Of a stretch of DNA of 64,000 nt, positions 1-64,000 are shown piece by piece. The stretch comes from Solimonas sp. SE-A11 (GTDB taxonomy: Bacteria > Pseudomonadota > Gammaproteobacteria > Nevskiales > Nevskiaceae): contig NZ_JAUASX010000006.1 in the NCBI RefSeq assembly GCF_030345715.1, forward strand, positions 124,001 to 188,000, given 5' to 3'. A program made the position numbers and the translations under genes. Below the pieces are notes generated by a model, which did no database searches, had not been told where the DNA came from, and saw nothing but the letters and a program-made list of their open reading frames with translations. Each line of letters starts with the position of its first letter. Positions within the stretch are counted from its first letter, which is position 1.

Positions 1-1145
1 GCCGGCAGCTTCTTGCCTTCGAGGAATTCGAGGAAGGCACCGCCGCCGGTGGAGATGTAGTCGATGCGCTCGGCCACCTTGAACTTGTCGATCGCCGCCA
101 GGGTGTCGCCACCGCCGGCCAGCGAGAAGCCCTCGGCCGCCGCGATGGCCTCGGCGATGGCCTTGGTGCCGCCGGCGAAGCTGTCGTACTCGAACACGCC
201 CACCGGGCCGTTCCAGACGATGGTGCCGCAGGACTTCAGCAGGGCCGACAGCTTCTTGCGGGTCTTGGGGCCGATGTCGAGGATCATCTCGTCGGACTCG
301 ACCTCGTCGGCGCTGCGCACCTCGGCATGCGCTTCGGCGGAGAATTCGGAGGCCACCACCACGTCCTCGGGCAGCGGGATGTCGCCGCCACGGGCCTGGA
401 TCTTGGCCAGGATGGCGCGCGCCTTGTCCAGCATGTCCGCCTCATGCAGCGACTTGCCCACCGGCTTGCCCATGGCCGCCAGGAAGGTGTTGGCGATGCC
501 GCCGCCGATGATCAACTGGTCGGCCACGTCGGCGAGGTTCTCCAGCAGGTCCAGCTTGGTGGAGACCTTGCTGCCGCCGACGATCACCGCCAGCGGCTTC
601 TTCGGCGTGGCCAGGGCCTTGCCCAGTGCATCCAGCTCGGCCGCCAGCAGCGGGCCGGCGCAGGCGATGGGCGCGAACTTGGCGACGCCATGGGTCGAGG
701 CCTCGGCGCGGTGCGCGGTACCGAAGGCATCCATCACGTACACGTCGCAGAGCGACGCCATCTTCTTCGACAGCGCCTCGTCGTTGTCCTTCTCGCCCTT
801 GAGGAAGCGGGTGTTCTCGCCCAGCGCGATCTGGCCCGGTTCCATGGCGATGCCGTCGATCCAGTTGCTGACCAGCGGCACGGTGCGCTCGAGCTTCTCG
901 GACAGCCAGGCGGCCACCAGGGTCAGCGAGGCCTCGGGATCGAACTTGCCGGCCTTCGGGCGGCCCAGGTGAGAGACCACCAGCACCGAGGCGCCTTTCT
1001 CCAGTGCCAGCTTCAGCGTCGGCAGCGAGGCGCGCAGGCGCGCGTCGGAGGTGATGCGGCCGTTGGAGATGGGGACGTTCAGGTCCTGGCGGATCAGCAC
1101 GCGCTTGCCGGTCAGGTCCAGGTCGGACATGCGAAGGACGGTCAT
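1..1145 (-). CDS. pgk: phosphoglycerate kinase, 3' end cut by window edge
   Basis: Phosphoglycerate kinase, which transfers phosphate from 1,3-bisphosphoglycerate to ADP in glycolysis and runs backwards in gluconeogenesis; a cytosolic monomer. The frame runs off the left edge after 381 codons, so only about the last ten residues of a family of 385-395 residues are missing. The substrate-side motifs RQDLNVP (about residue 20) and SHLGRPK (about 60) are visible, as are [12 protein letters not shown] in the middle and GGGDT near the C-terminus on the nucleotide side. The ATG at 1145 is preferred to an internal ATG at 1130 because a GGAG lies nine bases upstream of it. It is last in a leftward tkt-gap-pgk set, separated from gap by a repeat-bearing spacer. 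Confidence 0.95.
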
Positions 1146-1157
1146 TTGAAGAGGCTC

Positions 1158-1260
1158 CGAGAATCGGGAATGGGGAATCGGGAATCGTTAAAGCAAGAAA
1201 AAGAACGGGGAACCGGGAAATCGCTTTTGCGATTCCCGATTCCCCATTCCCGATTCCCGT
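1158..1260. repeat. heptamer (GATTCCC) inverted-repeat element, copy 1
   Basis: The gap-pgk spacer is filled by tandem seven-base units of GATTCCC/GGGAATC. They are arranged as a perfect 27-bp inverted repeat, with arms at 1161-1187 and 1230-1256 and a 42-base A-rich loop. A related element lies at 19369-19495 between ftsY and ftsE and shares both the heptamers and the A-rich centre. It does not end in a run of T, so a terminator role is doubtful; a hairpin in the gap-pgk transcript is possible. Confidence 0.85.
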
Positions 1261-1267
1261 TTTTTAC

Positions 1268-4364
<3,097 letters not shown>

Positions 4365-4464
4365 AGGGAAGCGGCGGCCTGAAGGGGGACAGAAAAGGGC
4401 GCATATTTTCAGGGTTTGCGTGCGCCGGGGCAAGGAAACAGGCGATTCACCCGCGACGCAGGGC

Positions 4465-4500
4465 ACAAAAAAGCCCGGCGGCCGAGGCCGCCGGGCTTTC
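4465..4500 (-). terminator. intrinsic terminator after the DUF6351 lipoprotein gene
   Basis: A perfect 14-bp stem pairs 4470-4483 with 4486-4499 around a two-base centre. Read on the minus strand it is followed by a run of six T. It lies just downstream of the gene ending at 4512 and upstream of tkt. Confidence 0.85.
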
Positions 4501-4511
4501 CCATCAAGGGT

Positions 4512-6959
4512 TTACTGCGCTTTTGAGGAGCGTGCCGCCCACCATTTCATGGAATGCGGGGCCTGCTGGCGCTCGCCGCCCAGGGACGGGTACAGCAGGC
4601 TGTGGGCCACGTCCTCGGCCGCCGGCTTGCTGAAGTCGCAGACGCCGCCCGGGAAAATGGCGCGGACTTCAGCGATCTGGGCCTCGCTGAGCTTGCCGGC
4701 GTAGTCGGCGGGGTCCACTGGGCGCAGCTGGCAGCGGATGATGTCGTCGGTCATCGGCATGCCGGCCACCATGCGCGGTGTCCTGGTCACCGGCAGTGCC
4801 AGCGAGCACACGCCCAGGCCGGAACCATCGTTGTTGTAAAACTCCGGCAGGTCGACGCGCAGCGGGATGTTCACGTCGAACTCCGGGAGCAGATCGTGAA
4901 GCGGCCCGAGCTGCGGCAGCAGTGGCAGCTGCGCCAGACCCAGCGGCAGCAGGATCGCGTCCGGCAGCTCCAGGCGTCCGCCGATGGTGCCGAAGACGCA
5001 ACGGTCGGCCGCCGCCGACGGCTTGGCCTCGATCACCGCCGCCATGTGGTCGCCGCCGTACTCCGGCCGCTGCAGTGACTCCAGCCACTGCTCCATCACC
5101 GGATAGCCGTCGGCCTGGGTCACCACGCCGCGCCACAGGCCCTGGGTCGTCACCTGGCCGGTCTGCTTCTGCAGGCGCGAGCGCACGATGAAGGGGCGAA
5201 CCGCCTCGTGGATGTTGGCCACCGGGATCAGGTCCAGGTACGGGGCATGATCCAGCACCGGGGTCTCGGCCAGGGCACCGCGGCCGATGACGCCGCCGAC
5301 CAGGTAGGCTGTCTTGGCCATCTGCTCGTTCATGCGCATGCGCTCCGCCACCGGCTTGCCGTCGATGTTGAAGCCGCCGATGTTGCGGTTGACGTCGAGG
5401 AACTCCTCGGCACTGATGGTGCCGGCCAGCAGGGCACCCAGGCCGTACTGCACGCCGGTATTGTCGAGCGGACGGTTGGCGTAGCCGGTGGCCGGGTCAC
5501 GGCCGAAGATGTTGACGTTGGCGTCCTGCACCGTGCAGCGCACGCCCCTCAGGTTCGGACCGTTGGGATTGTCCGGGCCACGGTAGCGGTCGGCCTCCGG
5601 CACCGGGCCGCAGCCGACCTCGGGATTCAGCAGGTCCAGGAAGGCATCCACCCAGGACTGGCAGATGGCATTGAGCGGATTGCCCACCAGCAGGTTGTGG
5701 CCGTTGACCGCCGCCTGCTTGCCCACGCTCCAGTCCAGCGAGCTGTTCTCGTAGTAGTGCTGCAGCAGGCCGCAGTCCGCCACCGTCATCGCCGTGGTCA
5801 GGATGTCGGCGAAGGTCGCCGTCGGCATCGCGCCGCTGAGCACGCCCGGCGAGCTGTTGGCCAGGTTGTACTGCTGCAGCGCAGCACCCGAGCCGTTGGT
5901 GCCGATCATGAAGCGCACCGGGCCGTACTTCTCGGTGATGTGCTCCTTCATCAGCATCGCTGTCTCGGCGCTGATCAGCGGGTTGCAGTGGTTGCCGAAG
6001 GCGCTGAGCGTGTTGTGGATCACCAGGTCGCCCTTGCCCAGGCGGTCGGCGATGCCCACCAGGTTGATCAGCAGGTTGTCGGCCGAGATTTCGGTCAGCG
6101 CTAGCGCGCCCAGCACCAGGTTGGGGTCACTCCTGCCCTGCTGGTAGCCAACCCCGCAGGACTCGCCGAAGACGTAGTAGACGTGGCCGTCCCACTGGGT
6201 GGCGGCGAACGGCGCCTCGGCACCGCGGGCATGCGGGTCGTCCAGCACTGCCAGGCGCGCGATGCCGCGGTTGATGGTGGAGGTCTCCATGCGCACCACG
6301 AAGGGCACGGCGCGGCCGTCCTTGGTCTCGGTCATGATTACGTCGCCGGGGTAGGCGGCGTAGGGATCGGGGAGCTCCTTGAAGCCCTGGTTGGTCACCG
6401 AACGGTAGAACCACTTGTACTGCGTGACGATCGAGCAGTTGGCGTCGATCGGCGCGCCGAGTCCGTTGTCCTCGGTGCGGCAGATGAAGGGCTTCTGGTG
6501 CGGCCCGGACGACACCGGACCGGTGATCGGGTGATTGAGCACGGTCAGCTCGGCGCGACGCGTACCGGCGTCGCCGGTGACCGTGGCCGCCAGGCGGTTG
6601 GCGCCGTTGACCAGGCCAGTGACCAGGCCGCGCACCTCACCGCCCTCGACCCGCGCGAACGCCGCGCTGACGTCGACGCCATTGCGCGTGACCTTGAAAC
6701 TGTCGCCCGAGGCCAGGCCCCGCAGGCCCAGCAGCACGTCGCCGTCGGTCACCGCCTCGGGCAGCGTCGACAGCGTGATCATCTCGAACTGGCCCGCCTC
6801 CAGCGGCGGCGTGGCGCGGGTGTGGTAGTCGGCCTCGACCAGGTTGGTGCCGCCGACCCCGCCGCCCTCGCCGTCCACCGATTCGGAACGGCCGGTACAG
6901 CCGGCCAACGCCCACAGCAAAGCTGCGCACAGTGCCGTGCGCCTCGTCAGGGCCTTCAT
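4512..6959 (-). CDS. large exported lipoprotein, DUF6351-like
   Basis: An 815-residue predicted lipoprotein. The leader MKALTRRTALCAALLWALAG is followed by Cys21 in a good lipobox, so export and lipid anchoring are expected. The sequence resembles proteins annotated as DUF6351; the function of that family is not established to my knowledge. A stretch GTNGSGAALQQYNLAN near residue 350 looks like the nucleophile turn of a serine hydrolase, and several conserved-looking Cys suggest disulfides; an esterase role is only an inference. The ATG at 6959 has a strong GGGAGGA site six bases upstream. It is a single gene with its own terminator. Confidence 0.75.
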   Translation of the reverse strand: MKALTRRTALCAALLWALAGCTGRSESVDGEGGGVGGTNLVEADYHTRATPPLEAGQFEMITLSTLPEAVTDGDVLLGLRGLASGDSFKVTRNGVDVSAAFARVEGGEVRGLVTGLVNGANRLAATVTGDAGTRRAELTVLNHPITGPVSSGPHQKPFICRTEDNGLGAPIDANCSIVTQYKWFYRSVTNQGFKELPDPYAAYPGDVIMTETKDGRAVPFVVRMETSTINRGIARLAVLDDPHARGAEAPFAATQWDGHVYYVFGESCGVGYQQGRSDPNLVLGALALTEISADNLLINLVGIADRLGKGDLVIHNTLSAFGNHCNPLISAETAMLMKEHITEKYGPVRFMIGTNGSGAALQQYNLANSSPGVLSGAMPTATFADILTTAMTVADCGLLQHYYENSSLDWSVGKQAAVNGHNLLVGNPLNAICQSWVDAFLDLLNPEVGCGPVPEADRYRGPDNPNGPNLRGVRCTVQDANVNIFGRDPATGYANRPLDNTGVQYGLGALLAGTISAEEFLDVNRNIGGFNIDGKPVAERMRMNEQMAKTAYLVGGVIGRGALAETPVLDHAPYLDLIPVANIHEAVRPFIVRSRLQKQTGQVTTQGLWRGVVTQADGYPVMEQWLESLQRPEYGGDHMAAVIEAKPSAAADRCVFGTIGGRLELPDAILLPLGLAQLPLLPQLGPLHDLLPEFDVNIPLRVDLPEFYNNDGSGLGVCSLALPVTRTPRMVAGMPMTDDIIRCQLRPVDPADYAGKLSEAQIAEVRAIFPGGVCDFSKPAAEDVAHSLLYPSLGGERQQAPHSMKWWAARSSKAQ

Positions 6960-7056
6960 GCTTTGTCCTCCCGCTAGATCAATGTGAAGCTTTTGTTATG
7001 GCACCAACATAACGTCTGCGCTGCGGTTGGGAAATGAGCGGAAATTACTAGGGCGC

Positions 7057-7389
7057 TCAGCCTTGGGGAGGAATGTCCTTTCCGGATACAGGCGCGCGCC
7101 GCGCCCGGAACACCAGATACACCATCCACGGGAACGCGAAGCTCCACCAGCCGATCGCATCGGCCAGCGGGAACTCCGCCATCTGCGGATCGCCGACGTA
7201 GCGCTGCAGGCGCACCCAGGCATAGACCGCCACGAACAGCCAGCACAACTGCGTAGCGGCCAGCCACAGCAGCCGCGACCACCAGCGCAGCCGCGGGTGG
7301 AACAGGATCAGCAGCGGCGGCAGGAACAGCAGCAGGGCATTGAGCAGGCCGCGCGGCGTGGCGGGGAACAACTGCGCCAGCAACTCCAT
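7057..7389 (-). CDS. small membrane protein of unknown function
   Basis: A 110-residue protein with three clear hydrophobic segments (about residues 10-30, 38-60 and 82-97), so an inner-membrane protein. I do not recognise a family. Its ATG overlaps the stop of the upstream thioredoxin-like gene by one base (TGATG), so the two are translationally coupled and probably work together, but nothing in the sequence names the role. Confidence 0.7.
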   Translation of the reverse strand: MELLAQLFPATPRGLLNALLLFLPPLLILFHPRLRWWSRLLWLAATQLCWLFVAVYAWVRLQRYVGDPQMAEFPLADAIGWWSFAFPWMVYLVFRARRAPVSGKDIPPQG

Positions 7390-7955
7390 CAGCCCTGCCC
7401 CTTGCGGAACTTGATGCTGCAGCCGAGGCTCGGCTGCTGGCGCTCGCCCACCTCGCGCCCCGCCAGCAGGTCATCCAGCGCCGCGCGAAGTTCGGCACCC
7501 GTCACCGGCCGGCCGTTGCCCGGCGTGGAATCGTCCAGCCGGCCGCGGTAGGCCAGCCGCAGTCCGGCGTCGAACAGGAAGAAGTCCGGCGTGCAGGCCG
7601 CCTGGTAGGCGCGCGCCACGCCCTGGCTTTCATCGTAAAGATAGGGGAACGGATAGCCCAGGGCCCGCCCGGCCTCGGCCATCGGCCCCGGTGCATCCTC
7701 GGGGTAGGCCTGGGCATCGTTGGAGGAGATCGCCACCAGCCCCACTCCGCGACCCTGGTAGTCGCCCCCCAGCCGGACCAGTTCGGCGTTGACGTGCTTC
7801 ACGTAAGGGCAATGATTGCAGATGAACATCACCAGCGTGGCGTATTCCGCCCGGATGTCGGCCAGTCCCAGGCGCCTGCCGCTGAGGGTGTCGGGCAGGC
7901 TGAAATCCGGTGCGGAAGTGCCCAGGGCGAGCATGCTGGAGGGTGTGGGGGCCAT
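7389..7955 (-). CDS. thioredoxin-like (AhpC/TSA, redoxin) protein
   Basis: A 188-residue thioredoxin-fold protein of the peroxiredoxin-like group. The segment [13 protein letters not shown] carries a CxxC redox pair at the expected place after beta strand 1, and the cis-proline region TPDFFLFD and a [15 protein letters not shown] tail follow. There is no signal peptide, so it is probably cytosolic. The frame is open further upstream, but [22 protein letters not shown] matches the normal beginning of the domain. It is related to the exported redoxin at 41005-41601 and is divergent from metK. Confidence 0.85.
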
Positions 7956-8133
7956 TCTTGGCTCTTTAGTTGGTCGGATTCGGGCGCGGCGGGCCGGGCT
8001 TTTGTGCAAGATTAGCCGCCCCGGGCCCCCGACTTCATCCCTATGGCGACCTCGGCCCACAGGCTTTACAATATCCGCTCATCCGCATAAACGGATTGAG
8101 ACTCCCGTTTACCCCATTTCGAGGGCTGCATCG

Positions 8134-9351
8134 ATGTCCGAATACCTGTTTACCTCCGAGTCCGTTTCCGAAGGCCATCCGGACAAGATGGCGGACCAGA
8201 TCTCCGACGCCATCCTCGACGCGATCCTGGCCCAGGACCCCCGCGCGCGCGTCGCCTGCGAGACCCTGGTGAAGACGGGCGTGGTCGTGCTGGCCGGCGA
8301 GGTCACCACCAGCGCCAACATCGACGTCGACGCCATTGCGCGCGGCGTGGTCAACGGCATCGGCTACAGCAACACCGAGGTTGGCTTCGACGGCCACACC
8401 TGCGGCGTACTCAACATCATCGGCAAGCAGTCGCCCGACATCGCCATGGGCGTGGACGGCACCGCCAAGAAGGCCAAGGCGGCCGAGGACATCGGCGCGG
8501 GCGACCAGGGCCTGATGTTCGGCTACGCCTGCAACGAGACCAGCGCCCTGATGCCGGCACCGATCTTCTACGCCCACCGCCTGGTGGAGCAGCAGGCCAA
8601 GATCCGCAAGGCCAAGAAGGGCGGCCTGTCCTGGCTGCGCCCGGACGCCAAGAGCCAGATCACGCTGCGCTACAAGGATGACCAGGTCGCCGGCATCGAC
8701 GCCGTGGTGCTGTCCACCCAGCATGACCCGAGCATCAAGCTCAAGGATCTGCGCGAGGCCGTGCTGGAAGAGATCATCAAGCCGGTGCTGCCGGCCAAGT
8801 GGCTGAGCAAGGCGACCAAGTTCCACATCAACCCGACCGGCAACTTCGTCATCGGCGGCCCGGTGGGCGACTGCGGCCTGACCGGCCGCAAGATCATCGT
8901 CGACTCCTACGGCGGCTGGGCACGCCACGGCGGCGGCGCCTTCTCCGGCAAGGACCCCTCCAAGGTCGACCGTTCGGCCGCCTACGCCGCGCGCTATGTC
9001 GCCAAGAACATCGTGGCCTCGGGCCTGGCCGACCGCTGCGAAGTGCAGGTCAGCTACGCCATCGGCGTGGCCGAGCCGACCTCGATCATGCTCACCACCT
9101 TCGGCACCGGCAAGGTCTCCGACCAGGCCCTGGAGAAGCTGGTGCGCCGCCACTTCGACCTGCGCCCGGGCGGCATCATCAAGATGCTCGACCTGATCCA
9201 CCCGATGTACCAGGCCACCGCCTCCTACGGCCACTTCGGCCGCAAGCCCTTCGAATTCAAGGGTGCCGACGGCAAGACCCACTCCGCCTTCTCCTGGGAG
9301 AAGACGGACAAGGCCGAGCTGCTCGCATCCGACGCCAAGAAGCTGAAGTAA
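8134..9351 (+). CDS. metK: S-adenosylmethionine synthase
   Basis: Methionine adenosyltransferase, making S-adenosylmethionine from methionine and ATP. The protein is 405 residues, slightly longer than the 384 of E. coli. Family signatures are complete: [15 protein letters not shown] at the N-terminus, [12 protein letters not shown] near 130 and [19 protein letters not shown] near 270. The frame is open far upstream, but the ATG at 8134 ([16 protein letters not shown]) is the standard start. It is followed by a terminator and then ahcY and metF, so the active-methyl cycle enzymes are side by side. Confidence 0.97.
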
Positions 9352-9359
9352 GCATCAAC

Positions 9360-9392
9360 GGGGAGGCGGCGTCCGTCGCCTCCCCAATCTTT
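9360..9392 (+). terminator. hairpin between metK and ahcY
   Basis: GGGGAGGCG (9360-9368) pairs with CGCCTCCCC (9377-9385) and is followed by AATCTTT. This is a plausible intrinsic terminator or attenuating hairpin after metK. It does not carry the conserved features of an S-adenosylhomocysteine riboswitch. Confidence 0.65.
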
Positions 9393-9412
9393 AGACCCCC
9401 CCGGAGTCAAAC

Positions 9413-10858
<1,446 letters not shown>

Positions 10859-10867
10859 TGAACCCCA

Positions 10868-10923
10868 TGTAGGAGCGGCTGCCGGCCGCGACCTTCGCAT
10901 CGCGGCCGACGGCCGCTCCTACA
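10868..10923. repeat. REP-like palindrome between ahcY and metF
   Basis: TGTAGGAGCGGC (10868-10879) and its exact reverse complement (10912-10923) bound a 56-bp palindromic unit with an inner GGCCGCGA/TCGCGGCC stem. The TGTAGGAGCGGC end matches the style of REP elements known from pseudomonads and relatives. It could stabilise or attenuate the ahcY-metF transcript. Confidence 0.75.
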
Positions 10924-10939
10924 GGAAAGAAGTCCGCTC

Positions 10940-11803
10940 ATGGCCCAGGAAATCACCTTCTCGTTCGAGCTGTTCCCGCCGCGCACGCCGGAGGGCTGGC
11001 AGAAGCTGCCGGCGCTGGTGCAGAAGCTGGCGTCGGTACGGCCGGCGTTCTTCTCCGTCACCCACGGCGCCGGCGGTTCCGACCAGCACGGCACCTACGA
11101 GGCGATCATGCAGGTGGTGGAGCACAGCGGCATCGAGGCCGCGCCGCACCTGACCTGCGTCGGCTCCACCCGCGCCAGCATCGCCGCACTGCTGCAGCGC
11201 TACCGCGAGGCCGGCGTGAAGCGCATCGTCGCGCTGCGTGGCGACCTGCCTCCGGGGCTTGCGCCCGACGAGGCGCCGGGCGAGTTCCGCTATGCCAGCG
11301 AGCTGGTGACGTTCATCCGCGAGCAGCACGGCGACCATTTCCGCCTGGAGATCGCGGCCTACCCGGAGATGCACCCGCAGGGGGTCACGCCGGCCCAGGA
11401 CTTCGACAACTTCCGCCGCAAGGCGGAGGCTGGCGCGCACGCCGCGATCACGCAGTACTTCTTCAATGCCGACGCCTACTTCGACTTCGTCAATCGCTGT
11501 GAGCAGGCGGGCCTCAAGATCCCGGTGATCGCCGGCATCATGCCGATCACCAACTTCGCGCAGCTGGCGCGCTTCTCCGCCGCCTGCGGCGCCGAGATCC
11601 CGCGCTGGATCCGCCTGCGCCTGGAACAGCTGCAGGACGACAAGCCGGCGCTACTGGACTTCGGCCTGGACGTGGTGACGCAGCTGTCGCGCACACTGCT
11701 GGACAACGGCGCGCCCGGCCTGCACTTCTACACGCTGAACCAGTCGGAGCCGACGCTGCGGCTATGGAAGAACCTCGCGCTGCCGGTGCCGGCGGCCGCC
11801 TAG
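10940..11803 (+). CDS. metF: methylenetetrahydrofolate reductase
   Basis: 5,10-methylenetetrahydrofolate reductase, an FAD enzyme that makes the 5-methyl-THF used to remethylate homocysteine. The protein is 287 residues, typical of the bacterial single-domain form. The N-terminal EITFSFELFPPRTPEG with the catalytic Glu, FSVTHGAGGS, and LRGDLPP near residue 98 are family hallmarks. An AGGAAAG lies ten bases before the ATG. It follows ahcY with only a REP element between. Confidence 0.95.
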   Translation: MAQEITFSFELFPPRTPEGWQKLPALVQKLASVRPAFFSVTHGAGGSDQHGTYEAIMQVVEHSGIEAAPHLTCVGSTRASIAALLQRYREAGVKRIVALRGDLPPGLAPDEAPGEFRYASELVTFIREQHGDHFRLEIAAYPEMHPQGVTPAQDFDNFRRKAEAGAHAAITQYFFNADAYFDFVNRCEQAGLKIPVIAGIMPITNFAQLARFSAACGAEIPRWIRLRLEQLQDDKPALLDFGLDVVTQLSRTLLDNGAPGLHFYTLNQSEPTLRLWKNLALPVPAAA

Positions 11804-11813
11804 CCGCCGAAGG

Positions 11814-12407
11814 ATGATCCTGCTCGCCGCCCTGGTCTTCGCCGCGCTGAGCGTGGTGACGGCGTGGCTGGAGCAGGTGCTGCACCGGCGCACCCGCGAC
11901 CAGCCGCTGCGGATCTGGCAGGAGTGGTTCCTGCTGCCGCTGGCGCGCGTGTTCTGCCTGATGGCCTTCATCCTGCTGTCCGGCGATGCACTCTACGGGC
12001 TGCGTGGCATGCCCTCCCCGGCGGAATTGCTCGATGCAGCGCCCGGCCGCAGCGACCGGCTCATCACCTGGCTGTTCTTCACGGGCCTGCTGCTGCCGGC
12101 CATCCCGCTGCTGCGTCGCGCGCCGGGGCTGATCCTGCCGCTGCAAGGCGGTGCCGGCGTGGCGCTGGTCTTCACCTGGCTGGCGGCGGCAGCAGGCTTC
12201 CGGGGCGCTCGGTTGCTGCCGGACCTGCCGACGCTGCTGCTGCTGGCCGCCCTTTCCGGCCTGGCCATGGCCTGCGCCCACCTGCTGACACAGGTGGTGG
12301 ACGACGAAGTACGCCGCCAGGAGATCTACGACCTGCTGCTGCTCTGGCTGCAATTGCCGCTGCTGGTGGTCTACGGGCACTGGCTGGGTGGCCAGCTGCC
12401 CGGGTAG
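11814..12407 (+). CDS. hypothetical multi-pass membrane protein
   Basis: A 197-residue protein with about five hydrophobic segments (approximately residues 1-20, 40-60, 80-97, 108-126 and 140-158, with a further stretch near the C-terminus). I do not recognise a family. It starts ten bases after the metF stop on the same strand and converges with the exported protein gene ending at 12413. A charged patch DDEVRRQEIYDL comes before the last hydrophobic stretch. Confidence 0.65.
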   Translation: MILLAALVFAALSVVTAWLEQVLHRRTRDQPLRIWQEWFLLPLARVFCLMAFILLSGDALYGLRGMPSPAELLDAAPGRSDRLITWLFFTGLLLPAIPLLRRAPGLILPLQGGAGVALVFTWLAAAAGFRGARLLPDLPTLLLLAALSGLAMACAHLLTQVVDDEVRRQEIYDLLLLWLQLPLLVVYGHWLGGQLPG

Positions 12408-12412
12408 GCCAC

Positions 12413-13369
12413 TCAGGGAGCGAGGGGAGCCAGGATCCGGCGCGCGCGCAGCACCGGCGTGGGGATGCCCTCCGGCGCCACCACCACGCTGAGGCCGTCA
12501 GCCTCGATCGCCATGGCCTCCAGCCCACGCTGCTTCGGCAACGGCCAGACGCGCGGCGGTCGCGCCAGTGTCTCGGCCCAGCTCTCGCCGGGCAGCCGGT
12601 CGAAGCAGAACAACCGGCTGTAGCTGATCATGGCCAGGCGCAGTCCGTCGCGGGACAGGTCCATCGCCGTCACCGAGACCCGGCCCCGTGGTGCCGCCAG
12701 CGGAGCTGCAGGCGGCAGCTTGCCCGGTACCGGCAACTGCACCGTGGCCAGGCGCTCGGCGGTCTGCACGCCGGGGCCGGGATCCAGGGGCAGCCGGTAG
12801 AAGCCGACCCGGGGGGCGCCCTTCTCCATCACCAGGATATGCCCGCCCTCGGCATCCACCGCGAGGCCCTCGGCATCCCGCGGGCCGTCCGGATAGCGGA
12901 AATCGATCCGCCGCGCCGGCTCCACGCGGCTGGCATCCAGCTCCGGCTCCGGCATCAGGTAGATCGTCGCTGTGTTGCGGAAGGCCAGGTTGTCGCCGAT
13001 ATCGCCCACGGCCAGCCAGCTGCGTCCGTCGCGCTCGTAGAGGGCAATGTCCTCCCAGTCCATCGCGTCGGCGCCCTCCACCTCGACCCGCGCGATGACT
13101 TGGCCACGGCGGTTGAAGGCGAACAGCCGTGGGCCATCGCCGCTGTCATTGTGGGCCCAGTAGATGCCGGGCCAGCGCCGGGAGGCCGCCAGTCCGGAAA
13201 GCTCCGGCAACTCCCGATCCTTCACCGTGGTCAAAGCCTCGAAGGCGGCGGGAGCGGGCTCGGCCATGGCCACCGGCGCCATCATCGCCGGCATCAGCGA
13301 GAGTGCCGCGATCCGTGCGAATCTATCAAACGATTTGCATACGGCGGACCACCTGTTACATGAATTCAT
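12413..13369 (-). CDS. exported protein, probable beta-propeller
   Basis: A 318-residue protein with an N-terminal export signal (hydrophobic stretch about residues 20-35, ending AMA). The mature part has repeated short blades such as LSGLAASRRWPGIYWAHNDSGDGPRLFAFN and RDAEGLAVDAEGGHILVMEKG. These resemble propeller-type proteins annotated as esterase-like or SdiA-regulated-like. No catalytic motif is visible, so only a secreted propeller fold can be proposed. It converges with the membrane protein gene at 11814-12407. Confidence 0.6.
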   Translation of the reverse strand: MNSCNRWSAVCKSFDRFARIAALSLMPAMMAPVAMAEPAPAAFEALTTVKDRELPELSGLAASRRWPGIYWAHNDSGDGPRLFAFNRRGQVIARVEVEGADAMDWEDIALYERDGRSWLAVGDIGDNLAFRNTATIYLMPEPELDASRVEPARRIDFRYPDGPRDAEGLAVDAEGGHILVMEKGAPRVGFYRLPLDPGPGVQTAERLATVQLPVPGKLPPAAPLAAPRGRVSVTAMDLSRDGLRLAMISYSRLFCFDRLPGESWAETLARPPRVWPLPKQRGLEAMAIEADGLSVVVAPEGIPTPVLRARRILAPLAP

Positions 13370-13666
13370 GGGCGCAAGTGACTGCTGAGGCTGGAAATTA
13401 TCGAAGCATCCACAAAATCTGTGGATAAGTTTGTGGGCAATATTCTGGTCACTACCCTAAGTAGCCACCCTGCCTGGCATTTTTACCGTCGGAACATTTT
13501 GTATCCACTCCGCATCCTATTTTCCAATCAATGACTTGCGTGATTCTTACAGCATTCTTGCAGAAAAAAGTCGCTACCACGGGCCTTGTGGCAGAGTCCC
13601 TTGACTGCTGTGCATAAAGGAAGGCGGGACACCGGATCGCCACCCGGCTGCCGCTAAACTTCCCGC
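13370..13666. other. intergenic region, AT-richer than its surroundings
   Basis: A 297-base divergent spacer between the exported propeller gene and thiD. It contains one exact DnaA-box nonamer (TTATCCACA on the minus strand, 13420-13428) inside a small TCCACA/TGTGGA dyad. There is no box cluster, no thiamine riboswitch core and no convincing RNA gene. It presumably holds the two divergent promoters. Confidence 0.5.
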
Positions 13667-14428
13667 ATGAAAATGTCCCCACCCTGCGTGCTGTGCCTGT
13701 CCGGCCACGATCCCACCGGCGGCGCCGGCCTCACCGCCGACATCGAGGCGATCGGGGCACTGGGAGGCCATGCCCTGGGCGTCATTACCGCCAATACCGT
13801 GCAGGACACCTCCAACGTCCAGCGCGTTGCGGCGGTGCCGCCGATCCTGATGGCGGCCCAGATCGAAGTCCTGCTGGCGGACTGCCACATCGGGGCCATC
13901 AAGATCGGCCTTCTTGGCGACGCCGCGCAGCTCGACCCCATCCTCGACTGCATCCGCCGCCTGCAGGTTCCCGTGGTGCTGGATCCGGTGCTGCGCGCCG
14001 GTGGCGGCGCCCATCTGGTCCGCAGCGAGCTGCTGCTGGCGGTCAAGGAACGGCTGCTGCCGCAGGTCACGGTGCTGACCCCGAATGCCGCCGAGGCTCG
14101 CCTGCTGGGCGGTGGCGAGGACGGCGCCGCCCTGCTGGCTACCGGCCTCGCCCACCTGCTGGTGACGCGCGGCGACGAGCCCGGCGGCAACGTCGTCAAC
14201 ACCTGGTACCAGGCCGGCCGGCCACCCCGCGACTTCGAGTGGCCCCGCCTGCCACAGCGCTTCCACGGCGCCGGCTGCACGTTGGCCGCCGCCATCGCCG
14301 CCCTGCTGGCGGCGGGCAAGCCGGTGGCCGAGGCGCTGGAAGGCGCGCAGGCCTATACCCACGGCGCGCTGTCCCGCGCCTACGCCGTGGGCGGCGGACG
14401 CCTGATTCCCGGACGGCGCGCCGCATGA
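13667..14428 (+). CDS. thiD: hydroxymethylpyrimidine/phosphomethylpyrimidine kinase
   Basis: Bifunctional kinase of thiamine biosynthesis, phosphorylating HMP to HMP-P and HMP-PP; ribokinase fold, cytosolic. The protein is 253 residues. CLSGHDPTGGAGLTADIEA at the N-terminus is the substrate-binding signature, and the C-terminal GAGCTLAAAIAA contains the catalytic region (usually G-T-GC). Its last codons overlap the ATG of thiE by four bases (ATGA). Thus the pyrimidine kinase and the enzyme that condenses its product are coupled. Confidence 0.93.
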   Translation: MKMSPPCVLCLSGHDPTGGAGLTADIEAIGALGGHALGVITANTVQDTSNVQRVAAVPPILMAAQIEVLLADCHIGAIKIGLLGDAAQLDPILDCIRRLQVPVVLDPVLRAGGGAHLVRSELLLAVKERLLPQVTVLTPNAAEARLLGGGEDGAALLATGLAHLLVTRGDEPGGNVVNTWYQAGRPPRDFEWPRLPQRFHGAGCTLAAAIAALLAAGKPVAEALEGAQAYTHGALSRAYAVGGGRLIPGRRAA

Positions 14429-15069
14429 AGCACCTGCCCCCCCTGTCCGCGCCGCTGCGCGGCCTCTATGCGATCACCTCCGAGGCCATCTGCCGCTCGC
14501 CGGGCCGGCTGGTGGCGTCCGCCGCCGAGGCCCTGGCCGGCGGTGCGCGCCTGCTGCAGTACCGCGACAAGTGGCACGACGCCGCCACGCGCGAGCGCAA
14601 CGCCCATGCGCTGCGCGGCCTGTGCCACGAGTTCGGCGCGCTGTTCATCGTCAACGACGACCCGGCCCTGGCCGAGGCGGTGGACGCCGACGGCGTGCAC
14701 GTCGGCGCCGCCGACGCGCCACTGGCCGAGGCCCGCCGCCGCCTGGGGCCGCGCGCGATCATCGGCGTGAGCTGCGCCAATTCCCTGGAGCGCGCCCGTG
14801 CCGCGGCTGCGGCCGGGGCAAACTACGTGGCCTTCGGACGCTTCTTCGAGTCCGGCACCAAACCTGACGCGCCGCAGGCCGACCTGGCGCTGCTGCAGGC
14901 GGCCCGCGCCGCGATCGGCCTGCCGATCTGCGTCATCGGCGGGCTGCTGCCCTCCAATACCGCCCCCCTGATCGCTGCCGGCGCCGACATGGCGGCGGCG
15001 GTCGAGGGAATTTTTGGAGCGACCGATGTCGAAGCCCGTGCGCGGGAGTATTCACGCCTGTTCGGCTAG
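14425..15069 (+). CDS. thiE: thiamine-phosphate synthase
   Basis: Thiamine-phosphate pyrophosphorylase, joining HMP-PP and the thiazole phosphate. The protein is 214 residues, the typical TIM-barrel size. QYRDK (about residue 46), FIVNDDPALA, ADGVHVG, IGVSCAN and the phosphate-binding CVIGGL are all in place. The ATG at 14425 overlaps the thiD stop. hemL follows 63 bases later, an arrangement common in gammaproteobacteria. Confidence 0.93.
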   Translation: MKHLPPLSAPLRGLYAITSEAICRSPGRLVASAAEALAGGARLLQYRDKWHDAATRERNAHALRGLCHEFGALFIVNDDPALAEAVDADGVHVGAADAPLAEARRRLGPRAIIGVSCANSLERARAAAAAGANYVAFGRFFESGTKPDAPQADLALLQAARAAIGLPICVIGGLLPSNTAPLIAAGADMAAAVEGIFGATDVEARAREYSRLFG

Positions 15070-15132
15070 ACTCTCGCTCCTTCATTTCCGACGGCCTGCA
15101 CCGTTTTGCAGCAGGCCTCCAAGACCGCCGCC

Positions 15133-16416
<1,284 letters not shown>

Positions 16417-16429
16417 GCCTCGCTAGGTC

Positions 16430-18433
16430 ATGAGCGAATACGTCCAGCTGCTGTACGACTGGATCAACGCCCACCCGATGTGGGCGCAGGTCCTGCTGTT
16501 CGTGGTGGCGATGGTCGACGCGATCTTCATCCTCGGCGCCTTCGTGCCGGCGGGCGTCATGCTGTTCGCCGTGGGCGCACTGATTGCCCTGGGCTCGCTG
16601 GACCTGTGGCTCACCGTGGTGATCGCCGCCGCCGGGGCCCTGGCGGGCGATGCGCTGTCTTTCTGGCTGGGCCGCCGCTACGGCAATCGCCTGTTCGAAA
16701 GCCAGCTGATGGCGCGCTACCCCGAGATTCTCAACAACGCGCGCCGCTTCTTCGACCGCCACGGCGGCAAGGGCGTGATGCTGGCGCGCTTCCTCGGGCC
16801 GGTGCGCTCGGTCACGCCGGCACTGGCCGGCGCCGCCGGCATGCCGGCCTGGCTGTTCCTGGTCACTGACGGCATCGCCGCACTGGCCTGGGCATTGGCC
16901 TATATCCTGCCGGGCATGGTGTTCGGCGCCTCGCTGGGACTGGCCGCCGAGGTCGCCGGGCGCCTGGCCCTGCTGATCCTGCTGCTGGCCCTGTTCGTCT
17001 GGCTGGTGATCGCCCTGACCGGCCTGGTGATCGGCCAGTTGCAGAAGCGCGCCGAGGACTGGATCGGGGCCCTGCTGGACTGGAGCCGCCGCCACCGCCG
17101 CCTGGGCCGCTTCGGCGCCGCCCTGGCCGACCCGGACCAGCCGGAGACCCCGGTGCTGGCGCTGATGGCGCTGGCCCTGCTCGCCGTCGGCGGTGCCTTC
17201 CTGTATTTCTGGGCCGCGCCCGGCATCAGCCCCGATCCGAGGTCGATGGACGTCGCCGTGTTCCAGGCCTTGCGCGAGTTGCACAGCCCCTGGGGCATTG
17301 CCCTGGCGCAGGCCCTGCTGCAGCTGGGCGAATGGCCGGTCTACCTGCCGCTGGCGACAATCGTGTTCCTGGCCCTGCTGATCGCGCGCAAGGGCCGCGC
17401 CACCGCGCACTGGCTGGGCGCGCTGGGCTTCGCTTCGCTGATCTCGGTGGGCCTGTACCTGGTGCCCAAGATTCCGCCACCGTTCCGCCAGTTCGGCAGC
17501 TTCGAGCCCAATGGCTACCACGCCGTGGACCTGGTGCTGTCCACGGTGATCTATTCCTTCCTGCCGGTGCTGCTCGCCACCGGCCGACGCACCGGCACGC
17601 GCGTGATGATCTATGGCGTCAGCGCTGCGCTGGTGCTGCTGATCCTGCTGGCACAGCTGTACCTGGGCGTGCAGTGGTGGAGCATCGCGGTGTTCTCGCT
17701 GGGCATCGGCGTCGCCTGGACGGCGCTGCTGGGCCTGGGCTACCGCCGCCACCAGCCGGAGAAGGTCAGCGGCCGCCGCTTCGTGCTGCCGGTGCTGGCG
17801 GTGTTCGTGCTGGCCGCCAGCCTGCAGTGGTCCGATGACCGCGGCCTGGCGCAGGAGCCGCTGCCGCAGCGCACGCTCAGCATCATGCAGATCGACGACT
17901 GGGCGCGCTCGGGCTACCAGAAGCTGCGCTCGCAGCGCCAGAACCTGTTCGGCCGCGAGCGCCAGCCCTTCAACCTGCAGTGGGCCGGCGACCTCGACCG
18001 GATCGAGGCACAGCTGCTGGAGCAGGGCTGGCAGCAGACTGCACCGCTGAGCCTGCAGAACGGCCTGCGCTGGCTGGCCCCGGACACGGTGGTGGAGGAG
18101 CTGCCGGTGCTGCCGCAGGTCAATGCCGGCCGCCACCAGGCCCTGGTGCTGCGCCTGCCGATGCCGGGCGACGATACGCGTCAGTACCTGCTGCGACTCT
18201 GGCCCACCGGTTACAAGACTGCCGACGGCGAGCCGATCTGGATCGGCTACATCGCCGAACAGCAGGCGCGCAGTGTCTATCGCCTGCTGCGCTACCCCGT
18301 CTACCTGCGCACCGCCGTGCCGCTGCCGCAGCTGCTCGGCAGCCTGCCGGGCACGCGCGTGCTCGGTGCCGGCGCGGTGTGGCGCCTGAAGACCGACGAA
18401 TCCAAGACCGAGCCCCAGGGAACCACTCCGTGA
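16430..18433 (+). CDS. DedA-PAP2-LssY fusion membrane protein
   Basis: A 667-residue inner-membrane protein with three parts. Residues about 10-200 form a DedA/SNARE-associated domain, with the FLGPVRSVTPALAGAAGMP motif near 130. Residues about 240-460 form a PAP2-type helical bundle, and about 480-650 form a soluble LssY-like C-terminal domain. In the PAP2 part the expected phosphatase signatures are degraded: the third motif reads AQLYLGVQWWSI where SRxYLGVHxPxD is normal, and the second reads EPNGYHA instead of PSGHA. Lipid transport or sensing is therefore more likely than phosphatase activity. ftsY starts inside its last codons (GTGA overlap). Confidence 0.85.
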   Translation: MSEYVQLLYDWINAHPMWAQVLLFVVAMVDAIFILGAFVPAGVMLFAVGALIALGSLDLWLTVVIAAAGALAGDALSFWLGRRYGNRLFESQLMARYPEILNNARRFFDRHGGKGVMLARFLGPVRSVTPALAGAAGMPAWLFLVTDGIAALAWALAYILPGMVFGASLGLAAEVAGRLALLILLLALFVWLVIALTGLVIGQLQKRAEDWIGALLDWSRRHRRLGRFGAALADPDQPETPVLALMALALLAVGGAFLYFWAAPGISPDPRSMDVAVFQALRELHSPWGIALAQALLQLGEWPVYLPLATIVFLALLIARKGRATAHWLGALGFASLISVGLYLVPKIPPPFRQFGSFEPNGYHAVDLVLSTVIYSFLPVLLATGRRTGTRVMIYGVSAALVLLILLAQLYLGVQWWSIAVFSLGIGVAWTALLGLGYRRHQPEKVSGRRFVLPVLAVFVLAASLQWSDDRGLAQEPLPQRTLSIMQIDDWARSGYQKLRSQRQNLFGRERQPFNLQWAGDLDRIEAQLLEQGWQQTAPLSLQNGLRWLAPDTVVEELPVLPQVNAGRHQALVLRLPMPGDDTRQYLLRLWPTGYKTADGEPIWIGYIAEQQARSVYRLLRYPVYLRTAVPLPQLLGSLPGTRVLGAGAVWRLKTDESKTEPQGTTP

Positions 18434-19353
18434 GCAACGACTCCGCCATCGGCCGCTTCCGCGCGCGCCTCAACAAGGGCGATTCCTGGCTGACACGCGA
18501 CATCGGCACGTTTTTCAAGGCCGACGTCCTAAGCCCCGATGCACTGGAGGAACTGGAAACGCGCCTGCTGCTGGCCGATGCCGGCGTCGAGGCCACGCAA
18601 TGGCTGATAGAGCGCCTGCAGACCGACATCAACCTGGGCCGCATCAAGAACGAGAAGCAGCTGCGCGCCTCGCTCAAGGCCGCGCTGGTGGAACTGCTGG
18701 CCCCGATCGCCAAGCCTCTGCAGATTCCCCCCTTCATCAAGCCCTACATCCTGTTCGTGGCCGGAGTGAACGGCGTCGGCAAGACCACCACCATCGGCAA
18801 GCTGGCCCTGCGCTTCAAGCGCGAGGGCAAGTCGGTGATGCTGGCGGCGGGCGATACCTTCCGCGCCGCCGCCGTGCAGCAGCTGGAAACCTGGGCCAGG
18901 CGGGTGGACGTGCCGATCCTGTCCCAGGGAGAGGGCGCCGATTCCGCCAGCGTGATCTTCGACGCCGTGCAGTCGGCCAAGTCCAGGGGCGTGGACGTGA
19001 TCATCGCCGACACCGCCGGACGCCTGCACACACAGAGCCACCTGATGGAGGAGCTGCGCAAGATCAAGCGCGTGCTGCAGAAGCACGATCCCTATGCCCC
19101 TCACGAAGTACTGCTGGTGGTGGATGCCACCACCGGCGGCAATGCCCTGACCCAGGCCATCCAGTTCCACGAAGCGATCGGCCTTACCGGCCTGGCCATC
19201 ACCAAGTTGGACGGCACCGCGAAGGGCGGTATCCTGCTGGCGATCGCCCGACGCATGGCCCTGCCGGTCCGCTTCGTCGGTCTCGGCGAGGGGGCCGAGG
19301 ACCTGGAGCCGTTCGACGCCGAGGCGTACGCGGAAGCTTTGATTGGGGAATGA
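18430..19353 (+). CDS. ftsY: signal recognition particle receptor FtsY
   Basis: SRP receptor GTPase that docks ribosome-SRP complexes at the inner membrane for co-translational insertion. The protein is 307 residues, with N and G domains only; the long acidic A domain of E. coli FtsY is absent. P-loop GVNGVGKTTTIGKL (about residue 114), DTFRAAAVQQLE, DTAGR (about 195) and TKLDGTAKGG (about 260) are all present. The GTG at 18430 overlaps the preceding stop and is the only sensible start, since upstream frame overlaps the LssY gene. It heads the ftsY-ftsE-ftsX-rpoH region. Confidence 0.95.
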   Translation: MSNDSAIGRFRARLNKGDSWLTRDIGTFFKADVLSPDALEELETRLLLADAGVEATQWLIERLQTDINLGRIKNEKQLRASLKAALVELLAPIAKPLQIPPFIKPYILFVAGVNGVGKTTTIGKLALRFKREGKSVMLAAGDTFRAAAVQQLETWARRVDVPILSQGEGADSASVIFDAVQSAKSRGVDVIIADTAGRLHTQSHLMEELRKIKRVLQKHDPYAPHEVLLVVDATTGGNALTQAIQFHEAIGLTGLAITKLDGTAKGGILLAIARRMALPVRFVGLGEGAEDLEPFDAEAYAEALIGE

Positions 19354-19368
19354 AGGTCCGTTGCAAAG

Positions 19369-19495
19369 CCGGGAATCGAGAATCGTGAAAGCAAAGAAAA
19401 AAGAAAAAGAACCTGCGCTTCCCGCGACCTTCTTTGACGATTCCCGATTCCCGATTCCCGATTCCCGTCGGTCAAACGATTTCCGATTCCCGGCT
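19369..19495. repeat. heptamer (GATTCCC) repeat element, copy 2
   Basis: Between ftsY and ftsE. It has GGGAATCGAGAATCG, an A-rich run of AAAGAAAAAAG type, then four to five tandem GATTCCC units (about 19439-19467) and a further GATTCCC at 19484. Heptamers, orientation and A-rich centre match the element at 1158-1260, though the left arm has decayed. It splits an otherwise compact cell-division operon. Confidence 0.8.
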
Positions 19496-19500
19496 GTCCA

Positions 19501-20218
<718 letters not shown>

Positions 20219-20229
<11 letters not shown>

Positions 20230-21181
20230 CCAGGCAGAGTCCAACCTGCAGGTACAGCCATTGCCGCTGATGAAGCGGCTGACGCAGGAGCACACCCGCG
20301 TCTTCTTCTTCTCGCTGGGCAAGCTCGGGCGCAATCCGGTCGGCACGCTGCTGACCGCCCTGGTGATCGGCGTGGCGCTGGCGCTGCCGGCGGGCATGCA
20401 CGTGCTGACCCAGAACCTCAGCAAGATCTCCTATAGCTGGCAGGACTCCCTGCAGCTGTCGCTGTTCCTGAAGGACTCGGTCAGCAGCGAGCGCGGCGCC
20501 GCCCTGGCGCGGGAGATTCGCGACCGGCCCGGCGTGCAGGCCACGCGCTACGTCTCGCGCGAGCAGTCGCTGGCCGAGTTCCGCAGCCAGTCCGGCTTCG
20601 GCGAAGCCCTGGACGTGCTGCAGGACAACCCGCTGCCGGCGGTGATCGCGGTAACCCCGGAACGCGGGCGCAACAAGCTGCAGGTGGAAGTGCTGTTGGG
20701 CGAGCTGACGCGGCTGCCCGAGGTGGACCTGGCCAAGCTCGACCAGAAGTGGCTGGAGCGGCTTTACGCCATCCTCGGCATCATCGACCGCGCGGTGTTC
20801 ATCGTTGGCCTGCTGCTGGGCATCGCCGTGGTGGTCACCGTGGGCAATACCATCCGCCTGGACATCGAGGCACGGCGCGAGGAGATCAGCGTCATGAAGC
20901 TGATCGGCGCGCCCGACAGCTTCATCCGCCGGCCCTTCCTCTATACCGGCTTCTGGTACGGCCTGGCCGGCAGCGTCTTCGCGCTGGTCCTGGTCCTGGC
21001 CGGCACCCTGGCCCTGTCCGGCCCCAGCGAGACCCTGGCCTCGCTGTACGACAGCACGTTCACGCTCAGCGGCCTGTCCTTTGGCTCCAGCCTGCTGCTG
21101 CTGCTGACCGGCATCGTGCTGGGCTGGATCGGCGCCTGGATCACCGTCTGGCGTCACCTGGCCCATATTCAGCCGCAGTAG
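20219..21181 (+). CDS. ftsX: cell division protein FtsX
   Basis: Membrane partner of FtsE, a type VII ABC-type permease that signals to periplasmic cell-wall amidase activators. The protein is 320 residues. An N-terminal cytosolic segment is followed by TM1 (about 40-60), a periplasmic loop of about 130 residues, and three further TM helices (about 192-215, 242-265 and 285-310). VGNTIRLDIEARREEISVMKLIGAPDSFIRRPFL is the typical coupling region. It begins with GTG inside the end of ftsE. Confidence 0.93.
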
Positions 21182-21183
21182 CC

Positions 21184-21213
21184 TTGCAAATCAATGGCTT
21201 GTTCCCATATGGG
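21184..21213 (+). promoter_or_regulatory. candidate sigma-70 promoter of rpoH
   Basis: TTGCAA (21184-21189) and TATGGG or CATATG near 21206-21213 lie 16-18 bases apart, directly upstream of the CIRCE operator. The match to consensus is moderate. A start about 21220 would place CIRCE in the early transcript, as in known HrcA-controlled genes. Confidence 0.35.
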
Positions 21214-21239
21214 GCCTGATCCTGGAACTTCCAGGGGGC

Positions 21240-21266
21240 TTAGCACTCCAATCTTCCGAGTGCTAA
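21240..21266 (+). promoter_or_regulatory. CIRCE operator (HrcA site) upstream of rpoH
   Basis: TTAGCACTC (21240-21248), nine spacer bases, then GAGTGCTAA (21258-21266): an exact match to the CIRCE consensus bound by the heat-shock repressor HrcA. It ends 28 bases before the rpoH ATG. No groE, dnaK or hrcA gene lies here, so the target must be rpoH, putting the sigma-32 gene under a second heat-shock circuit. Confidence 0.95.
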
Positions 21267-21294
21267 CATGGCCTCAACGAAGGGAGTGATTCAC

Positions 21295-22176
<882 letters not shown>

Positions 22177-22198
22177 CGCCAGGCTGCGCGTGAACCCG

Positions 22199-22227
22199 GG
22201 CCCGCGCCATGCGCGGGCCTTTTCTTT
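22199..22227 (+). terminator. intrinsic terminator of rpoH
   Basis: GGCCCGCGC (22199-22207) pairs with GCGCGGGCC (22211-22219) over a CAT loop and is followed by TTTTCTTT. A textbook rho-independent terminator. Confidence 0.9.
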
Positions 22228-22243
22228 GGCGCCGAGGAGCCCC

Positions 22244-22906
22244 ATGGCGGACGACAAGGCCACCCGCCTGCAGCAAAGCTGGATCCACAACGCCGCCGGC
22301 TGGACCGCCGCCGTGCGCGAGGGCCGCATCGAAAGCCGCCGCCTGGCCACCGACGCCGCGATCCTCGCCGCCATCCGGCGCCACCGCCCCGCCCGCCTGC
22401 TGGATCTCGGCTGCGGCGAAGGCTGGCTGTGCCGCGCCGCGGCGGCCGAGGGCATCGACGCCCTCGGCATCGACGCCGCGGCGCCCCTGATCGAGGCCGC
22501 GCGCGCGGCCGGCGGTGCGCGCTACGAGGTGATGGGCTACGAGCAGCTCGACCCGGCGCGCCTCGGCCGCCACGACCTGCTGGTCTGCAACTTCGCCTTG
22601 CTCGACGACCGCCTGCCGGCGCTGCTGCGCGCCCTGCACGCGCTGCGGGCCCCTTCGGGCCGGCTGCTGATCCAGACCCTGCATCCCGGCGAGGCCGAGG
22701 GCGAAGGCTGGCGCGAGGAGCGCTTCGAGGCCTTCGGCTCCGGCTTTCCCGCCGCCATGCCCTGGTATTTCCGCTCGCGCGCCGCCTGGCTGACCGCGCT
22801 GCACGAAGCCGACTGGGGCAATATCGTGACCCACGAACCGATCCATCCCCACACCGGCGCGCCGGCCTCGCTGCTGCTCGACGCCGGCCCCACGGAGACC
22901 GCTTGA
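22244..22906 (+). CDS. class I SAM-dependent methyltransferase
   Basis: A 220-residue Rossmann-fold methyltransferase. Motif I LLDLGCGEGWLCRAAA lies near residue 47, the acidic GIDAA loop near 70 and the motif IV stretch DLLVCNFALLDD near 108. The substrate cannot be told from the sequence. The ATG at 22244 has GAGGAG just upstream, inside the tail of the rpoH terminator region. Its stop overlaps the start of the CoA-binding protein gene by one base (TGATG). Confidence 0.85.
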   Translation: MADDKATRLQQSWIHNAAGWTAAVREGRIESRRLATDAAILAAIRRHRPARLLDLGCGEGWLCRAAAAEGIDALGIDAAAPLIEAARAAGGARYEVMGYEQLDPARLGRHDLLVCNFALLDDRLPALLRALHALRAPSGRLLIQTLHPGEAEGEGWREERFEAFGSGFPAAMPWYFRSRAAWLTALHEADWGNIVTHEPIHPHTGAPASLLLDAGPTETA

Positions 22907-23352
22907 TGAACTGGCAAGACCACCTGCTCACCACCCCCGCGCAGATCGAGGCCCTGCTGGCGCGCCTGCGCCGCGTCGCCGTGTTGGGCATGCGCAGCGA
23001 GCGCCTGGCCGACCGCCCGGCGCACTACGTGCCGGCGGCGCTGAAGGACATGGGCCTGCAGATCGTGCCGGTGGACCTGCACGAACCGCAGTTGCAGAGC
23101 ATCCTCGGCGAGCCCGTCTACCGCCGTCTGGCCGACATCCCCGGCGACATCGACCTGGTCGACGTGTTCCGTCGTCCGGTCGACATCCCCGGCCATCTCG
23201 ACGACATCCTCGCCAAGCGACCCGCCGCCGTCTGGTTGCAGACCGGCATCCGCCACGACGCCGTGGCCGAGCGGCTGGCGCGCGAGGGCATCGACGTGGT
23301 GCAGGACCACTGCCTGATGGTGGAGTACCGGCACTGGCACGCAAGAAGGTAG
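22906..23352 (+). CDS. CoA-binding domain protein
   Basis: A 148-residue small Rossmann protein of the CoA-binding (YccU-like) family. RVAVLGMRSERLADRPAHYVPAALKDMG gives the nucleotide-binding loop, and LVDVFRRPVDIPGHLDDI and VWLQTGIRHDAVAERLAREGIDVVQDHCLMVEY are characteristic. The molecular role of the family is not well defined. It is translationally coupled to the methyltransferase before it. Confidence 0.85.
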   Translation: MNWQDHLLTTPAQIEALLARLRRVAVLGMRSERLADRPAHYVPAALKDMGLQIVPVDLHEPQLQSILGEPVYRRLADIPGDIDLVDVFRRPVDIPGHLDDILAKRPAAVWLQTGIRHDAVAERLAREGIDVVQDHCLMVEYRHWHARR

Positions 23353-23437
23353 CCGCCTTGTCCCTGGCGCCGTCCACAGCGCCCGCGCGGGCGACTACCA
23401 TCGGCGCCATTCCCCAGCCTCCCTGCGGAGACCCAGC

Positions 23438-24253
23438 ATGCAACAGCGCATCTTCATCACCGGCGGCGCCTCCGGCCTCGGCCGGGCCCTGGCCGAACGC
23501 TATGCCCGCGAGGGCTGGCGCGTCTGCGTCGCCGACATCGACCCCGCCAGGGGTGCCGAGACCGTGGCTTCCCTGGCCCAGTACGGCGGTGGCGGGCACT
23601 ACCTGAACTGCGACGTGCGCCGCGAAGCCGACCTGCAGGCGGCGGCCGACTGGCTGCAGTACCACTGGGGCGGCATCGACGTGGTGGTGAACAACGCCGG
23701 CGTCGCCGTGGCCGGCGGCATCGGCGAGCTGCCGATGCGCGACTGGGAATGGATCACCGACATCAACCTGCTCGGCGTGGCGCGCGGCTGCAAGGTGTTC
23801 ACGCCGCTGTTCCGCGCGCAGGGCCGCGGCTACTTCATCAACGTGGCCTCCATGGCAGGCCTGATCCATCCTCCGAAGATGGCCGCCTACTGCGCCACCA
23901 AGGCCGCCGTCGTGGCGCTGTCCGAGGTGCTGGCGGTGGAACTGGCCACCGACCGCATCGGCGTGTCCGTGGTCTGCCCGGACTTCTTCCGCACCAACCT
24001 GGCCGACTCGCTGCGCGCCAGCGACGACCAGGTGGCGGCGCTCACGCGCAAGCTGGTGACCCGCGCCCGCGTCGGCGCCGACGAGATCGCCGACCAGGTG
24101 TTCGACGGCGTGGCCCAGGGCCGCTTCCGCATCGTCACCCATCGCCGCGGCTACGTCGCCTGGATGGCCAAGCGCCTGCTGCCCTGGCGCGCCTTCTCCG
24201 CCGCGGTGCGCCGCGAAGCCGGCCGCATGATGGCGCCGCGGCGGGCCCGCTGA
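23438..24253 (+). CDS. short-chain dehydrogenase/reductase
   Basis: A 271-residue classical SDR. The cofactor motif GGASGLG (about residue 9), the acidic DID after beta-2 (favouring NAD), NNAG (about 86) and the catalytic Ser with YCATK (about 150-154) are intact. The substrate is unknown. GGAG lies seven bases before the ATG. It is followed 25 bases later by a second SDR of a different subgroup, so the pair may act on one pathway. Confidence 0.9.
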   Translation: MQQRIFITGGASGLGRALAERYAREGWRVCVADIDPARGAETVASLAQYGGGGHYLNCDVRREADLQAAADWLQYHWGGIDVVVNNAGVAVAGGIGELPMRDWEWITDINLLGVARGCKVFTPLFRAQGRGYFINVASMAGLIHPPKMAAYCATKAAVVALSEVLAVELATDRIGVSVVCPDFFRTNLADSLRASDDQVAALTRKLVTRARVGADEIADQVFDGVAQGRFRIVTHRRGYVAWMAKRLLPWRAFSAAVRREAGRMMAPRRAR

Positions 24254-24278
24254 ACCGCAAGCAACAGGGAATACACCG

Positions 24279-25025
24279 ATGCGCAAAACCATCCTCATCA
24301 CCGGCGCCTCTTCCGGTCTCGGCCGCGGCATGGCGCGGGAGTTCGCCAAGGCCAGCCGCAACCTCGCGCTCTGCGCGCGCCGCACCGACCGCCTGGAAGA
24401 ACTGAAGGCGGAACTGGAAGCCGCTCACCCCGGCATCCGCGTGTCGATCCGCGCGCTCGACGTAAACCAGTACGAGCAGGTCTTCGAGGTATTCAAGGCC
24501 TTCCGCGACGAGTTCGGCATCCTGGACCGCGTGATCGTCAATGCCGGCATCGGCAAGGGCCAGCCGGTGGGCACCGGCTACTTCCACGCCAACCGCAAGA
24601 CCGCCGAGACCAACTTCGTCGCGGCGCTGGCGCAGTGCGAAGCCGCGGTGGAAATCTTCCGCGCGCAGAAGGCCGGCCACCTGGTGATGATCTCCTCGAT
24701 GAGCGCCATCCGCGGCATGCCGCGCAACCTCACCACCTACGCCGCCAGTAAGGCCGCCGTGGCGGCGCTGGCCGAGGGCATCCGCGCCGACCTGCTGCGC
24801 ACGCCGATCAAGGTCAGCACCATCTTCCCGGGCTACATCCGCTCGGAGATCAACGAGAAGGTGAAGAAGACGCCGTTCATGGTCGACACCGAGACCGGCT
24901 GCCGCGCCCTGGTGGCCGCCATCGAGCGCGAGCCGGCGGAGGCCTCGGTGCCGCGCTGGCCCTGGGCGGCGCTGGGTTTCCTGATGAAGCGGCTGCCGCT
25001 GTCGGCCGTGTCCAAGATGGCGTAG
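24279..25025 (+). CDS. short-chain dehydrogenase/reductase
   Basis: A 248-residue classical SDR with GASSGLG (about residue 9), ARR after beta-2 (favouring NADP), NAGIG (about 88) and the YAASK catalytic pair (about 150). The central part is close to the SDR group with MISSMSAIRGMPRN before the active-site Tyr. The substrate is unknown. It is probably co-transcribed with the SDR ending at 24253. Confidence 0.9.
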   Translation: MRKTILITGASSGLGRGMAREFAKASRNLALCARRTDRLEELKAELEAAHPGIRVSIRALDVNQYEQVFEVFKAFRDEFGILDRVIVNAGIGKGQPVGTGYFHANRKTAETNFVAALAQCEAAVEIFRAQKAGHLVMISSMSAIRGMPRNLTTYAASKAAVAALAEGIRADLLRTPIKVSTIFPGYIRSEINEKVKKTPFMVDTETGCRALVAAIEREPAEASVPRWPWAALGFLMKRLPLSAVSKMA

Positions 25026-25040
25026 CCGCGCCCACGAGAT

Positions 25041-25240
25041 TTCCGTTCGCCCTGAGCCTGTCGAAGGGGTGAGCCGGGGTTGTCGTGGAGTGCCTTGAAT
25101 GGCACTCCACGCCGGTGAACGCCCGGCCATGGATGGCCGGGCAGGGGTAAAATGGGCGAACTGAAATCTCGCCATGGATGGCGCCACCAGAACCAGCCAT
25201 TCATGCTTCGATCCTTCGACAGGCTCAGCACGAACGGCAT
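25041..25240. repeat. nested palindromic intergenic repeat block
   Basis: The outer arms at 25043-25067 and 25213-25237 form a 25-bp inverted repeat with two mismatches, of the CTGAGCCTGTCGAAGG type that is widely dispersed in Proteobacteria. Inside are two smaller perfect hairpins, GTGGAGTGCC/GGCACTCCAC (25085-25110) and GCCCGGCC/GGCCGGGC (25121-25142). The twelve-base unit GCCATGGATGGC occurs twice (about 25127 and 25171). No coding potential is seen; it fills the 237-base gap between an SDR gene and gloA. Confidence 0.8.
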
Positions 25241-25262
25241 CACGCATCGCGGTGAGACACCC

Positions 25263-25643
25263 ATGAAAATCCTGCATACCATGCTCCGCGTCGGCGATCT
25301 CGATCGCTCCATCGCCTTCTACACCGCCGTGCTCGACATGAAGCTGCTGAGCCGCCAGGACTACCCGGACGGCAAGTTCACGCTGGCCTTCCTCGGCTTC
25401 GGCGACGGCGGGGCCGAGCTGGAGCTGACGCACAACTGGGGCGTCGAAAAGTACGAGCTGGGCACCGCCTACGGCCACGTCGCGCTGGAAGTGGAAGACG
25501 CCTACGCCGCCTGCGAGCGGGTCAAGGCCCGTGGCGGCCGCGTGACGCGCGAGGCTGGCCCCATGAAGCACGGCAGCACCGTGATCGCCTTCGTCGAGGA
25601 CCCGGACGGCTACAAGGTCGAGTTCATCCAGCGCAAGGCCTAG
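25263..25643 (+). CDS. gloA: lactoylglutathione lyase (glyoxalase I)
   Basis: Glyoxalase I, isomerising the hemithioacetal of methylglyoxal and glutathione. The protein is 126 residues, close to the 135 of E. coli. The four metal ligands fit the family pattern: His5 in [10 protein letters not shown], Glu in [11 protein letters not shown], His in [10 protein letters not shown] and Glu in [10 protein letters not shown]. The ATG at 25263 follows GGTGAG; the frame is open upstream but only through repeat sequence. Methylglyoxal detoxification fits beside sugar-phosphate genes, but there is no operon link. Confidence 0.92.
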
Positions 25644-25650
25644 GCCGGCC

Positions 25651-26544
25651 TCAGGCACCCGCCGCCACGGCATCCTTCAGCACGGCCGTGAAGTGCTCCG
25701 CCGGCGGGTTGGCGTCGTCGCGCGACCGCAGGATGCCCAGCTCGATGCGCGCGCTGGCGCCACGCAGGCTACGGTACTGCACGCCGCTGCGCTGCAGGTT
25801 GCGCACCGACTCCGGCACCAGCGCGAAACCCATGCCGCTGGCCACCAGGCTGATGATGGTCTGCATCTGGCGCGCCCGCTGTGTGATGCGCGGCGTGAAC
25901 CCCTGCTCGCGGCAGGTCTCCACGATCAGGTCGTGCAGGCCGGCGGCGACGTCGCGCGGCGTGATGACGAAGCTCTCGTTGGCCAGCGCCGCCAACGACA
26001 CCGGCCCCTCGCGCCGCAGCAGCGGATGGCCCGCCGGCGCCGCCAGCACCAGCTTCTCGCGCCAGATCGCCTCGAACACCAGGTCCGGCTCTTCCACCGG
26101 GCCGATGCCGATGCCCAGATCCAGGCGCCCCGCGCGGATCTCCTTGATCTGCGCGTCGGTGGTGAACTCGTGCAGCTCCACCTCCACCCCCGGGAACTGC
26201 GCGCGGAAGCGCTTCAGCGTCGGCGGCAGCACGCCGTAGTCCACGATCGACACGAAGCCCACCGCCAGCAGGCCGATGTCGCCGCGGCCGGCGCTCTGCG
26301 CCTTCAGCCGTGCCTGCTCGAGCCGCCGCAGCACGATCCGCACCTCGTCGTAGAACAGCTGCCCGGCCACCGTCAGCGCCACGCCGCGGTTGCTGCGCCG
26401 GAACAGCTCGACGCCCAGCTCGCCTTCCAGCGCCTTGACCTGGGTGGACAGCGGCGGCTGCGAGACGTGCAGCCGCTCGGCGGCACGCGAGAAGTTCTTC
26501 TCCTCGGCCACGGCGACGAAGTAGCGCAACTGCCGGATATCCAC
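25651..26544 (-). CDS. LysR-family transcriptional regulator
   Basis: A 297-residue LysR-type regulator. The N-terminal winged helix-turn-helix [40 protein letters not shown] is followed by the two-lobed periplasmic-binding-like effector domain (about 90-290). The effector is unknown. The start is GTG at 26544. It is divergent from ilvD with a 103-base AT-rich spacer, the usual geometry for a LysR regulator and a target, so control of ilvD is possible but unproven. It converges with gloA. Confidence 0.92.
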
Positions 26545-26647
26545 TATTCGAAAACCCTATACCAAACCATGTATTTTCGTATTTGCTAGTATAGATGACT
26601 ATCGGCAGAATCCGCAGCCCCAAGGCCCTACAACCCAGGAAAACCGT
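26545..26647. promoter_or_regulatory. divergent LysR/ilvD control region
   Basis: An AT-rich spacer in GC-rich surroundings. CTATAC (26557-26562) and GTATAG (26589-26594) form spaced dyad arms, and GTAT-TTTC-GTAT lies between them. Several T-N11-A patterns typical of LysR sites can be drawn. Exact promoter and operator positions cannot be fixed by eye. Confidence 0.35.
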
Positions 26648-28489
26648 ATGCCCGTCCTCCGCTCCCGTACCAGCACCGCCGGCCGCAACATGGCGGGTGC
26701 CCGCGCACTGTGGCGCGCCACCGGCATGAAGGACGGCGACTTCGGCAAGCCGATCATCGCTGTGGCCAACTCGTTCACGCAGTTCGTGCCCGGCCACGTC
26801 CACCTCAAGGACCTGGGCCAGATGGTGATCTCGGAGATCGAGAAGGCCGGCGGCGTGGGCAAGGAGTTCAACACCATCGCCGTGGACGACGGCATCGCCA
26901 TGGGCCATGACGGCATGCTCTACAGCCTGCCCTCACGCGAGCTGATCGCCGACGCCGTGGAGTACATGTGCAATGCGCACACCGCCGACGCCCTGGTGTG
27001 CATCTCCAACTGCGACAAGATCACCCCCGGCATGCTGATGGCCGCCCTGCGCCTCAACATCCCGGTGATCTTCGTCTCCGGTGGCCCGATGGAAGCCGGC
27101 AAGACCAAGCTGGCCGACAAGGTCATCCCGCTGGACCTGGTCGACGCCATGGTGGCCGCGGCCGACAGCAACGTCTCCGACGCAGACGTGGACAAGATCG
27201 AGCGCTCGGCCTGCCCCACCTGCGGCTCCTGCTCCGGCATGTTCACCGCCAACTCGATGAACTGCCTGACCGAGGCGCTGGGCCTGTCGCAGCCGGGCAA
27301 CGGCTCGCTGGTGGCCACGCACGCCGACCGCGAGCAGCTGTTCCGCCGCGCCGGCCAGCGCATCGTCGGTCTCGCCAACCGCTACTACCGTGATGGCGAC
27401 GAGAGCGTGCTGCCGCGCAACATCGCCAGCAAGGCGGCGTTCGAGAACGCCATGTCGCTGGACATCGCCATGGGCGGCTCCACCAACACCGTGCTGCACC
27501 TGCTAGCCGCCGCGCAGGAAGGCGAGATCGACTTCAGCATGCAGGACATTGACCGCCTGTCGCGCCGCGTGCCGACGCTGTGCAAGGTGGCGCCGTCCAG
27601 CCACTACCACATGGAGGACGTGCATCGCGCCGGCGGCGTGATGGCGATCCTGGGCGAGATGGACCGCGCCGGCCTGCTGCACACCGACGTGCCGACCGTG
27701 CACAGCGCCACGCTGGCCGAGGCCCTGGAGGCCTGGGACATCGTGCGCACCCGCGACGTCGAGGTGCATGAATTCTTCCGCGCCGGCCCGGCCGGCATCC
27801 CGACGCAGCAGGCCTTCTCGCAGTCCTGCCGCTACGACGCGCTGGACCTGGACCGCGCCAAGGGCTGCATCCGCGCCGCGCCGACGGCCTACAGCGCCGA
27901 CGGCGGCCTGGCGGTGCTGTACGGCAACCTCGCCGAGCGCGGCTGCATCGTGAAGACCGCCGGCGTGGACGAGAGCATCCTCAAGTTCCGCGGCCCGGCC
28001 GTGGTGTTCGAAAGCCAAGATGCCGCGGTCGAAGCGATCCTCGGCGGCCAGGTGAAGGCCGGCGACGCCGTGGTCATCCGCTACGAAGGCCCGCGCGGCG
28101 GCCCCGGCATGCAGGAAATGCTCTACCCGACCAGCTACCTGAAGTCCAAGGGCCTCGGGAAGTCCTGCGCGCTGCTGACCGATGGCCGCTTCTCCGGTGG
28201 CACCTCGGGCCTGTCGATCGGCCACGTCTCACCGGAAGCGGCGGAAGGCGGCACCATCGGCCTGATAGAGAACGGCGACCTGATCAACATCGACATCCCC
28301 AACCGCCGCATCGATCTGGAGATCGACGCCGCCGTGCTGCAGCAGCGCCGCGCCGCGCAGGATGCCAAGGGCTGGAAGCCGGCCGCGCCGCGCGCACGCA
28401 AGGTGTCGATCGCACTGAAGGCCTACGCCGCGTTCGCCACCAGCGCCGACAAGGGCGCGGTGCGCGACCGCAGCAAGCTCGAAGGCTGA
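26648..28489 (+). CDS. ilvD: dihydroxy-acid dehydratase
   Basis: Iron-sulfur dehydratase of branched-chain amino acid synthesis, converting dihydroxy-isovalerate and dihydroxy-methylvalerate to the 2-oxo acids. The protein is 613 residues, matching E. coli IlvD (616). Cluster cysteines lie in [10 protein letters not shown] (about residue 122) and [21 protein letters not shown] (about 195), with [23 protein letters not shown] near 515. AGGAAAA lies seven bases before the ATG. No other ilv or leu gene is near. Confidence 0.97.
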
Positions 28490-28495
28490 GTACCG

Positions 28496-28531
28496 CACGA
28501 ACCGCGGCCGTCAGCACGGCCGCGGTTCGTG
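28496..28531. terminator. bidirectional hairpin between ilvD and the MAPEG gene
   Basis: A perfect 16-bp stem (28496-28511 with 28516-28531) and a CAGC loop lie between two convergent genes. There is no clear T run on either side, so it may be a weak terminator or a transcript-stabilising hairpin. Confidence 0.6.
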
Positions 28532-28541
28532 TCGTGCTGCG

Positions 28542-28928
28542 CTATCCGCGCAGACAGGCCAGCAGCAGCCACAGCACGGCGGCGGCTTCGGTCAGATAGG
28601 TCAGGCCAGCAGCGGCCTGCCGCAGCCGGAAGGCCGAGCCCAGCATGCTCGCCGCATGCATCAGGCGCGAGGCGGTGAACCCCAGCACCAGCGTGCCGGT
28701 CACCAGGGCCGGCGCCGCGGCAAACTCCAGGGCCAGCACCAGCAGACCGAAGACGGTGATGTGTTCCACGGCGTTGCCGTGGGCACGGATCGCCGCCTTC
28801 ATCTCGGGTTTGCCGCCATCGCCGTTGGACACGCGATACTTCATGCGGTTGCGCGAGACGTTCAGCGCCAGCAGCGTGACGATCAGCCCATTGAGGGCGG
28901 CGTAGAGGACGAACCATTCGTGCTGCAT
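28542..28928 (-). CDS. MAPEG-family membrane protein
   Basis: A 128-residue four-helix membrane protein of the MAPEG group (glutathione S-transferase-like membrane proteins). Helix 1 ends NVSRNRMKYRV, followed by KAAIRAHGNAVEHITVFGLLVLALEF, in which the Arg-x-His-x-Asn-x-x-Glu pattern is the family mark. The enzymatic role of bacterial members is mostly unknown. The ATG at 28928 is chosen from the family start; the frame continues upstream. Confidence 0.88.
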   Translation of the reverse strand: MQHEWFVLYAALNGLIVTLLALNVSRNRMKYRVSNGDGGKPEMKAAIRAHGNAVEHITVFGLLVLALEFAAAPALVTGTLVLGFTASRLMHAASMLGSAFRLRQAAAGLTYLTEAAAVLWLLLACLRG

Positions 28929-28959
28929 GCGATGCTCCCGTTGCCAGAGGGCTGAGCCG

Positions 28960-29955
28960 TCAGGGCGCGCCCAGCCAGCCGGCGATGCGCGCTTCCAGCC
29001 AGAATTCCATCCGCCCTCCGGCACCGGCGGCGACGAAGCCGACGTGCCCGCCGGTGTGCGCCAGTTCCAGCGTCACCTGCGGCGCCAGCTGGGTCTCGCG
29101 CGGCACGATGTCCGGCGTCATGAAGGGATCGTCCAGCGAGTTGATCACCAGGGTCTGACGGTGGATGCGGTCCAGGTACTGGCCGCAGGCGGCACGCTGG
29201 TAGTAGTCCCGCGCATCGCGGTAGCCGTTGAGCGGCGCGGTGTAGGCGTTGTCGAACTCATGGAAGTCACGGGCCCGCATCGTCGCCGCCAGGTCCACGC
29301 CCGGGGGCACCGGCACCTTCTGGTGCTTGAGCTGCACGGCCTTCTTGAGGTCGCCCAGCATGCGCTGCTGGTAGATGCGCGAGAAGCCGCGGCGCAGCCG
29401 CTCGACGCATTCGTGCAGGCGGAAGGGCACGCTGGCCGCGACCACGCAATCCGGCAGCGCGTCATGGCCTTCCTCGCTCATGGCCTTGAGCAGCACGTTG
29501 CCGCCCAAGGACCAGCCCACCGCCGCCAGGCGCACGCCCGGCTCCCGCGCGTGCAACTGCTGCCACAGCCAGCGCAGGTCGGCGGTGTCGCCGTGGTTAT
29601 ACAGGCGCGGCGTCAGGTTGGGCTCACCGGCACCGCGCAGCAGCAGGATGGCGATGCGCCAGCCCTGCGCCGACAGGCGCTGCGCCAGGCCGCGCAGGTA
29701 CTTGGACTGGAAACCGCCGGTCAGGCCGTGGATCAGCACGGCGATGGAGGCGCCGGCGTTCTGCTCGCCACTCCAGCCGACATCAATGAAGTCGCCGTCC
29801 GGCGTCTGCAGGCGCTCCACCCGCAGCGGCATCTCCGGCGGGCTGCGCAGCAGGAAGGGGCTCAAGGTCTGCAGGTGCGGATTGCGCAGCAGCGGATGCG
29901 GGCGGAACTCGCTGCGGATGACGCGGCCATGGGACACGCGGGCGTCGTCGGACAT
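28960..29955 (-). CDS. YheT-like alpha/beta hydrolase
   Basis: A 331-residue alpha/beta hydrolase of the YheT/embryogenesis-associated group. NPHLQTLSPFLLR at the N-terminus is characteristic. LIHGLTGG supplies the oxyanion region (about residue 78), GWSLGGNVLLK the nucleophile Ser (about 152), DDPFMTP the acid and HTGGHVGFV the catalytic His near 305. Its substrate is not known. Its ATG overlaps the dusB stop by one base, so it is coupled to the tRNA-modification gene. Confidence 0.9.
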   Translation of the reverse strand: MSDDARVSHGRVIRSEFRPHPLLRNPHLQTLSPFLLRSPPEMPLRVERLQTPDGDFIDVGWSGEQNAGASIAVLIHGLTGGFQSKYLRGLAQRLSAQGWRIAILLLRGAGEPNLTPRLYNHGDTADLRWLWQQLHAREPGVRLAAVGWSLGGNVLLKAMSEEGHDALPDCVVAASVPFRLHECVERLRRGFSRIYQQRMLGDLKKAVQLKHQKVPVPPGVDLAATMRARDFHEFDNAYTAPLNGYRDARDYYQRAACGQYLDRIHRQTLVINSLDDPFMTPDIVPRETQLAPQVTLELAHTGGHVGFVAAGAGGRMEFWLEARIAGWLGAP

Positions 29956-30962
29956 CAGGCGACCTCGGGCAATGCCGGCTGGCTGAGGAATTCGTCGACG
30001 CAGCGGCGCTGCTCGGCGACGTCGGTCAGGCGGTTCACCGCCTGCCAGAAGGCGGCCACGCCGGGCTCGGCCTGGCAGTACCACTGGATGTGCTTGCGTG
30101 CCACGCGCACGCCGCGGCCCTCGCCGTAGAAGGCATAGAGCGCGTCGAGGTGCTCCAGCAGCCAGCGGCGCTGCTCGAAGCGCGTCGCGGCCGGCAGCTT
30201 CTCGCCGGTGGCCAGGTAATGGGCGATCTCGCGGAAGATCCAGGGGCGCCCTTGCGCGGCGCGCCCCACCATCACGGCGTCGCAGCCGGTGTAGTCCAGC
30301 ACCTGCTTCGCCTTCTCGGGCGAGTCGATGTCGCCGTTGGCGGTCACCGGGATGCGCAGCGCCTGCTTGATCGCGGCGATGGTGTCGTACTCGGCAAAGC
30401 CCTCGTACTGATCCTCGCGCGTGCGACCATGCACCACCAGCGACTGGATACCGCTGTCCTCGGCGATACGCGCGATGACCGGGCCGTTGCGGTGCGCGCG
30501 TGCCCAGCCGGTGCGAATCTTCAGCGTCACCGGCACGTCCACCGCGGCGACCACGGCGGCGCAGATGCGGCCCACCAGGGCTTCGTCGCGCATCAGCGCG
30601 GAGCCGGAGTCCACCTTGCAGACCTTCTTGGCCGGGCAGCCCATGTTGATGTCGATGATCTGCGCGCCCTGGTCGACGTTGACGCGCGCCGCTTCCGCCA
30701 TCTGCTCCGGGTCGTAGCCGGCGATCTGCACGGAGATGGGCCCCGGCTCGCCGGCATGGTCGCGGCGCAGGCGCGACTTCTCGGTGTGCCAGAGGCTGGC
30801 GTCGGAGGTGGTCATCTCGGACACGGCCAGGCCTGCGCCGAGCCGCTTGCACAGCTGGCGGAAGGGCCGGTCGGTGACGCCAGCCATGGGGGCGAGCACG
30901 ACAGGCGGGTCGATACGGTAGCCGCCGATCTGCAGGAACTTCGGGTTATCCACAGCCGCCAT
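29955..30962 (-). CDS. dusB: tRNA-dihydrouridine synthase B
   Basis: FMN-dependent tRNA-dihydrouridine synthase. The protein is 335 residues. VVLAPMAGVTDRPFRQLC opens the TIM barrel, the catalytic Cys lies in IDINMGCPAKKVCK (about residue 105), and VTANGDI and DAVMVGRAAQGRPWIF bind FMN phosphate. The ATG at 30962 gives the family start although the frame is open to 31265. In many gammaproteobacteria dusB precedes fis; here no fis follows and YheT is coupled instead. Confidence 0.93.
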   Translation of the reverse strand: MAAVDNPKFLQIGGYRIDPPVVLAPMAGVTDRPFRQLCKRLGAGLAVSEMTTSDASLWHTEKSRLRRDHAGEPGPISVQIAGYDPEQMAEAARVNVDQGAQIIDINMGCPAKKVCKVDSGSALMRDEALVGRICAAVVAAVDVPVTLKIRTGWARAHRNGPVIARIAEDSGIQSLVVHGRTREDQYEGFAEYDTIAAIKQALRIPVTANGDIDSPEKAKQVLDYTGCDAVMVGRAAQGRPWIFREIAHYLATGEKLPAATRFEQRRWLLEHLDALYAFYGEGRGVRVARKHIQWYCQAEPGVAAFWQAVNRLTDVAEQRRCVDEFLSQPALPEVA

Positions 30963-31083
30963 TGTACCCGCCGCCCCCTGGGTCACGGCATGGCCCGTCC
31001 GCCCGCCGGCCGCCACGCGAGGACGTGTCGCGGCGACGGCGCGAGCGTGTAGCATCGGCGCAAACCTGCCCCCGTTGCCGCCG

Positions 31084-31797
31084 ATGGCCCGCCCTGATAC
31101 TTCCGAAGTCGCCTCGCCCTCCCTGTTCCTGCTGCTGTCCGAGCTGCGCGTCGGCGCCGAGGCGGCCCAGCACCTCCTGCGCGGCCTGAGCGTGCGCGGG
31201 CTGCCGCGTGGCCGTGGCGAGCCGGTGATGGTGATCCCCGGCTTCGGCGCCAGCGACGTCAACACTGCGGCACTGCGCCGCGCGCTGAACCAGCTGGGCT
31301 ACGAGGCCGTGGGCTGGGGCTGCGGCCGCAACATGGGCATGCGCCCGCAGGTCCGCGACCGCCTCGCGCAGAGCCTGCGCTCGCTGTGCGAGGAGCGCGG
31401 CCAGAAGGTGACGCTGATCGGCTGGAGCCTGGGCGGCGTGTTTGCCCGCGAGATGGCCCGCCACCAGCCGCAATGCGTGCGCCGCGTCTTTACGCTGGGC
31501 AGCCCCTTCAACGGCCACCCCAACGCCAACAACCTGGTAAAGCTGTTCGGACTGATGAATCCCAAGATGCGCGGCACGCCCGACCTGGACGGCTTCCGCC
31601 GCCGCATCCCGGCCCCGCCGGTGCCCTGCATCGCGATCCACACCAAGAGCGACGGCATCGTCGCCTGGCAGTGCTCGGTGGAAACCGAGGGCGCGCAGAT
31701 CGAGAACGTGGAGGTGCGCGGCACGCACTTCGGCCTGCCCCTGAACCCCCAGGTGCTGCGCGTGATTGCCGAGCGGATGTCCGCCGACGCAGCCTAG
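31084..31797 (+). CDS. alpha/beta hydrolase (lipase-like)
   Basis: A 237-residue alpha/beta hydrolase. VMVIPGFGASD (about residue 48) is the oxyanion strand-turn. The nucleophile elbow is GWSLGGVFAREMA (about 116), and SDGIVAWQC with GTHFGL near the end supplies the acid and His. It looks like small lipase or esterase-type hydrolases; no signal peptide is seen. The ATG at 31084 is used; a TTG at 31075 is possible. It is divergent from dusB. Confidence 0.82.
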   Translation: MARPDTSEVASPSLFLLLSELRVGAEAAQHLLRGLSVRGLPRGRGEPVMVIPGFGASDVNTAALRRALNQLGYEAVGWGCGRNMGMRPQVRDRLAQSLRSLCEERGQKVTLIGWSLGGVFAREMARHQPQCVRRVFTLGSPFNGHPNANNLVKLFGLMNPKMRGTPDLDGFRRRIPAPPVPCIAIHTKSDGIVAWQCSVETEGAQIENVEVRGTHFGLPLNPQVLRVIAERMSADAA

Positions 31798-31813
31798 CGT
31801 TGGTCAGGGCCTC

Positions 31814-33094
31814 CTAGCCCCGTTCGAACGCGGCGGCAAAGAATCCGTCGGTACCGTGCCTCTGCGGCAGCAGCCGCAGCTCCGCGCCCTCCCAGTCCGC
31901 CCCTGCGGCCCGCAGGATCGCGCCTGCGTCGGTGCGGCGGTACTCCGGGTGCGCCGCCAGGAAGGCCGCCACCACATCGTCGTTCTCCACTGCCATCAGG
32001 CTGCAGGTGGCGTAGACCAGGCGCCCGCCCAGGCGCGGCAGGCGCGCTGCGTCATCGAGAATCTGCAGCTGCAGGGCCTGGAGCGCCGCGAAGTCCGGCT
32101 CGCGCAGGCGCAACTCCGGGTTGCGCCGCCAGATGCCGGTGGCCGAGCAAGGCGCATCCACCAGCACCGCATCACAACGGCCGGCGAGCCGTTCCATGGC
32201 CTCGACGTCGGGCAGTGCCAGGCCGCTGACGCCGTTCACGCCCGCGCGCTCCAGGCGCGGTCGCAGTTTCTTCAGGCGCGACGCGCTGATGTCACAGGCC
32301 AGCAGTTCGCCCTGGTCCTGCATCTGCGCCGCCAGCGCCAGCGTCTTGCCGCCCGCGCCGGCACAGTAATCCACCACCCGCTCACCCGGTCGCACCGCCG
32401 CGAGCAGCGCGATCAGTTGGCTGCCCTCGTCCTGCGGCTCCACCCAGCCCTCGCGGAAGCTGCCAAGGTTCTGCAACGGCGCGCGGCCCGACAGGCGCAG
32501 CCCCAGCGGCGAGCGTGGCGTCAGCTCCGCCGCCACCCCCTCCTCTGCCAGCCGCTGCTGTGCGGACTCGCGCGTGGCCTTGAGCCGGTTGACCCGCAGG
32601 TCTACTTGCGCCTGGCCACGCAGGGCCTGCGCCAGCGCCGCGGTCTCCTCCGCGCCGTACTGCGCAAGGAGCCGCGCATGACAGGCATCCGGCAGGTTGT
32701 CGCGTTGCGCCGGCGTCAGCGACGCTGGGTCGAACTCCGCCAGGCGCTGCGCCAGCAAGGAGGCCTGCGGCACGCCCCAGTCCGCCAGCGTCACCGCTTC
32801 AGCCTGTACCAGGTCCAGCAGGCGGAGCACGCAGAGCGCTCCGGCGTCGACCTTGGCCTCGCCGGCGATGGCCTGCAGGCGACGCAGGTCGCGCAGCACG
32901 CCGTAGACCAGGTCGCCGATGCGTGCGCGGTCGCGCGAGCCGCACTGGCGGTTGGCGCGGAACAGCTCCTGCAGGATCGCATCCGCCGGCCGCTGCGCCG
33001 CCAGGGTCGCCTCCAGGGCCTGTCGCGCTAGCAGTAACTGCGCCCGGCGCAGGCTCGGAGCGGAAGTTTTTACAGAATCGCCCAACGAACTCAT
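31814..33094 (-). CDS. RsmB/NOP-family RNA cytosine-C5 methyltransferase
   Basis: A 426-residue rRNA methyltransferase. An N-terminal NusB-like helical domain (about 15-140) is followed by a SAM-binding domain. That domain has VVDYCAGAGGKTLALAAQM (motif I, about residue 240), DAPCSATGIWRRNPE (motif IV Cys) and VYATCSLMAVENDDVV (motif VI catalytic Cys). The layout matches RsmB, which methylates C967 of 16S rRNA. It is away from the usual fmt-def neighbourhood, so it may be a paralogue and no symbol is given. Confidence 0.9.
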   Translation of the reverse strand: MSSLGDSVKTSAPSLRRAQLLLARQALEATLAAQRPADAILQELFRANRQCGSRDRARIGDLVYGVLRDLRRLQAIAGEAKVDAGALCVLRLLDLVQAEAVTLADWGVPQASLLAQRLAEFDPASLTPAQRDNLPDACHARLLAQYGAEETAALAQALRGQAQVDLRVNRLKATRESAQQRLAEEGVAAELTPRSPLGLRLSGRAPLQNLGSFREGWVEPQDEGSQLIALLAAVRPGERVVDYCAGAGGKTLALAAQMQDQGELLACDISASRLKKLRPRLERAGVNGVSGLALPDVEAMERLAGRCDAVLVDAPCSATGIWRRNPELRLREPDFAALQALQLQILDDAARLPRLGGRLVYATCSLMAVENDDVVAAFLAAHPEYRRTDAGAILRAAGADWEGAELRLLPQRHGTDGFFAAAFERG

Positions 33095-33309
33095 GGAAAA
33101 GCCTTAAGTCCTTGCCGGCAATGACTACCGGTCTTCTGTGGAACCAAGATATCGAATGGCCGGCGAACTACCGTTCGTCGGATATTTCATCACACTGCGG
33201 CACAACCTATTGTGTTCGTAAAACGCTGCTGACACTATCAATGCGGGTGGTGGATCACAGACGGAGGGTCTGCGTTTCTGGCCACTTTTTCTGGCAATTG
33301 GAGGCTGTC

Positions 33310-33369
33310 ATGGCTGCTAAGAAGGCTGCTAAGAAGGCTGCACCGAAGAAAGCTGCTAAGAAGAAGTAA
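33310..33369 (+). CDS. 19-residue lysine/alanine-rich microprotein
   Basis: An ATG at 33310 opens a 19-codon frame, MAAKKAAKKAAPKKAAKKK, ending in TAA. TTGGAGG lies six bases upstream and a strong terminator follows 29 bases after the stop, so the transcript seems built for this frame. The AAKK repeats look like the basic tails of histone-H1-like bacterial proteins, without their globular domain. DNA or RNA binding by charge is an inference. The 215-base upstream region has a TTGTGT/CACTAT pair near 33212-33240 as a weak promoter candidate. Confidence 0.7.
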   Translation: MAAKKAAKKAAPKKAAKKK

Positions 33370-33397
33370 GCGTCAAACCCACTGCATTGAAAGACCT

Positions 33398-33433
33398 GCG
33401 CGACAGTCTTCACAGACTGTCGCGCTTTTCTTT
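33398..33433 (+). terminator. intrinsic terminator of the microprotein gene
   Basis: GCGCGACAGTCT (33398-33409) pairs perfectly with AGACTGTCGCGC (33414-33425) across TCAC, then TTTTCTTT. A very strong rho-independent terminator serving only the short frame at 33310. Confidence 0.92.
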
Positions 33434-33506
33434 GGTGCGCCCGCTTGTGCGCCTGACCATCGGCAGCGGTGATACATTTCCTCCATAGACCGTTGCTGGA
33501 GGGGTT

Positions 33507-34673
33507 ATGGGGAACAAGACGGCATTGATCGTGGATGACTCACGCTCGGCGCGCTTCGCGCTGCGGCGTCATCTCGAACATCATGCCTACAAGGTGGACA
33601 CCGCGGAAAGCGCGGAGGAAGCCTACAGCTTTCTCAAGGACCACCAGCCGGAGGTGATCTTCCTCGATCACGTCATGCCGGGCACCGACGGCTTCACCGC
33701 CCTGCAGCACATCAAGCAAGACCCCACCACGGTCTACATCCCCGTGGTGATCTGCTCGTCCAACGAAGGCGCGGAATTCAACGCCGAGGCGCGCGCCAAG
33801 GGCGCGTCCGACGTACTACAGAAGCCGCCGACGCCCGAGCAGCTGATTCGCGTGCTGGAAAACCTGCAGAATTTCGCCGCCGAGCTGAAGAACTCCCGGC
33901 CCGCCGCCGCTCCCGCCGCCGCCAGCGGCAAGGTCACCAGCCTGCGCGAGCCCGACGTCACCATCGGCCAGGCTGTGTTCAGTGCCTTGCGCGATACGCT
34001 GCCCGTCACCGCCGTCCCTCCTCCGGTCGTCGAGCCGCCGGTGGTTGCTGCCCCTGTGCCGCCGCCGGCCATCGCACCCGCCCCGCTTGCCGCGGCGACG
34101 GCCACCGACGTCCAGGCCCTGCCCGCCGCACTGCGTGACCAGCTCGAATCGCGCCTCAAGAAGCTGACGCAGGACGTCTTCCACCAGGTGTCCGAGATCA
34201 AGGCCAACCTCGCCGTCGTGGAATCGCGCTTGCGCGATCCCGATGAAGACCGCCAGCTGCTGGAAAGCGCCGCCCGAGACGGCATGCGCGACCTGCAACA
34301 GCGCGTGGAATGGCTGGAAACCCGCATCGACGCGCGCTTCGAAGAGCTGCAGGTGCGCGTCGAGACCCTGCTGCAGGAGCAGTTGCAGCAACAGCATCGC
34401 CAGATGCAGGAGCAGTTGCTGCAGCACCAGCGCCATGTGCAGGAACAGATGCAGCAACAGCTGGCCCAGCACAACCAGCTGCTCGCCCGCGTCGAAGGCC
34501 TGGCTCACTCGCAGCAGGCCCAGTCCACCCGCATCGGCGAAGTCATTCAGCAGGCCCGCGCCGCCGCCTCCGAAGAAGCCCACAACGCCAGCGAGCGCAC
34601 CGTGATGTCTGCCGCCGCGCGTATCGCGGACCAGCTGGCGGATTCGATCGCCAAGGCCCTGGGCCGGAAGTAG
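33507..34673 (+). CDS. response-regulator receiver with glutamine-rich coiled coil
   Basis: A 388-residue protein. Residues 1-125 form a CheY-like receiver with the acidic pair D10-D11, phospho-acceptor D54 in IFLDHVMPG, S84 and K106. A Pro/Ala/Val linker (about 130-205) leads to a long predicted coiled coil (about 210-350) that is extremely rich in Gln (LLQEQLQQQHRQMQEQLLQH and similar). There is no DNA-binding or enzymatic output domain, so output by oligomerisation or partner binding is likely. No histidine kinase lies nearby. The ATG follows GGAGGGGTT. Confidence 0.88.
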   Translation: MGNKTALIVDDSRSARFALRRHLEHHAYKVDTAESAEEAYSFLKDHQPEVIFLDHVMPGTDGFTALQHIKQDPTTVYIPVVICSSNEGAEFNAEARAKGASDVLQKPPTPEQLIRVLENLQNFAAELKNSRPAAAPAAASGKVTSLREPDVTIGQAVFSALRDTLPVTAVPPPVVEPPVVAAPVPPPAIAPAPLAAATATDVQALPAALRDQLESRLKKLTQDVFHQVSEIKANLAVVESRLRDPDEDRQLLESAARDGMRDLQQRVEWLETRIDARFEELQVRVETLLQEQLQQQHRQMQEQLLQHQRHVQEQMQQQLAQHNQLLARVEGLAHSQQAQSTRIGEVIQQARAAASEEAHNASERTVMSAAARIADQLADSIAKALGRK

Positions 34674-34758
34674 CCTCCGCCTTGGCACCAACGTCTCTCT
34701 ACCGAAAAGCCGTGGCGGTCGCACACCCGTCCACGACGCTGGCGGGTTCCCGGGTCGC

Positions 34759-36020
34759 ATGATCCTGCGCGGCCTGGCCTTGATCCTTGCCGCGACCCTT
34801 GCGGCCTGCGGCAGCGGCACCCACGAGTCCATCCAGGACGGCGTGGTCGCCGCCTGGCGGCGCCGAGCGACACCTTCAACAGCGTGATACCGGCGGGCGC
34901 GACCTTGCGGCAGTTCATCACCCCGCATGCCGGGGGCACTCGCCTGCGGCTGAAGCTCTCCAATCGCCTGGGGGCTCAGCCGGTAGAGTTGTCGCGGGTG
35001 ACGGTGGGATTGCGCGACCGTGGGCCGGCCTTGCATCCGGAGTCCTTGCGCACCCTCACGTTCGACGGCAAGCCAGCGATACGCCTCGCACCCGGCGAAA
35101 CCGTGACCAGCGATTTCGTCGATCTTGCCGTCCAGCCGTTCGACAAGCTCGGCATCAGCTTCACGGCCGCCTCGAACCTGCGAAACCTGCCCCGCCACTA
35201 CCAGGCGCTCGAGATTCCCTACCTGTCGCTTGCAGGCGATGCGGCATTCCTCCCGCTGCCACTGGAGCAGGCGAGCAACTGGTTCCTGGTCTCGGCCCTG
35301 GAAGTGCAAGGTGGCGCCGCGCGCCATACCGTCGTCGCGCTCGGCGATTCCCTGACCGATGGCTACGTTCCAGCGGCCCTGTGTGGGGGCATCCTCGGCT
35401 CACCCTTCGTCATCGGCCAGGATCAGCGCTACCCGGACTATCTGCAACGCCGGCTGTTCGCCGCCGGCCGCACCCAGTTGAGCGTGGTGAATGCGGGCAT
35501 TGCCGGCAATCGCGTGAATGCCGATGGCTTCAGCCCCGAACATGGGCCCGCCTTGCTTTCGCGCTTGCAGCAGGACGTTCTCGACCTGCCGAACGTGCGC
35601 ACGGTGATCCTGCTCCAAGGCATCAATGACCTTGGGCTGCAACTCGCGCCCAGCGCCGAGCCGCTGATCGCAGGCCTGTCTGCTGCGGTCAGCCAGCTCA
35701 AGGCCGGCGGGGTGCGCGTGGTACTGGGCACCATCACCCCGGGACGCGGCTTCTGCACCGGCCCCCTCAGTGCGCTCGACCCGCTGACACCCGGCGTCCT
35801 CAGCGGCAGTGCGGCGGTGGATGGAGCGCGCCAGCAAGTCAATCAATGGATACGCGGTGGAGCCAGTGGCGCGGATGCCGTGCTCGATGCGGACGCCTGC
35901 CTGCGTGATCCGCTCAACCCTTCCTATCTGGCCCGGGCCTATGACAGCGGAGATCACTTGCATCCCAATGTGTCGGGTTACGAGGCCTTGGCAGGCTGCG
36001 TCGCCCTGGAAGCCCTGTAG
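34759..36020 (+). pseudogene. SGNH/GDSL hydrolase lipoprotein broken by a one-base frameshift
   Basis: The first 33 codons from the ATG at 34759 encode a lipoprotein leader (MILRGLALILAATLAAC) ending in VVAAW. That frame then stops at 34885. The rest is in another frame: AAPSDTFNSVIPAGATLRQF and an intact SGNH hydrolase with GDSLTDGY, GIAGNRV, QGINDLG and SGDHLHPN. Loss of one G at about 34855-34860 (TGGCGGCG for TGGGCGGCG) would explain the break and restore a W-A-A-P-S-D junction typical of the family. The catalytic part alone is open from GTG 34884. It is either a recent pseudogene or a base-call error. Confidence 0.8.
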
Positions 36021-36247
36021 TTGAACCGGACCATGCAGGAGAGCATTGGCAATGCGCAGCCTCGCCGATCCTCGTCAGGGCACTGCAACTCGCCTGCGCA
36101 AGAACCGATCAGCAGGCCAATAAGGCCTGTTCAGCAGATACAAGGGCGGGACCAAAAGTAGGCGCCTCTAGGCGAAGTGAAGCGCATCCCGCCTTGCGCA
36201 GGCTGATGCGTCCTGCTGACGAGAGGCGTGCCACCGGAGGACAGCGC

Positions 36248-36622
36248 TCAGCTCTTGATCGCCACCCGCACCAGGCAAGCCCAGCCCACCAGGAACAGCA
36301 GCCCGCCGAAGGGCGTCACTGCACCCAGCACCCGCACCCCGCTCAGGGCTAAGGCGTACAGGCTGCCCGAGAACAGCAGCACGCCGAGCGCGAAGCAGAC
36401 GCCCGCGGTCGTCAGCGCGCCGGACGGTTGCAGTTGCCGCGCCAGCAGGCCCACGGCCAGCAGCGCCAGCGCGTGGTAGAAGTGGTATTCCACGCCGGTC
36501 TTCCACACCGCCAGCAGGTCGGGCGTGAGCTTGGCCTTAAGGGCATGGGCACCGAAGGCGCCGAGTGCCACGGCGAGGAAGCCATACGAGGCGCCAAGCG
36601 CCAGCCAGAGTTTCGAGATCAT
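36248..36622 (-). CDS. DUF423 membrane protein
   Basis: A 124-residue protein with four hydrophobic helices, of the DUF423 (YgdD-like) family. KLWLALGASYGFLAVALGAFGAHALK at the N-terminus and GVRVLGAVTPFGGLLFLVGW near the end are typical. Function unknown. Its ATG overlaps the stop of the dehydrogenase gene upstream by four bases. The 227 bases between its stop and the GDSL gene hold no gene I can see. Confidence 0.88.
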   Translation of the reverse strand: MISKLWLALGASYGFLAVALGAFGAHALKAKLTPDLLAVWKTGVEYHFYHALALLAVGLLARQLQPSGALTTAGVCFALGVLLFSGSLYALALSGVRVLGAVTPFGGLLFLVGWACLVRVAIKS

Positions 36623-37803
36623 TCCGTGGACTCCACCACGCGGAACTGCATGCCGGCCTTCTGCAGCCGGCGGATCAGGGAATCGCCCATCGCGATGGCG
36701 GGGGTAACCACGCCGGCGCTCCTGGGCAGCTTGTCGAAGGCCAGGCACAGCGCCGACTCCGCCAGCATCTTGCTGGTCTCGCCATAGCCCGGGTCGCCGC
36801 CGGCCACTTCGCAGCGCACGCGGTGCTGGCCGCTGCGGCCGAGGAAGGTCACTCGGAACCAGCCGCGGGCGCGCTGCTCCTCGCTGGGTCCTTCGCCGGG
36901 GTGGCGCAGGGCCAGCAGCTTCTTGCGCGTGAACGGGATCTGCGCACCGGCCACGATCGCGGCCACGCCACCGACCAGCTTGGCCACGCCGCTGAACTCG
37001 CGCACCTGCAGGTAATGCCCGTAACGGAAGTCCGGCCCGTAGCGCTCCAGCCCCACGGCGGAGCGGCGCACCACCTGCGGGTCGATCGTCGGCATCGGCA
37101 GCACCCAGGTGCCCAGCGTCTCGTGGAAGCGCACACGGGGCCGCAGCGAACCGATGCGCCGGTCGAGCGGGAACTGCTCGCGGCGGCGGCGCTGCGCCTT
37201 GGCATCCAGGGTCTGGCGCACGCGCGAGAAGGCGGCAACGGCGGAGTGCAGCGTGCCGCCGGAGAACTGCCCGCCGGCGCGTACGAAGGCCTCGATGCGG
37301 ATCGGCGATTCCTCCGGCAGCTGCTGCACGGTGAAGTACACGCCGAGATCGTGGGGAATGCTGTCGAAGCCGCAGCTGTTGACGATGCGTGCGCCCGTCT
37401 TGCGCGCTTGCTCGTGGTAGGCCAGCCACATGCGGTCCACGAACTCGGGCTCGCCGGTGAGATCGACGTAGTCGGTGCCGGCGGCGGCGCAGGCCGCCAG
37501 CAGCGGCTCGCCGTAGCGGATGTAGGGGCCGACCGTGGTGATCACCACCTTGGCGGATTCGGCGACACGCTGCAGGCTGTCGCTGTCATCCACCTCGGCG
37601 GACAACAGCGGCAGCTGCGCGCAACCGGGGTTGATCTCCGCCAGCCGCTGGCGCACCGCTTCCAGCTTCTGCGGATTGCGACCGGCCAGCGCCCAGCGTA
37701 GCTTGGCCCCGCCGTGCGCGGCGAGGTATTCCGCGGTCAGCCCGCCGGTAAAGCCGGTGGCGCCGAACAGCACGATGTCATACAGACGCTTCTTCGCCGC
37801 CAT
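36619..37803 (-). CDS. saccharopine-dehydrogenase-like oxidoreductase
   Basis: A 394-residue protein of the saccharopine dehydrogenase-like family, which includes trans-acting enoyl reductases. Rossmann motif VLFGATGFTGGLTAEYLA lies at about residue 11, then the conserved VVITTVGPYIRYGEPLLAACAAAGTDYVDLTGEPEFVDRM near 90-135 and SCGFDSIPHDLGVY near 160. The substrate is not known. It is translationally coupled to the DUF423 gene. Confidence 0.87.
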   Translation of the reverse strand: MAAKKRLYDIVLFGATGFTGGLTAEYLAAHGGAKLRWALAGRNPQKLEAVRQRLAEINPGCAQLPLLSAEVDDSDSLQRVAESAKVVITTVGPYIRYGEPLLAACAAAGTDYVDLTGEPEFVDRMWLAYHEQARKTGARIVNSCGFDSIPHDLGVYFTVQQLPEESPIRIEAFVRAGGQFSGGTLHSAVAAFSRVRQTLDAKAQRRRREQFPLDRRIGSLRPRVRFHETLGTWVLPMPTIDPQVVRRSAVGLERYGPDFRYGHYLQVREFSGVAKLVGGVAAIVAGAQIPFTRKKLLALRHPGEGPSEEQRARGWFRVTFLGRSGQHRVRCEVAGGDPGYGETSKMLAESALCLAFDKLPRSAGVVTPAIAMGDSLIRRLQKAGMQFRVVESTE

Positions 37804-37826
37804 GTGCCCTCCTCCGGCCTGCTTGC

Positions 37827-38267
37827 TCAGGGCTGCACCGCATTGAACTCGGCGCGGATCTGCTCCACGCGCTCGCGGTTGTTGTCGAAGTCGTAGTAGC
37901 CGGCGCGGCTGGAGCTGCGCACGTGCACCACCGGGTCGCGGCGCGGGAACTGCAGTTCCAGGTCGTCGCGGTAGCGCATCACCGGGCTGGTGAACTCGAC
38001 ATGGATGTAGTCCTCGGTCTGCAGCGCGATCCTGGTGCCGGGCATGGCCGTGATGATGCGCAGCAACGCCAGGCGCGCGGACTCGCGCGAGCCTTCGTAG
38101 GCGATGGGCTCGATGCGGTAGTCCGGATCGCGTGACAGCGAGGACACGCAGCGCGCGGCCTGGCAGGGTGCCAGTTCGCCATCGACACTGGCCAGTTGCG
38201 GCTTGCCGCCGCAGGCCGACAACAGCACACAAAGGCTAATCGAAGCCGCGACCACCGTTCTCGACAT
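37827..38267 (-). CDS. DUF1499-like lipoprotein
   Basis: A 146-residue predicted lipoprotein (SISLCVLLSAC, Cys19) with the DUF1499 pattern: CVSSLSRDPDYRIEPIAYEGSRESARLALLRII and LQTEDYIHVEFTSPVMRYRDDLELQF. Function unknown. The start at 38267 is chosen because GGGAG lies eight to nine bases upstream; an in-frame ATG at 38282 has its GGAGG touching the start codon. The gene overlaps the end of the DUF2845 gene by 32 bases. Confidence 0.82.
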   Translation of the reverse strand: MSRTVVAASISLCVLLSACGGKPQLASVDGELAPCQAARCVSSLSRDPDYRIEPIAYEGSRESARLALLRIITAMPGTRIALQTEDYIHVEFTSPVMRYRDDLELQFPRRDPVVHVRSSSRAGYYDFDNNRERVEQIRAEFNAVQP

Positions 38268-38802
38268 CGACGATTCTCCCATCCTCCAGCGTGAGGATAC
38301 GCATCAGGTAACGTGAGCCGAAATTGTAAACCCATTCCTCGCGGTAGACGGCCTCGTAGGCATGGCGATACGCGGGTGGCAGCGGGCGTCCGCGCGGCCC
38401 CAGCGGCCGCAGCAGCCCGAAGCTCTTGCGCGTCAGCGGCTCGCCGCAGCGGGTCAGCAGGCGGAACTTGCTCAGGCCCGGCACCAGCGCACCGGAATCG
38501 CAGCGCCGGTTGGCGGGCTCGTAAAAGCCATAGCCGTCGGAGTCGATCCCGACGATGCGACCGTTGCGCAGCCGCAGCACCCGCAGCAGCTGGTGCGGCC
38601 CGAAGTTGTAGGTCCATTCCTCGGTGTCAGCCAGGATGTTGCCGCCGGGCTGGGCCTGGCCCCAGGCATCGCGGAAGGCCGGCTCGCCGCAGGCGGCCAG
38701 CAGATCGGCGGCGCGGTCGCCCTCCGACACCAGGCGCGAGCCGCAGCGCAGGCTGCCGGCCGCCCCGGCCGGGCTGGCCCAGACGAACAGGGACGCCAGC
38801 AA
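38236..38802 (-). CDS. DUF2845 exported protein with damaged 5' end
   Basis: A protein with two DUF2845 repeats (EEWTYNFGPHQLLRVLRLRNGRIVGID and EEWVYNFGSRYLMRILTLEDGRIVDVE). Function unknown. No ATG fits. A GTG at 38838 with GGAGG eight bases upstream reads Val-Lys-Ser and then a TGA (38829-38827). The six-base AAGTCT occurs on both sides of that stop, 15 bases apart. Without one 15-base unit the frame would read M-K-S-I-A-C-L-L-L-A-S-L-F-V-W, a good signal peptide. As it stands only a weak TTG at 38802 remains. Confidence 0.65.
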   Translation of the reverse strand: MLASLFVWASPAGAAGSLRCGSRLVSEGDRAADLLAACGEPAFRDAWGQAQPGGNILADTEEWTYNFGPHQLLRVLRLRNGRIVGIDSDGYGFYEPANRRCDSGALVPGLSKFRLLTRCGEPLTRKSFGLLRPLGPRGRPLPPAYRHAYEAVYREEWVYNFGSRYLMRILTLEDGRIVDVENGGRGFD

Positions 38803-38894
38803 CAGGCAGGCGATAGACTTGGTGGCTCAAGACTTCACGGCCTGAACCTCCGTGGTTCTCATCTGTCATTAGACCGCATCCCTCCGGACCCCGC

Positions 38895-40976
38895 ATGAAC
38901 ATCCGCCGCCTCGCCGCCGCCTGCCTGCTCGCCCTGGGCCCCGCCGCCGCATTCGCCGCGCCGGTGCAGGCCGACCACGTGGTGGCGGACCTGGTCGCCG
39001 AAAACCAGGGCCTGCAGCCCGGCGGTGTCGCGAACCGCGTGGCCCTGCGCCTGCAGCCGGACAAGGGCTGGCATGTCTACTGGCTGAATCCCGGCGACTC
39101 CGGCATCCCCACCAGCCTGCAGTGGACCCTGCCGGCCGGCGTCGAGGCCGGCCCCATCGAATGGCCGTATCCGCACGCCCACTCGCTGGGTGACCTCACC
39201 AACTACGGCTACGGCGAAGAAACCCTGCACCTGGTGCCGATGAAGCTGGGCGACGCCTGGACGCCCGGCCAGCAGGTCACGCTGCAGGCCGAGGCCAAGT
39301 GGCTGGTGTGCAAGGACGTCTGCATCCCCGGCAAGGCGGCGCTGAGTCTCACGTTGCCGGTGCAGGCCAGCCCGCAGCCGGACCCGGCCTGGGCCGCCGC
39401 CTTCGCCAAGGCCCGCGCCGAGCTGCCGCAGCCCACGCCGGGCTGGCAGGCGCGCTTCGCCGTGGCCAACGGCAGCGTCACGCTGGGCATCGACGGCATG
39501 CCGGCGCACGCCGACCGCGTCGAATTCTTCCCCGAGCCCAATGACCTGGTGAACCACGCCGCGCCGCAGCGCATCGACGCCGACGGCAGCGGCAGCCTGC
39601 GGCTGAGCCAGGGGCTGTCGAGCTATTTCGTCGAGGCACCAGCGGAACTGCGCGGCGTGCTGGTGCTGCACGAGGGCGGCGAGGTCCGCGCCTACCAGCT
39701 GCAGGCCGTGCCCGGCGCGGTGGCGGCGGTGCCGGAAGCGGCCAAGCCGGCCGTAGACCCGGGCAAGGAATCCACCGCACCCACCACCCCGCCGTCGATG
39801 CTGCTGGTGCTGGCCTCGGCGCTGCTCGGCGGCCTGATCCTCAACCTGATGCCCTGCGTGTTCCCGGTGCTGTCGCTCAAGGCGCTGTCGCTGATGCAGT
39901 CGCGCGGGCAGAGCAACGGCGAGGCCCGGCGGCAAGCGCTGGCCTATACCGCTGGCGTGATCGTGTCGTTCCTGGCGGTCGCCGGGCTGCTGCTGGCCCT
40001 GCGCGCGGGCGGCAAGGCCATCGGCTGGGGCTTCCAGCTGCAGTCCCCCGCCTTCATCGGCCTGCTGACCTACCTGCTGCTGGCCCTGGGCCTGTCGCTG
40101 TCCGGCGCGGTGAACTTCGGCACGCGCTGGATGGGCGTGGGCCAGGGCCTCACGCAGAAGTCCGGCAGCGCCGGCGCCTTCTTCACCGGCGTGCTCGCCG
40201 TGGTGGTGGCCAGCCCCTGCACCGTACCGTTCATGGGCTCGGCGGTGGGCTACGCGATGACGCAGGGCGGCGCCGTGACGCTGCTGGTGTTCGCCGCGCT
40301 GGGCCTGGGCCTGGCGTTGCCCTTCCTGCTGTTGGGCTTCTTCCCGCGGCTGGCCGCCTGGCTGCCGCGCCCGGGCGCCTGGATGGAAACCTTCAAGCAG
40401 GCCATGGCCTTCCCGCTGTACCTGACGGTGGCCTGGCTGCTGTGGGTGCTGGCGCGCCAGGCGGGCGCCAATGCCGTGGGCCTGGTGATGCTCGGCATGG
40501 TGCTGGTGGCCTTCGCGATCTGGCTGTGGTCGCGCCGCGGCGCGATCGCCACCGTGCTCAAGCTCGGCGCGCTGGCCCTGGCCGCCTGGCTGCTGTGGCT
40601 GCCGGCGATGGAGCCGGGCCCGGCAACCCAGGCCAGCGTCGGCAGCGCGGAAGTGTGGTCAGAGGAGAAGGTGGCCGAACTGCGCGCCCAGGGCCAGACC
40701 ATCTTCGTGGATTTCACCGCCGACTGGTGCCTGACCTGCAAGGTCAACGAGCGCGTCGCGCTCAAGACTGAGGCCGTACAGAAAGCCTTCCGCGAACGCG
40801 GCGTCGCCTTCCTGGTGGCCGACTGGACCCGCAACGATCCCGCCATCACTCGCGTGCTGGAACAGCATCAACGGCCCGGCGTGCCGCTGTACCTGGTCTA
40901 CGTCAACGGCGGCGAGCCCAAGCTGCTGCCGCAGGTGCTGACGCCGCAGATCGTGATCGATTCTCTCGACCCCTGA
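38895..40976 (+). CDS. DsbD/ScsB-like thiol-disulfide transporter
   Basis: A 693-residue exported and membrane-bound thiol relay. Signal peptide 1-21; N-terminal periplasmic domain (about 22-290) with the pair WLVCKDVCIPGKA near 135; eight TM helices (about 300-580) with the membrane cysteines in NLMPCVFPVLSLK and VVASPCTVPFMG; and a C-terminal periplasmic thioredoxin domain with DWCLTCK (about 615). It carries reducing power from cytosolic thioredoxin to periplasmic partners. The redoxin just downstream is a likely client. Confidence 0.9.
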   Translation: MNIRRLAAACLLALGPAAAFAAPVQADHVVADLVAENQGLQPGGVANRVALRLQPDKGWHVYWLNPGDSGIPTSLQWTLPAGVEAGPIEWPYPHAHSLGDLTNYGYGEETLHLVPMKLGDAWTPGQQVTLQAEAKWLVCKDVCIPGKAALSLTLPVQASPQPDPAWAAAFAKARAELPQPTPGWQARFAVANGSVTLGIDGMPAHADRVEFFPEPNDLVNHAAPQRIDADGSGSLRLSQGLSSYFVEAPAELRGVLVLHEGGEVRAYQLQAVPGAVAAVPEAAKPAVDPGKESTAPTTPPSMLLVLASALLGGLILNLMPCVFPVLSLKALSLMQSRGQSNGEARRQALAYTAGVIVSFLAVAGLLLALRAGGKAIGWGFQLQSPAFIGLLTYLLLALGLSLSGAVNFGTRWMGVGQGLTQKSGSAGAFFTGVLAVVVASPCTVPFMGSAVGYAMTQGGAVTLLVFAALGLGLALPFLLLGFFPRLAAWLPRPGAWMETFKQAMAFPLYLTVAWLLWVLARQAGANAVGLVMLGMVLVAFAIWLWSRRGAIATVLKLGALALAAWLLWLPAMEPGPATQASVGSAEVWSEEKVAELRAQGQTIFVDFTADWCLTCKVNERVALKTEAVQKAFRERGVAFLVADWTRNDPAITRVLEQHQRPGVPLYLVYVNGGEPKLLPQVLTPQIVIDSLDP

Positions 40977-41004
40977 ACAACCTCACTGAACCATGGAGCC
41001 CCCG

Positions 41005-41601
41005 ATGCGCATGATGAAGATGCTGGTCCTCGCCGCCGCCCTCGGCGTCACCGCCGCCCAGGCCGCGCCGAAGGTCGGCGAACCCGCCCCGGCGTTCTCC
41101 GCCACCGACAGCAACGGCAAGACCGTGCAGCTCTCCGACTACCGCGGCAAGTTCGTGGTGCTGGAATGGAGCAATGCCGAGTGCCCCTTCGTGCAGAAGC
41201 ACTACGCCGGCAACATGCAGGCCCTGCAGAAGGAAGAGACCGCCAAGGGCGTCGCCTGGCTGACGGTGATCTCCTCGGCACCGGGCAAGCAGGGTCATGT
41301 CGACGGCAAGCAGGCCAACGCCCTGACCCAGGAGCGCGGCGCGGCTCCGACCGCGGTACTGCTGGACCCCAGCGGCAAGATCGGCCACGCCTACGACGCC
41401 AAGACCACGCCGCACATGTTCGTGATCGATCCCAAGGGCACGCTGGTCTACATGGGCGGCATCGACAGCATCGCCAGCGCCGACGCCGAGGACATCCCCG
41501 ATGCCAAGCCCTACGTGAGGCTGGCGCTGGCCGAGGCCCTGGCCGGCAAGCCGGTGACCGAGGCCGTGACCAAGCCCTACGGCTGCGGAATCAAATACTG
41601 A
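41005..41601 (+). CDS. exported redoxin (AhpC/TSA thioredoxin-like)
   Basis: A 198-residue protein with a signal peptide (MRMMKMLVLAAALGVTAAQA) and a thioredoxin-like fold: GEPAPAFSATDSNGKTVQLSDYRGKFVVLEWSNAECPFVQKHY. Only one Cys sits at the active-site turn; the last Cys, in YGCGIKY, may pair with it. The ATG at 41005 has GGAG seven bases upstream, better than the ATG at 40993. It lies 28 bases after the DsbD-like gene, so it probably forms a periplasmic redox pair with it. Confidence 0.87.
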   Translation: MRMMKMLVLAAALGVTAAQAAPKVGEPAPAFSATDSNGKTVQLSDYRGKFVVLEWSNAECPFVQKHYAGNMQALQKEETAKGVAWLTVISSAPGKQGHVDGKQANALTQERGAAPTAVLLDPSGKIGHAYDAKTTPHMFVIDPKGTLVYMGGIDSIASADAEDIPDAKPYVRLALAEALAGKPVTEAVTKPYGCGIKY

Positions 41602-41634
41602 GAGGATGCGAATAAACCTGGCAGGCATCCCGAT

Positions 41635-41688
41635 CTTGCATCTCCGGTACTCGCCGTACCCCAGTACGTCTCCGTTTCTCGATGCAAG
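41635..41688. repeat. 54-bp nested inverted repeat
   Basis: CTTGCATC (41635-41642) pairs with GATGCAAG (41681-41688), enclosing GGTAC-TCGCC-GTACC (41646-41660). It lies between the redoxin and cyclase genes, which converge, and may act as a transcript end; there is no T run. Confidence 0.6.
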
Positions 41689-41712
41689 CTCAGGGCGCCT
41701 GCTACGGTTTCT

Positions 41713-43086
41713 TCACACCCGCCCGGCCGGCAACGCCTCTGGCGTTGAATTCGCTTCCTGAAGCACGGCAAGCTCCGCGTTGCGCGCCGCGTCCAGCATC
41801 AGGCTGAAATTACGCACCGGCTCGGCATAGCCCTTCACCGTCATCGGTGCGCGCTCCTTCAGGCCCACCTCGCCCGCCAGCTCCACGGTGCGCTCGGCCA
41901 CCAGGATCTCGGCGTGCAGCGCCTGGTCGCAGAGGCGCGAGGCCAGGTTCACGGTGGAACCCACTGCCGTGTATTCCAGGCGCGAGTGGGTGCCGATGAT
42001 GCCCAGCGTGACCACGCCGCTGGCCACGCCCACGCCGATGCCCAACGGCGCCGTCCCGGTACCCCATTCCGCCGTCAGCGGCACGGTCACGCTGCGGATG
42101 CGGCGCGCCAGCTCGATGCCGCAGCGGGCGTGGAAGGTGATCGGCAGCGGCGCGCCGACCAGGATCAGGATGCCGTCGCCGGCATAGTCCTTGATCGTGG
42201 CGCCGAAGTCCGCCACCGCCTTGCCCACCGCCTCGTAATACTCGCGCAGCACCTGCAGCACCCGCCCGGAGGGCTGTTCGGCGGCGAAGGTGGTGAAGCC
42301 GCGCAGGTCGCAGCAAACCACCGTGATCTCCATGTAATTCTCGCGCATCGCGCGATCCAGGCCACGCTCGGCCACCAGCTGCGCCACCTGCGGCGACAGG
42401 AAGCGCGACAGGAACTGGCCGCGCCGGCCCTGGTGCACGTGGTACTGCACCGCGCCCACCAGGAAGATGACCTCGCCCAGCACGGTGGAGATCGCCGCCT
42501 GGTGCAAGGGCAGCAGGAAGCCGGCGAGCAGGAAGGGCACCGCCACCGCCAGCGCCAGCACGCGTACGCGCTCGGCGCGGTCCGGCCGGCGATTCAGCAC
42601 CAGGATGATGCCCACCAGGCCCGCCAGCACCGACACCGCCACCGGCGTGAAGAACAGCCAGAAGCCGCCGGTGAGCAGCGACTCCGGATGGTTGAAGACG
42701 CGCAGGAAGCTGGTGATACGCACCTGGGGCAGCCAGACCGATAGCAGGCCGTAGATCAGCGCCGCCGCCTGGCCCAGGCGCAGCACGCGATCGCCGAAGG
42801 CGACGTTGACCTCCGGTGCCGCCGGGATCGTGCGGCGTACGCGCAGGATCCACTCCAGGATCGACATGATCGCCAGCGACTCCGGCAGCGCCAGCCAGCC
42901 CGACCACGAGGGCGCGCTGGCGGGATCGCCGATGTAGCGCACGTTGAGATAGATGCTGATGCCGATCAGGCCAAGGCCCGCGCCGAGCGCACGCGAAGTG
43001 GCAGAGCGCCGGTCGGCGGAGACGAAGGCCAGGCCCATGCCGAGGGCAACGATCGAAACCAGGATGTGAGGGGTGAAATCGCTCAT
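41713..43086 (-). CDS. membrane-bound class III adenylate/guanylate cyclase
   Basis: A 457-residue protein. Seven or so hydrophobic helices (about 5-25, 32-50, 85-105, 120-145, 150-170, 180-200 and 205-225) come before a class III cyclase catalytic domain (about 250-430). The domain contains VVCCDLRGFTTFAAE (first metal Asp), KDYAGDGILILVGAP (second metal Asp) and GIGVASGVVTLGIIGTHSRLEYTAVGSTVNLASRL. LEYTAVGSTVN is the substrate/transition-state region, and ATP use is the usual reading. The ATG at 43086 is used. It is the only cyclic-nucleotide maker in the window, four kilobases from a protein with two cyclic-nucleotide-binding domains. Confidence 0.9.
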   Translation of the reverse strand: MSDFTPHILVSIVALGMGLAFVSADRRSATSRALGAGLGLIGISIYLNVRYIGDPASAPSWSGWLALPESLAIMSILEWILRVRRTIPAAPEVNVAFGDRVLRLGQAAALIYGLLSVWLPQVRITSFLRVFNHPESLLTGGFWLFFTPVAVSVLAGLVGIILVLNRRPDRAERVRVLALAVAVPFLLAGFLLPLHQAAISTVLGEVIFLVGAVQYHVHQGRRGQFLSRFLSPQVAQLVAERGLDRAMRENYMEITVVCCDLRGFTTFAAEQPSGRVLQVLREYYEAVGKAVADFGATIKDYAGDGILILVGAPLPITFHARCGIELARRIRSVTVPLTAEWGTGTAPLGIGVGVASGVVTLGIIGTHSRLEYTAVGSTVNLASRLCDQALHAEILVAERTVELAGEVGLKERAPMTVKGYAEPVRNFSLMLDAARNAELAVLQEANSTPEALPAGRV

Positions 43087-43216
43087 CAAGTCCGGAGCAA
43101 GGCGACGATCGGGGGATGGTTGGGGGCCCGGGGCGCCATTATGGGGGCGCCCGCTGCCTCCCCGTGTGCCGCAGCGCACTCCCCGGAGCCCGGCTATCGG
43201 CGCTGGCCAGGAGAGC

Positions 43217-43241
43217 GTTTTGCACTTATTTGGTGCAAAAC
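43217..43241. promoter_or_regulatory. NtrC-like dyad operator
   Basis: GTTTTGCAC and GTGCAAAAC are perfect 9-bp arms around TTATTTG. The core TGCACTTATTTGGTGCA matches the enterobacterial NtrC consensus TGCACY-N4-TGGTGCA at every fixed base. It lies about 130 bases upstream of the cyclase start and 250 upstream of the AbiEi-type gene. No convincing sigma-54 promoter is seen beside it; CTGGCAGGCGCTGCGG at 43263 has wrong spacing. Confidence 0.55.
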
Positions 43242-43409
43242 CTCCATCCCAGACCCCCCAAAGCCTGGCAGGCGCTGCGGAACTCCTTGATAGTCACGGG
43301 AAATACTTTTTACCGGTTATTTTTTGACCACTTGGGTTAGGAGAGATTTTTTTATTATTGACGGGTACTTGACAAGGGTTGTTGATGTTCAGCGTAAAGA
43401 ATTTTTCGC

Positions 43410-43453
43410 TTGCAATCCTTTCGCACATGTTCTTAAATGTTTACACATTTGAG
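43410..43453 (+). promoter_or_regulatory. promoter with overlapping dyad operator of the AbiEi-type gene
   Basis: TTGCAA (43410-43415), 17 bases, then TTAAAT (43433-43438) form a fair sigma-70 promoter. Overlapping the minus-10 box is the inverted repeat CTTAAATGT-TTAC-ACATTTGAG (43432-43453), nine-base arms with one mismatch. The ATG follows 35 bases later. AbiEi antitoxins are known to repress their own promoter by binding inverted repeats, so autoregulation is likely. Confidence 0.55.
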
Positions 43454-43488
43454 AAATTCAGCCCGATACTCACGAATCCTCCGCACCG

Positions 43489-44097
43489 ATGGACGAGCAC
43501 AGCAAATCCGAACGCATCATCCAGCTTGCACAAAAGCTCGGTGTGCTGCGTCCGAAGGATTTGGTTCCGCATGGCATCCAGGCGGAATACCTGCGTCGTC
43601 TCTGCGATAAAGGATTGATCAAGAAAGTTGGACGCGGCAGCTACGTGCTCGCCGACACCAACGTCGACGCCAGCGTCTCGCTCGCCATCGTCGGGCGCGC
43701 AGTTCCCAACGGCGTGATCTGCCTGCGCTCCGCGCTTGCCTTCCACGGCATCGGCGAGCAGAACAACGACGAGGTTTATGTCGCCATCGAGCGCCGCGCC
43801 GCGCGGCCGCGCGTCGACTACCCGGAGATCAAGGTGGCACGCCTCGGCGGCCCCGCGTTCACCGAGGGCGTGGAGACGCACGTGGTGGAAAACGTCAAGG
43901 TTCGCGTCTACAGTCTGGAAAAGACGCTCGCCGACCTCTTCAAGTTCCGCAACAAGATCGGTCCGCATATCGCGGTCGATGCATTGCGCTCGGCAATGAA
44001 CGAGCGGACGTTGAACATGAAGAAGCTCTGGCATTTTGCAAAGCTGTGCCGTGTCGAGCGTGTGATGAAGCCTTACGTGGATGCCCTGGCCCACTGA
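43489..44097 (+). CDS. AbiEi-type antitoxin-domain protein, no toxin partner
   Basis: A 202-residue protein of the type IV AbiEi antitoxin-domain family. An N-terminal winged helix (KLGVLRPKDLVPHGIQAEYLRRLCDKGLIKKVGRGSYVL, residues 17-55) is followed by the family's C-terminal domain with VENVKVRVYSLEKTLADLFKFRNKIG (about 127-152). In AbiE systems the antitoxin is followed by the nucleotidyltransferase toxin AbiEii; here the next gene is pldA after a terminator, so the antitoxin is alone. The AT-rich upstream region suggests transfer. It may now serve as a stand-alone regulator. Confidence 0.85.
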   Translation: MDEHSKSERIIQLAQKLGVLRPKDLVPHGIQAEYLRRLCDKGLIKKVGRGSYVLADTNVDASVSLAIVGRAVPNGVICLRSALAFHGIGEQNNDEVYVAIERRAARPRVDYPEIKVARLGGPAFTEGVETHVVENVKVRVYSLEKTLADLFKFRNKIGPHIAVDALRSAMNERTLNMKKLWHFAKLCRVERVMKPYVDALAH

Positions 44098-44124
44098 TTC
44101 CAGTGAGGAGCCGGTTCCCGTACA

Positions 44125-44150
44125 GGCCCGCTTTTGCGGGCTTTTTCGTT
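44125..44150 (+). terminator. intrinsic terminator of the AbiEi-type gene
   Basis: GCCCGC (44126-44131) and GCGGGC (44136-44141) with a TTTT loop, followed by TTTTTCGTT. It lies 28 bases after the stop and isolates the antitoxin gene from pldA. Confidence 0.85.
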
Positions 44151-44167
44151 GATGGAGACCTGAACCG

Positions 44168-45139
44168 ATGCGCATCGCGTTGCTCGCCCTTGCCCTGCTG
44201 ATGCCCGCCGTTGCCCCGGCCGAGGACAAGGAGCCGATCGAGATCCCGGCGGAAACTAAGCTGCCGTCCACCGACGGAGGCAAGTCGGAGCCGAACCTGG
44301 GCTCGCCCGAACCCGACCTCACCGGCGAGGAGTTGCCGGTGATCACCGTAGCGCCCAAGGAAGCGGTGGACGACAACGCGCTGCTCTTCGAGAACCTGCG
44401 GCGCGACCCGGTGGTGTTCGCGCTGGTGGCGGAGAAGCCGGGCCTGTCCTTCCACCGGCCGATGTTTCTGCTGCCGGTTAGCTGGGTCGAGGGACTGGAG
44501 GACGGCGAGAAGGAAGCCGAGACCTACTTCCAGATCAGCTTCAAGCAGCGCATCCTCGGCTCCAACTTCTACTTCGCCTACTCGCAGAAGTCGTTCTGGC
44601 AGGTGTTCGACGCCGACCGCTCGCGCCCCTTCCGCGAAACCAACTACAACCCGGAAGTGTTCTACCGCTGGAAGCCCAACGACCGCATCAAGACCTGGGG
44701 CCTGGACCTGGGTGCCGAGCACGAGTCCAACGGCAAGGAGATTCCCGACTCGCGCAGCTGGAACCGCATCTACGCCGCCGGTTTCTGGGAGAACCCCAAT
44801 ACCCTGGCCTACCTCAAGCTCTGGTACCGCCTGCCCGAGGACGATGATCGCCCGATCGACGACCCCAAGCGCGACGACAACCCGGATATCGAGGACTATT
44901 ACGGCTACGGCGAGCTGCAGGTGCAGCGCAACCTGTTCGGCGCCCGCCGCCACCGCCTGGGCATGCTCGGCCGCTTCAACCCGGGCACCGGCAAGGGCGC
45001 CATCAACCTCAGCTACAGCGCGCCGCTGTCCAACTACGCCTTCTGGAATTTCTACGTCTGGCAGGGCTACGGCGAGAGCCTGATCGACTACAACCGCGAG
45101 GTCACGCGAGTGGGGTTGGGGGTCAGCTTCTCGCGGTAG
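44168..45139 (+). CDS. pldA: outer-membrane phospholipase A
   Basis: A 323-residue outer-membrane phospholipase A (OMPLA), a calcium-dependent beta-barrel that hydrolyses phospholipids in the outer leaflet. A signal peptide (1-18) precedes an acidic linker (about 20-75) and then the barrel. The catalytic His and Ser are in GAEHESNGKE (about residue 190) and the Asn is in SRSWNRIY just after. The C-terminal residue pattern GLGVSFSR is near the aromatic ending of barrels. A single gene with a terminator on each side. Confidence 0.9.
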   Translation: MRIALLALALLMPAVAPAEDKEPIEIPAETKLPSTDGGKSEPNLGSPEPDLTGEELPVITVAPKEAVDDNALLFENLRRDPVVFALVAEKPGLSFHRPMFLLPVSWVEGLEDGEKEAETYFQISFKQRILGSNFYFAYSQKSFWQVFDADRSRPFRETNYNPEVFYRWKPNDRIKTWGLDLGAEHESNGKEIPDSRSWNRIYAAGFWENPNTLAYLKLWYRLPEDDDRPIDDPKRDDNPDIEDYYGYGELQVQRNLFGARRHRLGMLGRFNPGTGKGAINLSYSAPLSNYAFWNFYVWQGYGESLIDYNREVTRVGLGVSFSR

Positions 45140-45166
45140 CGAATGAAACAACCGCCATGCTTACAA

Positions 45167-45200
45167 CCCCTCTTCCGCAAGGAAGAGGGGTTTTGCTTTT
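45167..45200 (+). terminator. intrinsic terminator of pldA
   Basis: CCCCTCTTCC (45167-45176), GCAA loop, GGAAGAGGGG (45181-45190), then TTTTGCTTTT. A perfect ten-base stem; very strong. Confidence 0.93.
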
Positions 45201-45690
45201 CTGGCGGGCAGGAAAGGCATAAGCGAAGAAAGGCGACGCGACGCTGCCCAAGTCTTGGTGAGCGTGAGCGCATGCTGTTGACGTTGGGGTCCCATGTGCG
45301 AGTGCCTGCGCGGTGGTCGGGCGCAGGGTCGAGCCGGACAGGATGTCCGGCCGAGGGGCCTCAGGCCAGGGATGGCCTGTGGGCCCGACCCGTCGGCGAC
45401 CGACCGCCGCGCAGGTTGCCCCGCATCAGCGGGGCCGCTCGGACCTGGGGGTCCTTTCTCTTGCTTACTTCTCTTTGGACAAGCAAAGAGAAGTAAGTCG
45501 CCCTTAGGCGAAATAAACCTTCAAAGAGCAACGACACCTGAGCGGTCTAGGACCGCCACCTCAGGTGCGTGCCTCGATACGCCGCTGCGCGGCACTCGGC
45601 ATGAACGGTGGGTTGGTCAATTCAACAGCCTCAGTCCGTCGAAGAGTGAAAGCCTCAGCCAGCAACGCACACATATATATGTGCGCGCAG
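45201..45690. repeat. composite non-coding repeat block
   Basis: About 490 bases without a credible gene. It contains GGACAGGATGTCC and GGCCAGGGATGGCC half-palindromes (about 45338-45380), and CTTACTTCTCTTTG with its exact reverse complement (45464-45477 and 45484-45497). A nested CACCTGAG...CTCAGGTG hairpin around CGGTC-TAG-GACCG lies near 45536-45567, and a CTCGATACGCCGCTGCGCGG...CGGCATGAACGG unit near 45573-45608. Each resembles dispersed repeats known in proteobacterial genomes. It separates pldA from the cytochrome cluster. Confidence 0.7.
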
Positions 45691-46989
45691 CTACCTCAAC
45701 GCCGCACTCAAGCGCCCCAACGCCTTGCGATACTCCTCCGGCTGGAAGCGATCACGATTCTTCACCGACTCATACAGCGCATCCGTCGGCCCCTTCAGCG
45801 CGCCGTTGCCGCCGCCACGCTCACCGATGGCCGCCGCCAGCACCTGCGCCGCCATCGCCGTCTGCTGCGCGTAGTAGAAGTCGCCGCCCTGTGCGTTCTC
45901 CGCATTCTGCGCCACGCGCTTGAGCACCTGGCGTAGTTGCCCCGCGTCCGCTGAACCCTGTCGCAGGCGGCCCCAGGCCTCGCGCCGCAGCCAGCCGCGC
46001 AACTCGCCGGCCTGCTCGCGCAGGCGCGAGGCATCGGTCTGGTACTGCTGGTAGAGCAGCGCGCGCTGCGCGCCCATCGCCTCGGCCACGCCAGGCGCCA
46101 TCACGCCGGCCCAGGCCTGCACCAGCACCAGCGGCTGGTCCGCCAGCGGCACCTGGCCGGGCGCAAGACCCGGCGTGCGGTCGGCGCGCCAGCGGTTGCC
46201 GTTCATCGAGTGGTGGCAGGCATCGCAGTCGAATAGCGCCAGTTCGGGGAACAGCCCGTGGCCCAGCGCCCCGCTCTCCATGCGCGCCAGCCAGGCATCG
46301 GTCGCCGCTATCTGACCTTCCAGCCAGTTGCTGGCGGTGTCGGTCACCGGCTTGCGCTGGCGATAGTCGGCATCCACGTCCCAGTGCGGCGGCATCAGCG
46401 CCGTGAAGGTGTCCAGTTCGAACAGCAGCGGCGGATGGCCGGCCGCCATGATCTGGTGCGTCATCGGGTGCGAGTTGTCGCCCAGGTGGCAACCGCTGCA
46501 CATCTCGGCGCGGACCTTCGGGTCCCAGGTCGCCGTCATGCCGTGGGCGATCCGCTCCTCAGAGCTCTTCAGTTCATTGACGTGCGCCGCGATCCAGCGC
46601 TCCGCCGGGCCATGGCAGGCCTCGCAGCCAATGCCGTCTTCCAACTGGAAGCGCGGACCGCGGGCTTCGGCGGGCGGGGCATGGGCGTGGCACACCAGGC
46701 AGGCCTGCGCCTCGTGCGGCGCGCCCAGGCCGAGCTGGCCGGCGATGCGGCGCGAGCGCTCGGTGAAGAGCGTCTTCCAGGCGGAGGCGTGGGCATCCTT
46801 GCGCTGCCAGACAAAATATTCGTCCTGGCGGATCTGCCGATCGGCGAAGGGACGGATGGAGCCGTGACAGGTACTGCCCGCGCAGTCGGCAACACCGAGG
46901 TTGCGATCGGGCGCCGGCGCGGCGCCCACGGGCACGAGCACCGACAACAGCAGTGCAAGACTGAGCGCAACAGAATAGTGGCGTCGCAT
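45691..46989 (-). CDS. exported multiheme cytochrome c (c554-like)
   Basis: A 432-residue exported c-type cytochrome. The signal peptide ends near VGAAPA. Heme sites are CX4CH (CAGSTCH, about residue 36), CLVCH (about 97), CEACH (about 122), CSGCH (about 164) and CDACH (about 257), so five hemes if the CX4CH site is used. GIGCEACHGPAERWIAAH and MTHQIMAAGHPPLLFELDTF recall the cytochrome c554/multiheme family. The C-terminal third is helical and heme-free. The ATG at 46989 (GGAG nine bases upstream) is preferred to 47025. It is divergent from the six-gene electron-transfer operon. Confidence 0.85.
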   Translation of the reverse strand: MRRHYSVALSLALLLSVLVPVGAAPAPDRNLGVADCAGSTCHGSIRPFADRQIRQDEYFVWQRKDAHASAWKTLFTERSRRIAGQLGLGAPHEAQACLVCHAHAPPAEARGPRFQLEDGIGCEACHGPAERWIAAHVNELKSSEERIAHGMTATWDPKVRAEMCSGCHLGDNSHPMTHQIMAAGHPPLLFELDTFTALMPPHWDVDADYRQRKPVTDTASNWLEGQIAATDAWLARMESGALGHGLFPELALFDCDACHHSMNGNRWRADRTPGLAPGQVPLADQPLVLVQAWAGVMAPGVAEAMGAQRALLYQQYQTDASRLREQAGELRGWLRREAWGRLRQGSADAGQLRQVLKRVAQNAENAQGGDFYYAQQTAMAAQVLAAAIGERGGGNGALKGPTDALYESVKNRDRFQPEEYRKALGRLSAALR

Positions 46990-47215
46990 GGATCGAGCTC
47001 CGATCGGCAGCTGGCTATGGGCCAATATAAACGCAGGCGATCCACCCCACTACTGCCTGCTCCCGCACTTTCCACGAATCCGCCGTATCCGACGTGCGGA
47101 GCGTCACATTCGTACAAACGATGTCGCCGAACTGCGCACTGCATCACTGGCGCCACTCGTTGGAATGCGCCTAAAGTAGGTTTCAGGCCGCCAGCCGAGC
47201 CAAAAAGAGCCAGGT
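46990..47215. promoter_or_regulatory. divergent promoter region of the cytochrome cluster
   Basis: A 226-base spacer between the pentaheme gene and the six-gene operon. CGTGC-GGAGCG-TCACA (47093-47108) matches eight of ten fixed bases of the CRP consensus TGTGA-N6-TCACA, with a perfect right half. AATATAAAC at about 47024 could be a minus-10 region for the leftward gene. No sure promoter can be assigned by eye. Confidence 0.3.
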
Positions 47216-49606
47216 ATGGTCCAAGGGAGCGTCAAGATCGCGATTGTCGGGTCCGGCCCTGCCGGCCTTTCTGCTGCCGCGCGCGCCGCGGAGCTGGGCA
47301 TTTCGCATGTGCTGCTGGAAGCCGAGAGCTGGCTTTCGAACACCATCTATCGATACCAGAAGGGCAAGCACGTCATGGCCGAGCCAGACGTGCTGCCGCT
47401 GCGTTCGCCACTGACCTTCACCGCCGGCAAGCGCGAGGCGATCCTCGAGGCTTGGAACAGCGGCACGGCGGCGTTGGGCGTCAACATCGCGCATCGTGCG
47501 CGGGTCAGCGCCATCAGCGGCCAAAAGGGTGCTTTCACGATCACGCTCGACGGCGGCAGCACGCTGCAGGCGGAGGCGGTGGTGCTGGGCATCGGCCTGC
47601 AGGGCAACCTGCGCAAGCTCGGCTGCCCCGGCGAGGATCTGGACTGGGTGCAGTACCAGCTCGACGATCCGGACGAATACAAGGGAGAGACCATCGTCAT
47701 CGTCGGTGCCGGCGACGCGGCCATCGAGAACGCCATCGCCCTGGCCGATAACAACAAGGTCTACATCCTCAACCGCCGCGACGAGTTCGACCGCGCCAAG
47801 CCCGGCAACCTGTCGGGCATCCTCAAGGCGATCGAGGACGGCAAGCTCACCTGCCTCTACAACACCAAGCCGGTAGCGGCGGAGGACTCGCCCGCCGGCA
47901 AACGCCTGCGCGTGGCCACCAACGAGGGCGAGACCGAGCTGGCGGTGGACCGCGTGATCGCGCGCCTGGGCGCCACGCCGCCGCGTGCCTTCGTCGAGAG
48001 TACCGGCATCCAGTTTCCCAGCAAGGACCCCAACAGCGTGCCGGCGGTCTCGGCCCAGTACGAATCCAACGTGCCGGGCCTGTACATCATCGGCGCGCTG
48101 GCGGGTTTCCCGCTGATCAAGCAGGCGATGAACCAGGGCTACGAGGTCATCGAGTTCATCGAAGGTCGCACGGTGGAGCCGGCCGATACGCCGCTGCTGC
48201 GCGACAAGTTCGCGGTGCTGCCGGACATCACCGACATCGAGGAAGCGCTGGCCACCATGCAGCGCCGCGTGCCGATCCTCAAGCCGCTGACGCCGCTGCA
48301 GATGCGCGAGTTCATGATCGACTCCGATATCCGCGCGCCCGCGGACGGCGAGATCATCTTCCAGCTCAACGACTACACCGACACCTTCTACTCCGTGGTC
48401 TCCGGCACAGTGGAGATCGAGGTGGACCCGGCCGACCCGTCCAAGAAGTTCACGCTGGGCAAGGGCGACTTCTTCGGTGAGATGAGCCTGATCTCGGGCC
48501 GCCGCCGCTCGGCGACGGTGCGGGCCGGCGAGAAGTGCGTGCTGATCGAGACGCCGCGCCGCTCGATGAACAAGCTGATCAACTCGGTGGCCGCGGTCAA
48601 GCGCGTCATCGACGAGGTGTTCCTGCGCCGCATCATCCAGGGCAAGATCGCGCCGACGCTGCCGCCGGAGGAGATCGCCGACCTGGTCAGCAGCGCCGAG
48701 GTACGGCAGTACCGCCCCGGCGAGGTGCTGTTCAACGAAGGCGACGCTGGCGACGCGCTGCACCTGATCCGCAAGGGCTCGGTCACCGTGTCGCGCGAGA
48801 TCGGCGGCAAGGACGTGGTGCTGGCCTACGTGCCGGCCGGCCAGTATGTGGGCGAGATGGCCCTGGTCAGCGACCTGCCGCGCTCGGCCACGGCGCGCGC
48901 CGCGGTGGCCACCGAAACCATCCGGCTCGACGGCGTCGCGTTCAAGGAACTGATGATGCGGCGCACCCAGGTGCGCGACCGCGTGCAGGAGGTCTACCGC
49001 TCGCGCGTGGCCCAGAACGCCGTGGCGCAGGCCCGCCCGATGGGCGACGTGCTCGAATTCATGATGTCGCAGGGCCTGGGCGAGGCCACCGACGTGCTGC
49101 TGATCGACGAGTCGCTGTGCGTGCGCTGCGACCAGTGCGAGAAGGCCTGCTCCGACACCCACGGCAACGTCAGCCGCCTCAAGCGCGAGGCCGGCCCCAC
49201 CTTCGCCAACCTGCACGTGCCAACGTCCTGCCGCCACTGCGAGCACCCGCACTGCATGAAGGACTGCCCGCCGGACGCGATCAAGCGCGCCCCCAACGGC
49301 GAGGTCCACATCACCGACGCCTGCATCGGCTGCGGCAACTGCGAGCGCAACTGCCCCTACGGCGTGATCCAGATGGGCATCCAGAGCAAGACCAAGCCGA
49401 GCCTGTGGCGCTGGATGCTGTTCGGCGGCGAAGAGCCCGGCCGCTACCATCCGGTCAAGAAGGACAAGAGCGCCAAGAAGGCGACCAAGTGCGACATGTG
49501 CAAGGACCTTGACGGCGGTCCGGCCTGCGTGCGCGCCTGCCCCACCGGCGCCGCCATGCGTGCCAGCCCCGAGCAGTTCGTGAAGCTCTACCGGGGAGGC
49601 CGCTGA
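47216..49606 (+). CDS. NAD(P)/FAD oxidoreductase fused to two cNMP-binding domains and a four-cluster ferredoxin domain
   Basis: A 796-residue cytosolic protein (no signal peptide). Residues 1-320: a two-dinucleotide-fold flavoprotein with GSGPAGLSAA (about 12) and GAGDAAIENA (about 165), lacking the CxxC of thioredoxin reductase. Residues about 355-470 and 490-600: two cyclic-nucleotide-binding domains, with GDFFGEMSLISGRRRSATV and GQYVGEMALVSDLPRSATA as phosphate-binding cassettes. Residues about 630-790: a HybA/DmsB-like domain with 16 Cys for four 4Fe-4S clusters (CVRCDQCEKAC, CRHCEHPHCMKDCP, CIGCGNCERNCP, CDMC...CVRACP). It looks like an NAD(P)H-linked electron entry module gated by cNMP. 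The next gene overlaps its stop. Confidence 0.88.
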   Translation: MVQGSVKIAIVGSGPAGLSAAARAAELGISHVLLEAESWLSNTIYRYQKGKHVMAEPDVLPLRSPLTFTAGKREAILEAWNSGTAALGVNIAHRARVSAISGQKGAFTITLDGGSTLQAEAVVLGIGLQGNLRKLGCPGEDLDWVQYQLDDPDEYKGETIVIVGAGDAAIENAIALADNNKVYILNRRDEFDRAKPGNLSGILKAIEDGKLTCLYNTKPVAAEDSPAGKRLRVATNEGETELAVDRVIARLGATPPRAFVESTGIQFPSKDPNSVPAVSAQYESNVPGLYIIGALAGFPLIKQAMNQGYEVIEFIEGRTVEPADTPLLRDKFAVLPDITDIEEALATMQRRVPILKPLTPLQMREFMIDSDIRAPADGEIIFQLNDYTDTFYSVVSGTVEIEVDPADPSKKFTLGKGDFFGEMSLISGRRRSATVRAGEKCVLIETPRRSMNKLINSVAAVKRVIDEVFLRRIIQGKIAPTLPPEEIADLVSSAEVRQYRPGEVLFNEGDAGDALHLIRKGSVTVSREIGGKDVVLAYVPAGQYVGEMALVSDLPRSATARAAVATETIRLDGVAFKELMMRRTQVRDRVQEVYRSRVAQNAVAQARPMGDVLEFMMSQGLGEATDVLLIDESLCVRCDQCEKACSDTHGNVSRLKREAGPTFANLHVPTSCRHCEHPHCMKDCPPDAIKRAPNGEVHITDACIGCGNCERNCPYGVIQMGIQSKTKPSLWRWMLFGGEEPGRYHPVKKDKSAKKATKCDMCKDLDGGPACVRACPTGAAMRASPEQFVKLYRGGR

Positions 49607-50526
49607 TGGCCCAGACGCCGCACGGAAGCTTCCTGCGCCACCGGGGTTATCGCTACCTCAAGTTGGCCAGCCTGCTGTGCATCATCTGCATCCTGGTCTA
49701 CTGGGGGCATGATCCCGCAGACGGCCCCAACGGCGGCAGCTGGCTGGGCTACACCCTGGGCACCATCGGCGCCACCCTGATCGTGTGGCTGGCCTGGCTG
49801 GGCGTGCGCAAGCGCCGCTACAGCTCCACCGCCGGCACGGTAAAGGGCTGGCTCTCGGCTCATGTCTACCTGGGCCTGGCGCTGATCACCATCGCCACGC
49901 TGCACACCGGCTTCCAGTTCGGCTGGAACATCCACACCATCGCCTACGTGCTGATGCTGATGGTGATCCTCAGCGGCATCTTCGGCATCGCCGTATATGC
50001 CCGCATGCCCACGCTGATCACCGAGAACATGGGCACCTCCGACCGCGAGACGCTGATCGACGAGATCCTGGACCTGAACCAGCAGGCCCTGAAGATGGCC
50101 GACCCGCTGGGGCCGGATGTACATCGCATCATCTCCCGCTCCACCGAGCGCATGCGCCTGGGCGGCGGGCTGTGGGCGCAGCTGTTCGGCCCCCTGCCTC
50201 CGGGCCGGCGCGCGATCGACGAGTTGCGCAAGATCGTGGCCGACGAAGAACGCGCTGCAAACGCCAAGACCTTCGACCCGCAGAGTTCCACCGTGATGTT
50301 CATGGCCGGTGAGCTCGCACAGGCCAAGAAGCGTGGCGAGGTTGCCGAGAAGTCGCGCCAGCTGATGGAGCTGATCGGCCGTCGCAACGCGCTGATCGTG
50401 CGCGTCAACCGCGACATTCAGCTGCACGCGCAGATGCAAATCTGGCTGTATTTCCACGTGCCCTTGACGGTGGCGCTGCTGGCGGCCCTGGCCGCGCACG
50501 TCATCTCCGTATTCCTCTACTGGTAG
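49606..50526 (+). CDS. membrane protein, probable b-type cytochrome anchor
   Basis: A 306-residue inner-membrane protein. Four TM helices lie in the first half (about 16-34, 45-66, 83-103 and 108-130), then a soluble helical segment (about 135-275) and a last TM helix (about 283-304). His residues in or next to helices (SAHVYLGL, ATLHTGFQF, WNIHTIAY, YFHVPLTV, AAHVISVF) could ligate heme b. I recognise no named family. The ATG overlaps the preceding stop (TGATG). Its place suggests it passes electrons between the cytosolic Fe-S protein and the periplasmic hemes. Confidence 0.75.
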   Translation: MAQTPHGSFLRHRGYRYLKLASLLCIICILVYWGHDPADGPNGGSWLGYTLGTIGATLIVWLAWLGVRKRRYSSTAGTVKGWLSAHVYLGLALITIATLHTGFQFGWNIHTIAYVLMLMVILSGIFGIAVYARMPTLITENMGTSDRETLIDEILDLNQQALKMADPLGPDVHRIISRSTERMRLGGGLWAQLFGPLPPGRRAIDELRKIVADEERAANAKTFDPQSSTVMFMAGELAQAKKRGEVAEKSRQLMELIGRRNALIVRVNRDIQLHAQMQIWLYFHVPLTVALLAALAAHVISVFLYW

Positions 50527-50533
50527 CGCGCCC

Positions 50534-52318
50534 ATGCGTGTCCTGATACGGAGCTTCCAGCAGCAGGGCGACCAACGCATCGCCACGGAGCGCGGCCTGA
50601 TCGGCGAACGCCTGACCATCGGCCGCGGCACCAACCAGGACGTCTACACGCCCGACCTGCGCGCGGCCCTGGCCCACGCCGAGATCGTGCACGACCGGCG
50701 CGGCCCGCTGCTGATCGCCAAGTCCGCCAACGGCGTCTGGGTCAACGGCGCACCGGTGGAAAGCGCCAAGCTGGAGGCCGGCGACATCATCGAGGTCGGC
50801 CGCTTCCGGCTCGAGGTCATCGCCGTGGGCGGCGTGCCCGAGCTGGTGCTGGGCTACGAGGAAAAGCTCAGCCAGGCCGCCGACCTGCAAGCCCGCCGGT
50901 CCTCGCTGAAGACCCGCCTGAGCCAGACGCGGCTGTCGCTGCGCGGCCTGGCCTGGGGGCTGATGCTGCTGATGCTGACCATCGGCCTGCTGCTGCCACT
51001 GGCACTGCGCTACGGCAGCAGCCCGGCCGGTGAAACGCCGCGTGACCGCTCACTGGCAAAGTCCGGCATCCCCTTCGACGATTCCATCTGGCTATCGGGC
51101 CCGGTCAGCAGCGTGCATCGCTACTTCGTGGAGGACTGCGCCGCCTGCCACGAAGCGCCCTTCCGCCAGGTGCGCGACAGCGCCTGCCTGGCCTGCCACA
51201 AGGACACCGCGCAGCACAGCGACAACACGGCGATGCTCAATCACCCCGCCCTCGCCGGCCAGCAGTGCACCGACTGCCACCGCGAGCACAACGGTACGCA
51301 CGGCATCAGCGCGCAGTCGCCTACGCTATGCACGGACTGCCACGCCAATCCGGACAAGGAGTTTGCCGCCGCCAAGCTGCAGCCGGCCTCCAGCTTCAGC
51401 AAGGCACACCCGGAGTTCGCGCCGCGCATCGCCGCCTTCGACGCCAAGACCGGCAAGTTCAGCTTCACCAAGCAGCGCCAGCCGCCGGCGACGCTGCGCG
51501 AGGCCACCAACCTGATCTACCCGCACGACGTCCACCTGAACCCCAAGGGCATCGACTCGCCCGAGGGCAAGGTGGTGATGCAGTGCGCCGACTGCCACCA
51601 GGCGGATTCGCGCGGCGTCAGCTTCGAGCCGGTGAACATGGAGAAGCACTGCTCCAGCTGCCACCGCCTGGACTTCGACCCGGACGACCCCGACCGCAAG
51701 CTGCCGCATGGCCGGCCTGAGCAGATCCAGGGCGTGGTGCGCGACTACTACTACGCCAAGGCCCTGCAGGGCGGCGTCATGGACGGCTCGGCCCCGGCCG
51801 TGGTGCAGCAGCGCCGCCGCCCCGGCGAAACGCTGCCGCGCGACAGCGCCCGCGCGGCGCTGGACTGGGCCGACGCACGGGCACGCCGCACCATGGTCGA
51901 CGTGTTCGAACGCCGCACCTGCCACTACTGCCATGAGGTGCAGCGCAGCGACGATCCGCTGAAGGCCTGGTCCATCGCACCGGTGAACCTGCAGGAGCAC
52001 GCACTCAACGGCTCGCGCTTCGACCACGCCGCGCACAAGGCGCAGCCCTGCAGCGACTGCCATGGTGCGGACCAGTCCAAGACCAGCGCCGATGTGCTGC
52101 TGCCCGACCTCAAGAGCTGCCGCGAATGCCACGGCGACACCGGCAGTGACCGCCAGGTGCCGTCCGGCTGCACGCTGTGCCACGCCTTCCACATCGCCGA
52201 CTCGCATCACTTCGGCAGCCCGGCCAGGGGCATCAAGCCGCAGGACGCCGTGCATGGGGCCGGCGCGGCCAAGCCGGCCAAGGTGCCTGCGCCCACCGCG
52301 AAGGAACTTCCGAAATGA
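50534..52318 (+). CDS. FHA-domain decaheme cytochrome c, membrane anchored
   Basis: A 594-residue fusion. Residues about 15-105 are an FHA phosphopeptide-binding domain (LTIGRGTNQDV, VHDRRGPLLIAKSANGVWVNG, LEAGDIIEVGRFRLEV). One TM helix follows (about 136-158), then a heme domain with ten CXXCH sites from CAACH (about 202) to CTLCH (about 546): CAACH, CLACH, CTDCH twice, CADCH, CSSCH, CHYCH, CSDCH, CRECH and CTLCH. c-type heme attachment requires the C-terminal part to be periplasmic, so FHA should face the cytosol. There is no cleaved leader; the TM acts as anchor. A class III-like multiheme fold is probable. Confidence 0.88.
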   Translation: MRVLIRSFQQQGDQRIATERGLIGERLTIGRGTNQDVYTPDLRAALAHAEIVHDRRGPLLIAKSANGVWVNGAPVESAKLEAGDIIEVGRFRLEVIAVGGVPELVLGYEEKLSQAADLQARRSSLKTRLSQTRLSLRGLAWGLMLLMLTIGLLLPLALRYGSSPAGETPRDRSLAKSGIPFDDSIWLSGPVSSVHRYFVEDCAACHEAPFRQVRDSACLACHKDTAQHSDNTAMLNHPALAGQQCTDCHREHNGTHGISAQSPTLCTDCHANPDKEFAAAKLQPASSFSKAHPEFAPRIAAFDAKTGKFSFTKQRQPPATLREATNLIYPHDVHLNPKGIDSPEGKVVMQCADCHQADSRGVSFEPVNMEKHCSSCHRLDFDPDDPDRKLPHGRPEQIQGVVRDYYYAKALQGGVMDGSAPAVVQQRRRPGETLPRDSARAALDWADARARRTMVDVFERRTCHYCHEVQRSDDPLKAWSIAPVNLQEHALNGSRFDHAAHKAQPCSDCHGADQSKTSADVLLPDLKSCRECHGDTGSDRQVPSGCTLCHAFHIADSHHFGSPARGIKPQDAVHGAGAAKPAKVPAPTAKELPK

Positions 52319-54318
52319 TCCATCGGGCCTTGCGCGCGCTTGCCGGCCTCGCCGCGCTGGCCCTCGCCGCCTGTGGCGGCGGCGCCAGCGGGCCTTCGGC
52401 GGGCAGCGTCGGCATCGGCGTGGGGCCCGTGCCCTGCTCCGGCCGTTGCCAGGACACGCCTACGCGCCTGACCGTCGCCGACGTGGAGCAGATCATCGCG
52501 CAGGGCGTGCAGGAGGCGCAGGCGCGCAGCTCACCCGCCACCATCGTGGTGATCGACCGCGTCGGCAACGTGCTGGCGGCCTACCAGATGGCCGGGGCAC
52601 CCACGACCATCCGCATCACCTCCGGCACCGGCGCCAGCGGCGGCATCGACGGCGTGGAGATCGTGCCCTCGGAACTGGGCGCCATCGCCAAGGCCCTCAC
52701 CGGCGCCTACTTCTCGTCGGAGGGCAATGCCTTCTCGACGCGCACCGCCAACCAGATCATCCAGGAGCACTTCAACCTGGAAGAGCGCTTCACCCCCGGC
52801 GGCCCGCTGTTCGGCGTGCAGATCAGCCAGTTGCCCTGCTCCGACATTTCGCGCCGCTACAACGGCGTGGGCGTGGACCCGGGCCCGCACCGCTCGCCGA
52901 TCGGCTTCGCCGCCGACCCCGGCGGCCTGCCGCTGTACAAGAACGGCACCGTGGTCGGTGCCGTCGCCGTGATCGCCGACGGCATCTACGGCCTGGTGAA
53001 GGACGACGTCGGCACCGACCGCAATCTCGACGAGCTGATCGCCGTGGCCGCCACCTGGGGCTTCGGCGCACCGCGCGACCGCCGCGCCGACATCATCACG
53101 CTCGACGCCAAGACGCTGCGCTACGCCAACGTCGACTTCGGCGACCTCCTCCGCGATCCCGCCACCGCGCCGCCCTTCGCCGCCATTCCGCCGGGCGTGG
53201 GTAGCCTGCTCACCATCCGCGGCTATGCCGATCCGGTCATTCGCGCCGGCACCGCCTTCGGCCAGGCGGACTCGGGCATCCGCCCGGCCAGCCTCATCAC
53301 CGAGCCGGAACTCGCCGCCGTGGACGGCTTCGTTCTGGTGGACGAGTTCAATGCGCGCCGCTTCCCGCCCATCAACGGTACCGACGGCCTGCTGACGCAG
53401 CAGGAGGTCAAGGATCTGCTGTCCACCTCCGTAGCGCTGGCCAACCGCACCCGCAGCCAGGTGCGCCGGCCCTTCGGCGCCAGCGCCGGCATCCATGTGG
53501 TCGTCGTCGACACCAACGGCGCCGTCGTCGGCGTGGCACGCACCCGCGATGCCCTGGTGGATGCCACCGACGTCACCGTGCAGAAGGCGCGCACCTCGAT
53601 CCTGTTCTCCGCCGCCGGCTCCGGTACCGCGCTGCAGGCCCTGCCCGACGCCGAGTACCTGGCGCCGGGCCCTGCCGTGGCCAGCCTGCGCACCGAATCC
53701 ATCGGCCAGTACGTCACCGCCTTCCGCACGTTCTTCAACCAGCCCACCGGCCTGGACGACGGCGCCTTCGCCTGGTCCACGCGCGCGGTCGGCAACATCT
53801 CGCGGCCGTTTTTCCCGGACGGAATCGACGGCAACCCGCCCGGCCCGCTGAGCAAGCCGGCCGGCGAGTGGAGCATCTTCTCCACCGGCCTGGAGCTGGA
53901 CCTGGTCTACAACGCGGTGATCCGCCACATCGCCTTCGTGGTCGGCCTGGCGCCCACCGATGTCGGCATCGGCTGCACCGGCTACCAGGGCATCACCGCC
54001 GGTTTCGAGCCGGTGCAGAACCCTATCCCGAAGATCGCCAACGGCATCACGCTGTTCGCCGGCGGTTTCCCGATCTATCGCGGCGGCACCCTGATCGGCG
54101 CCATCGGCCTGTCCGGCGACGGCCTGGAGCAGGACGACTTCCTGCCCTTCCTCGCCAACGATGCGGTCGGCAAGCTGCCCGGCGGCTCCATCGGCAACGC
54201 GCCCAAGGCAATCCGCGCCGACCAGTTGCGCGTCGGCGACGTGAACCTGCGCTACCTCGTCTGTCCGTTCAAGCCCTTCCTCGACAGCAACGAGCAGAAC
54301 GTCTGCACCGGCCTATGA
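52315..54318 (+). CDS. lipoprotein with two HbpS/GlcG-like domains
   Basis: A 667-residue predicted lipoprotein (LAGLAALALAAC, Cys20). It appears to contain two copies of the HbpS/GlcG (DUF336) fold. The first is at about 50-245 (LTVADVEQIIAQGVQEAQARSSPATIVVIDRVGNVLAAYQMAGAPT ... GTVVGAVAVIADG), the second at about 360-650 (LTQQEVKDLLSTSVALANRTRSQVRRPFG ... GGTLIGAIGLSGDGLEQDD). Members of this fold bind heme, iron or small molecules in some species. It overlaps both neighbours by four bases (ATGA), so it belongs to the electron-transfer operon. Confidence 0.78.
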   Translation: MIHRALRALAGLAALALAACGGGASGPSAGSVGIGVGPVPCSGRCQDTPTRLTVADVEQIIAQGVQEAQARSSPATIVVIDRVGNVLAAYQMAGAPTTIRITSGTGASGGIDGVEIVPSELGAIAKALTGAYFSSEGNAFSTRTANQIIQEHFNLEERFTPGGPLFGVQISQLPCSDISRRYNGVGVDPGPHRSPIGFAADPGGLPLYKNGTVVGAVAVIADGIYGLVKDDVGTDRNLDELIAVAATWGFGAPRDRRADIITLDAKTLRYANVDFGDLLRDPATAPPFAAIPPGVGSLLTIRGYADPVIRAGTAFGQADSGIRPASLITEPELAAVDGFVLVDEFNARRFPPINGTDGLLTQQEVKDLLSTSVALANRTRSQVRRPFGASAGIHVVVVDTNGAVVGVARTRDALVDATDVTVQKARTSILFSAAGSGTALQALPDAEYLAPGPAVASLRTESIGQYVTAFRTFFNQPTGLDDGAFAWSTRAVGNISRPFFPDGIDGNPPGPLSKPAGEWSIFSTGLELDLVYNAVIRHIAFVVGLAPTDVGIGCTGYQGITAGFEPVQNPIPKIANGITLFAGGFPIYRGGTLIGAIGLSGDGLEQDDFLPFLANDAVGKLPGGSIGNAPKAIRADQLRVGDVNLRYLVCPFKPFLDSNEQNVCTGL

Positions 54319-56609
54319 GCATCCTGCCCTTCCGCAAGCTGGCCATCGCCGCGCTGCTGGGCAGCAGCCTCGCGGCACAGGCCGCCGCGGAGCCGTATCT
54401 CTATGGCCCGGTGCGCAGCGGCGAGCAGTTGGCGCGCATCGCCTGGGAACTGCGCCCGGACAAGACCCGCATCGGCACCTGGCAGATGACCGCCGCGCTG
54501 TACCGCGCCAACCCCAAGTCCTTCATCGAAGGCGACATGGAACGCCTGCGCCCCGGCGCCATGCTGACGGTACCCGCCGACGAGGACGTGCGCCGCATCG
54601 ACCCCGAGCTGGCGCGGAAACTGGCCCGCGAGCCCGGCAATGCACGCGCGCTGCTCAACGCGCCGCAGGAAGCCCCGGTGCCGGCGACGACGCCCGCCGC
54701 CTCGACACCCGCTCCAGCGCCCACGCCCGAGCCCGTGGCAGTGGCTCCCGCCATGGCCTCCGGCCTCACGCTGCAGCAGGCGCCCGCCCCCGCAAGCGCA
54801 CCCCCGCCCGTTCCGGCTCCCGGGACGGCCACCGCCAAGGTGGTGCCGGCCTGGGCGCCCGATCCCAGCCCCAAGACCACTCTCACGCTGCCCTCGCTCG
54901 GCACGGCCCCGGCGCCGATCGTGCCGCCCGAGCGCCGCCGCCCGGACGTGGACCCGCGCAGCATTCCACCCGAGCCCGAGGCGCTGCCGGACCCCAACCG
55001 CATGACGCGGCTGGCACCGGTGGCCATGCCCGAGCCCTGGAAGCAGTACGAGAAGATGCCGGTGCCGGACCGCTGGCGCATCCTCAACTCGCTGGGCCTG
55101 GTGCCGCAGCGCTGGTGGGACCCGTACAACCAGAACACCTGGAAGGGCGACAAGCCGCTCTGGGGCAACCAGCACTTCCTCTCGTTCAACGCCACGCTCG
55201 ACAGCGTCTACGAATACCGCGAGCAGCCCACGCCCATCGGCGGCAACGGCACCGGCAACGGCGGCCTGCTCGACCTCTTCGGCCGGCCGCAGCAGTACAC
55301 GCTGGCCAGCAACCTGATCCTGTCGGCCGCCTACATCAAGGGCGACACGGTCTACCGGCCGCCCGACGTCGAGCTGCGCTTCACGCCGGTGATCAACTAC
55401 AACTACACCGCCGTGCAGGAAGCCGGCGCCATCAACATCAATCCCGCCAAGGGCCTGGACCGCCGCGACTCCTTCGTCGGCATCCAGGAGCTGTTCGCCG
55501 ACTTCGACCTGCGCGCCGTCTCCGACCACTACGACTTCGACAGCATCCGCTTCGGCATCCAGCCCTTCTCCAGCGACTTCCGCGGCTTCCTGTTCCAGGA
55601 CAACCAGCTGGCCATCCGCCTGTTCGGCACGCGCGCCAACAACCGCTACCAGTACAACCTGGCCTGGATCCGCCGCTTGGAGAAGGACACCAACAGCGGC
55701 CTCAACGACATCAGCGCGGCGCTGCGCGACGACGATATCTTCCTGTTCAGCCTCTACCGGCAGGACACGCCGGTGTTCGGCTTCACCTCGCAGGGCATCA
55801 TCGCCTACAACCGCAACCGCGACAGCGGCCGCTTCTACGACAAGAACGGCTTCCTGCAACGCCCCGCTGTGATCGGCACCGAGACCACGCGCGAGTACGA
55901 CGTGGTCTACCTCGGCTACAACGGCGACGGCCACTTCGGCCGTCTCAACCTGACCACCTCGGCCTATGCGGCGCTGGGTCGGCAGGACCGTGGCGTGTTC
56001 TTCGACAAGACGCGCGACATCCGCGGCTTCTTCGCCGCGGCCGAGGCGTCCTACGACATGGACTGGATGCGCCTGCGCCTCAGCGCCCTCTATGGCAGCG
56101 GCGACCGCGACCCCTACGACGACACCGCCACCGGCTATGACGCGATCTTCGAGAACCCGATCTTCGCCGGCGCCGACAGCAGCTTCTGGATTCGCCGCCC
56201 GGTGCCGCTGATCGGCGGCGGCGGCGTGGCGCTGTCGCAGTTCAACGGCGTGCTCGCCAACCTGCGCCCCAGCAAGGAATTCGGCCAGTCCAACTTCGAG
56301 AACCCCGGCATCATCCTGGTGGGTGCCGGTGCCGACTTCGACATCACGCCGCAGCTGCGCATCTTCGGCAACGCCAACTACCTGCGCTTCGACGACACTG
56401 CGATCCTGGAGCTGATGCGCAGCCAGGGCGGCATCGGCCGCGAGATCGGCTGGGACCTGTCGGTGTCGGCCACCTGGCGCCCCTTCTTCACCCAGAACAT
56501 CATCCTGCGCCTGTCCGGTGCCGTGCTGCTGCCCGGCGAAGGCTTCCGTGCGCTCTACCCCGACGAGGACGGCTACTCCGTGCTCGCCAACCTGATCTTC
56601 TCCTACTGA
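54315..56609 (+). CDS. exported protein with FimV/LysM-type domain and predicted outer-membrane beta-barrel
   Basis: A 764-residue protein. The signal peptide 1-25 ends AQAAAE. Residues about 28-95 are a FimV-core/LysM-like peptidoglycan-associated domain (YGPVRSGEQLARIAWELRPDKTRIGTWQMTAALYRANP). A Pro/Ala-rich linker (about 118-240) follows. Residues about 250-764 have alternating amphipathic strands and end in LANLIFSY with a terminal aromatic, as outer-membrane barrels do. The barrel recalls DUF1302-like proteins, which I cannot confirm. Its place between HbpS-like and decaheme genes suggests the porin sheath of an outer-membrane cytochrome conduit. Confidence 0.75.
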   Translation: MSILPFRKLAIAALLGSSLAAQAAAEPYLYGPVRSGEQLARIAWELRPDKTRIGTWQMTAALYRANPKSFIEGDMERLRPGAMLTVPADEDVRRIDPELARKLAREPGNARALLNAPQEAPVPATTPAASTPAPAPTPEPVAVAPAMASGLTLQQAPAPASAPPPVPAPGTATAKVVPAWAPDPSPKTTLTLPSLGTAPAPIVPPERRRPDVDPRSIPPEPEALPDPNRMTRLAPVAMPEPWKQYEKMPVPDRWRILNSLGLVPQRWWDPYNQNTWKGDKPLWGNQHFLSFNATLDSVYEYREQPTPIGGNGTGNGGLLDLFGRPQQYTLASNLILSAAYIKGDTVYRPPDVELRFTPVINYNYTAVQEAGAININPAKGLDRRDSFVGIQELFADFDLRAVSDHYDFDSIRFGIQPFSSDFRGFLFQDNQLAIRLFGTRANNRYQYNLAWIRRLEKDTNSGLNDISAALRDDDIFLFSLYRQDTPVFGFTSQGIIAYNRNRDSGRFYDKNGFLQRPAVIGTETTREYDVVYLGYNGDGHFGRLNLTTSAYAALGRQDRGVFFDKTRDIRGFFAAAEASYDMDWMRLRLSALYGSGDRDPYDDTATGYDAIFENPIFAGADSSFWIRRPVPLIGGGGVALSQFNGVLANLRPSKEFGQSNFENPGIILVGAGADFDITPQLRIFGNANYLRFDDTAILELMRSQGGIGREIGWDLSVSATWRPFFTQNIILRLSGAVLLPGEGFRALYPDEDGYSVLANLIFSY

Positions 56610-56610
56610 C

Positions 56611-59600
56611 ATGCGCCTGCTCGCCGCCCTGCTGCTGATCGCACTGGCCGGACCGGCCCCGGCCGCCGGTGGTGAGAAGCCGGTGGAGCGCAGCTACGTC
56701 ATCGCCGACTTCGCACCGCGCTTCCAGCGCCAGGACCAGGCCGAGGCCAAGTCGGCCGGCTGCCAGTCCTGCCACACCGCCAGCGACCAGCACACCATGC
56801 ACGCCAATCCGGCCGTGGTGCTGGGCTGCACCGATTGCCACGGCGGCAACGCCCAGGTCTTCGTCAAACCCGGCCTGGAGCGCAAGGACGCCGCCTACAT
56901 CGACACTCTGGCGCAGGCGCACGTGCTGCCGCTGTACCCCAAGGCCTGGAACTGGCCCTCCAGCCGCAACCCCGAGCACAGCTTCGCCCTGCTGAACAAG
57001 GAAGCGCCGGAGTTCACCCGCTTCGTCAATCCCGGTGACTACCGCGTGGCGCGCGAAGCCTGCGGCGCCTGCCACCTGCCGATCATCGAGGCCGCCGAGC
57101 GCAGCCTGATGTCCACCGGCGCCATGCTCTGGGGTGGCGCCGCGTACAACAACGGCATCCTGCCGTTCAAGCGCTACGTCACCGGCGAGTCCTACACCCG
57201 CGAGGGCATCCAGGCGCGCCTCGACGCGCCGGTGAAGCCGGACGAGAACATGCAGAAGAAGGGCGCGCTGGAAGCGCTCTACCCGCTGCCGGCCTGGGAG
57301 GTAGTCCCTCCAGCCGACGTGTTCCGCGTGTTCGAGCGCGGCGGCCGCAACATCTTCAGCCTGTTCCCGGAGACCGCCAACCCCAACACCGGCGGCAACA
57401 TCCAGCGCCTGGAAGAACCGGGCCGTCCGGACATCAAGCAGTCCAACCGCGGCCCCGGCACCGGCCTGCGCATCGCCGTGCCCGTGCTGAACATGCACAA
57501 GACGCGCCTCAACGATCCCTTCTCCTGGTTTCTGGGCACCAACGACCAGCCAGGCGACTACCGCTCCTCCGGCTGCTCCGGCTGCCACGTGGTCTACGCC
57601 AACGACCGCGATCCGCGGCACTCCGCCGGCTATGCCTCTGCAGGCCACACCGGCAAGACGCAAACCAAGGACCCCACCATCCCCAAGGACGAGGAAGGCC
57701 ACCCGCTCAAGCACGTCTTCACCCGGGCCATCCCCACCAGCCAATGCATGATCTGCCACATGCACCAGCCGAACATCTTCCTCAACTCGATGCTCGGCTA
57801 CACCATGTGGGACTACGAGACCGGCGCCAGCCACATGTGGCCCAAGGAGCAGAAGTACCCGGACAGCGCCGAGATCCACAAGATCAACATGCGCAACCCC
57901 GAGGAAGCGGCCATCCGCGGCAACTGGGGCAAGCGCGAGTTCCTCGACAAGGTCTCCGAGCTGAACCCGGACATCAAGGACACGCAGTTCGCCGACTACC
58001 ACGGCCACGGCTGGAACTTCCGCGCCATCCACAAGCGCGACCGCAAGGGCAACCTGCTGGACAAGGACGGCAACATCGTCGCCGACGACGACCCCAAGAA
58101 GTTCAGCAAGACCGTGCAGATGTCCTCCATCCACGTCGACGTGGGCATGCACTGCGTGGACTGTCACTTCTCGCAGGACTCGCACGGCAACGGCCACATC
58201 TACGGCGAGGTGGCGCAGGCCGTGGAGATCGACTGCCAGGACTGCCACGGCACCGCCGACCGCTATCCCACGTTGAAGACCTCCGGCCCCGCCGCCCCGC
58301 CGGGCGGCAGCGACATGGCCCGCCTGCGCGTGCAGGACGGCCGCAAACGCTTCGAGTGGCGCGGCAACAAGCTCTACCAGCGCTCCGCGCTGGACCCAAA
58401 GAAGGAATGGGAGGTCTCGCTGGTCAAGGACTCGGTCACGCCCGGCAACTCGCATTACAACGAGAAGGCCGCGCGCGCCAAGCTGATGTCCAAGGACACC
58501 ATCAACCAGCTCTTCGGCACCGACGTGGCGCCCGAGAACCGCGCCCACAAGGACGACGAGGTGATGTGCATCACCTGCCACACCTCCTGGACCACCTCCT
58601 GCTTCGGCTGCCACCTGCCGATCCAGGCCAACTGGAAGACGCCACGCAACCACTTCGAGGGCGGCGACAGCCGCAACTACGCCACCTACAACCCCCAGGT
58701 GGCGCGCGACGACTTCTACATGATCGGCAAGCACGGCGAGGCCAAGGGCAACCGCATCGCGCCCGTCCGCTCCACCTCGGCGCTGGTGCTGTCCTCAACC
58801 AATTCCAACCGCGAACGCATCTATATTCAGCAGGCGCCGGTATCGGCCAGCGGCTTCTCCTCGCAGGCCTTCGCGCCGCACTACCCGCACACCGAGCGCA
58901 AGACCGAGACCAAGACCTGCGAGGATTGCCACCTCTCCAAGAACGGCGACAACAATGCCTGGATGACCTCCCTGGTCGGCCTGGGCACCAACTTCGTCAG
59001 CTTCGTCGGCTTCAACGCCTGGCTCGGCCTGGACGGCGCCGTGGAGGCCGTGCAGGTCACCGAGTGGGACGAGCCGCAGGCCGTGATCGGCTCCTACCTG
59101 CACCGCTACGCCTACCCCGGCTGGTACAAGGCCCACGAAGCGCGCGGCCGCAAGCTGCCTGAATCGCACGACCACTCCGCCCGCGGCCCGGTGCAGTGCC
59201 TGCAGCTGCGCGGCGAATACCTCTATGCCGCGGAAGGCCGCGGCGGCATGCGCGCCTACGACGTCGCCAGCATCGCCAACAAGGGCTTCTCGCAGCGCAT
59301 CATCACCGCACCGTTCTCGTTCCTGGGCCAGGACCTGCACATCGGCTCCAAGAACGCCAGCTGCGTGGCCCTGCCCACCAACCAGCCGATCAACCCGCTG
59401 CGCAACCAGGGCGACCTGATGCGCATCGTCAACCAGGAACAGCCCTTCCACCCGATCTACCACTACGCCGTCATCAGCGACGCGGAAGAGGGCCTGATCC
59501 TGGTCAACGTCGATACCCTGCAGGATGGCGAACCGCGCAACAACTACCTCAAGCGCGCCCTCACCTGGAACGGCGGCGGCGCCCTCAAGGGTGCGCGCCA

Positions 59601-60396
59601 CGTGGTGCTCGCCGGCCACCGCGCCTACGTCTCGGCGGATGCCGGCATCGTGGTGGTGAACCTCAACGACCCGATGAAGCCACAGATCGAGGCCACCATC
59701 CCGCTGCAGGACGTCCGCAGCGTCGCCGTACAGTTCCGCTACCTCTTCGCCGTCACCGGTGCCGGCCTGCAGACCATCGACATCACCAAGCCCGCGCAGC
59801 CACGCGTGGTCGCCGGCGCCCTGGTGCCGCTGGCCGACGCCCACCGCGTCCACCTGGCGCGCACCTACGCTTATGTCGCCGCCGGCAAGGACGGCATCGC
59901 CATCGTCGATATCGAGAAGCCCGAGGCCCCCGCGCTGCTGCAGCGCTACGACGCCGACGGCCGCATCCAGGACGCACGCGACATCACCGTGGGCAGCACC
60001 AACGCCTCGCTGTTCGCCTACGTCGCCGATGCCGCCAGCGGCCTGCACGTGATCCAGCTCACCGCACCCGACACCCAGCCCAAGTTCTACGGCTTCTCGC
60101 CGGAGCCGCGCCCGGTCTGGATCGCCCATCGCCAGACCGTGAAGCCGGCTCTAGCGTTGAGCAAGGGCCTGGAACGCGACCGCGCCGTGGACGAAACCGG
60201 CCACCAGATCGCCGTCTTCGGCCGCATCGGGTCACGCCCTTTCAACGTCGAGGAGATGCAGCGCCTCTACCTCGACAAGAACGGCGAGCCCTGGTTCGTC
60301 AGCAACCAGCTCAAGGCCGTGCCGCCGAAGAAGGCCGCGCCCGCCACAGAAAAGAAGAACCCGGCCAGCCAGAAGAACGAGAAGCGGCGCCCCTGA
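56611..60396 (+). CDS. exported decaheme cytochrome with LVIVD-repeat domain
   Basis: A 1261-residue exported protein (signal peptide 1-19). Ten CXXCH sites lie between about residues 51 and 774: CQSCH, CTDCH, CGACH, CSGCH, CMICH, CVDCH, CQDCH, CITCH, CFGCH and CEDCH. From about 850 to 1190 follow LVIVD-type propeller repeats (HVVLAGHRAYVSADAGIVVVNLNDP, YLFAVTGAGLQTIDITKP, YAYVAAGKDGIAIVDIEKP, FAYVADAASGLHVIQL). The tail from 1230 is Lys/Ala rich. Family members of this mixed type are annotated only as multiheme or LVIVD proteins. It starts one base after the barrel gene and closes the operon. Confidence 0.87.
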   Translation: MRLLAALLLIALAGPAPAAGGEKPVERSYVIADFAPRFQRQDQAEAKSAGCQSCHTASDQHTMHANPAVVLGCTDCHGGNAQVFVKPGLERKDAAYIDTLAQAHVLPLYPKAWNWPSSRNPEHSFALLNKEAPEFTRFVNPGDYRVAREACGACHLPIIEAAERSLMSTGAMLWGGAAYNNGILPFKRYVTGESYTREGIQARLDAPVKPDENMQKKGALEALYPLPAWEVVPPADVFRVFERGGRNIFSLFPETANPNTGGNIQRLEEPGRPDIKQSNRGPGTGLRIAVPVLNMHKTRLNDPFSWFLGTNDQPGDYRSSGCSGCHVVYANDRDPRHSAGYASAGHTGKTQTKDPTIPKDEEGHPLKHVFTRAIPTSQCMICHMHQPNIFLNSMLGYTMWDYETGASHMWPKEQKYPDSAEIHKINMRNPEEAAIRGNWGKREFLDKVSELNPDIKDTQFADYHGHGWNFRAIHKRDRKGNLLDKDGNIVADDDPKKFSKTVQMSSIHVDVGMHCVDCHFSQDSHGNGHIYGEVAQAVEIDCQDCHGTADRYPTLKTSGPAAPPGGSDMARLRVQDGRKRFEWRGNKLYQRSALDPKKEWEVSLVKDSVTPGNSHYNEKAARAKLMSKDTINQLFGTDVAPENRAHKDDEVMCITCHTSWTTSCFGCHLPIQANWKTPRNHFEGGDSRNYATYNPQVARDDFYMIGKHGEAKGNRIAPVRSTSALVLSSTNSNRERIYIQQAPVSASGFSSQAFAPHYPHTERKTETKTCEDCHLSKNGDNNAWMTSLVGLGTNFVSFVGFNAWLGLDGAVEAVQVTEWDEPQAVIGSYLHRYAYPGWYKAHEARGRKLPESHDHSARGPVQCLQLRGEYLYAAEGRGGMRAYDVASIANKGFSQRIITAPFSFLGQDLHIGSKNASCVALPTNQPINPLRNQGDLMRIVNQEQPFHPIYHYAVISDAEEGLILVNVDTLQDGEPRNNYLKRALTWNGGGALKGARHVVLAGHRAYVSADAGIVVVNLNDPMKPQIEATIPLQDVRSVAVQFRYLFAVTGAGLQTIDITKPAQPRVVAGALVPLADAHRVHLARTYAYVAAGKDGIAIVDIEKPEAPALLQRYDADGRIQDARDITVGSTNASLFAYVADAASGLHVIQLTAPDTQPKFYGFSPEPRPVWIAHRQTVKPALALSKGLERDRAVDETGHQIAVFGRIGSRPFNVEEMQRLYLDKNGEPWFVSNQLKAVPPKKAAPATEKKNPASQKNEKRRP

Positions 60397-60403
60397 GCCC
60401 AAC

Positions 60404-60476
60404 CGTGGGGCGGGAGCATCCCGCCTTGCGGAATCCTGAAGAGAACACGCAGGGTGGGATGCTCCCGCCCTGCGCT
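60404..60476. repeat. GGGCGGGAGCATCCCGCC inverted repeat pair
   Basis: Arms at 60408-60430 and 60448-60470 match in 21 of 23 positions in opposite orientation, just after the decaheme gene. A further copy of the first 20 bases lies at 61002-61021. It probably acts as a REP-like transcript end of the operon. Confidence 0.75.
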
Positions 60477-60550
60477 CCTCCCGCACTCAGGTGAGGTCAC
60501 CCACGGCAAGTCCCGTCACTCTCGGCAAAGTTTCCACGCCGGAGCCCACC

Positions 60551-60985
60551 ATGACCCCGCAAGCCCTCGCCGACCGCCAGCACATCCAGGACCTGCTGGT
60601 GCGCTACTGCCACGCGCTGGACGAACGCGACTGGCCCACGTTCCACGCGCTGTTCACCGCCGGCGCCGTTCTCGACTTTCGCGCCTTCGGCGGCCCCTGC
60701 TGCGGCGTGGCGGACATGCAGGCCTATCTCGCCGGCGTGCTCGCCTCCATGCGCGGCTGCCAGCACACCATCTCCACGTCCCGGGTCGACCTCGCCGGCG
60801 ACGAAGCCCGCGTTCGCACTGCCGCCCAGGTGATGATGGTCAGCGCCGGCCCGCAGGGGCAGGACCATGTGCTCTTTGCCGGCCTCTGGTATCGCGACCA
60901 CCTCGTCCGCGGCCCGGACGGCTGGCGCATCCGGGAGCGGATCCAGGAATACGCCTGGACCCACAACCTCCCGACCCCCGCCTGA
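60551..60985 (+). CDS. NTF2-like/SnoaL-like protein
   Basis: A 144-residue protein with the cone-shaped NTF2-like fold: LADRQHIQDLLVRYCHALDERDWPTFHALFTAGAVLDFRAFGG at the start and YRDHLVRGPDGWRIRERIQEYAWTH at the end. Family members include steroid isomerases, dehydratases and dioxygenase small subunits. The Tyr-x-His pair and central Asp resemble those, but the substrate is unknown. GGAGC lies seven bases before the ATG. A single gene between repeat copies. Confidence 0.8.
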   Translation: MTPQALADRQHIQDLLVRYCHALDERDWPTFHALFTAGAVLDFRAFGGPCCGVADMQAYLAGVLASMRGCQHTISTSRVDLAGDEARVRTAAQVMMVSAGPQGQDHVLFAGLWYRDHLVRGPDGWRIRERIQEYAWTHNLPTPA

Positions 60986-61001
60986 CCCCGAAAATCCCCT
61001 T

Positions 61002-61021
61002 GGGCGGGAGCATCCCGCCTT
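61002..61021. repeat. third copy of the GGGCGGGAGCATCCC repeat
   Basis: Twenty bases identical to the left arm at 60408-60427, 17 bases after the NTF2-like gene. This again places the repeat at a gene end. Confidence 0.7.
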
Positions 61022-61096
61022 CTGGAAGGCCGCCAGCGGCCCCGGCATCAGGCTCTCTCTCCCAGGCTCGGATCTGTACAATAAATCATTATTTTT

Positions 61097-61168
61097 CAAT
61101 TACTTGTAAAGTAATTGTGTCCGGACTGGGTAGGATTTACTACATAAGTCCAAACACTGGACACGTGT
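61097..61168. promoter_or_regulatory. operator region of the TetR gene
   Basis: An AT-rich stretch with a perfect dyad CAATTACTT-GTA-AAGTAATTG (61097-61117), followed by the palindrome GTCCGGAC (61119-61126), GTCCA-AACAC-TGGAC (61148-61162) and ACACGTGT (61161-61168). The first is a good size for a TetR dimer site. It ends 87 bases before the ATG at 61204. Confidence 0.5.
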
Positions 61169-61203
61169 TGAATACCGCGCGGTTTGTAGTTAACCTGCCG
61201 CCC

Positions 61204-61842
61204 ATGACGCTGAGCCAGCAACGCCGCCAGGAAGAGAAGGAACGCCGCCGCGAGGAAATCATCGACGCGGCGGAGCGGGTGATTGCGGCCAAGGGTTTCG
61301 AGTTGGCCAAGATGGAGGAGATCGCCCGCGACGCCCGCGTGTCGCGCGCCCTGGTCTACACCTACTTCAAGGACAAGACCGATCTCTATTTCGCCATCTG
61401 CGAGCGCGTGCTGAGCCTGCTGCGCGAGCGCTTCGAGGCCGCCGCGGCCACGCAGGCGCGCGGCATCGACCAGGTCATGGCCATCGGCCGCTCCTACATC
61501 GAGTTTGCCGCGGAATCGCCGTTCCGCTTCGCCGCACTAGCCCGCTTCGAAGGGCATCCGCTGGCCGCCACTGCGCCGGGCTCCACCGAGCACGATGTGC
61601 TCTGCGTGGGACGCAGCGTCCATGAGGTCACGGTCAAGAGCCTGCTCGCCGGCATGGCCGACGGCTCGATCCGCAAGGACATCGGGGACCCGATGCTCGC
61701 CGCGATCACGCTCTGGGGCCTGACCCATGGCGTGATCCAGCTGGCGCAAACCAAAGCCTCGCTGATCACCGATGAAGGGTTCGGCCTTGATCAGTTCCTG
61801 CAATACAGCATGGAGTTCGGGTTGCGCTCGCTGCGCACCTGA
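61204..61842 (+). CDS. TetR/AcrR-family transcriptional regulator
   Basis: A 212-residue TetR-type repressor. The N-terminal helix-turn-helix is REEIIDAAERVIAAKGFELAKMEEIARDARVSRALVYTYFKDKTDLYFAI (residues about 15-65), followed by the helical ligand domain. It is 32 bases upstream of a TolC-like gene on the same strand, so it probably leads and controls the efflux operon. A dyad operator lies upstream. The ligand is unknown. Confidence 0.9.
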   Translation: MTLSQQRRQEEKERRREEIIDAAERVIAAKGFELAKMEEIARDARVSRALVYTYFKDKTDLYFAICERVLSLLRERFEAAAATQARGIDQVMAIGRSYIEFAAESPFRFAALARFEGHPLAATAPGSTEHDVLCVGRSVHEVTVKSLLAGMADGSIRKDIGDPMLAAITLWGLTHGVIQLAQTKASLITDEGFGLDQFLQYSMEFGLRSLRT

Positions 61843-61874
61843 GCCCATCACTTTTTTGGAAGGGGGAGAACGAC

Positions 61875-63311
61875 ATGCGTAACGCGATTCCGCGCCTGTC
61901 CACCGCCGCGGGCGGGGCACTGCTGGTGCTGGGCACCGCACAGGCCGCGCCGGCGCCGCAGCTGTCGATGTCGCTGGGCCTGAGTAGCACCGCTACCGTC
62001 ACCGCCGCCGCGGTGCAGGACGACCCGCTGGTGGGCTTCATCGCCGAGGCGCTGGCCAACAACGCCAGCCTGGGCGCACAGAACCAGTCCGTGAACGCGC
62101 GCTTCGAGGCGCTGCGAGAAGCACGCGCCCAGCGCCTGCCGCAGCTCGACCTGAAGGCGCGCTACACCGTAGCCGACGGCGGCCGCACCATCGACTTCCC
62201 CGCTGGCGACCTGCTCAACCCGGTCTACACCACGCTCAACCAGCTCACCGGCACGCAGAACTTCCCGCAGATCCAGAACCAGAGCATCGACCTGCTGCGT
62301 GAGAAGGAGCAGGACACGCGTCTGTCGCTGACCGCGCCGCTGTTCGCACCGGCACTGGACAACGCCATCGACGCGCGCCAGTCGCTGTACCAGTCCGAGA
62401 CCGCCGCGCGCGAAGCACTGGCCCGCACCCTGGTGCGCGACGTCAAGCAGGCGGCCTATGCCCTGGCGCAGGCACGCGCCGGCATCATGATCCTGGAATC
62501 CAGCGAGCGCACCCTGTCGGAGAACGTGCGCGTCGCGCAGTCCCTGCTCGACGCCGGCAAGGCCACCCGCGACCGCCGCCTGCGTGCCGACGCCGAGCGC
62601 CTGGCCGTGGTGCAGCGCCTGGACCTGGCGCGGGCGCAGGCCCAGCAGGCGCAGCGCTACCTCAACTTCCTGCGCGGCCAGCCGCTGGATACGCCGGTCG
62701 AACTGCCGCCGGCCGAGGGCCGCATCGCCGATGCAGCCGCCGCCACGCGCAGCCGCCCCGAGCTGCGCCAGATCGAGCACGCCGTCGACGCCGCCGAGGC
62801 CAAGCGCCGCGCCGCGCGCGCCGGCCGCTGGCCGACGCTGGCCCTGGGCGCCGACTACGGCATCGAGGGCGAGCGCTACAACTTCGACCGCGACCATGAC
62901 TTCTCGCTGGCCTCGCTGGTGCTGAACTGGTCGGTGTTCGACTTCGGCCTGCGCCGCGCGCAGCAGGCGCAGGCCGCCGCCGAGACCGCCAGCCTCAAGG
63001 CGCAACGCGAAGACCTGCGCCAGAAGCTGGCCATGGCCGAGCAGGCCGCGCGCGAGGACCTCGCCGTGGCGCTGCGCGCCGTCGACAGCGCCAGCGCACG
63101 CCAGGACGCCGCCGACGAGAGCTTCCGCATCTCCTCGCGCAAGCGCGACGCCGGCCAGCTTTCGCAGGTGGAGTTCTTCGACGCCGAGCGCGCACAGACC
63201 GACGCCCGCCTCAACCTCGTCATTGCCCGCCAGGCCGCGCTGTCGCGGGCCGCGGAACTCGAATACGCCACGGCCGCCTACCCGCTGCCGGCCCAACACC
63301 TTGCGGAGTGA
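61875..63311 (+). CDS. TolC-family outer-membrane efflux protein
   Basis: A 478-residue outer-membrane factor. The signal peptide ends near GTAQA. Two internally repeated halves each have a long helical hairpin (about 50-280 and 285-470), with LRAARAQRLPQLDL-type and RAGRWPTLALGADY strand entries. LSQVEFFDAERAQTDARLNLVIA near the end is the usual TolC C-terminal helix pattern. It forms the outer-membrane exit channel for the pump whose adaptor is encoded four bases downstream. GGAAGGGGGAG precedes the ATG. Confidence 0.9.
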   Translation: MRNAIPRLSTAAGGALLVLGTAQAAPAPQLSMSLGLSSTATVTAAAVQDDPLVGFIAEALANNASLGAQNQSVNARFEALREARAQRLPQLDLKARYTVADGGRTIDFPAGDLLNPVYTTLNQLTGTQNFPQIQNQSIDLLREKEQDTRLSLTAPLFAPALDNAIDARQSLYQSETAAREALARTLVRDVKQAAYALAQARAGIMILESSERTLSENVRVAQSLLDAGKATRDRRLRADAERLAVVQRLDLARAQAQQAQRYLNFLRGQPLDTPVELPPAEGRIADAAAATRSRPELRQIEHAVDAAEAKRRAARAGRWPTLALGADYGIEGERYNFDRDHDFSLASLVLNWSVFDFGLRRAQQAQAAAETASLKAQREDLRQKLAMAEQAAREDLAVALRAVDSASARQDAADESFRISSRKRDAGQLSQVEFFDAERAQTDARLNLVIARQAALSRAAELEYATAAYPLPAQHLAE

Positions 63312-63314
63312 GCC

Positions 63315-64000
63315 ATGCGCCCCGTCCTGATCCTGCTGCCCGCCCTGTTCCTCGCCGCCTGCGGCTCCGGCGAGCCCGCCGCCGTGCCGGAGGCACCGCC
63401 GCGCAACGTCCACATCGCCCTGCCGGAGAGCGGCCCGGCGACGCCGCCGGTAGAGAGCAACGGCGTGGTCGCCTACCGCGACGAGACGCGCCTGTCCTTC
63501 ATGGTGCCCGGCATCATCCGCGAACTCGGCGTGCGTGAGGGCGACACCGTCAAGGCCGGCCAGCCCCTCGCCACGCTGGAACTGACCCAGGTCGACGCCG
63601 GCTCTACCCAGGCACGCGAAGGCTGGCTCAAGGCCAAGCGTGACCTCGAGCGCGGCGAGAAACTGTTCCGTGACGACGTGCTGACCCGCGAGCAGCTCGA
63701 CGACCTGACCACCGCCGAGCGCGTGGCCCGCGCCGGCCTGTCCAGCGCCGACTTCGCCCGCAACAACGCCCGCATCGTCGCGCCCACCGGCGGCACCGTG
63801 CTGCGCCGCCTCGCCGAATCGCGCGAGATGGTGGCCGCCGGCCAGCCGGTGCTGACCCTGGGCGACACCGGCAGCGGCATGGTGCTGCGCCTGGGCCTGG
63901 CCGACCGCGAAGTGGTGCGCCTGAAGAGCGGCGACAGCGCGGTGCTGCGCTTCGACGCCTTCCCCGGCAAGGAATTCGCCGGCAAGGTGCAGGAAGTCAG
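63315..64000 (+). CDS. RND-type periplasmic adaptor (HlyD-like) lipoprotein, 3' end beyond window
   Basis: The first 228 codons of a membrane-fusion protein. The leader MRPVLILLPALFLAAC (Cys16) marks a lipoprotein. The lipoyl/biotinyl half-motif GIIRELGVREGDTVKAGQPLATLE (about 68-90) is followed by a short coiled coil (about 98-145) and the return strand ARIVAPTGGTVLRRLAESREMVAAGQPVLTLGD, then the beta-barrel start. The usual third gene of such an operon, an RND pump, would lie beyond 64000. Confidence 0.9.
   Translation, partial: MRPVLILLPALFLAACGSGEPAAVPEAPPRNVHIALPESGPATPPVESNGVVAYRDETRLSFMVPGIIRELGVREGDTVKAGQPLATLELTQVDAGSTQAREGWLKAKRDLERGEKLFRDDVLTREQLDDLTTAERVARAGLSSADFARNNARIVAPTGGTVLRRLAESREMVAAGQPVLTLGDTGSGMVLRLGLADREVVRLKSGDSAVLRFDAFPGKEFAGKVQEV

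Follow-up and report, generated by a model that had tools for sequence, protein, structure and literature searches.

A block of seven genes (A to G) at positions 45691–60396 of the window, a 64,000-nucleotide stretch of DNA from Solimonas sp. SE-A11, encodes a cytosolic flavin and iron–sulfur reductase, an inner-membrane protein, multiheme cytochromes, a predicted lipoprotein and a predicted β-barrel, and recurs with conserved gene order in other bacterial genomes. The block may constitute a regulated chain, controlled by cyclic nucleotides, that exports electrons from NADPH in the cytosol through multiheme cytochromes to the cell surface, a reading to which we would give somewhat less than an even chance. 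If it is right, many alpha- and gammaproteobacterial genomes hold an NADPH-fed route of 25 hemes, probably switched by cyclic nucleotides.

Organization and cofactor sites of the block

All seven open reading frames are present, with A transcribed divergently from B–G, and the tight coupling claimed in the preliminary description was confirmed: the B–G junctions are overlaps of 1–4 nt or gaps of 1–7 nt (B/C, overlap of 1; C/D, gap of 7; D/E and E/F, overlaps of 4; F/G, gap of 1). The starts of E and F were corrected to the ATG codons at 52315 and 54315 (the longest open reading frames begin at 52177 and 53868, respectively), each forming an ATGA overlap with the preceding gene. The earlier estimate of about 25 heme sites and four Fe–S clusters agrees with the 25 sites counted here (five in A, ten each in D and G) and with the 16 cysteines of B described below. 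The host genome carries a CcmF gene.

B (47216–49606, plus strand) combines, in Pfam scans, a thioredoxin reductase-like FAD/NAD(P) module (Pyr_redox), two cNMP domains (PF00027) and a Fer4 region (PF13247, 8.6e-12), and directly precedes C. The 16 cysteines of its four [4Fe–4S] sets are each present in 81/81 B sequences. A thioredoxin-type CxxC occurs in the first 330 residues of none of the 81, while an RxxEFxR-like pattern, which we take to resemble an NADPH site, is well kept (R187 in 78 and R193 in 71 of 81), and the electron source is probably NAD(P)H, with NADPH favoured. The cNMP domains retain R431 (81/81), E422 (80/81), R556 (80/81) and E547 (71/81), the arginines presumably binding phosphate and the glutamates ribose.

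C (49606–50526, plus strand) is an inner-membrane protein in which two WX3HX13H motifs and an SGXXG motif occur, and it is predicted to carry two b hemes. Residues W82, H86, H100, G124, G127, W280, H284 and H298 are found in 81/81 sequences and S123 in 78/81. No family was matched by C in Pfam and NCBIfam scans, and a PDB sequence search with the C alignment returned a single match, to a ribosomal protein (E 0.81).

A (45691–47025, minus strand) is an exported-looking, c554-type pentaheme cytochrome (Cytochrome_C554, PF13435, 2.5e-9) with four CxxCH sites and one CX4CH site; its five heme-site and five other histidines, and the Cys and His of the CX4CH site, are kept in 77/77 sequences. D (50534–52318, plus strand) has an FHA-like domain, one hydrophobic segment and ten c3/c7-type heme sites by domain scan and site count, with ten heme-site and ten further histidines, each absent from at most one of 82 sequences. 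G (56611–60396, plus strand) is a decaheme cytochrome in which domain scans recognized c3/c7-type hemes and a C-terminal β-propeller (LVIVD), and in which ten heme-site and 13 other histidines are present in 103/103 sequences. Conservation of the candidate heme ligands of A, D and G exceeds chance; bis-His ligation is possible for every heme of A and D, and G has histidines to spare.

Phosphothreonine-binding FHA domains have a conserved Gly-Arg and Ser core. In the domain of D the Gly-Arg pair is partly kept (G30 in 74/82, R31 in 63/82), but the conserved serine, which we take to be the canonical phosphothreonine-binding residue, is absent at the expected place, and a role of D as a phosphothreonine reader was dropped because of this absence and the degenerate appearance of the domain. 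The sensing domains announced earlier are only partly supported: the cNMP domains of B keep the arginines and mostly the glutamates, whereas the FHA domain of D looks degenerate.

E (52315–54318, plus strand) is a predicted lipoprotein with three HbpS-like stretches (PF03928, 1.6e-18) and a visible lipobox; 67/88 orthologs show a simple lipobox pattern, and the HbpS-like family is annotated as heme-degrading. F (54315–56609, plus strand) is predicted to form a barrel of 18 long strands (mean pLDDT 80.2) resembling AlgE and OprD; a fold search with the model gave a Z score of 27.0 against AlgE, with an rmsd of 3.0 over 362 aligned residues at about 14% identity. MtrB was absent among the best 50 matches listed in each of two such searches, which excludes nothing. 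The F of the window and two orthologs matched nothing in Pfam at E values up to 0.1, and a PDB sequence search with F gave none up to E 1. The N-terminal FimV-core-like domain reported previously is real in the window (TIGR03505, FimV_core, NCBIfam; 52.9 bits against a cut-off of 43.45), but it occurs in 7/73 F orthologs and was discarded as a defining part of the block.

The N-terminus of G is signal-peptide-like and the protein looks exported; 2/103 G sequences show a simple lipobox pattern. Its structure model has a whole-model mean pLDDT of 60.7, with the heme part poorly modelled; a fold search with it listed propellers among the matches, the heme part being of low confidence, and a PDB sequence search with the G alignment gave no match up to E 0.01. 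The barrel of MtrB has 26 strands, and since F is modelled with fewer it may not sheath a cytochrome. Given this AlgE/OprD-like barrel and the rarity of the lipobox in G, an outer-membrane crossing is weakly supported, and the description of the block as trans-envelope was not fully borne out.

Conservation and genomic context

Relatives of G were found in at least 593 stretches of a bacterial genome collection (genome_contigs), and the order C-D-E-F-G is kept in 48 of the 53 named loci whose upstream sequence is long enough, so that a one-off or chance cluster can be set aside. In a phylum sample of 398 genomes, strong G matches occurred in 11 and strong C matches in 12, 11 being common to both. 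The remaining genome (G154) has B-C-D-E-F, and is counted as C without G because no start of G was seen in the 0.3 kb between F and the end of its contig. The gene trees correlate across 64 loci (Pearson 0.51–0.85; label shuffles reach no more than 0.17), to which shared species history contributes, and unrelated phylogenies of the members were thus not seen. The conserved order and cofactor motifs support the proposed electron-transfer block, in which electrons would pass between the cytosol and multiheme cytochromes by way of the inner membrane. Named hosts include Duganella, Haliea, Limnobacter, Steroidobacter, Stagnimonas and Sphingobium, and carriers include groups that are not known for metal respiration.

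Among the neighbours, a class III nucleotide cyclase (41713–43179, minus strand; PF00211, 2.2e-15) lies near the block in the window; a cyclase is near the block in 10/109 stretches and a PP2C in 12/109, in two loci (L105 and L141) directly after A. Next to D, a plasmid of Sphingobium and similar loci carry the gene of a metallophosphoesterase that is related to phosphodiesterases of cyclic nucleotides. A phospholipase A1 also adjoins the block. Two-partner secretion genes surround it on the Sphingobium plasmid; as a partner system they were rejected, transporters being found in 1/124 and the exoprotein in 2/124 of the stretches searched.

Direction of electron flow and rival explanations

In the mechanism that we favour, B would take a hydride from NAD(P)H onto FAD and pass the electrons along its four fused [4Fe–4S] clusters, C would carry them across the inner membrane via its two putative b hemes, and the membrane-anchored D would collect them on the periplasmic side, with A acting as a shuttle. 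G would then deliver them to an acceptor at the cell surface, being docked together with F and E either at the outer membrane or through it, and the two cNMP domains of B may gate the flow. Export is favoured by the conserved gene order and the co-occurrence of G and C in 11 shared genomes, and by the character of B, with its Pyr_redox domain, NADPH-site-like pattern and lack of a thioredoxin-type CxxC; the phosphodiesterase-like metallophosphoesterase, the cyclase and PP2C near the block support its regulation. It is weakened by the 18 strands of F, the few lipoboxes and poor heme model of G, the genome without G, the degenerate FHA domain and the opposite direction proposed for PCC4 (He et al., 2017).

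The same inner half could instead feed a periplasmic reductase with its own channel, in which case F would admit (or release) a substrate, either small or polymeric, and G would reduce this substrate in the periplasm. ExtI of the Geobacter ext cluster has been discussed similarly. This is a strong rival, with an appreciable minority chance of being correct: F resembles the substrate-specific 18-strand AlgE and OprD/Occ channels, few G sequences have a lipobox pattern, all 20 G members scanned match the ExtM model, and loss of ExtI is reported to lower selenite and tellurite reduction but not that of Fe(III) citrate (PMC5877670). The ExtM match is, however, short (residues 505–556; the G of the window scores 68.7 bits, where the equivalog NF040943 requires 800), and since the ExtN and ExtO models are likewise matched by 7/20 G, it may reflect heme motifs that these proteins have in common. 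For a soluble reductase, a propeller and 25 hemes would, in our judgement, be lavish, and no recurring substrate enzyme was recognized among the eight families found in at least 7/108 stretches, five of which were scanned with Pfam.

Electron uptake, in which a donor outside the cell, for instance Fe(II), is oxidized and electrons move inward via C, possibly to the quinone pool, would agree with the motif of the inner-membrane protein and the A-B-C-D homologs common to PCC4-like clusters, but is rather improbable: the cytosolic reductase is a fused NAD(P)-type enzyme, reduction of NAD(P)+ from such donors is uphill, no energy-coupling part was recognized, and Duganella, Haliea, Steroidobacter and Sphingobium, among the named hosts, are aerobic heterotrophs. 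A role in envelope redox maintenance rather than respiration, with reducing power supplied to the outer membrane or to secreted proteins (for example, for repair) or heme handled by E, is very unlikely, as the heme-degrading annotation of the HbpS-like family, the adjoining phospholipase A1 and the secretion genes on the Sphingobium plasmid are offset by the scarcity of the latter elsewhere and by the lack of a recognized repair enzyme among the annotated recurring neighbours (five of eight families).

The most novel form of the export reading, a second-messenger-gated, NADPH-powered exporter that takes electrons from the cytosol to the cell surface of ordinary aerobic proteobacteria and in which an AlgE-type 18-strand barrel and a propeller decaheme replace an MtrAB-type conduit, is rather unlikely. 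Were it true, the block would cross the outer membrane in a new way, and extracellular electron transfer would be routine and signalled beyond the metal respirers.

Comparison with known electron conduits

No published description of the block itself was found among the literature matches listed, nor was one found in the literature search for the outer half (E, F and G) or for a reductase fused to two cNMP domains. The claim of novelty is thus not fully supported: the outer half may be new, while the inner half is of a kind already predicted in 2017, its inner-membrane motif and parts of the A-B-C-D core corresponding to PCC4.

The general scheme of an inner-membrane donor, a decaheme and a barrel is shared with MtrCAB, MtoAB and PioAB. 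Membership of the MtrCAB/MtoAB type was rejected, since MtrB_PioB (PF11854) has no match in F or in the host genome, and F is modelled with 18 strands against about 26. The likeness of F to AlgE and OprD (Occ), with Z up to 27.0, is one of fold, at about 14% identity and with no Pfam match. The extHIJKLMNOPQS cluster of Geobacter likewise has several multiheme cytochromes, a b-type membrane protein, an Fe–S protein and a porin, but its Rieske protein and bc-type cytochrome b differ from the Fer4-type B and from C, which matches no model, and the available text lists no flavin/cNMP protein for it (PMC5877670). None of the Ext models is matched by C, E or F.

PCC3 and PCC4 are predicted conduits for which He et al. 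(2017; PMC5566968) propose electron uptake, the opposite of export. Their inner-membrane protein has five transmembrane helices as well as two WX3HX13H motifs and SGXXG; C has both kinds of motif, and a hydropathy scan of it gave three segments above 1.6. The published PCC4 cluster also includes a porin, a decaheme and a small cytochrome of the c554 type; in subgroup II an Fe–S protein (PF13247) precedes the inner-membrane protein, and here the PF13247 region is fused to flavin and cNMP domains. As described there, the periplasmic cytochromes of PCC4 have four, five and ten hemes, against five, ten and ten sites in the block, and PCC4 has no extracellular multiheme cytochrome; heme numbers are far greater in PCC3 (medians 34 and 21), whereas no protein here has more than ten. 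The block differs further in its fused reductase, the FHA domain of D, the five sites of A, a lipoprotein of the HbpS-like type and a second decaheme with a propeller, and its barrel may belong to another family; its heme numbers and the genes of its outer half led us to reject exact membership of PCC4. Five distant loci (L184–L188), assigned to a PCC4-like type by gene content, share parts of the A-B-C-D core and have no homologs of E, F (F profile included) or G; two of them (L184 and L187) have a separate NAD/2Fe–2S flavo-reductase in place of the B type, and a pyridine-nucleotide reductase therefore recurs. With isolate records for carriers in Duganella, Limnobacter, Steroidobacter, Stagnimonas and Sphingobium, the question of direction and acceptor posed by PCC3 and PCC4 becomes accessible to genetics.

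Gene content and conserved cofactor residues

All seven genes of the block, A to G, that the preliminary description placed at 45691-60396 are present in the ORF list of the window, a section of contig C38 in a genome of 4.94 Mb. The genome probably belongs to the family Nevskiaceae: a 300-base test stretch from L061, a locus in another genome of the same family, has an exact counterpart in the Stagnimonas aquatica contig RJVO01000006 (L076). Searches with Pfam and NCBIfam matched the divergent pentaheme A to Cytochrome_C554, the flavin reductase B to Pyr_redox, two cNMP domains and Fer4, the decaheme D to FHA and c3/c7-type hemes, the lipoprotein E to HbpS-like proteins, the predicted barrel F to FimV_core and the large decaheme G to LVIVD and, weakly, to c3/c7-type hemes; the inner-membrane protein C has no family match. 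The tight coupling of the genes was likewise borne out, with a 1 nt overlap between B and C, a gap of 7 between C and D, ATGA overlaps at D/E and E/F and a gap of 1 between F and G. A phospholipase A1 gene (44168-45139, + strand; PF02253, 1.1e-65) adjoins A, and an AbiEi-like match (43489-44097) lies near it.

A script count returned the expected 25 heme sites, 24 CxxCH and one CX4CH, distributed as 4+1 in A and ten each in D and G. Every heme-site histidine is kept throughout the 77 A, 82 D and 103 G sequences compared, save for one D site at 0.99. Exactly five other histidines in A and ten in D are kept in at least 80% of these sequences, and G has 13 further invariant ones; the conserved extra histidines are thus numerous enough for every heme of the three cytochromes to be potentially bis-His. 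The four Fe–S cluster sites seen in B are also upheld, their 16 cysteines being kept in 81/81 sequences, and a thioredoxin-type CxxC is absent from the first 330 residues in 81/81. Near its second Rossmann fold B carries an RxxEFxR-like pattern (R187 in 78/81, R193 in 71/81), which we take to be an NADPH-type site. In C, four histidines and two tryptophans are kept in 81/81.

Distribution, gene order and correlated gene trees

The block is real, conserved and widespread. A G search of 398 phylum genomes gives 23 matches at E 0.001, of which 11 are strong and the other 12 reflect short heme or propeller similarities; a C profile matches 20 of the 398 (12 strong, three intermediate, five weak), and C is strong in all 11 strong-G genomes. 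The one remaining strong-C genome, G154, has B-C-D-E-F; G was not found there, and the 0.3 kb between F and the contig end holds no G start. In the family sample G matches in 26 of 58 genomes (24 strong, including all four of the window's genus), a patchiness that implies frequent gain or loss; among 61 relatives C matches in 22, strongly in 19. Genome contigs of 84,980 species hold at least 593 G-related stretches, some of which may stem from the same gene; of these loci the 80 best were retained. Titles among the G matches listed include Nevskia, Stagnimonas, Sinimarinibacterium, Duganella, Limnobacter, Haliea, Parahaliea, Steroidobacter, Tahibacter and Oceanibacterium, and for a few MAG titles (Mycobacteriaceae, Marinimicrobia, Vicinamibacteria, Bordetella parapertussis) the name or the binning may be wrong. 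Seventeen plasmid records match G, at least 80% of it in 13 (12 Sphingobium, one Sphingopyxis). In Sphingobium herbicidovorans, where the annotation reads 'multiheme c-type cytochrome' for G and 'hypothetical protein' for C, the block lies on the 959 kb plasmid pMSHV (NZ_CP020539), typed conjugative, flanked by two ShlB/FhaC-type secretion genes and adjoined by a 2092-aa protein without a Pfam match.

Among the named loci, 53 extend at least 9.3 kb upstream of G, and 48 of these have C-D-E-F-G in that order on one strand; B is also present in 44 of the 48 (upstream of C in 33, downstream of G in 11), and all seven genes in 31. The five exceptions comprise two in which no E scored, two with only E-F-G and one with B-C-D on the other strand. 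Of 18 loci from the window's closer relatives, 16 carry B-C-D-E-F-G in this order on a single strand; in another, E-F-G precedes B-C-D, and in the last the contig ends before G is reached. Sphingobium and similar loci have two units, A-E-F-G and B-C-D, which are nearby or separate. Three further genomes have B-C-D without E-F-G in the stretch fetched, and in two of these B and C are fused into one ORF of about 1120 aa (L182:6850-10206 and L183:3052-6423), followed by a 9-CxxCH D-like gene. The trees of B to G, from 64 loci with one genome present twice, are far from unrelated: Pearson correlations are 0.51–0.85, with 32–48 of 61 splits in common, and 200 label shuffles give no more than 0.17. 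These correlations agree with joint inheritance of B to G, but also reflect common species history.

Putative signalling context

The proposed sensing domains fared unevenly: both cNMP domains of B keep the Arg and mostly the Glu, but the FHA domain of D lacks the conserved Ser. A class III nucleotide cyclase (41713-43179, - strand) lies 2.5 kb beyond A and could make the ligand of the cNMP domains. Such a cyclase occurs near the block in ten of 109 stretches (two pairs of which share a genome), the window among them and three from one genus; the window's own genome has nine cyclase matches in 4.94 Mb. In S. herbicidovorans a metallophosphoesterase adjoins D; it is related to cyclic-nucleotide phosphodiesterases but scores below their cut-offs (132.6 versus 400 bits and 78 versus 225 bits), and relatives occur in ten further stretches from eight genomes, next to D in seven.

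A PP2C phosphatase is found in 12 of the 109 stretches (L062, L082, L083, L086, L088, L105, L109, L114, L127, L141, L143 and L147), near A and often with an FHA protein beyond; in L105 and L141, the two examined in detail, it directly follows A and precedes an FHA protein. Seventeen of the 109 (L043, L048, L049, L078, L081 and 12 others) have a CcmH/CcmI-type TPR protein (Pfam on L043) close to the block, and a short biotin/lipoyl-like domain protein (Pfam on L118) recurs near it in L118:5232-6167 and 11 other stretches, mostly titled alphaproteobacteria.

Proposed electron flow and relation to known conduits

The model of F (73 sequences; mean pLDDT 80.2) places 18 long strands from residue 287 onwards, behind a well modelled N-terminal domain (residues ~30–115). 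Its best PDB fold match is AlgE (Z 27.0, rmsd 3.0, 362 aligned, 14% identity), followed by OprD/Occ porins, and a search of the window's genome gave no MtrB_PioB match. The start of G resembles a signal peptide, and a lipobox pattern is rare among G sequences (2/103); its propeller is well modelled but its heme part is not. For these reasons, crossing of the outer membrane, as initially proposed, is put forward here as a hypothesis.

The inner half (A-B-C-D) would most likely move NADPH electrons outward, since this direction is downhill and a pyridine-nucleotide reductase recurs. Export to the cell surface then has a small edge over the use of these electrons in periplasmic chemistry through an AlgE-like channel, a reading that the predicted AlgE-like fold of F favours and that stands slightly behind. 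Inward flow, as drawn for the predicted conduit PCC4 by He et al. (2017; PMC5566968), is less likely than outward flow, given the same reductase and energetic arguments.

The model of Geobacter ExtM is matched by 20/20 G sequences scanned (best E 1.7e-21), over a short stretch and with 68.7 bits for the window G against a cut-off of 800; as 7/20 also match the ExtN and ExtO models, this match may be partly due to heme motifs alone. The inner-membrane proteins of PCC3 and PCC4 are defined by two WX3HX13H motifs and SGXXG, with two b hemes predicted (PMC5566968); C has both motifs and SGXXG, and a hydropathy scan gave three segments, compared with their five transmembrane helices. Weaker C matches occur within gene clusters at five loci, L184-L188, with a 10-CxxCH protein matching D only beyond its FHA part (5/5), a protein matching only the cNMP and Fe–S part of B (4/5; its domains in L187 confirmed with Pfam) and an A-like c554 cytochrome (4/5); matches to E, F and G are absent from these stretches (0/5). 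An NAD/2Fe-2S flavo-reductase is encoded in both L184 and L187; the latter also has a cytochrome with five CxxCH and a 459-aa protein that no Pfam model matches, taken from its gene position as a barrel candidate. Because this content fits that published for PCC4 (cytochromes with 4, 5 and 10 hemes, a porin and an Fe–S gene before the inner-membrane protein; PMC5566968), the five loci are provisionally taken as PCC4. The shared motifs of C, the PCC4-like A-B-C-D parts and the absence of E-F-G there therefore make the block a composite, its inner half of PCC4 type and its outer half different. Literature searches found no published description of the block, yet it is built on a known predicted core.
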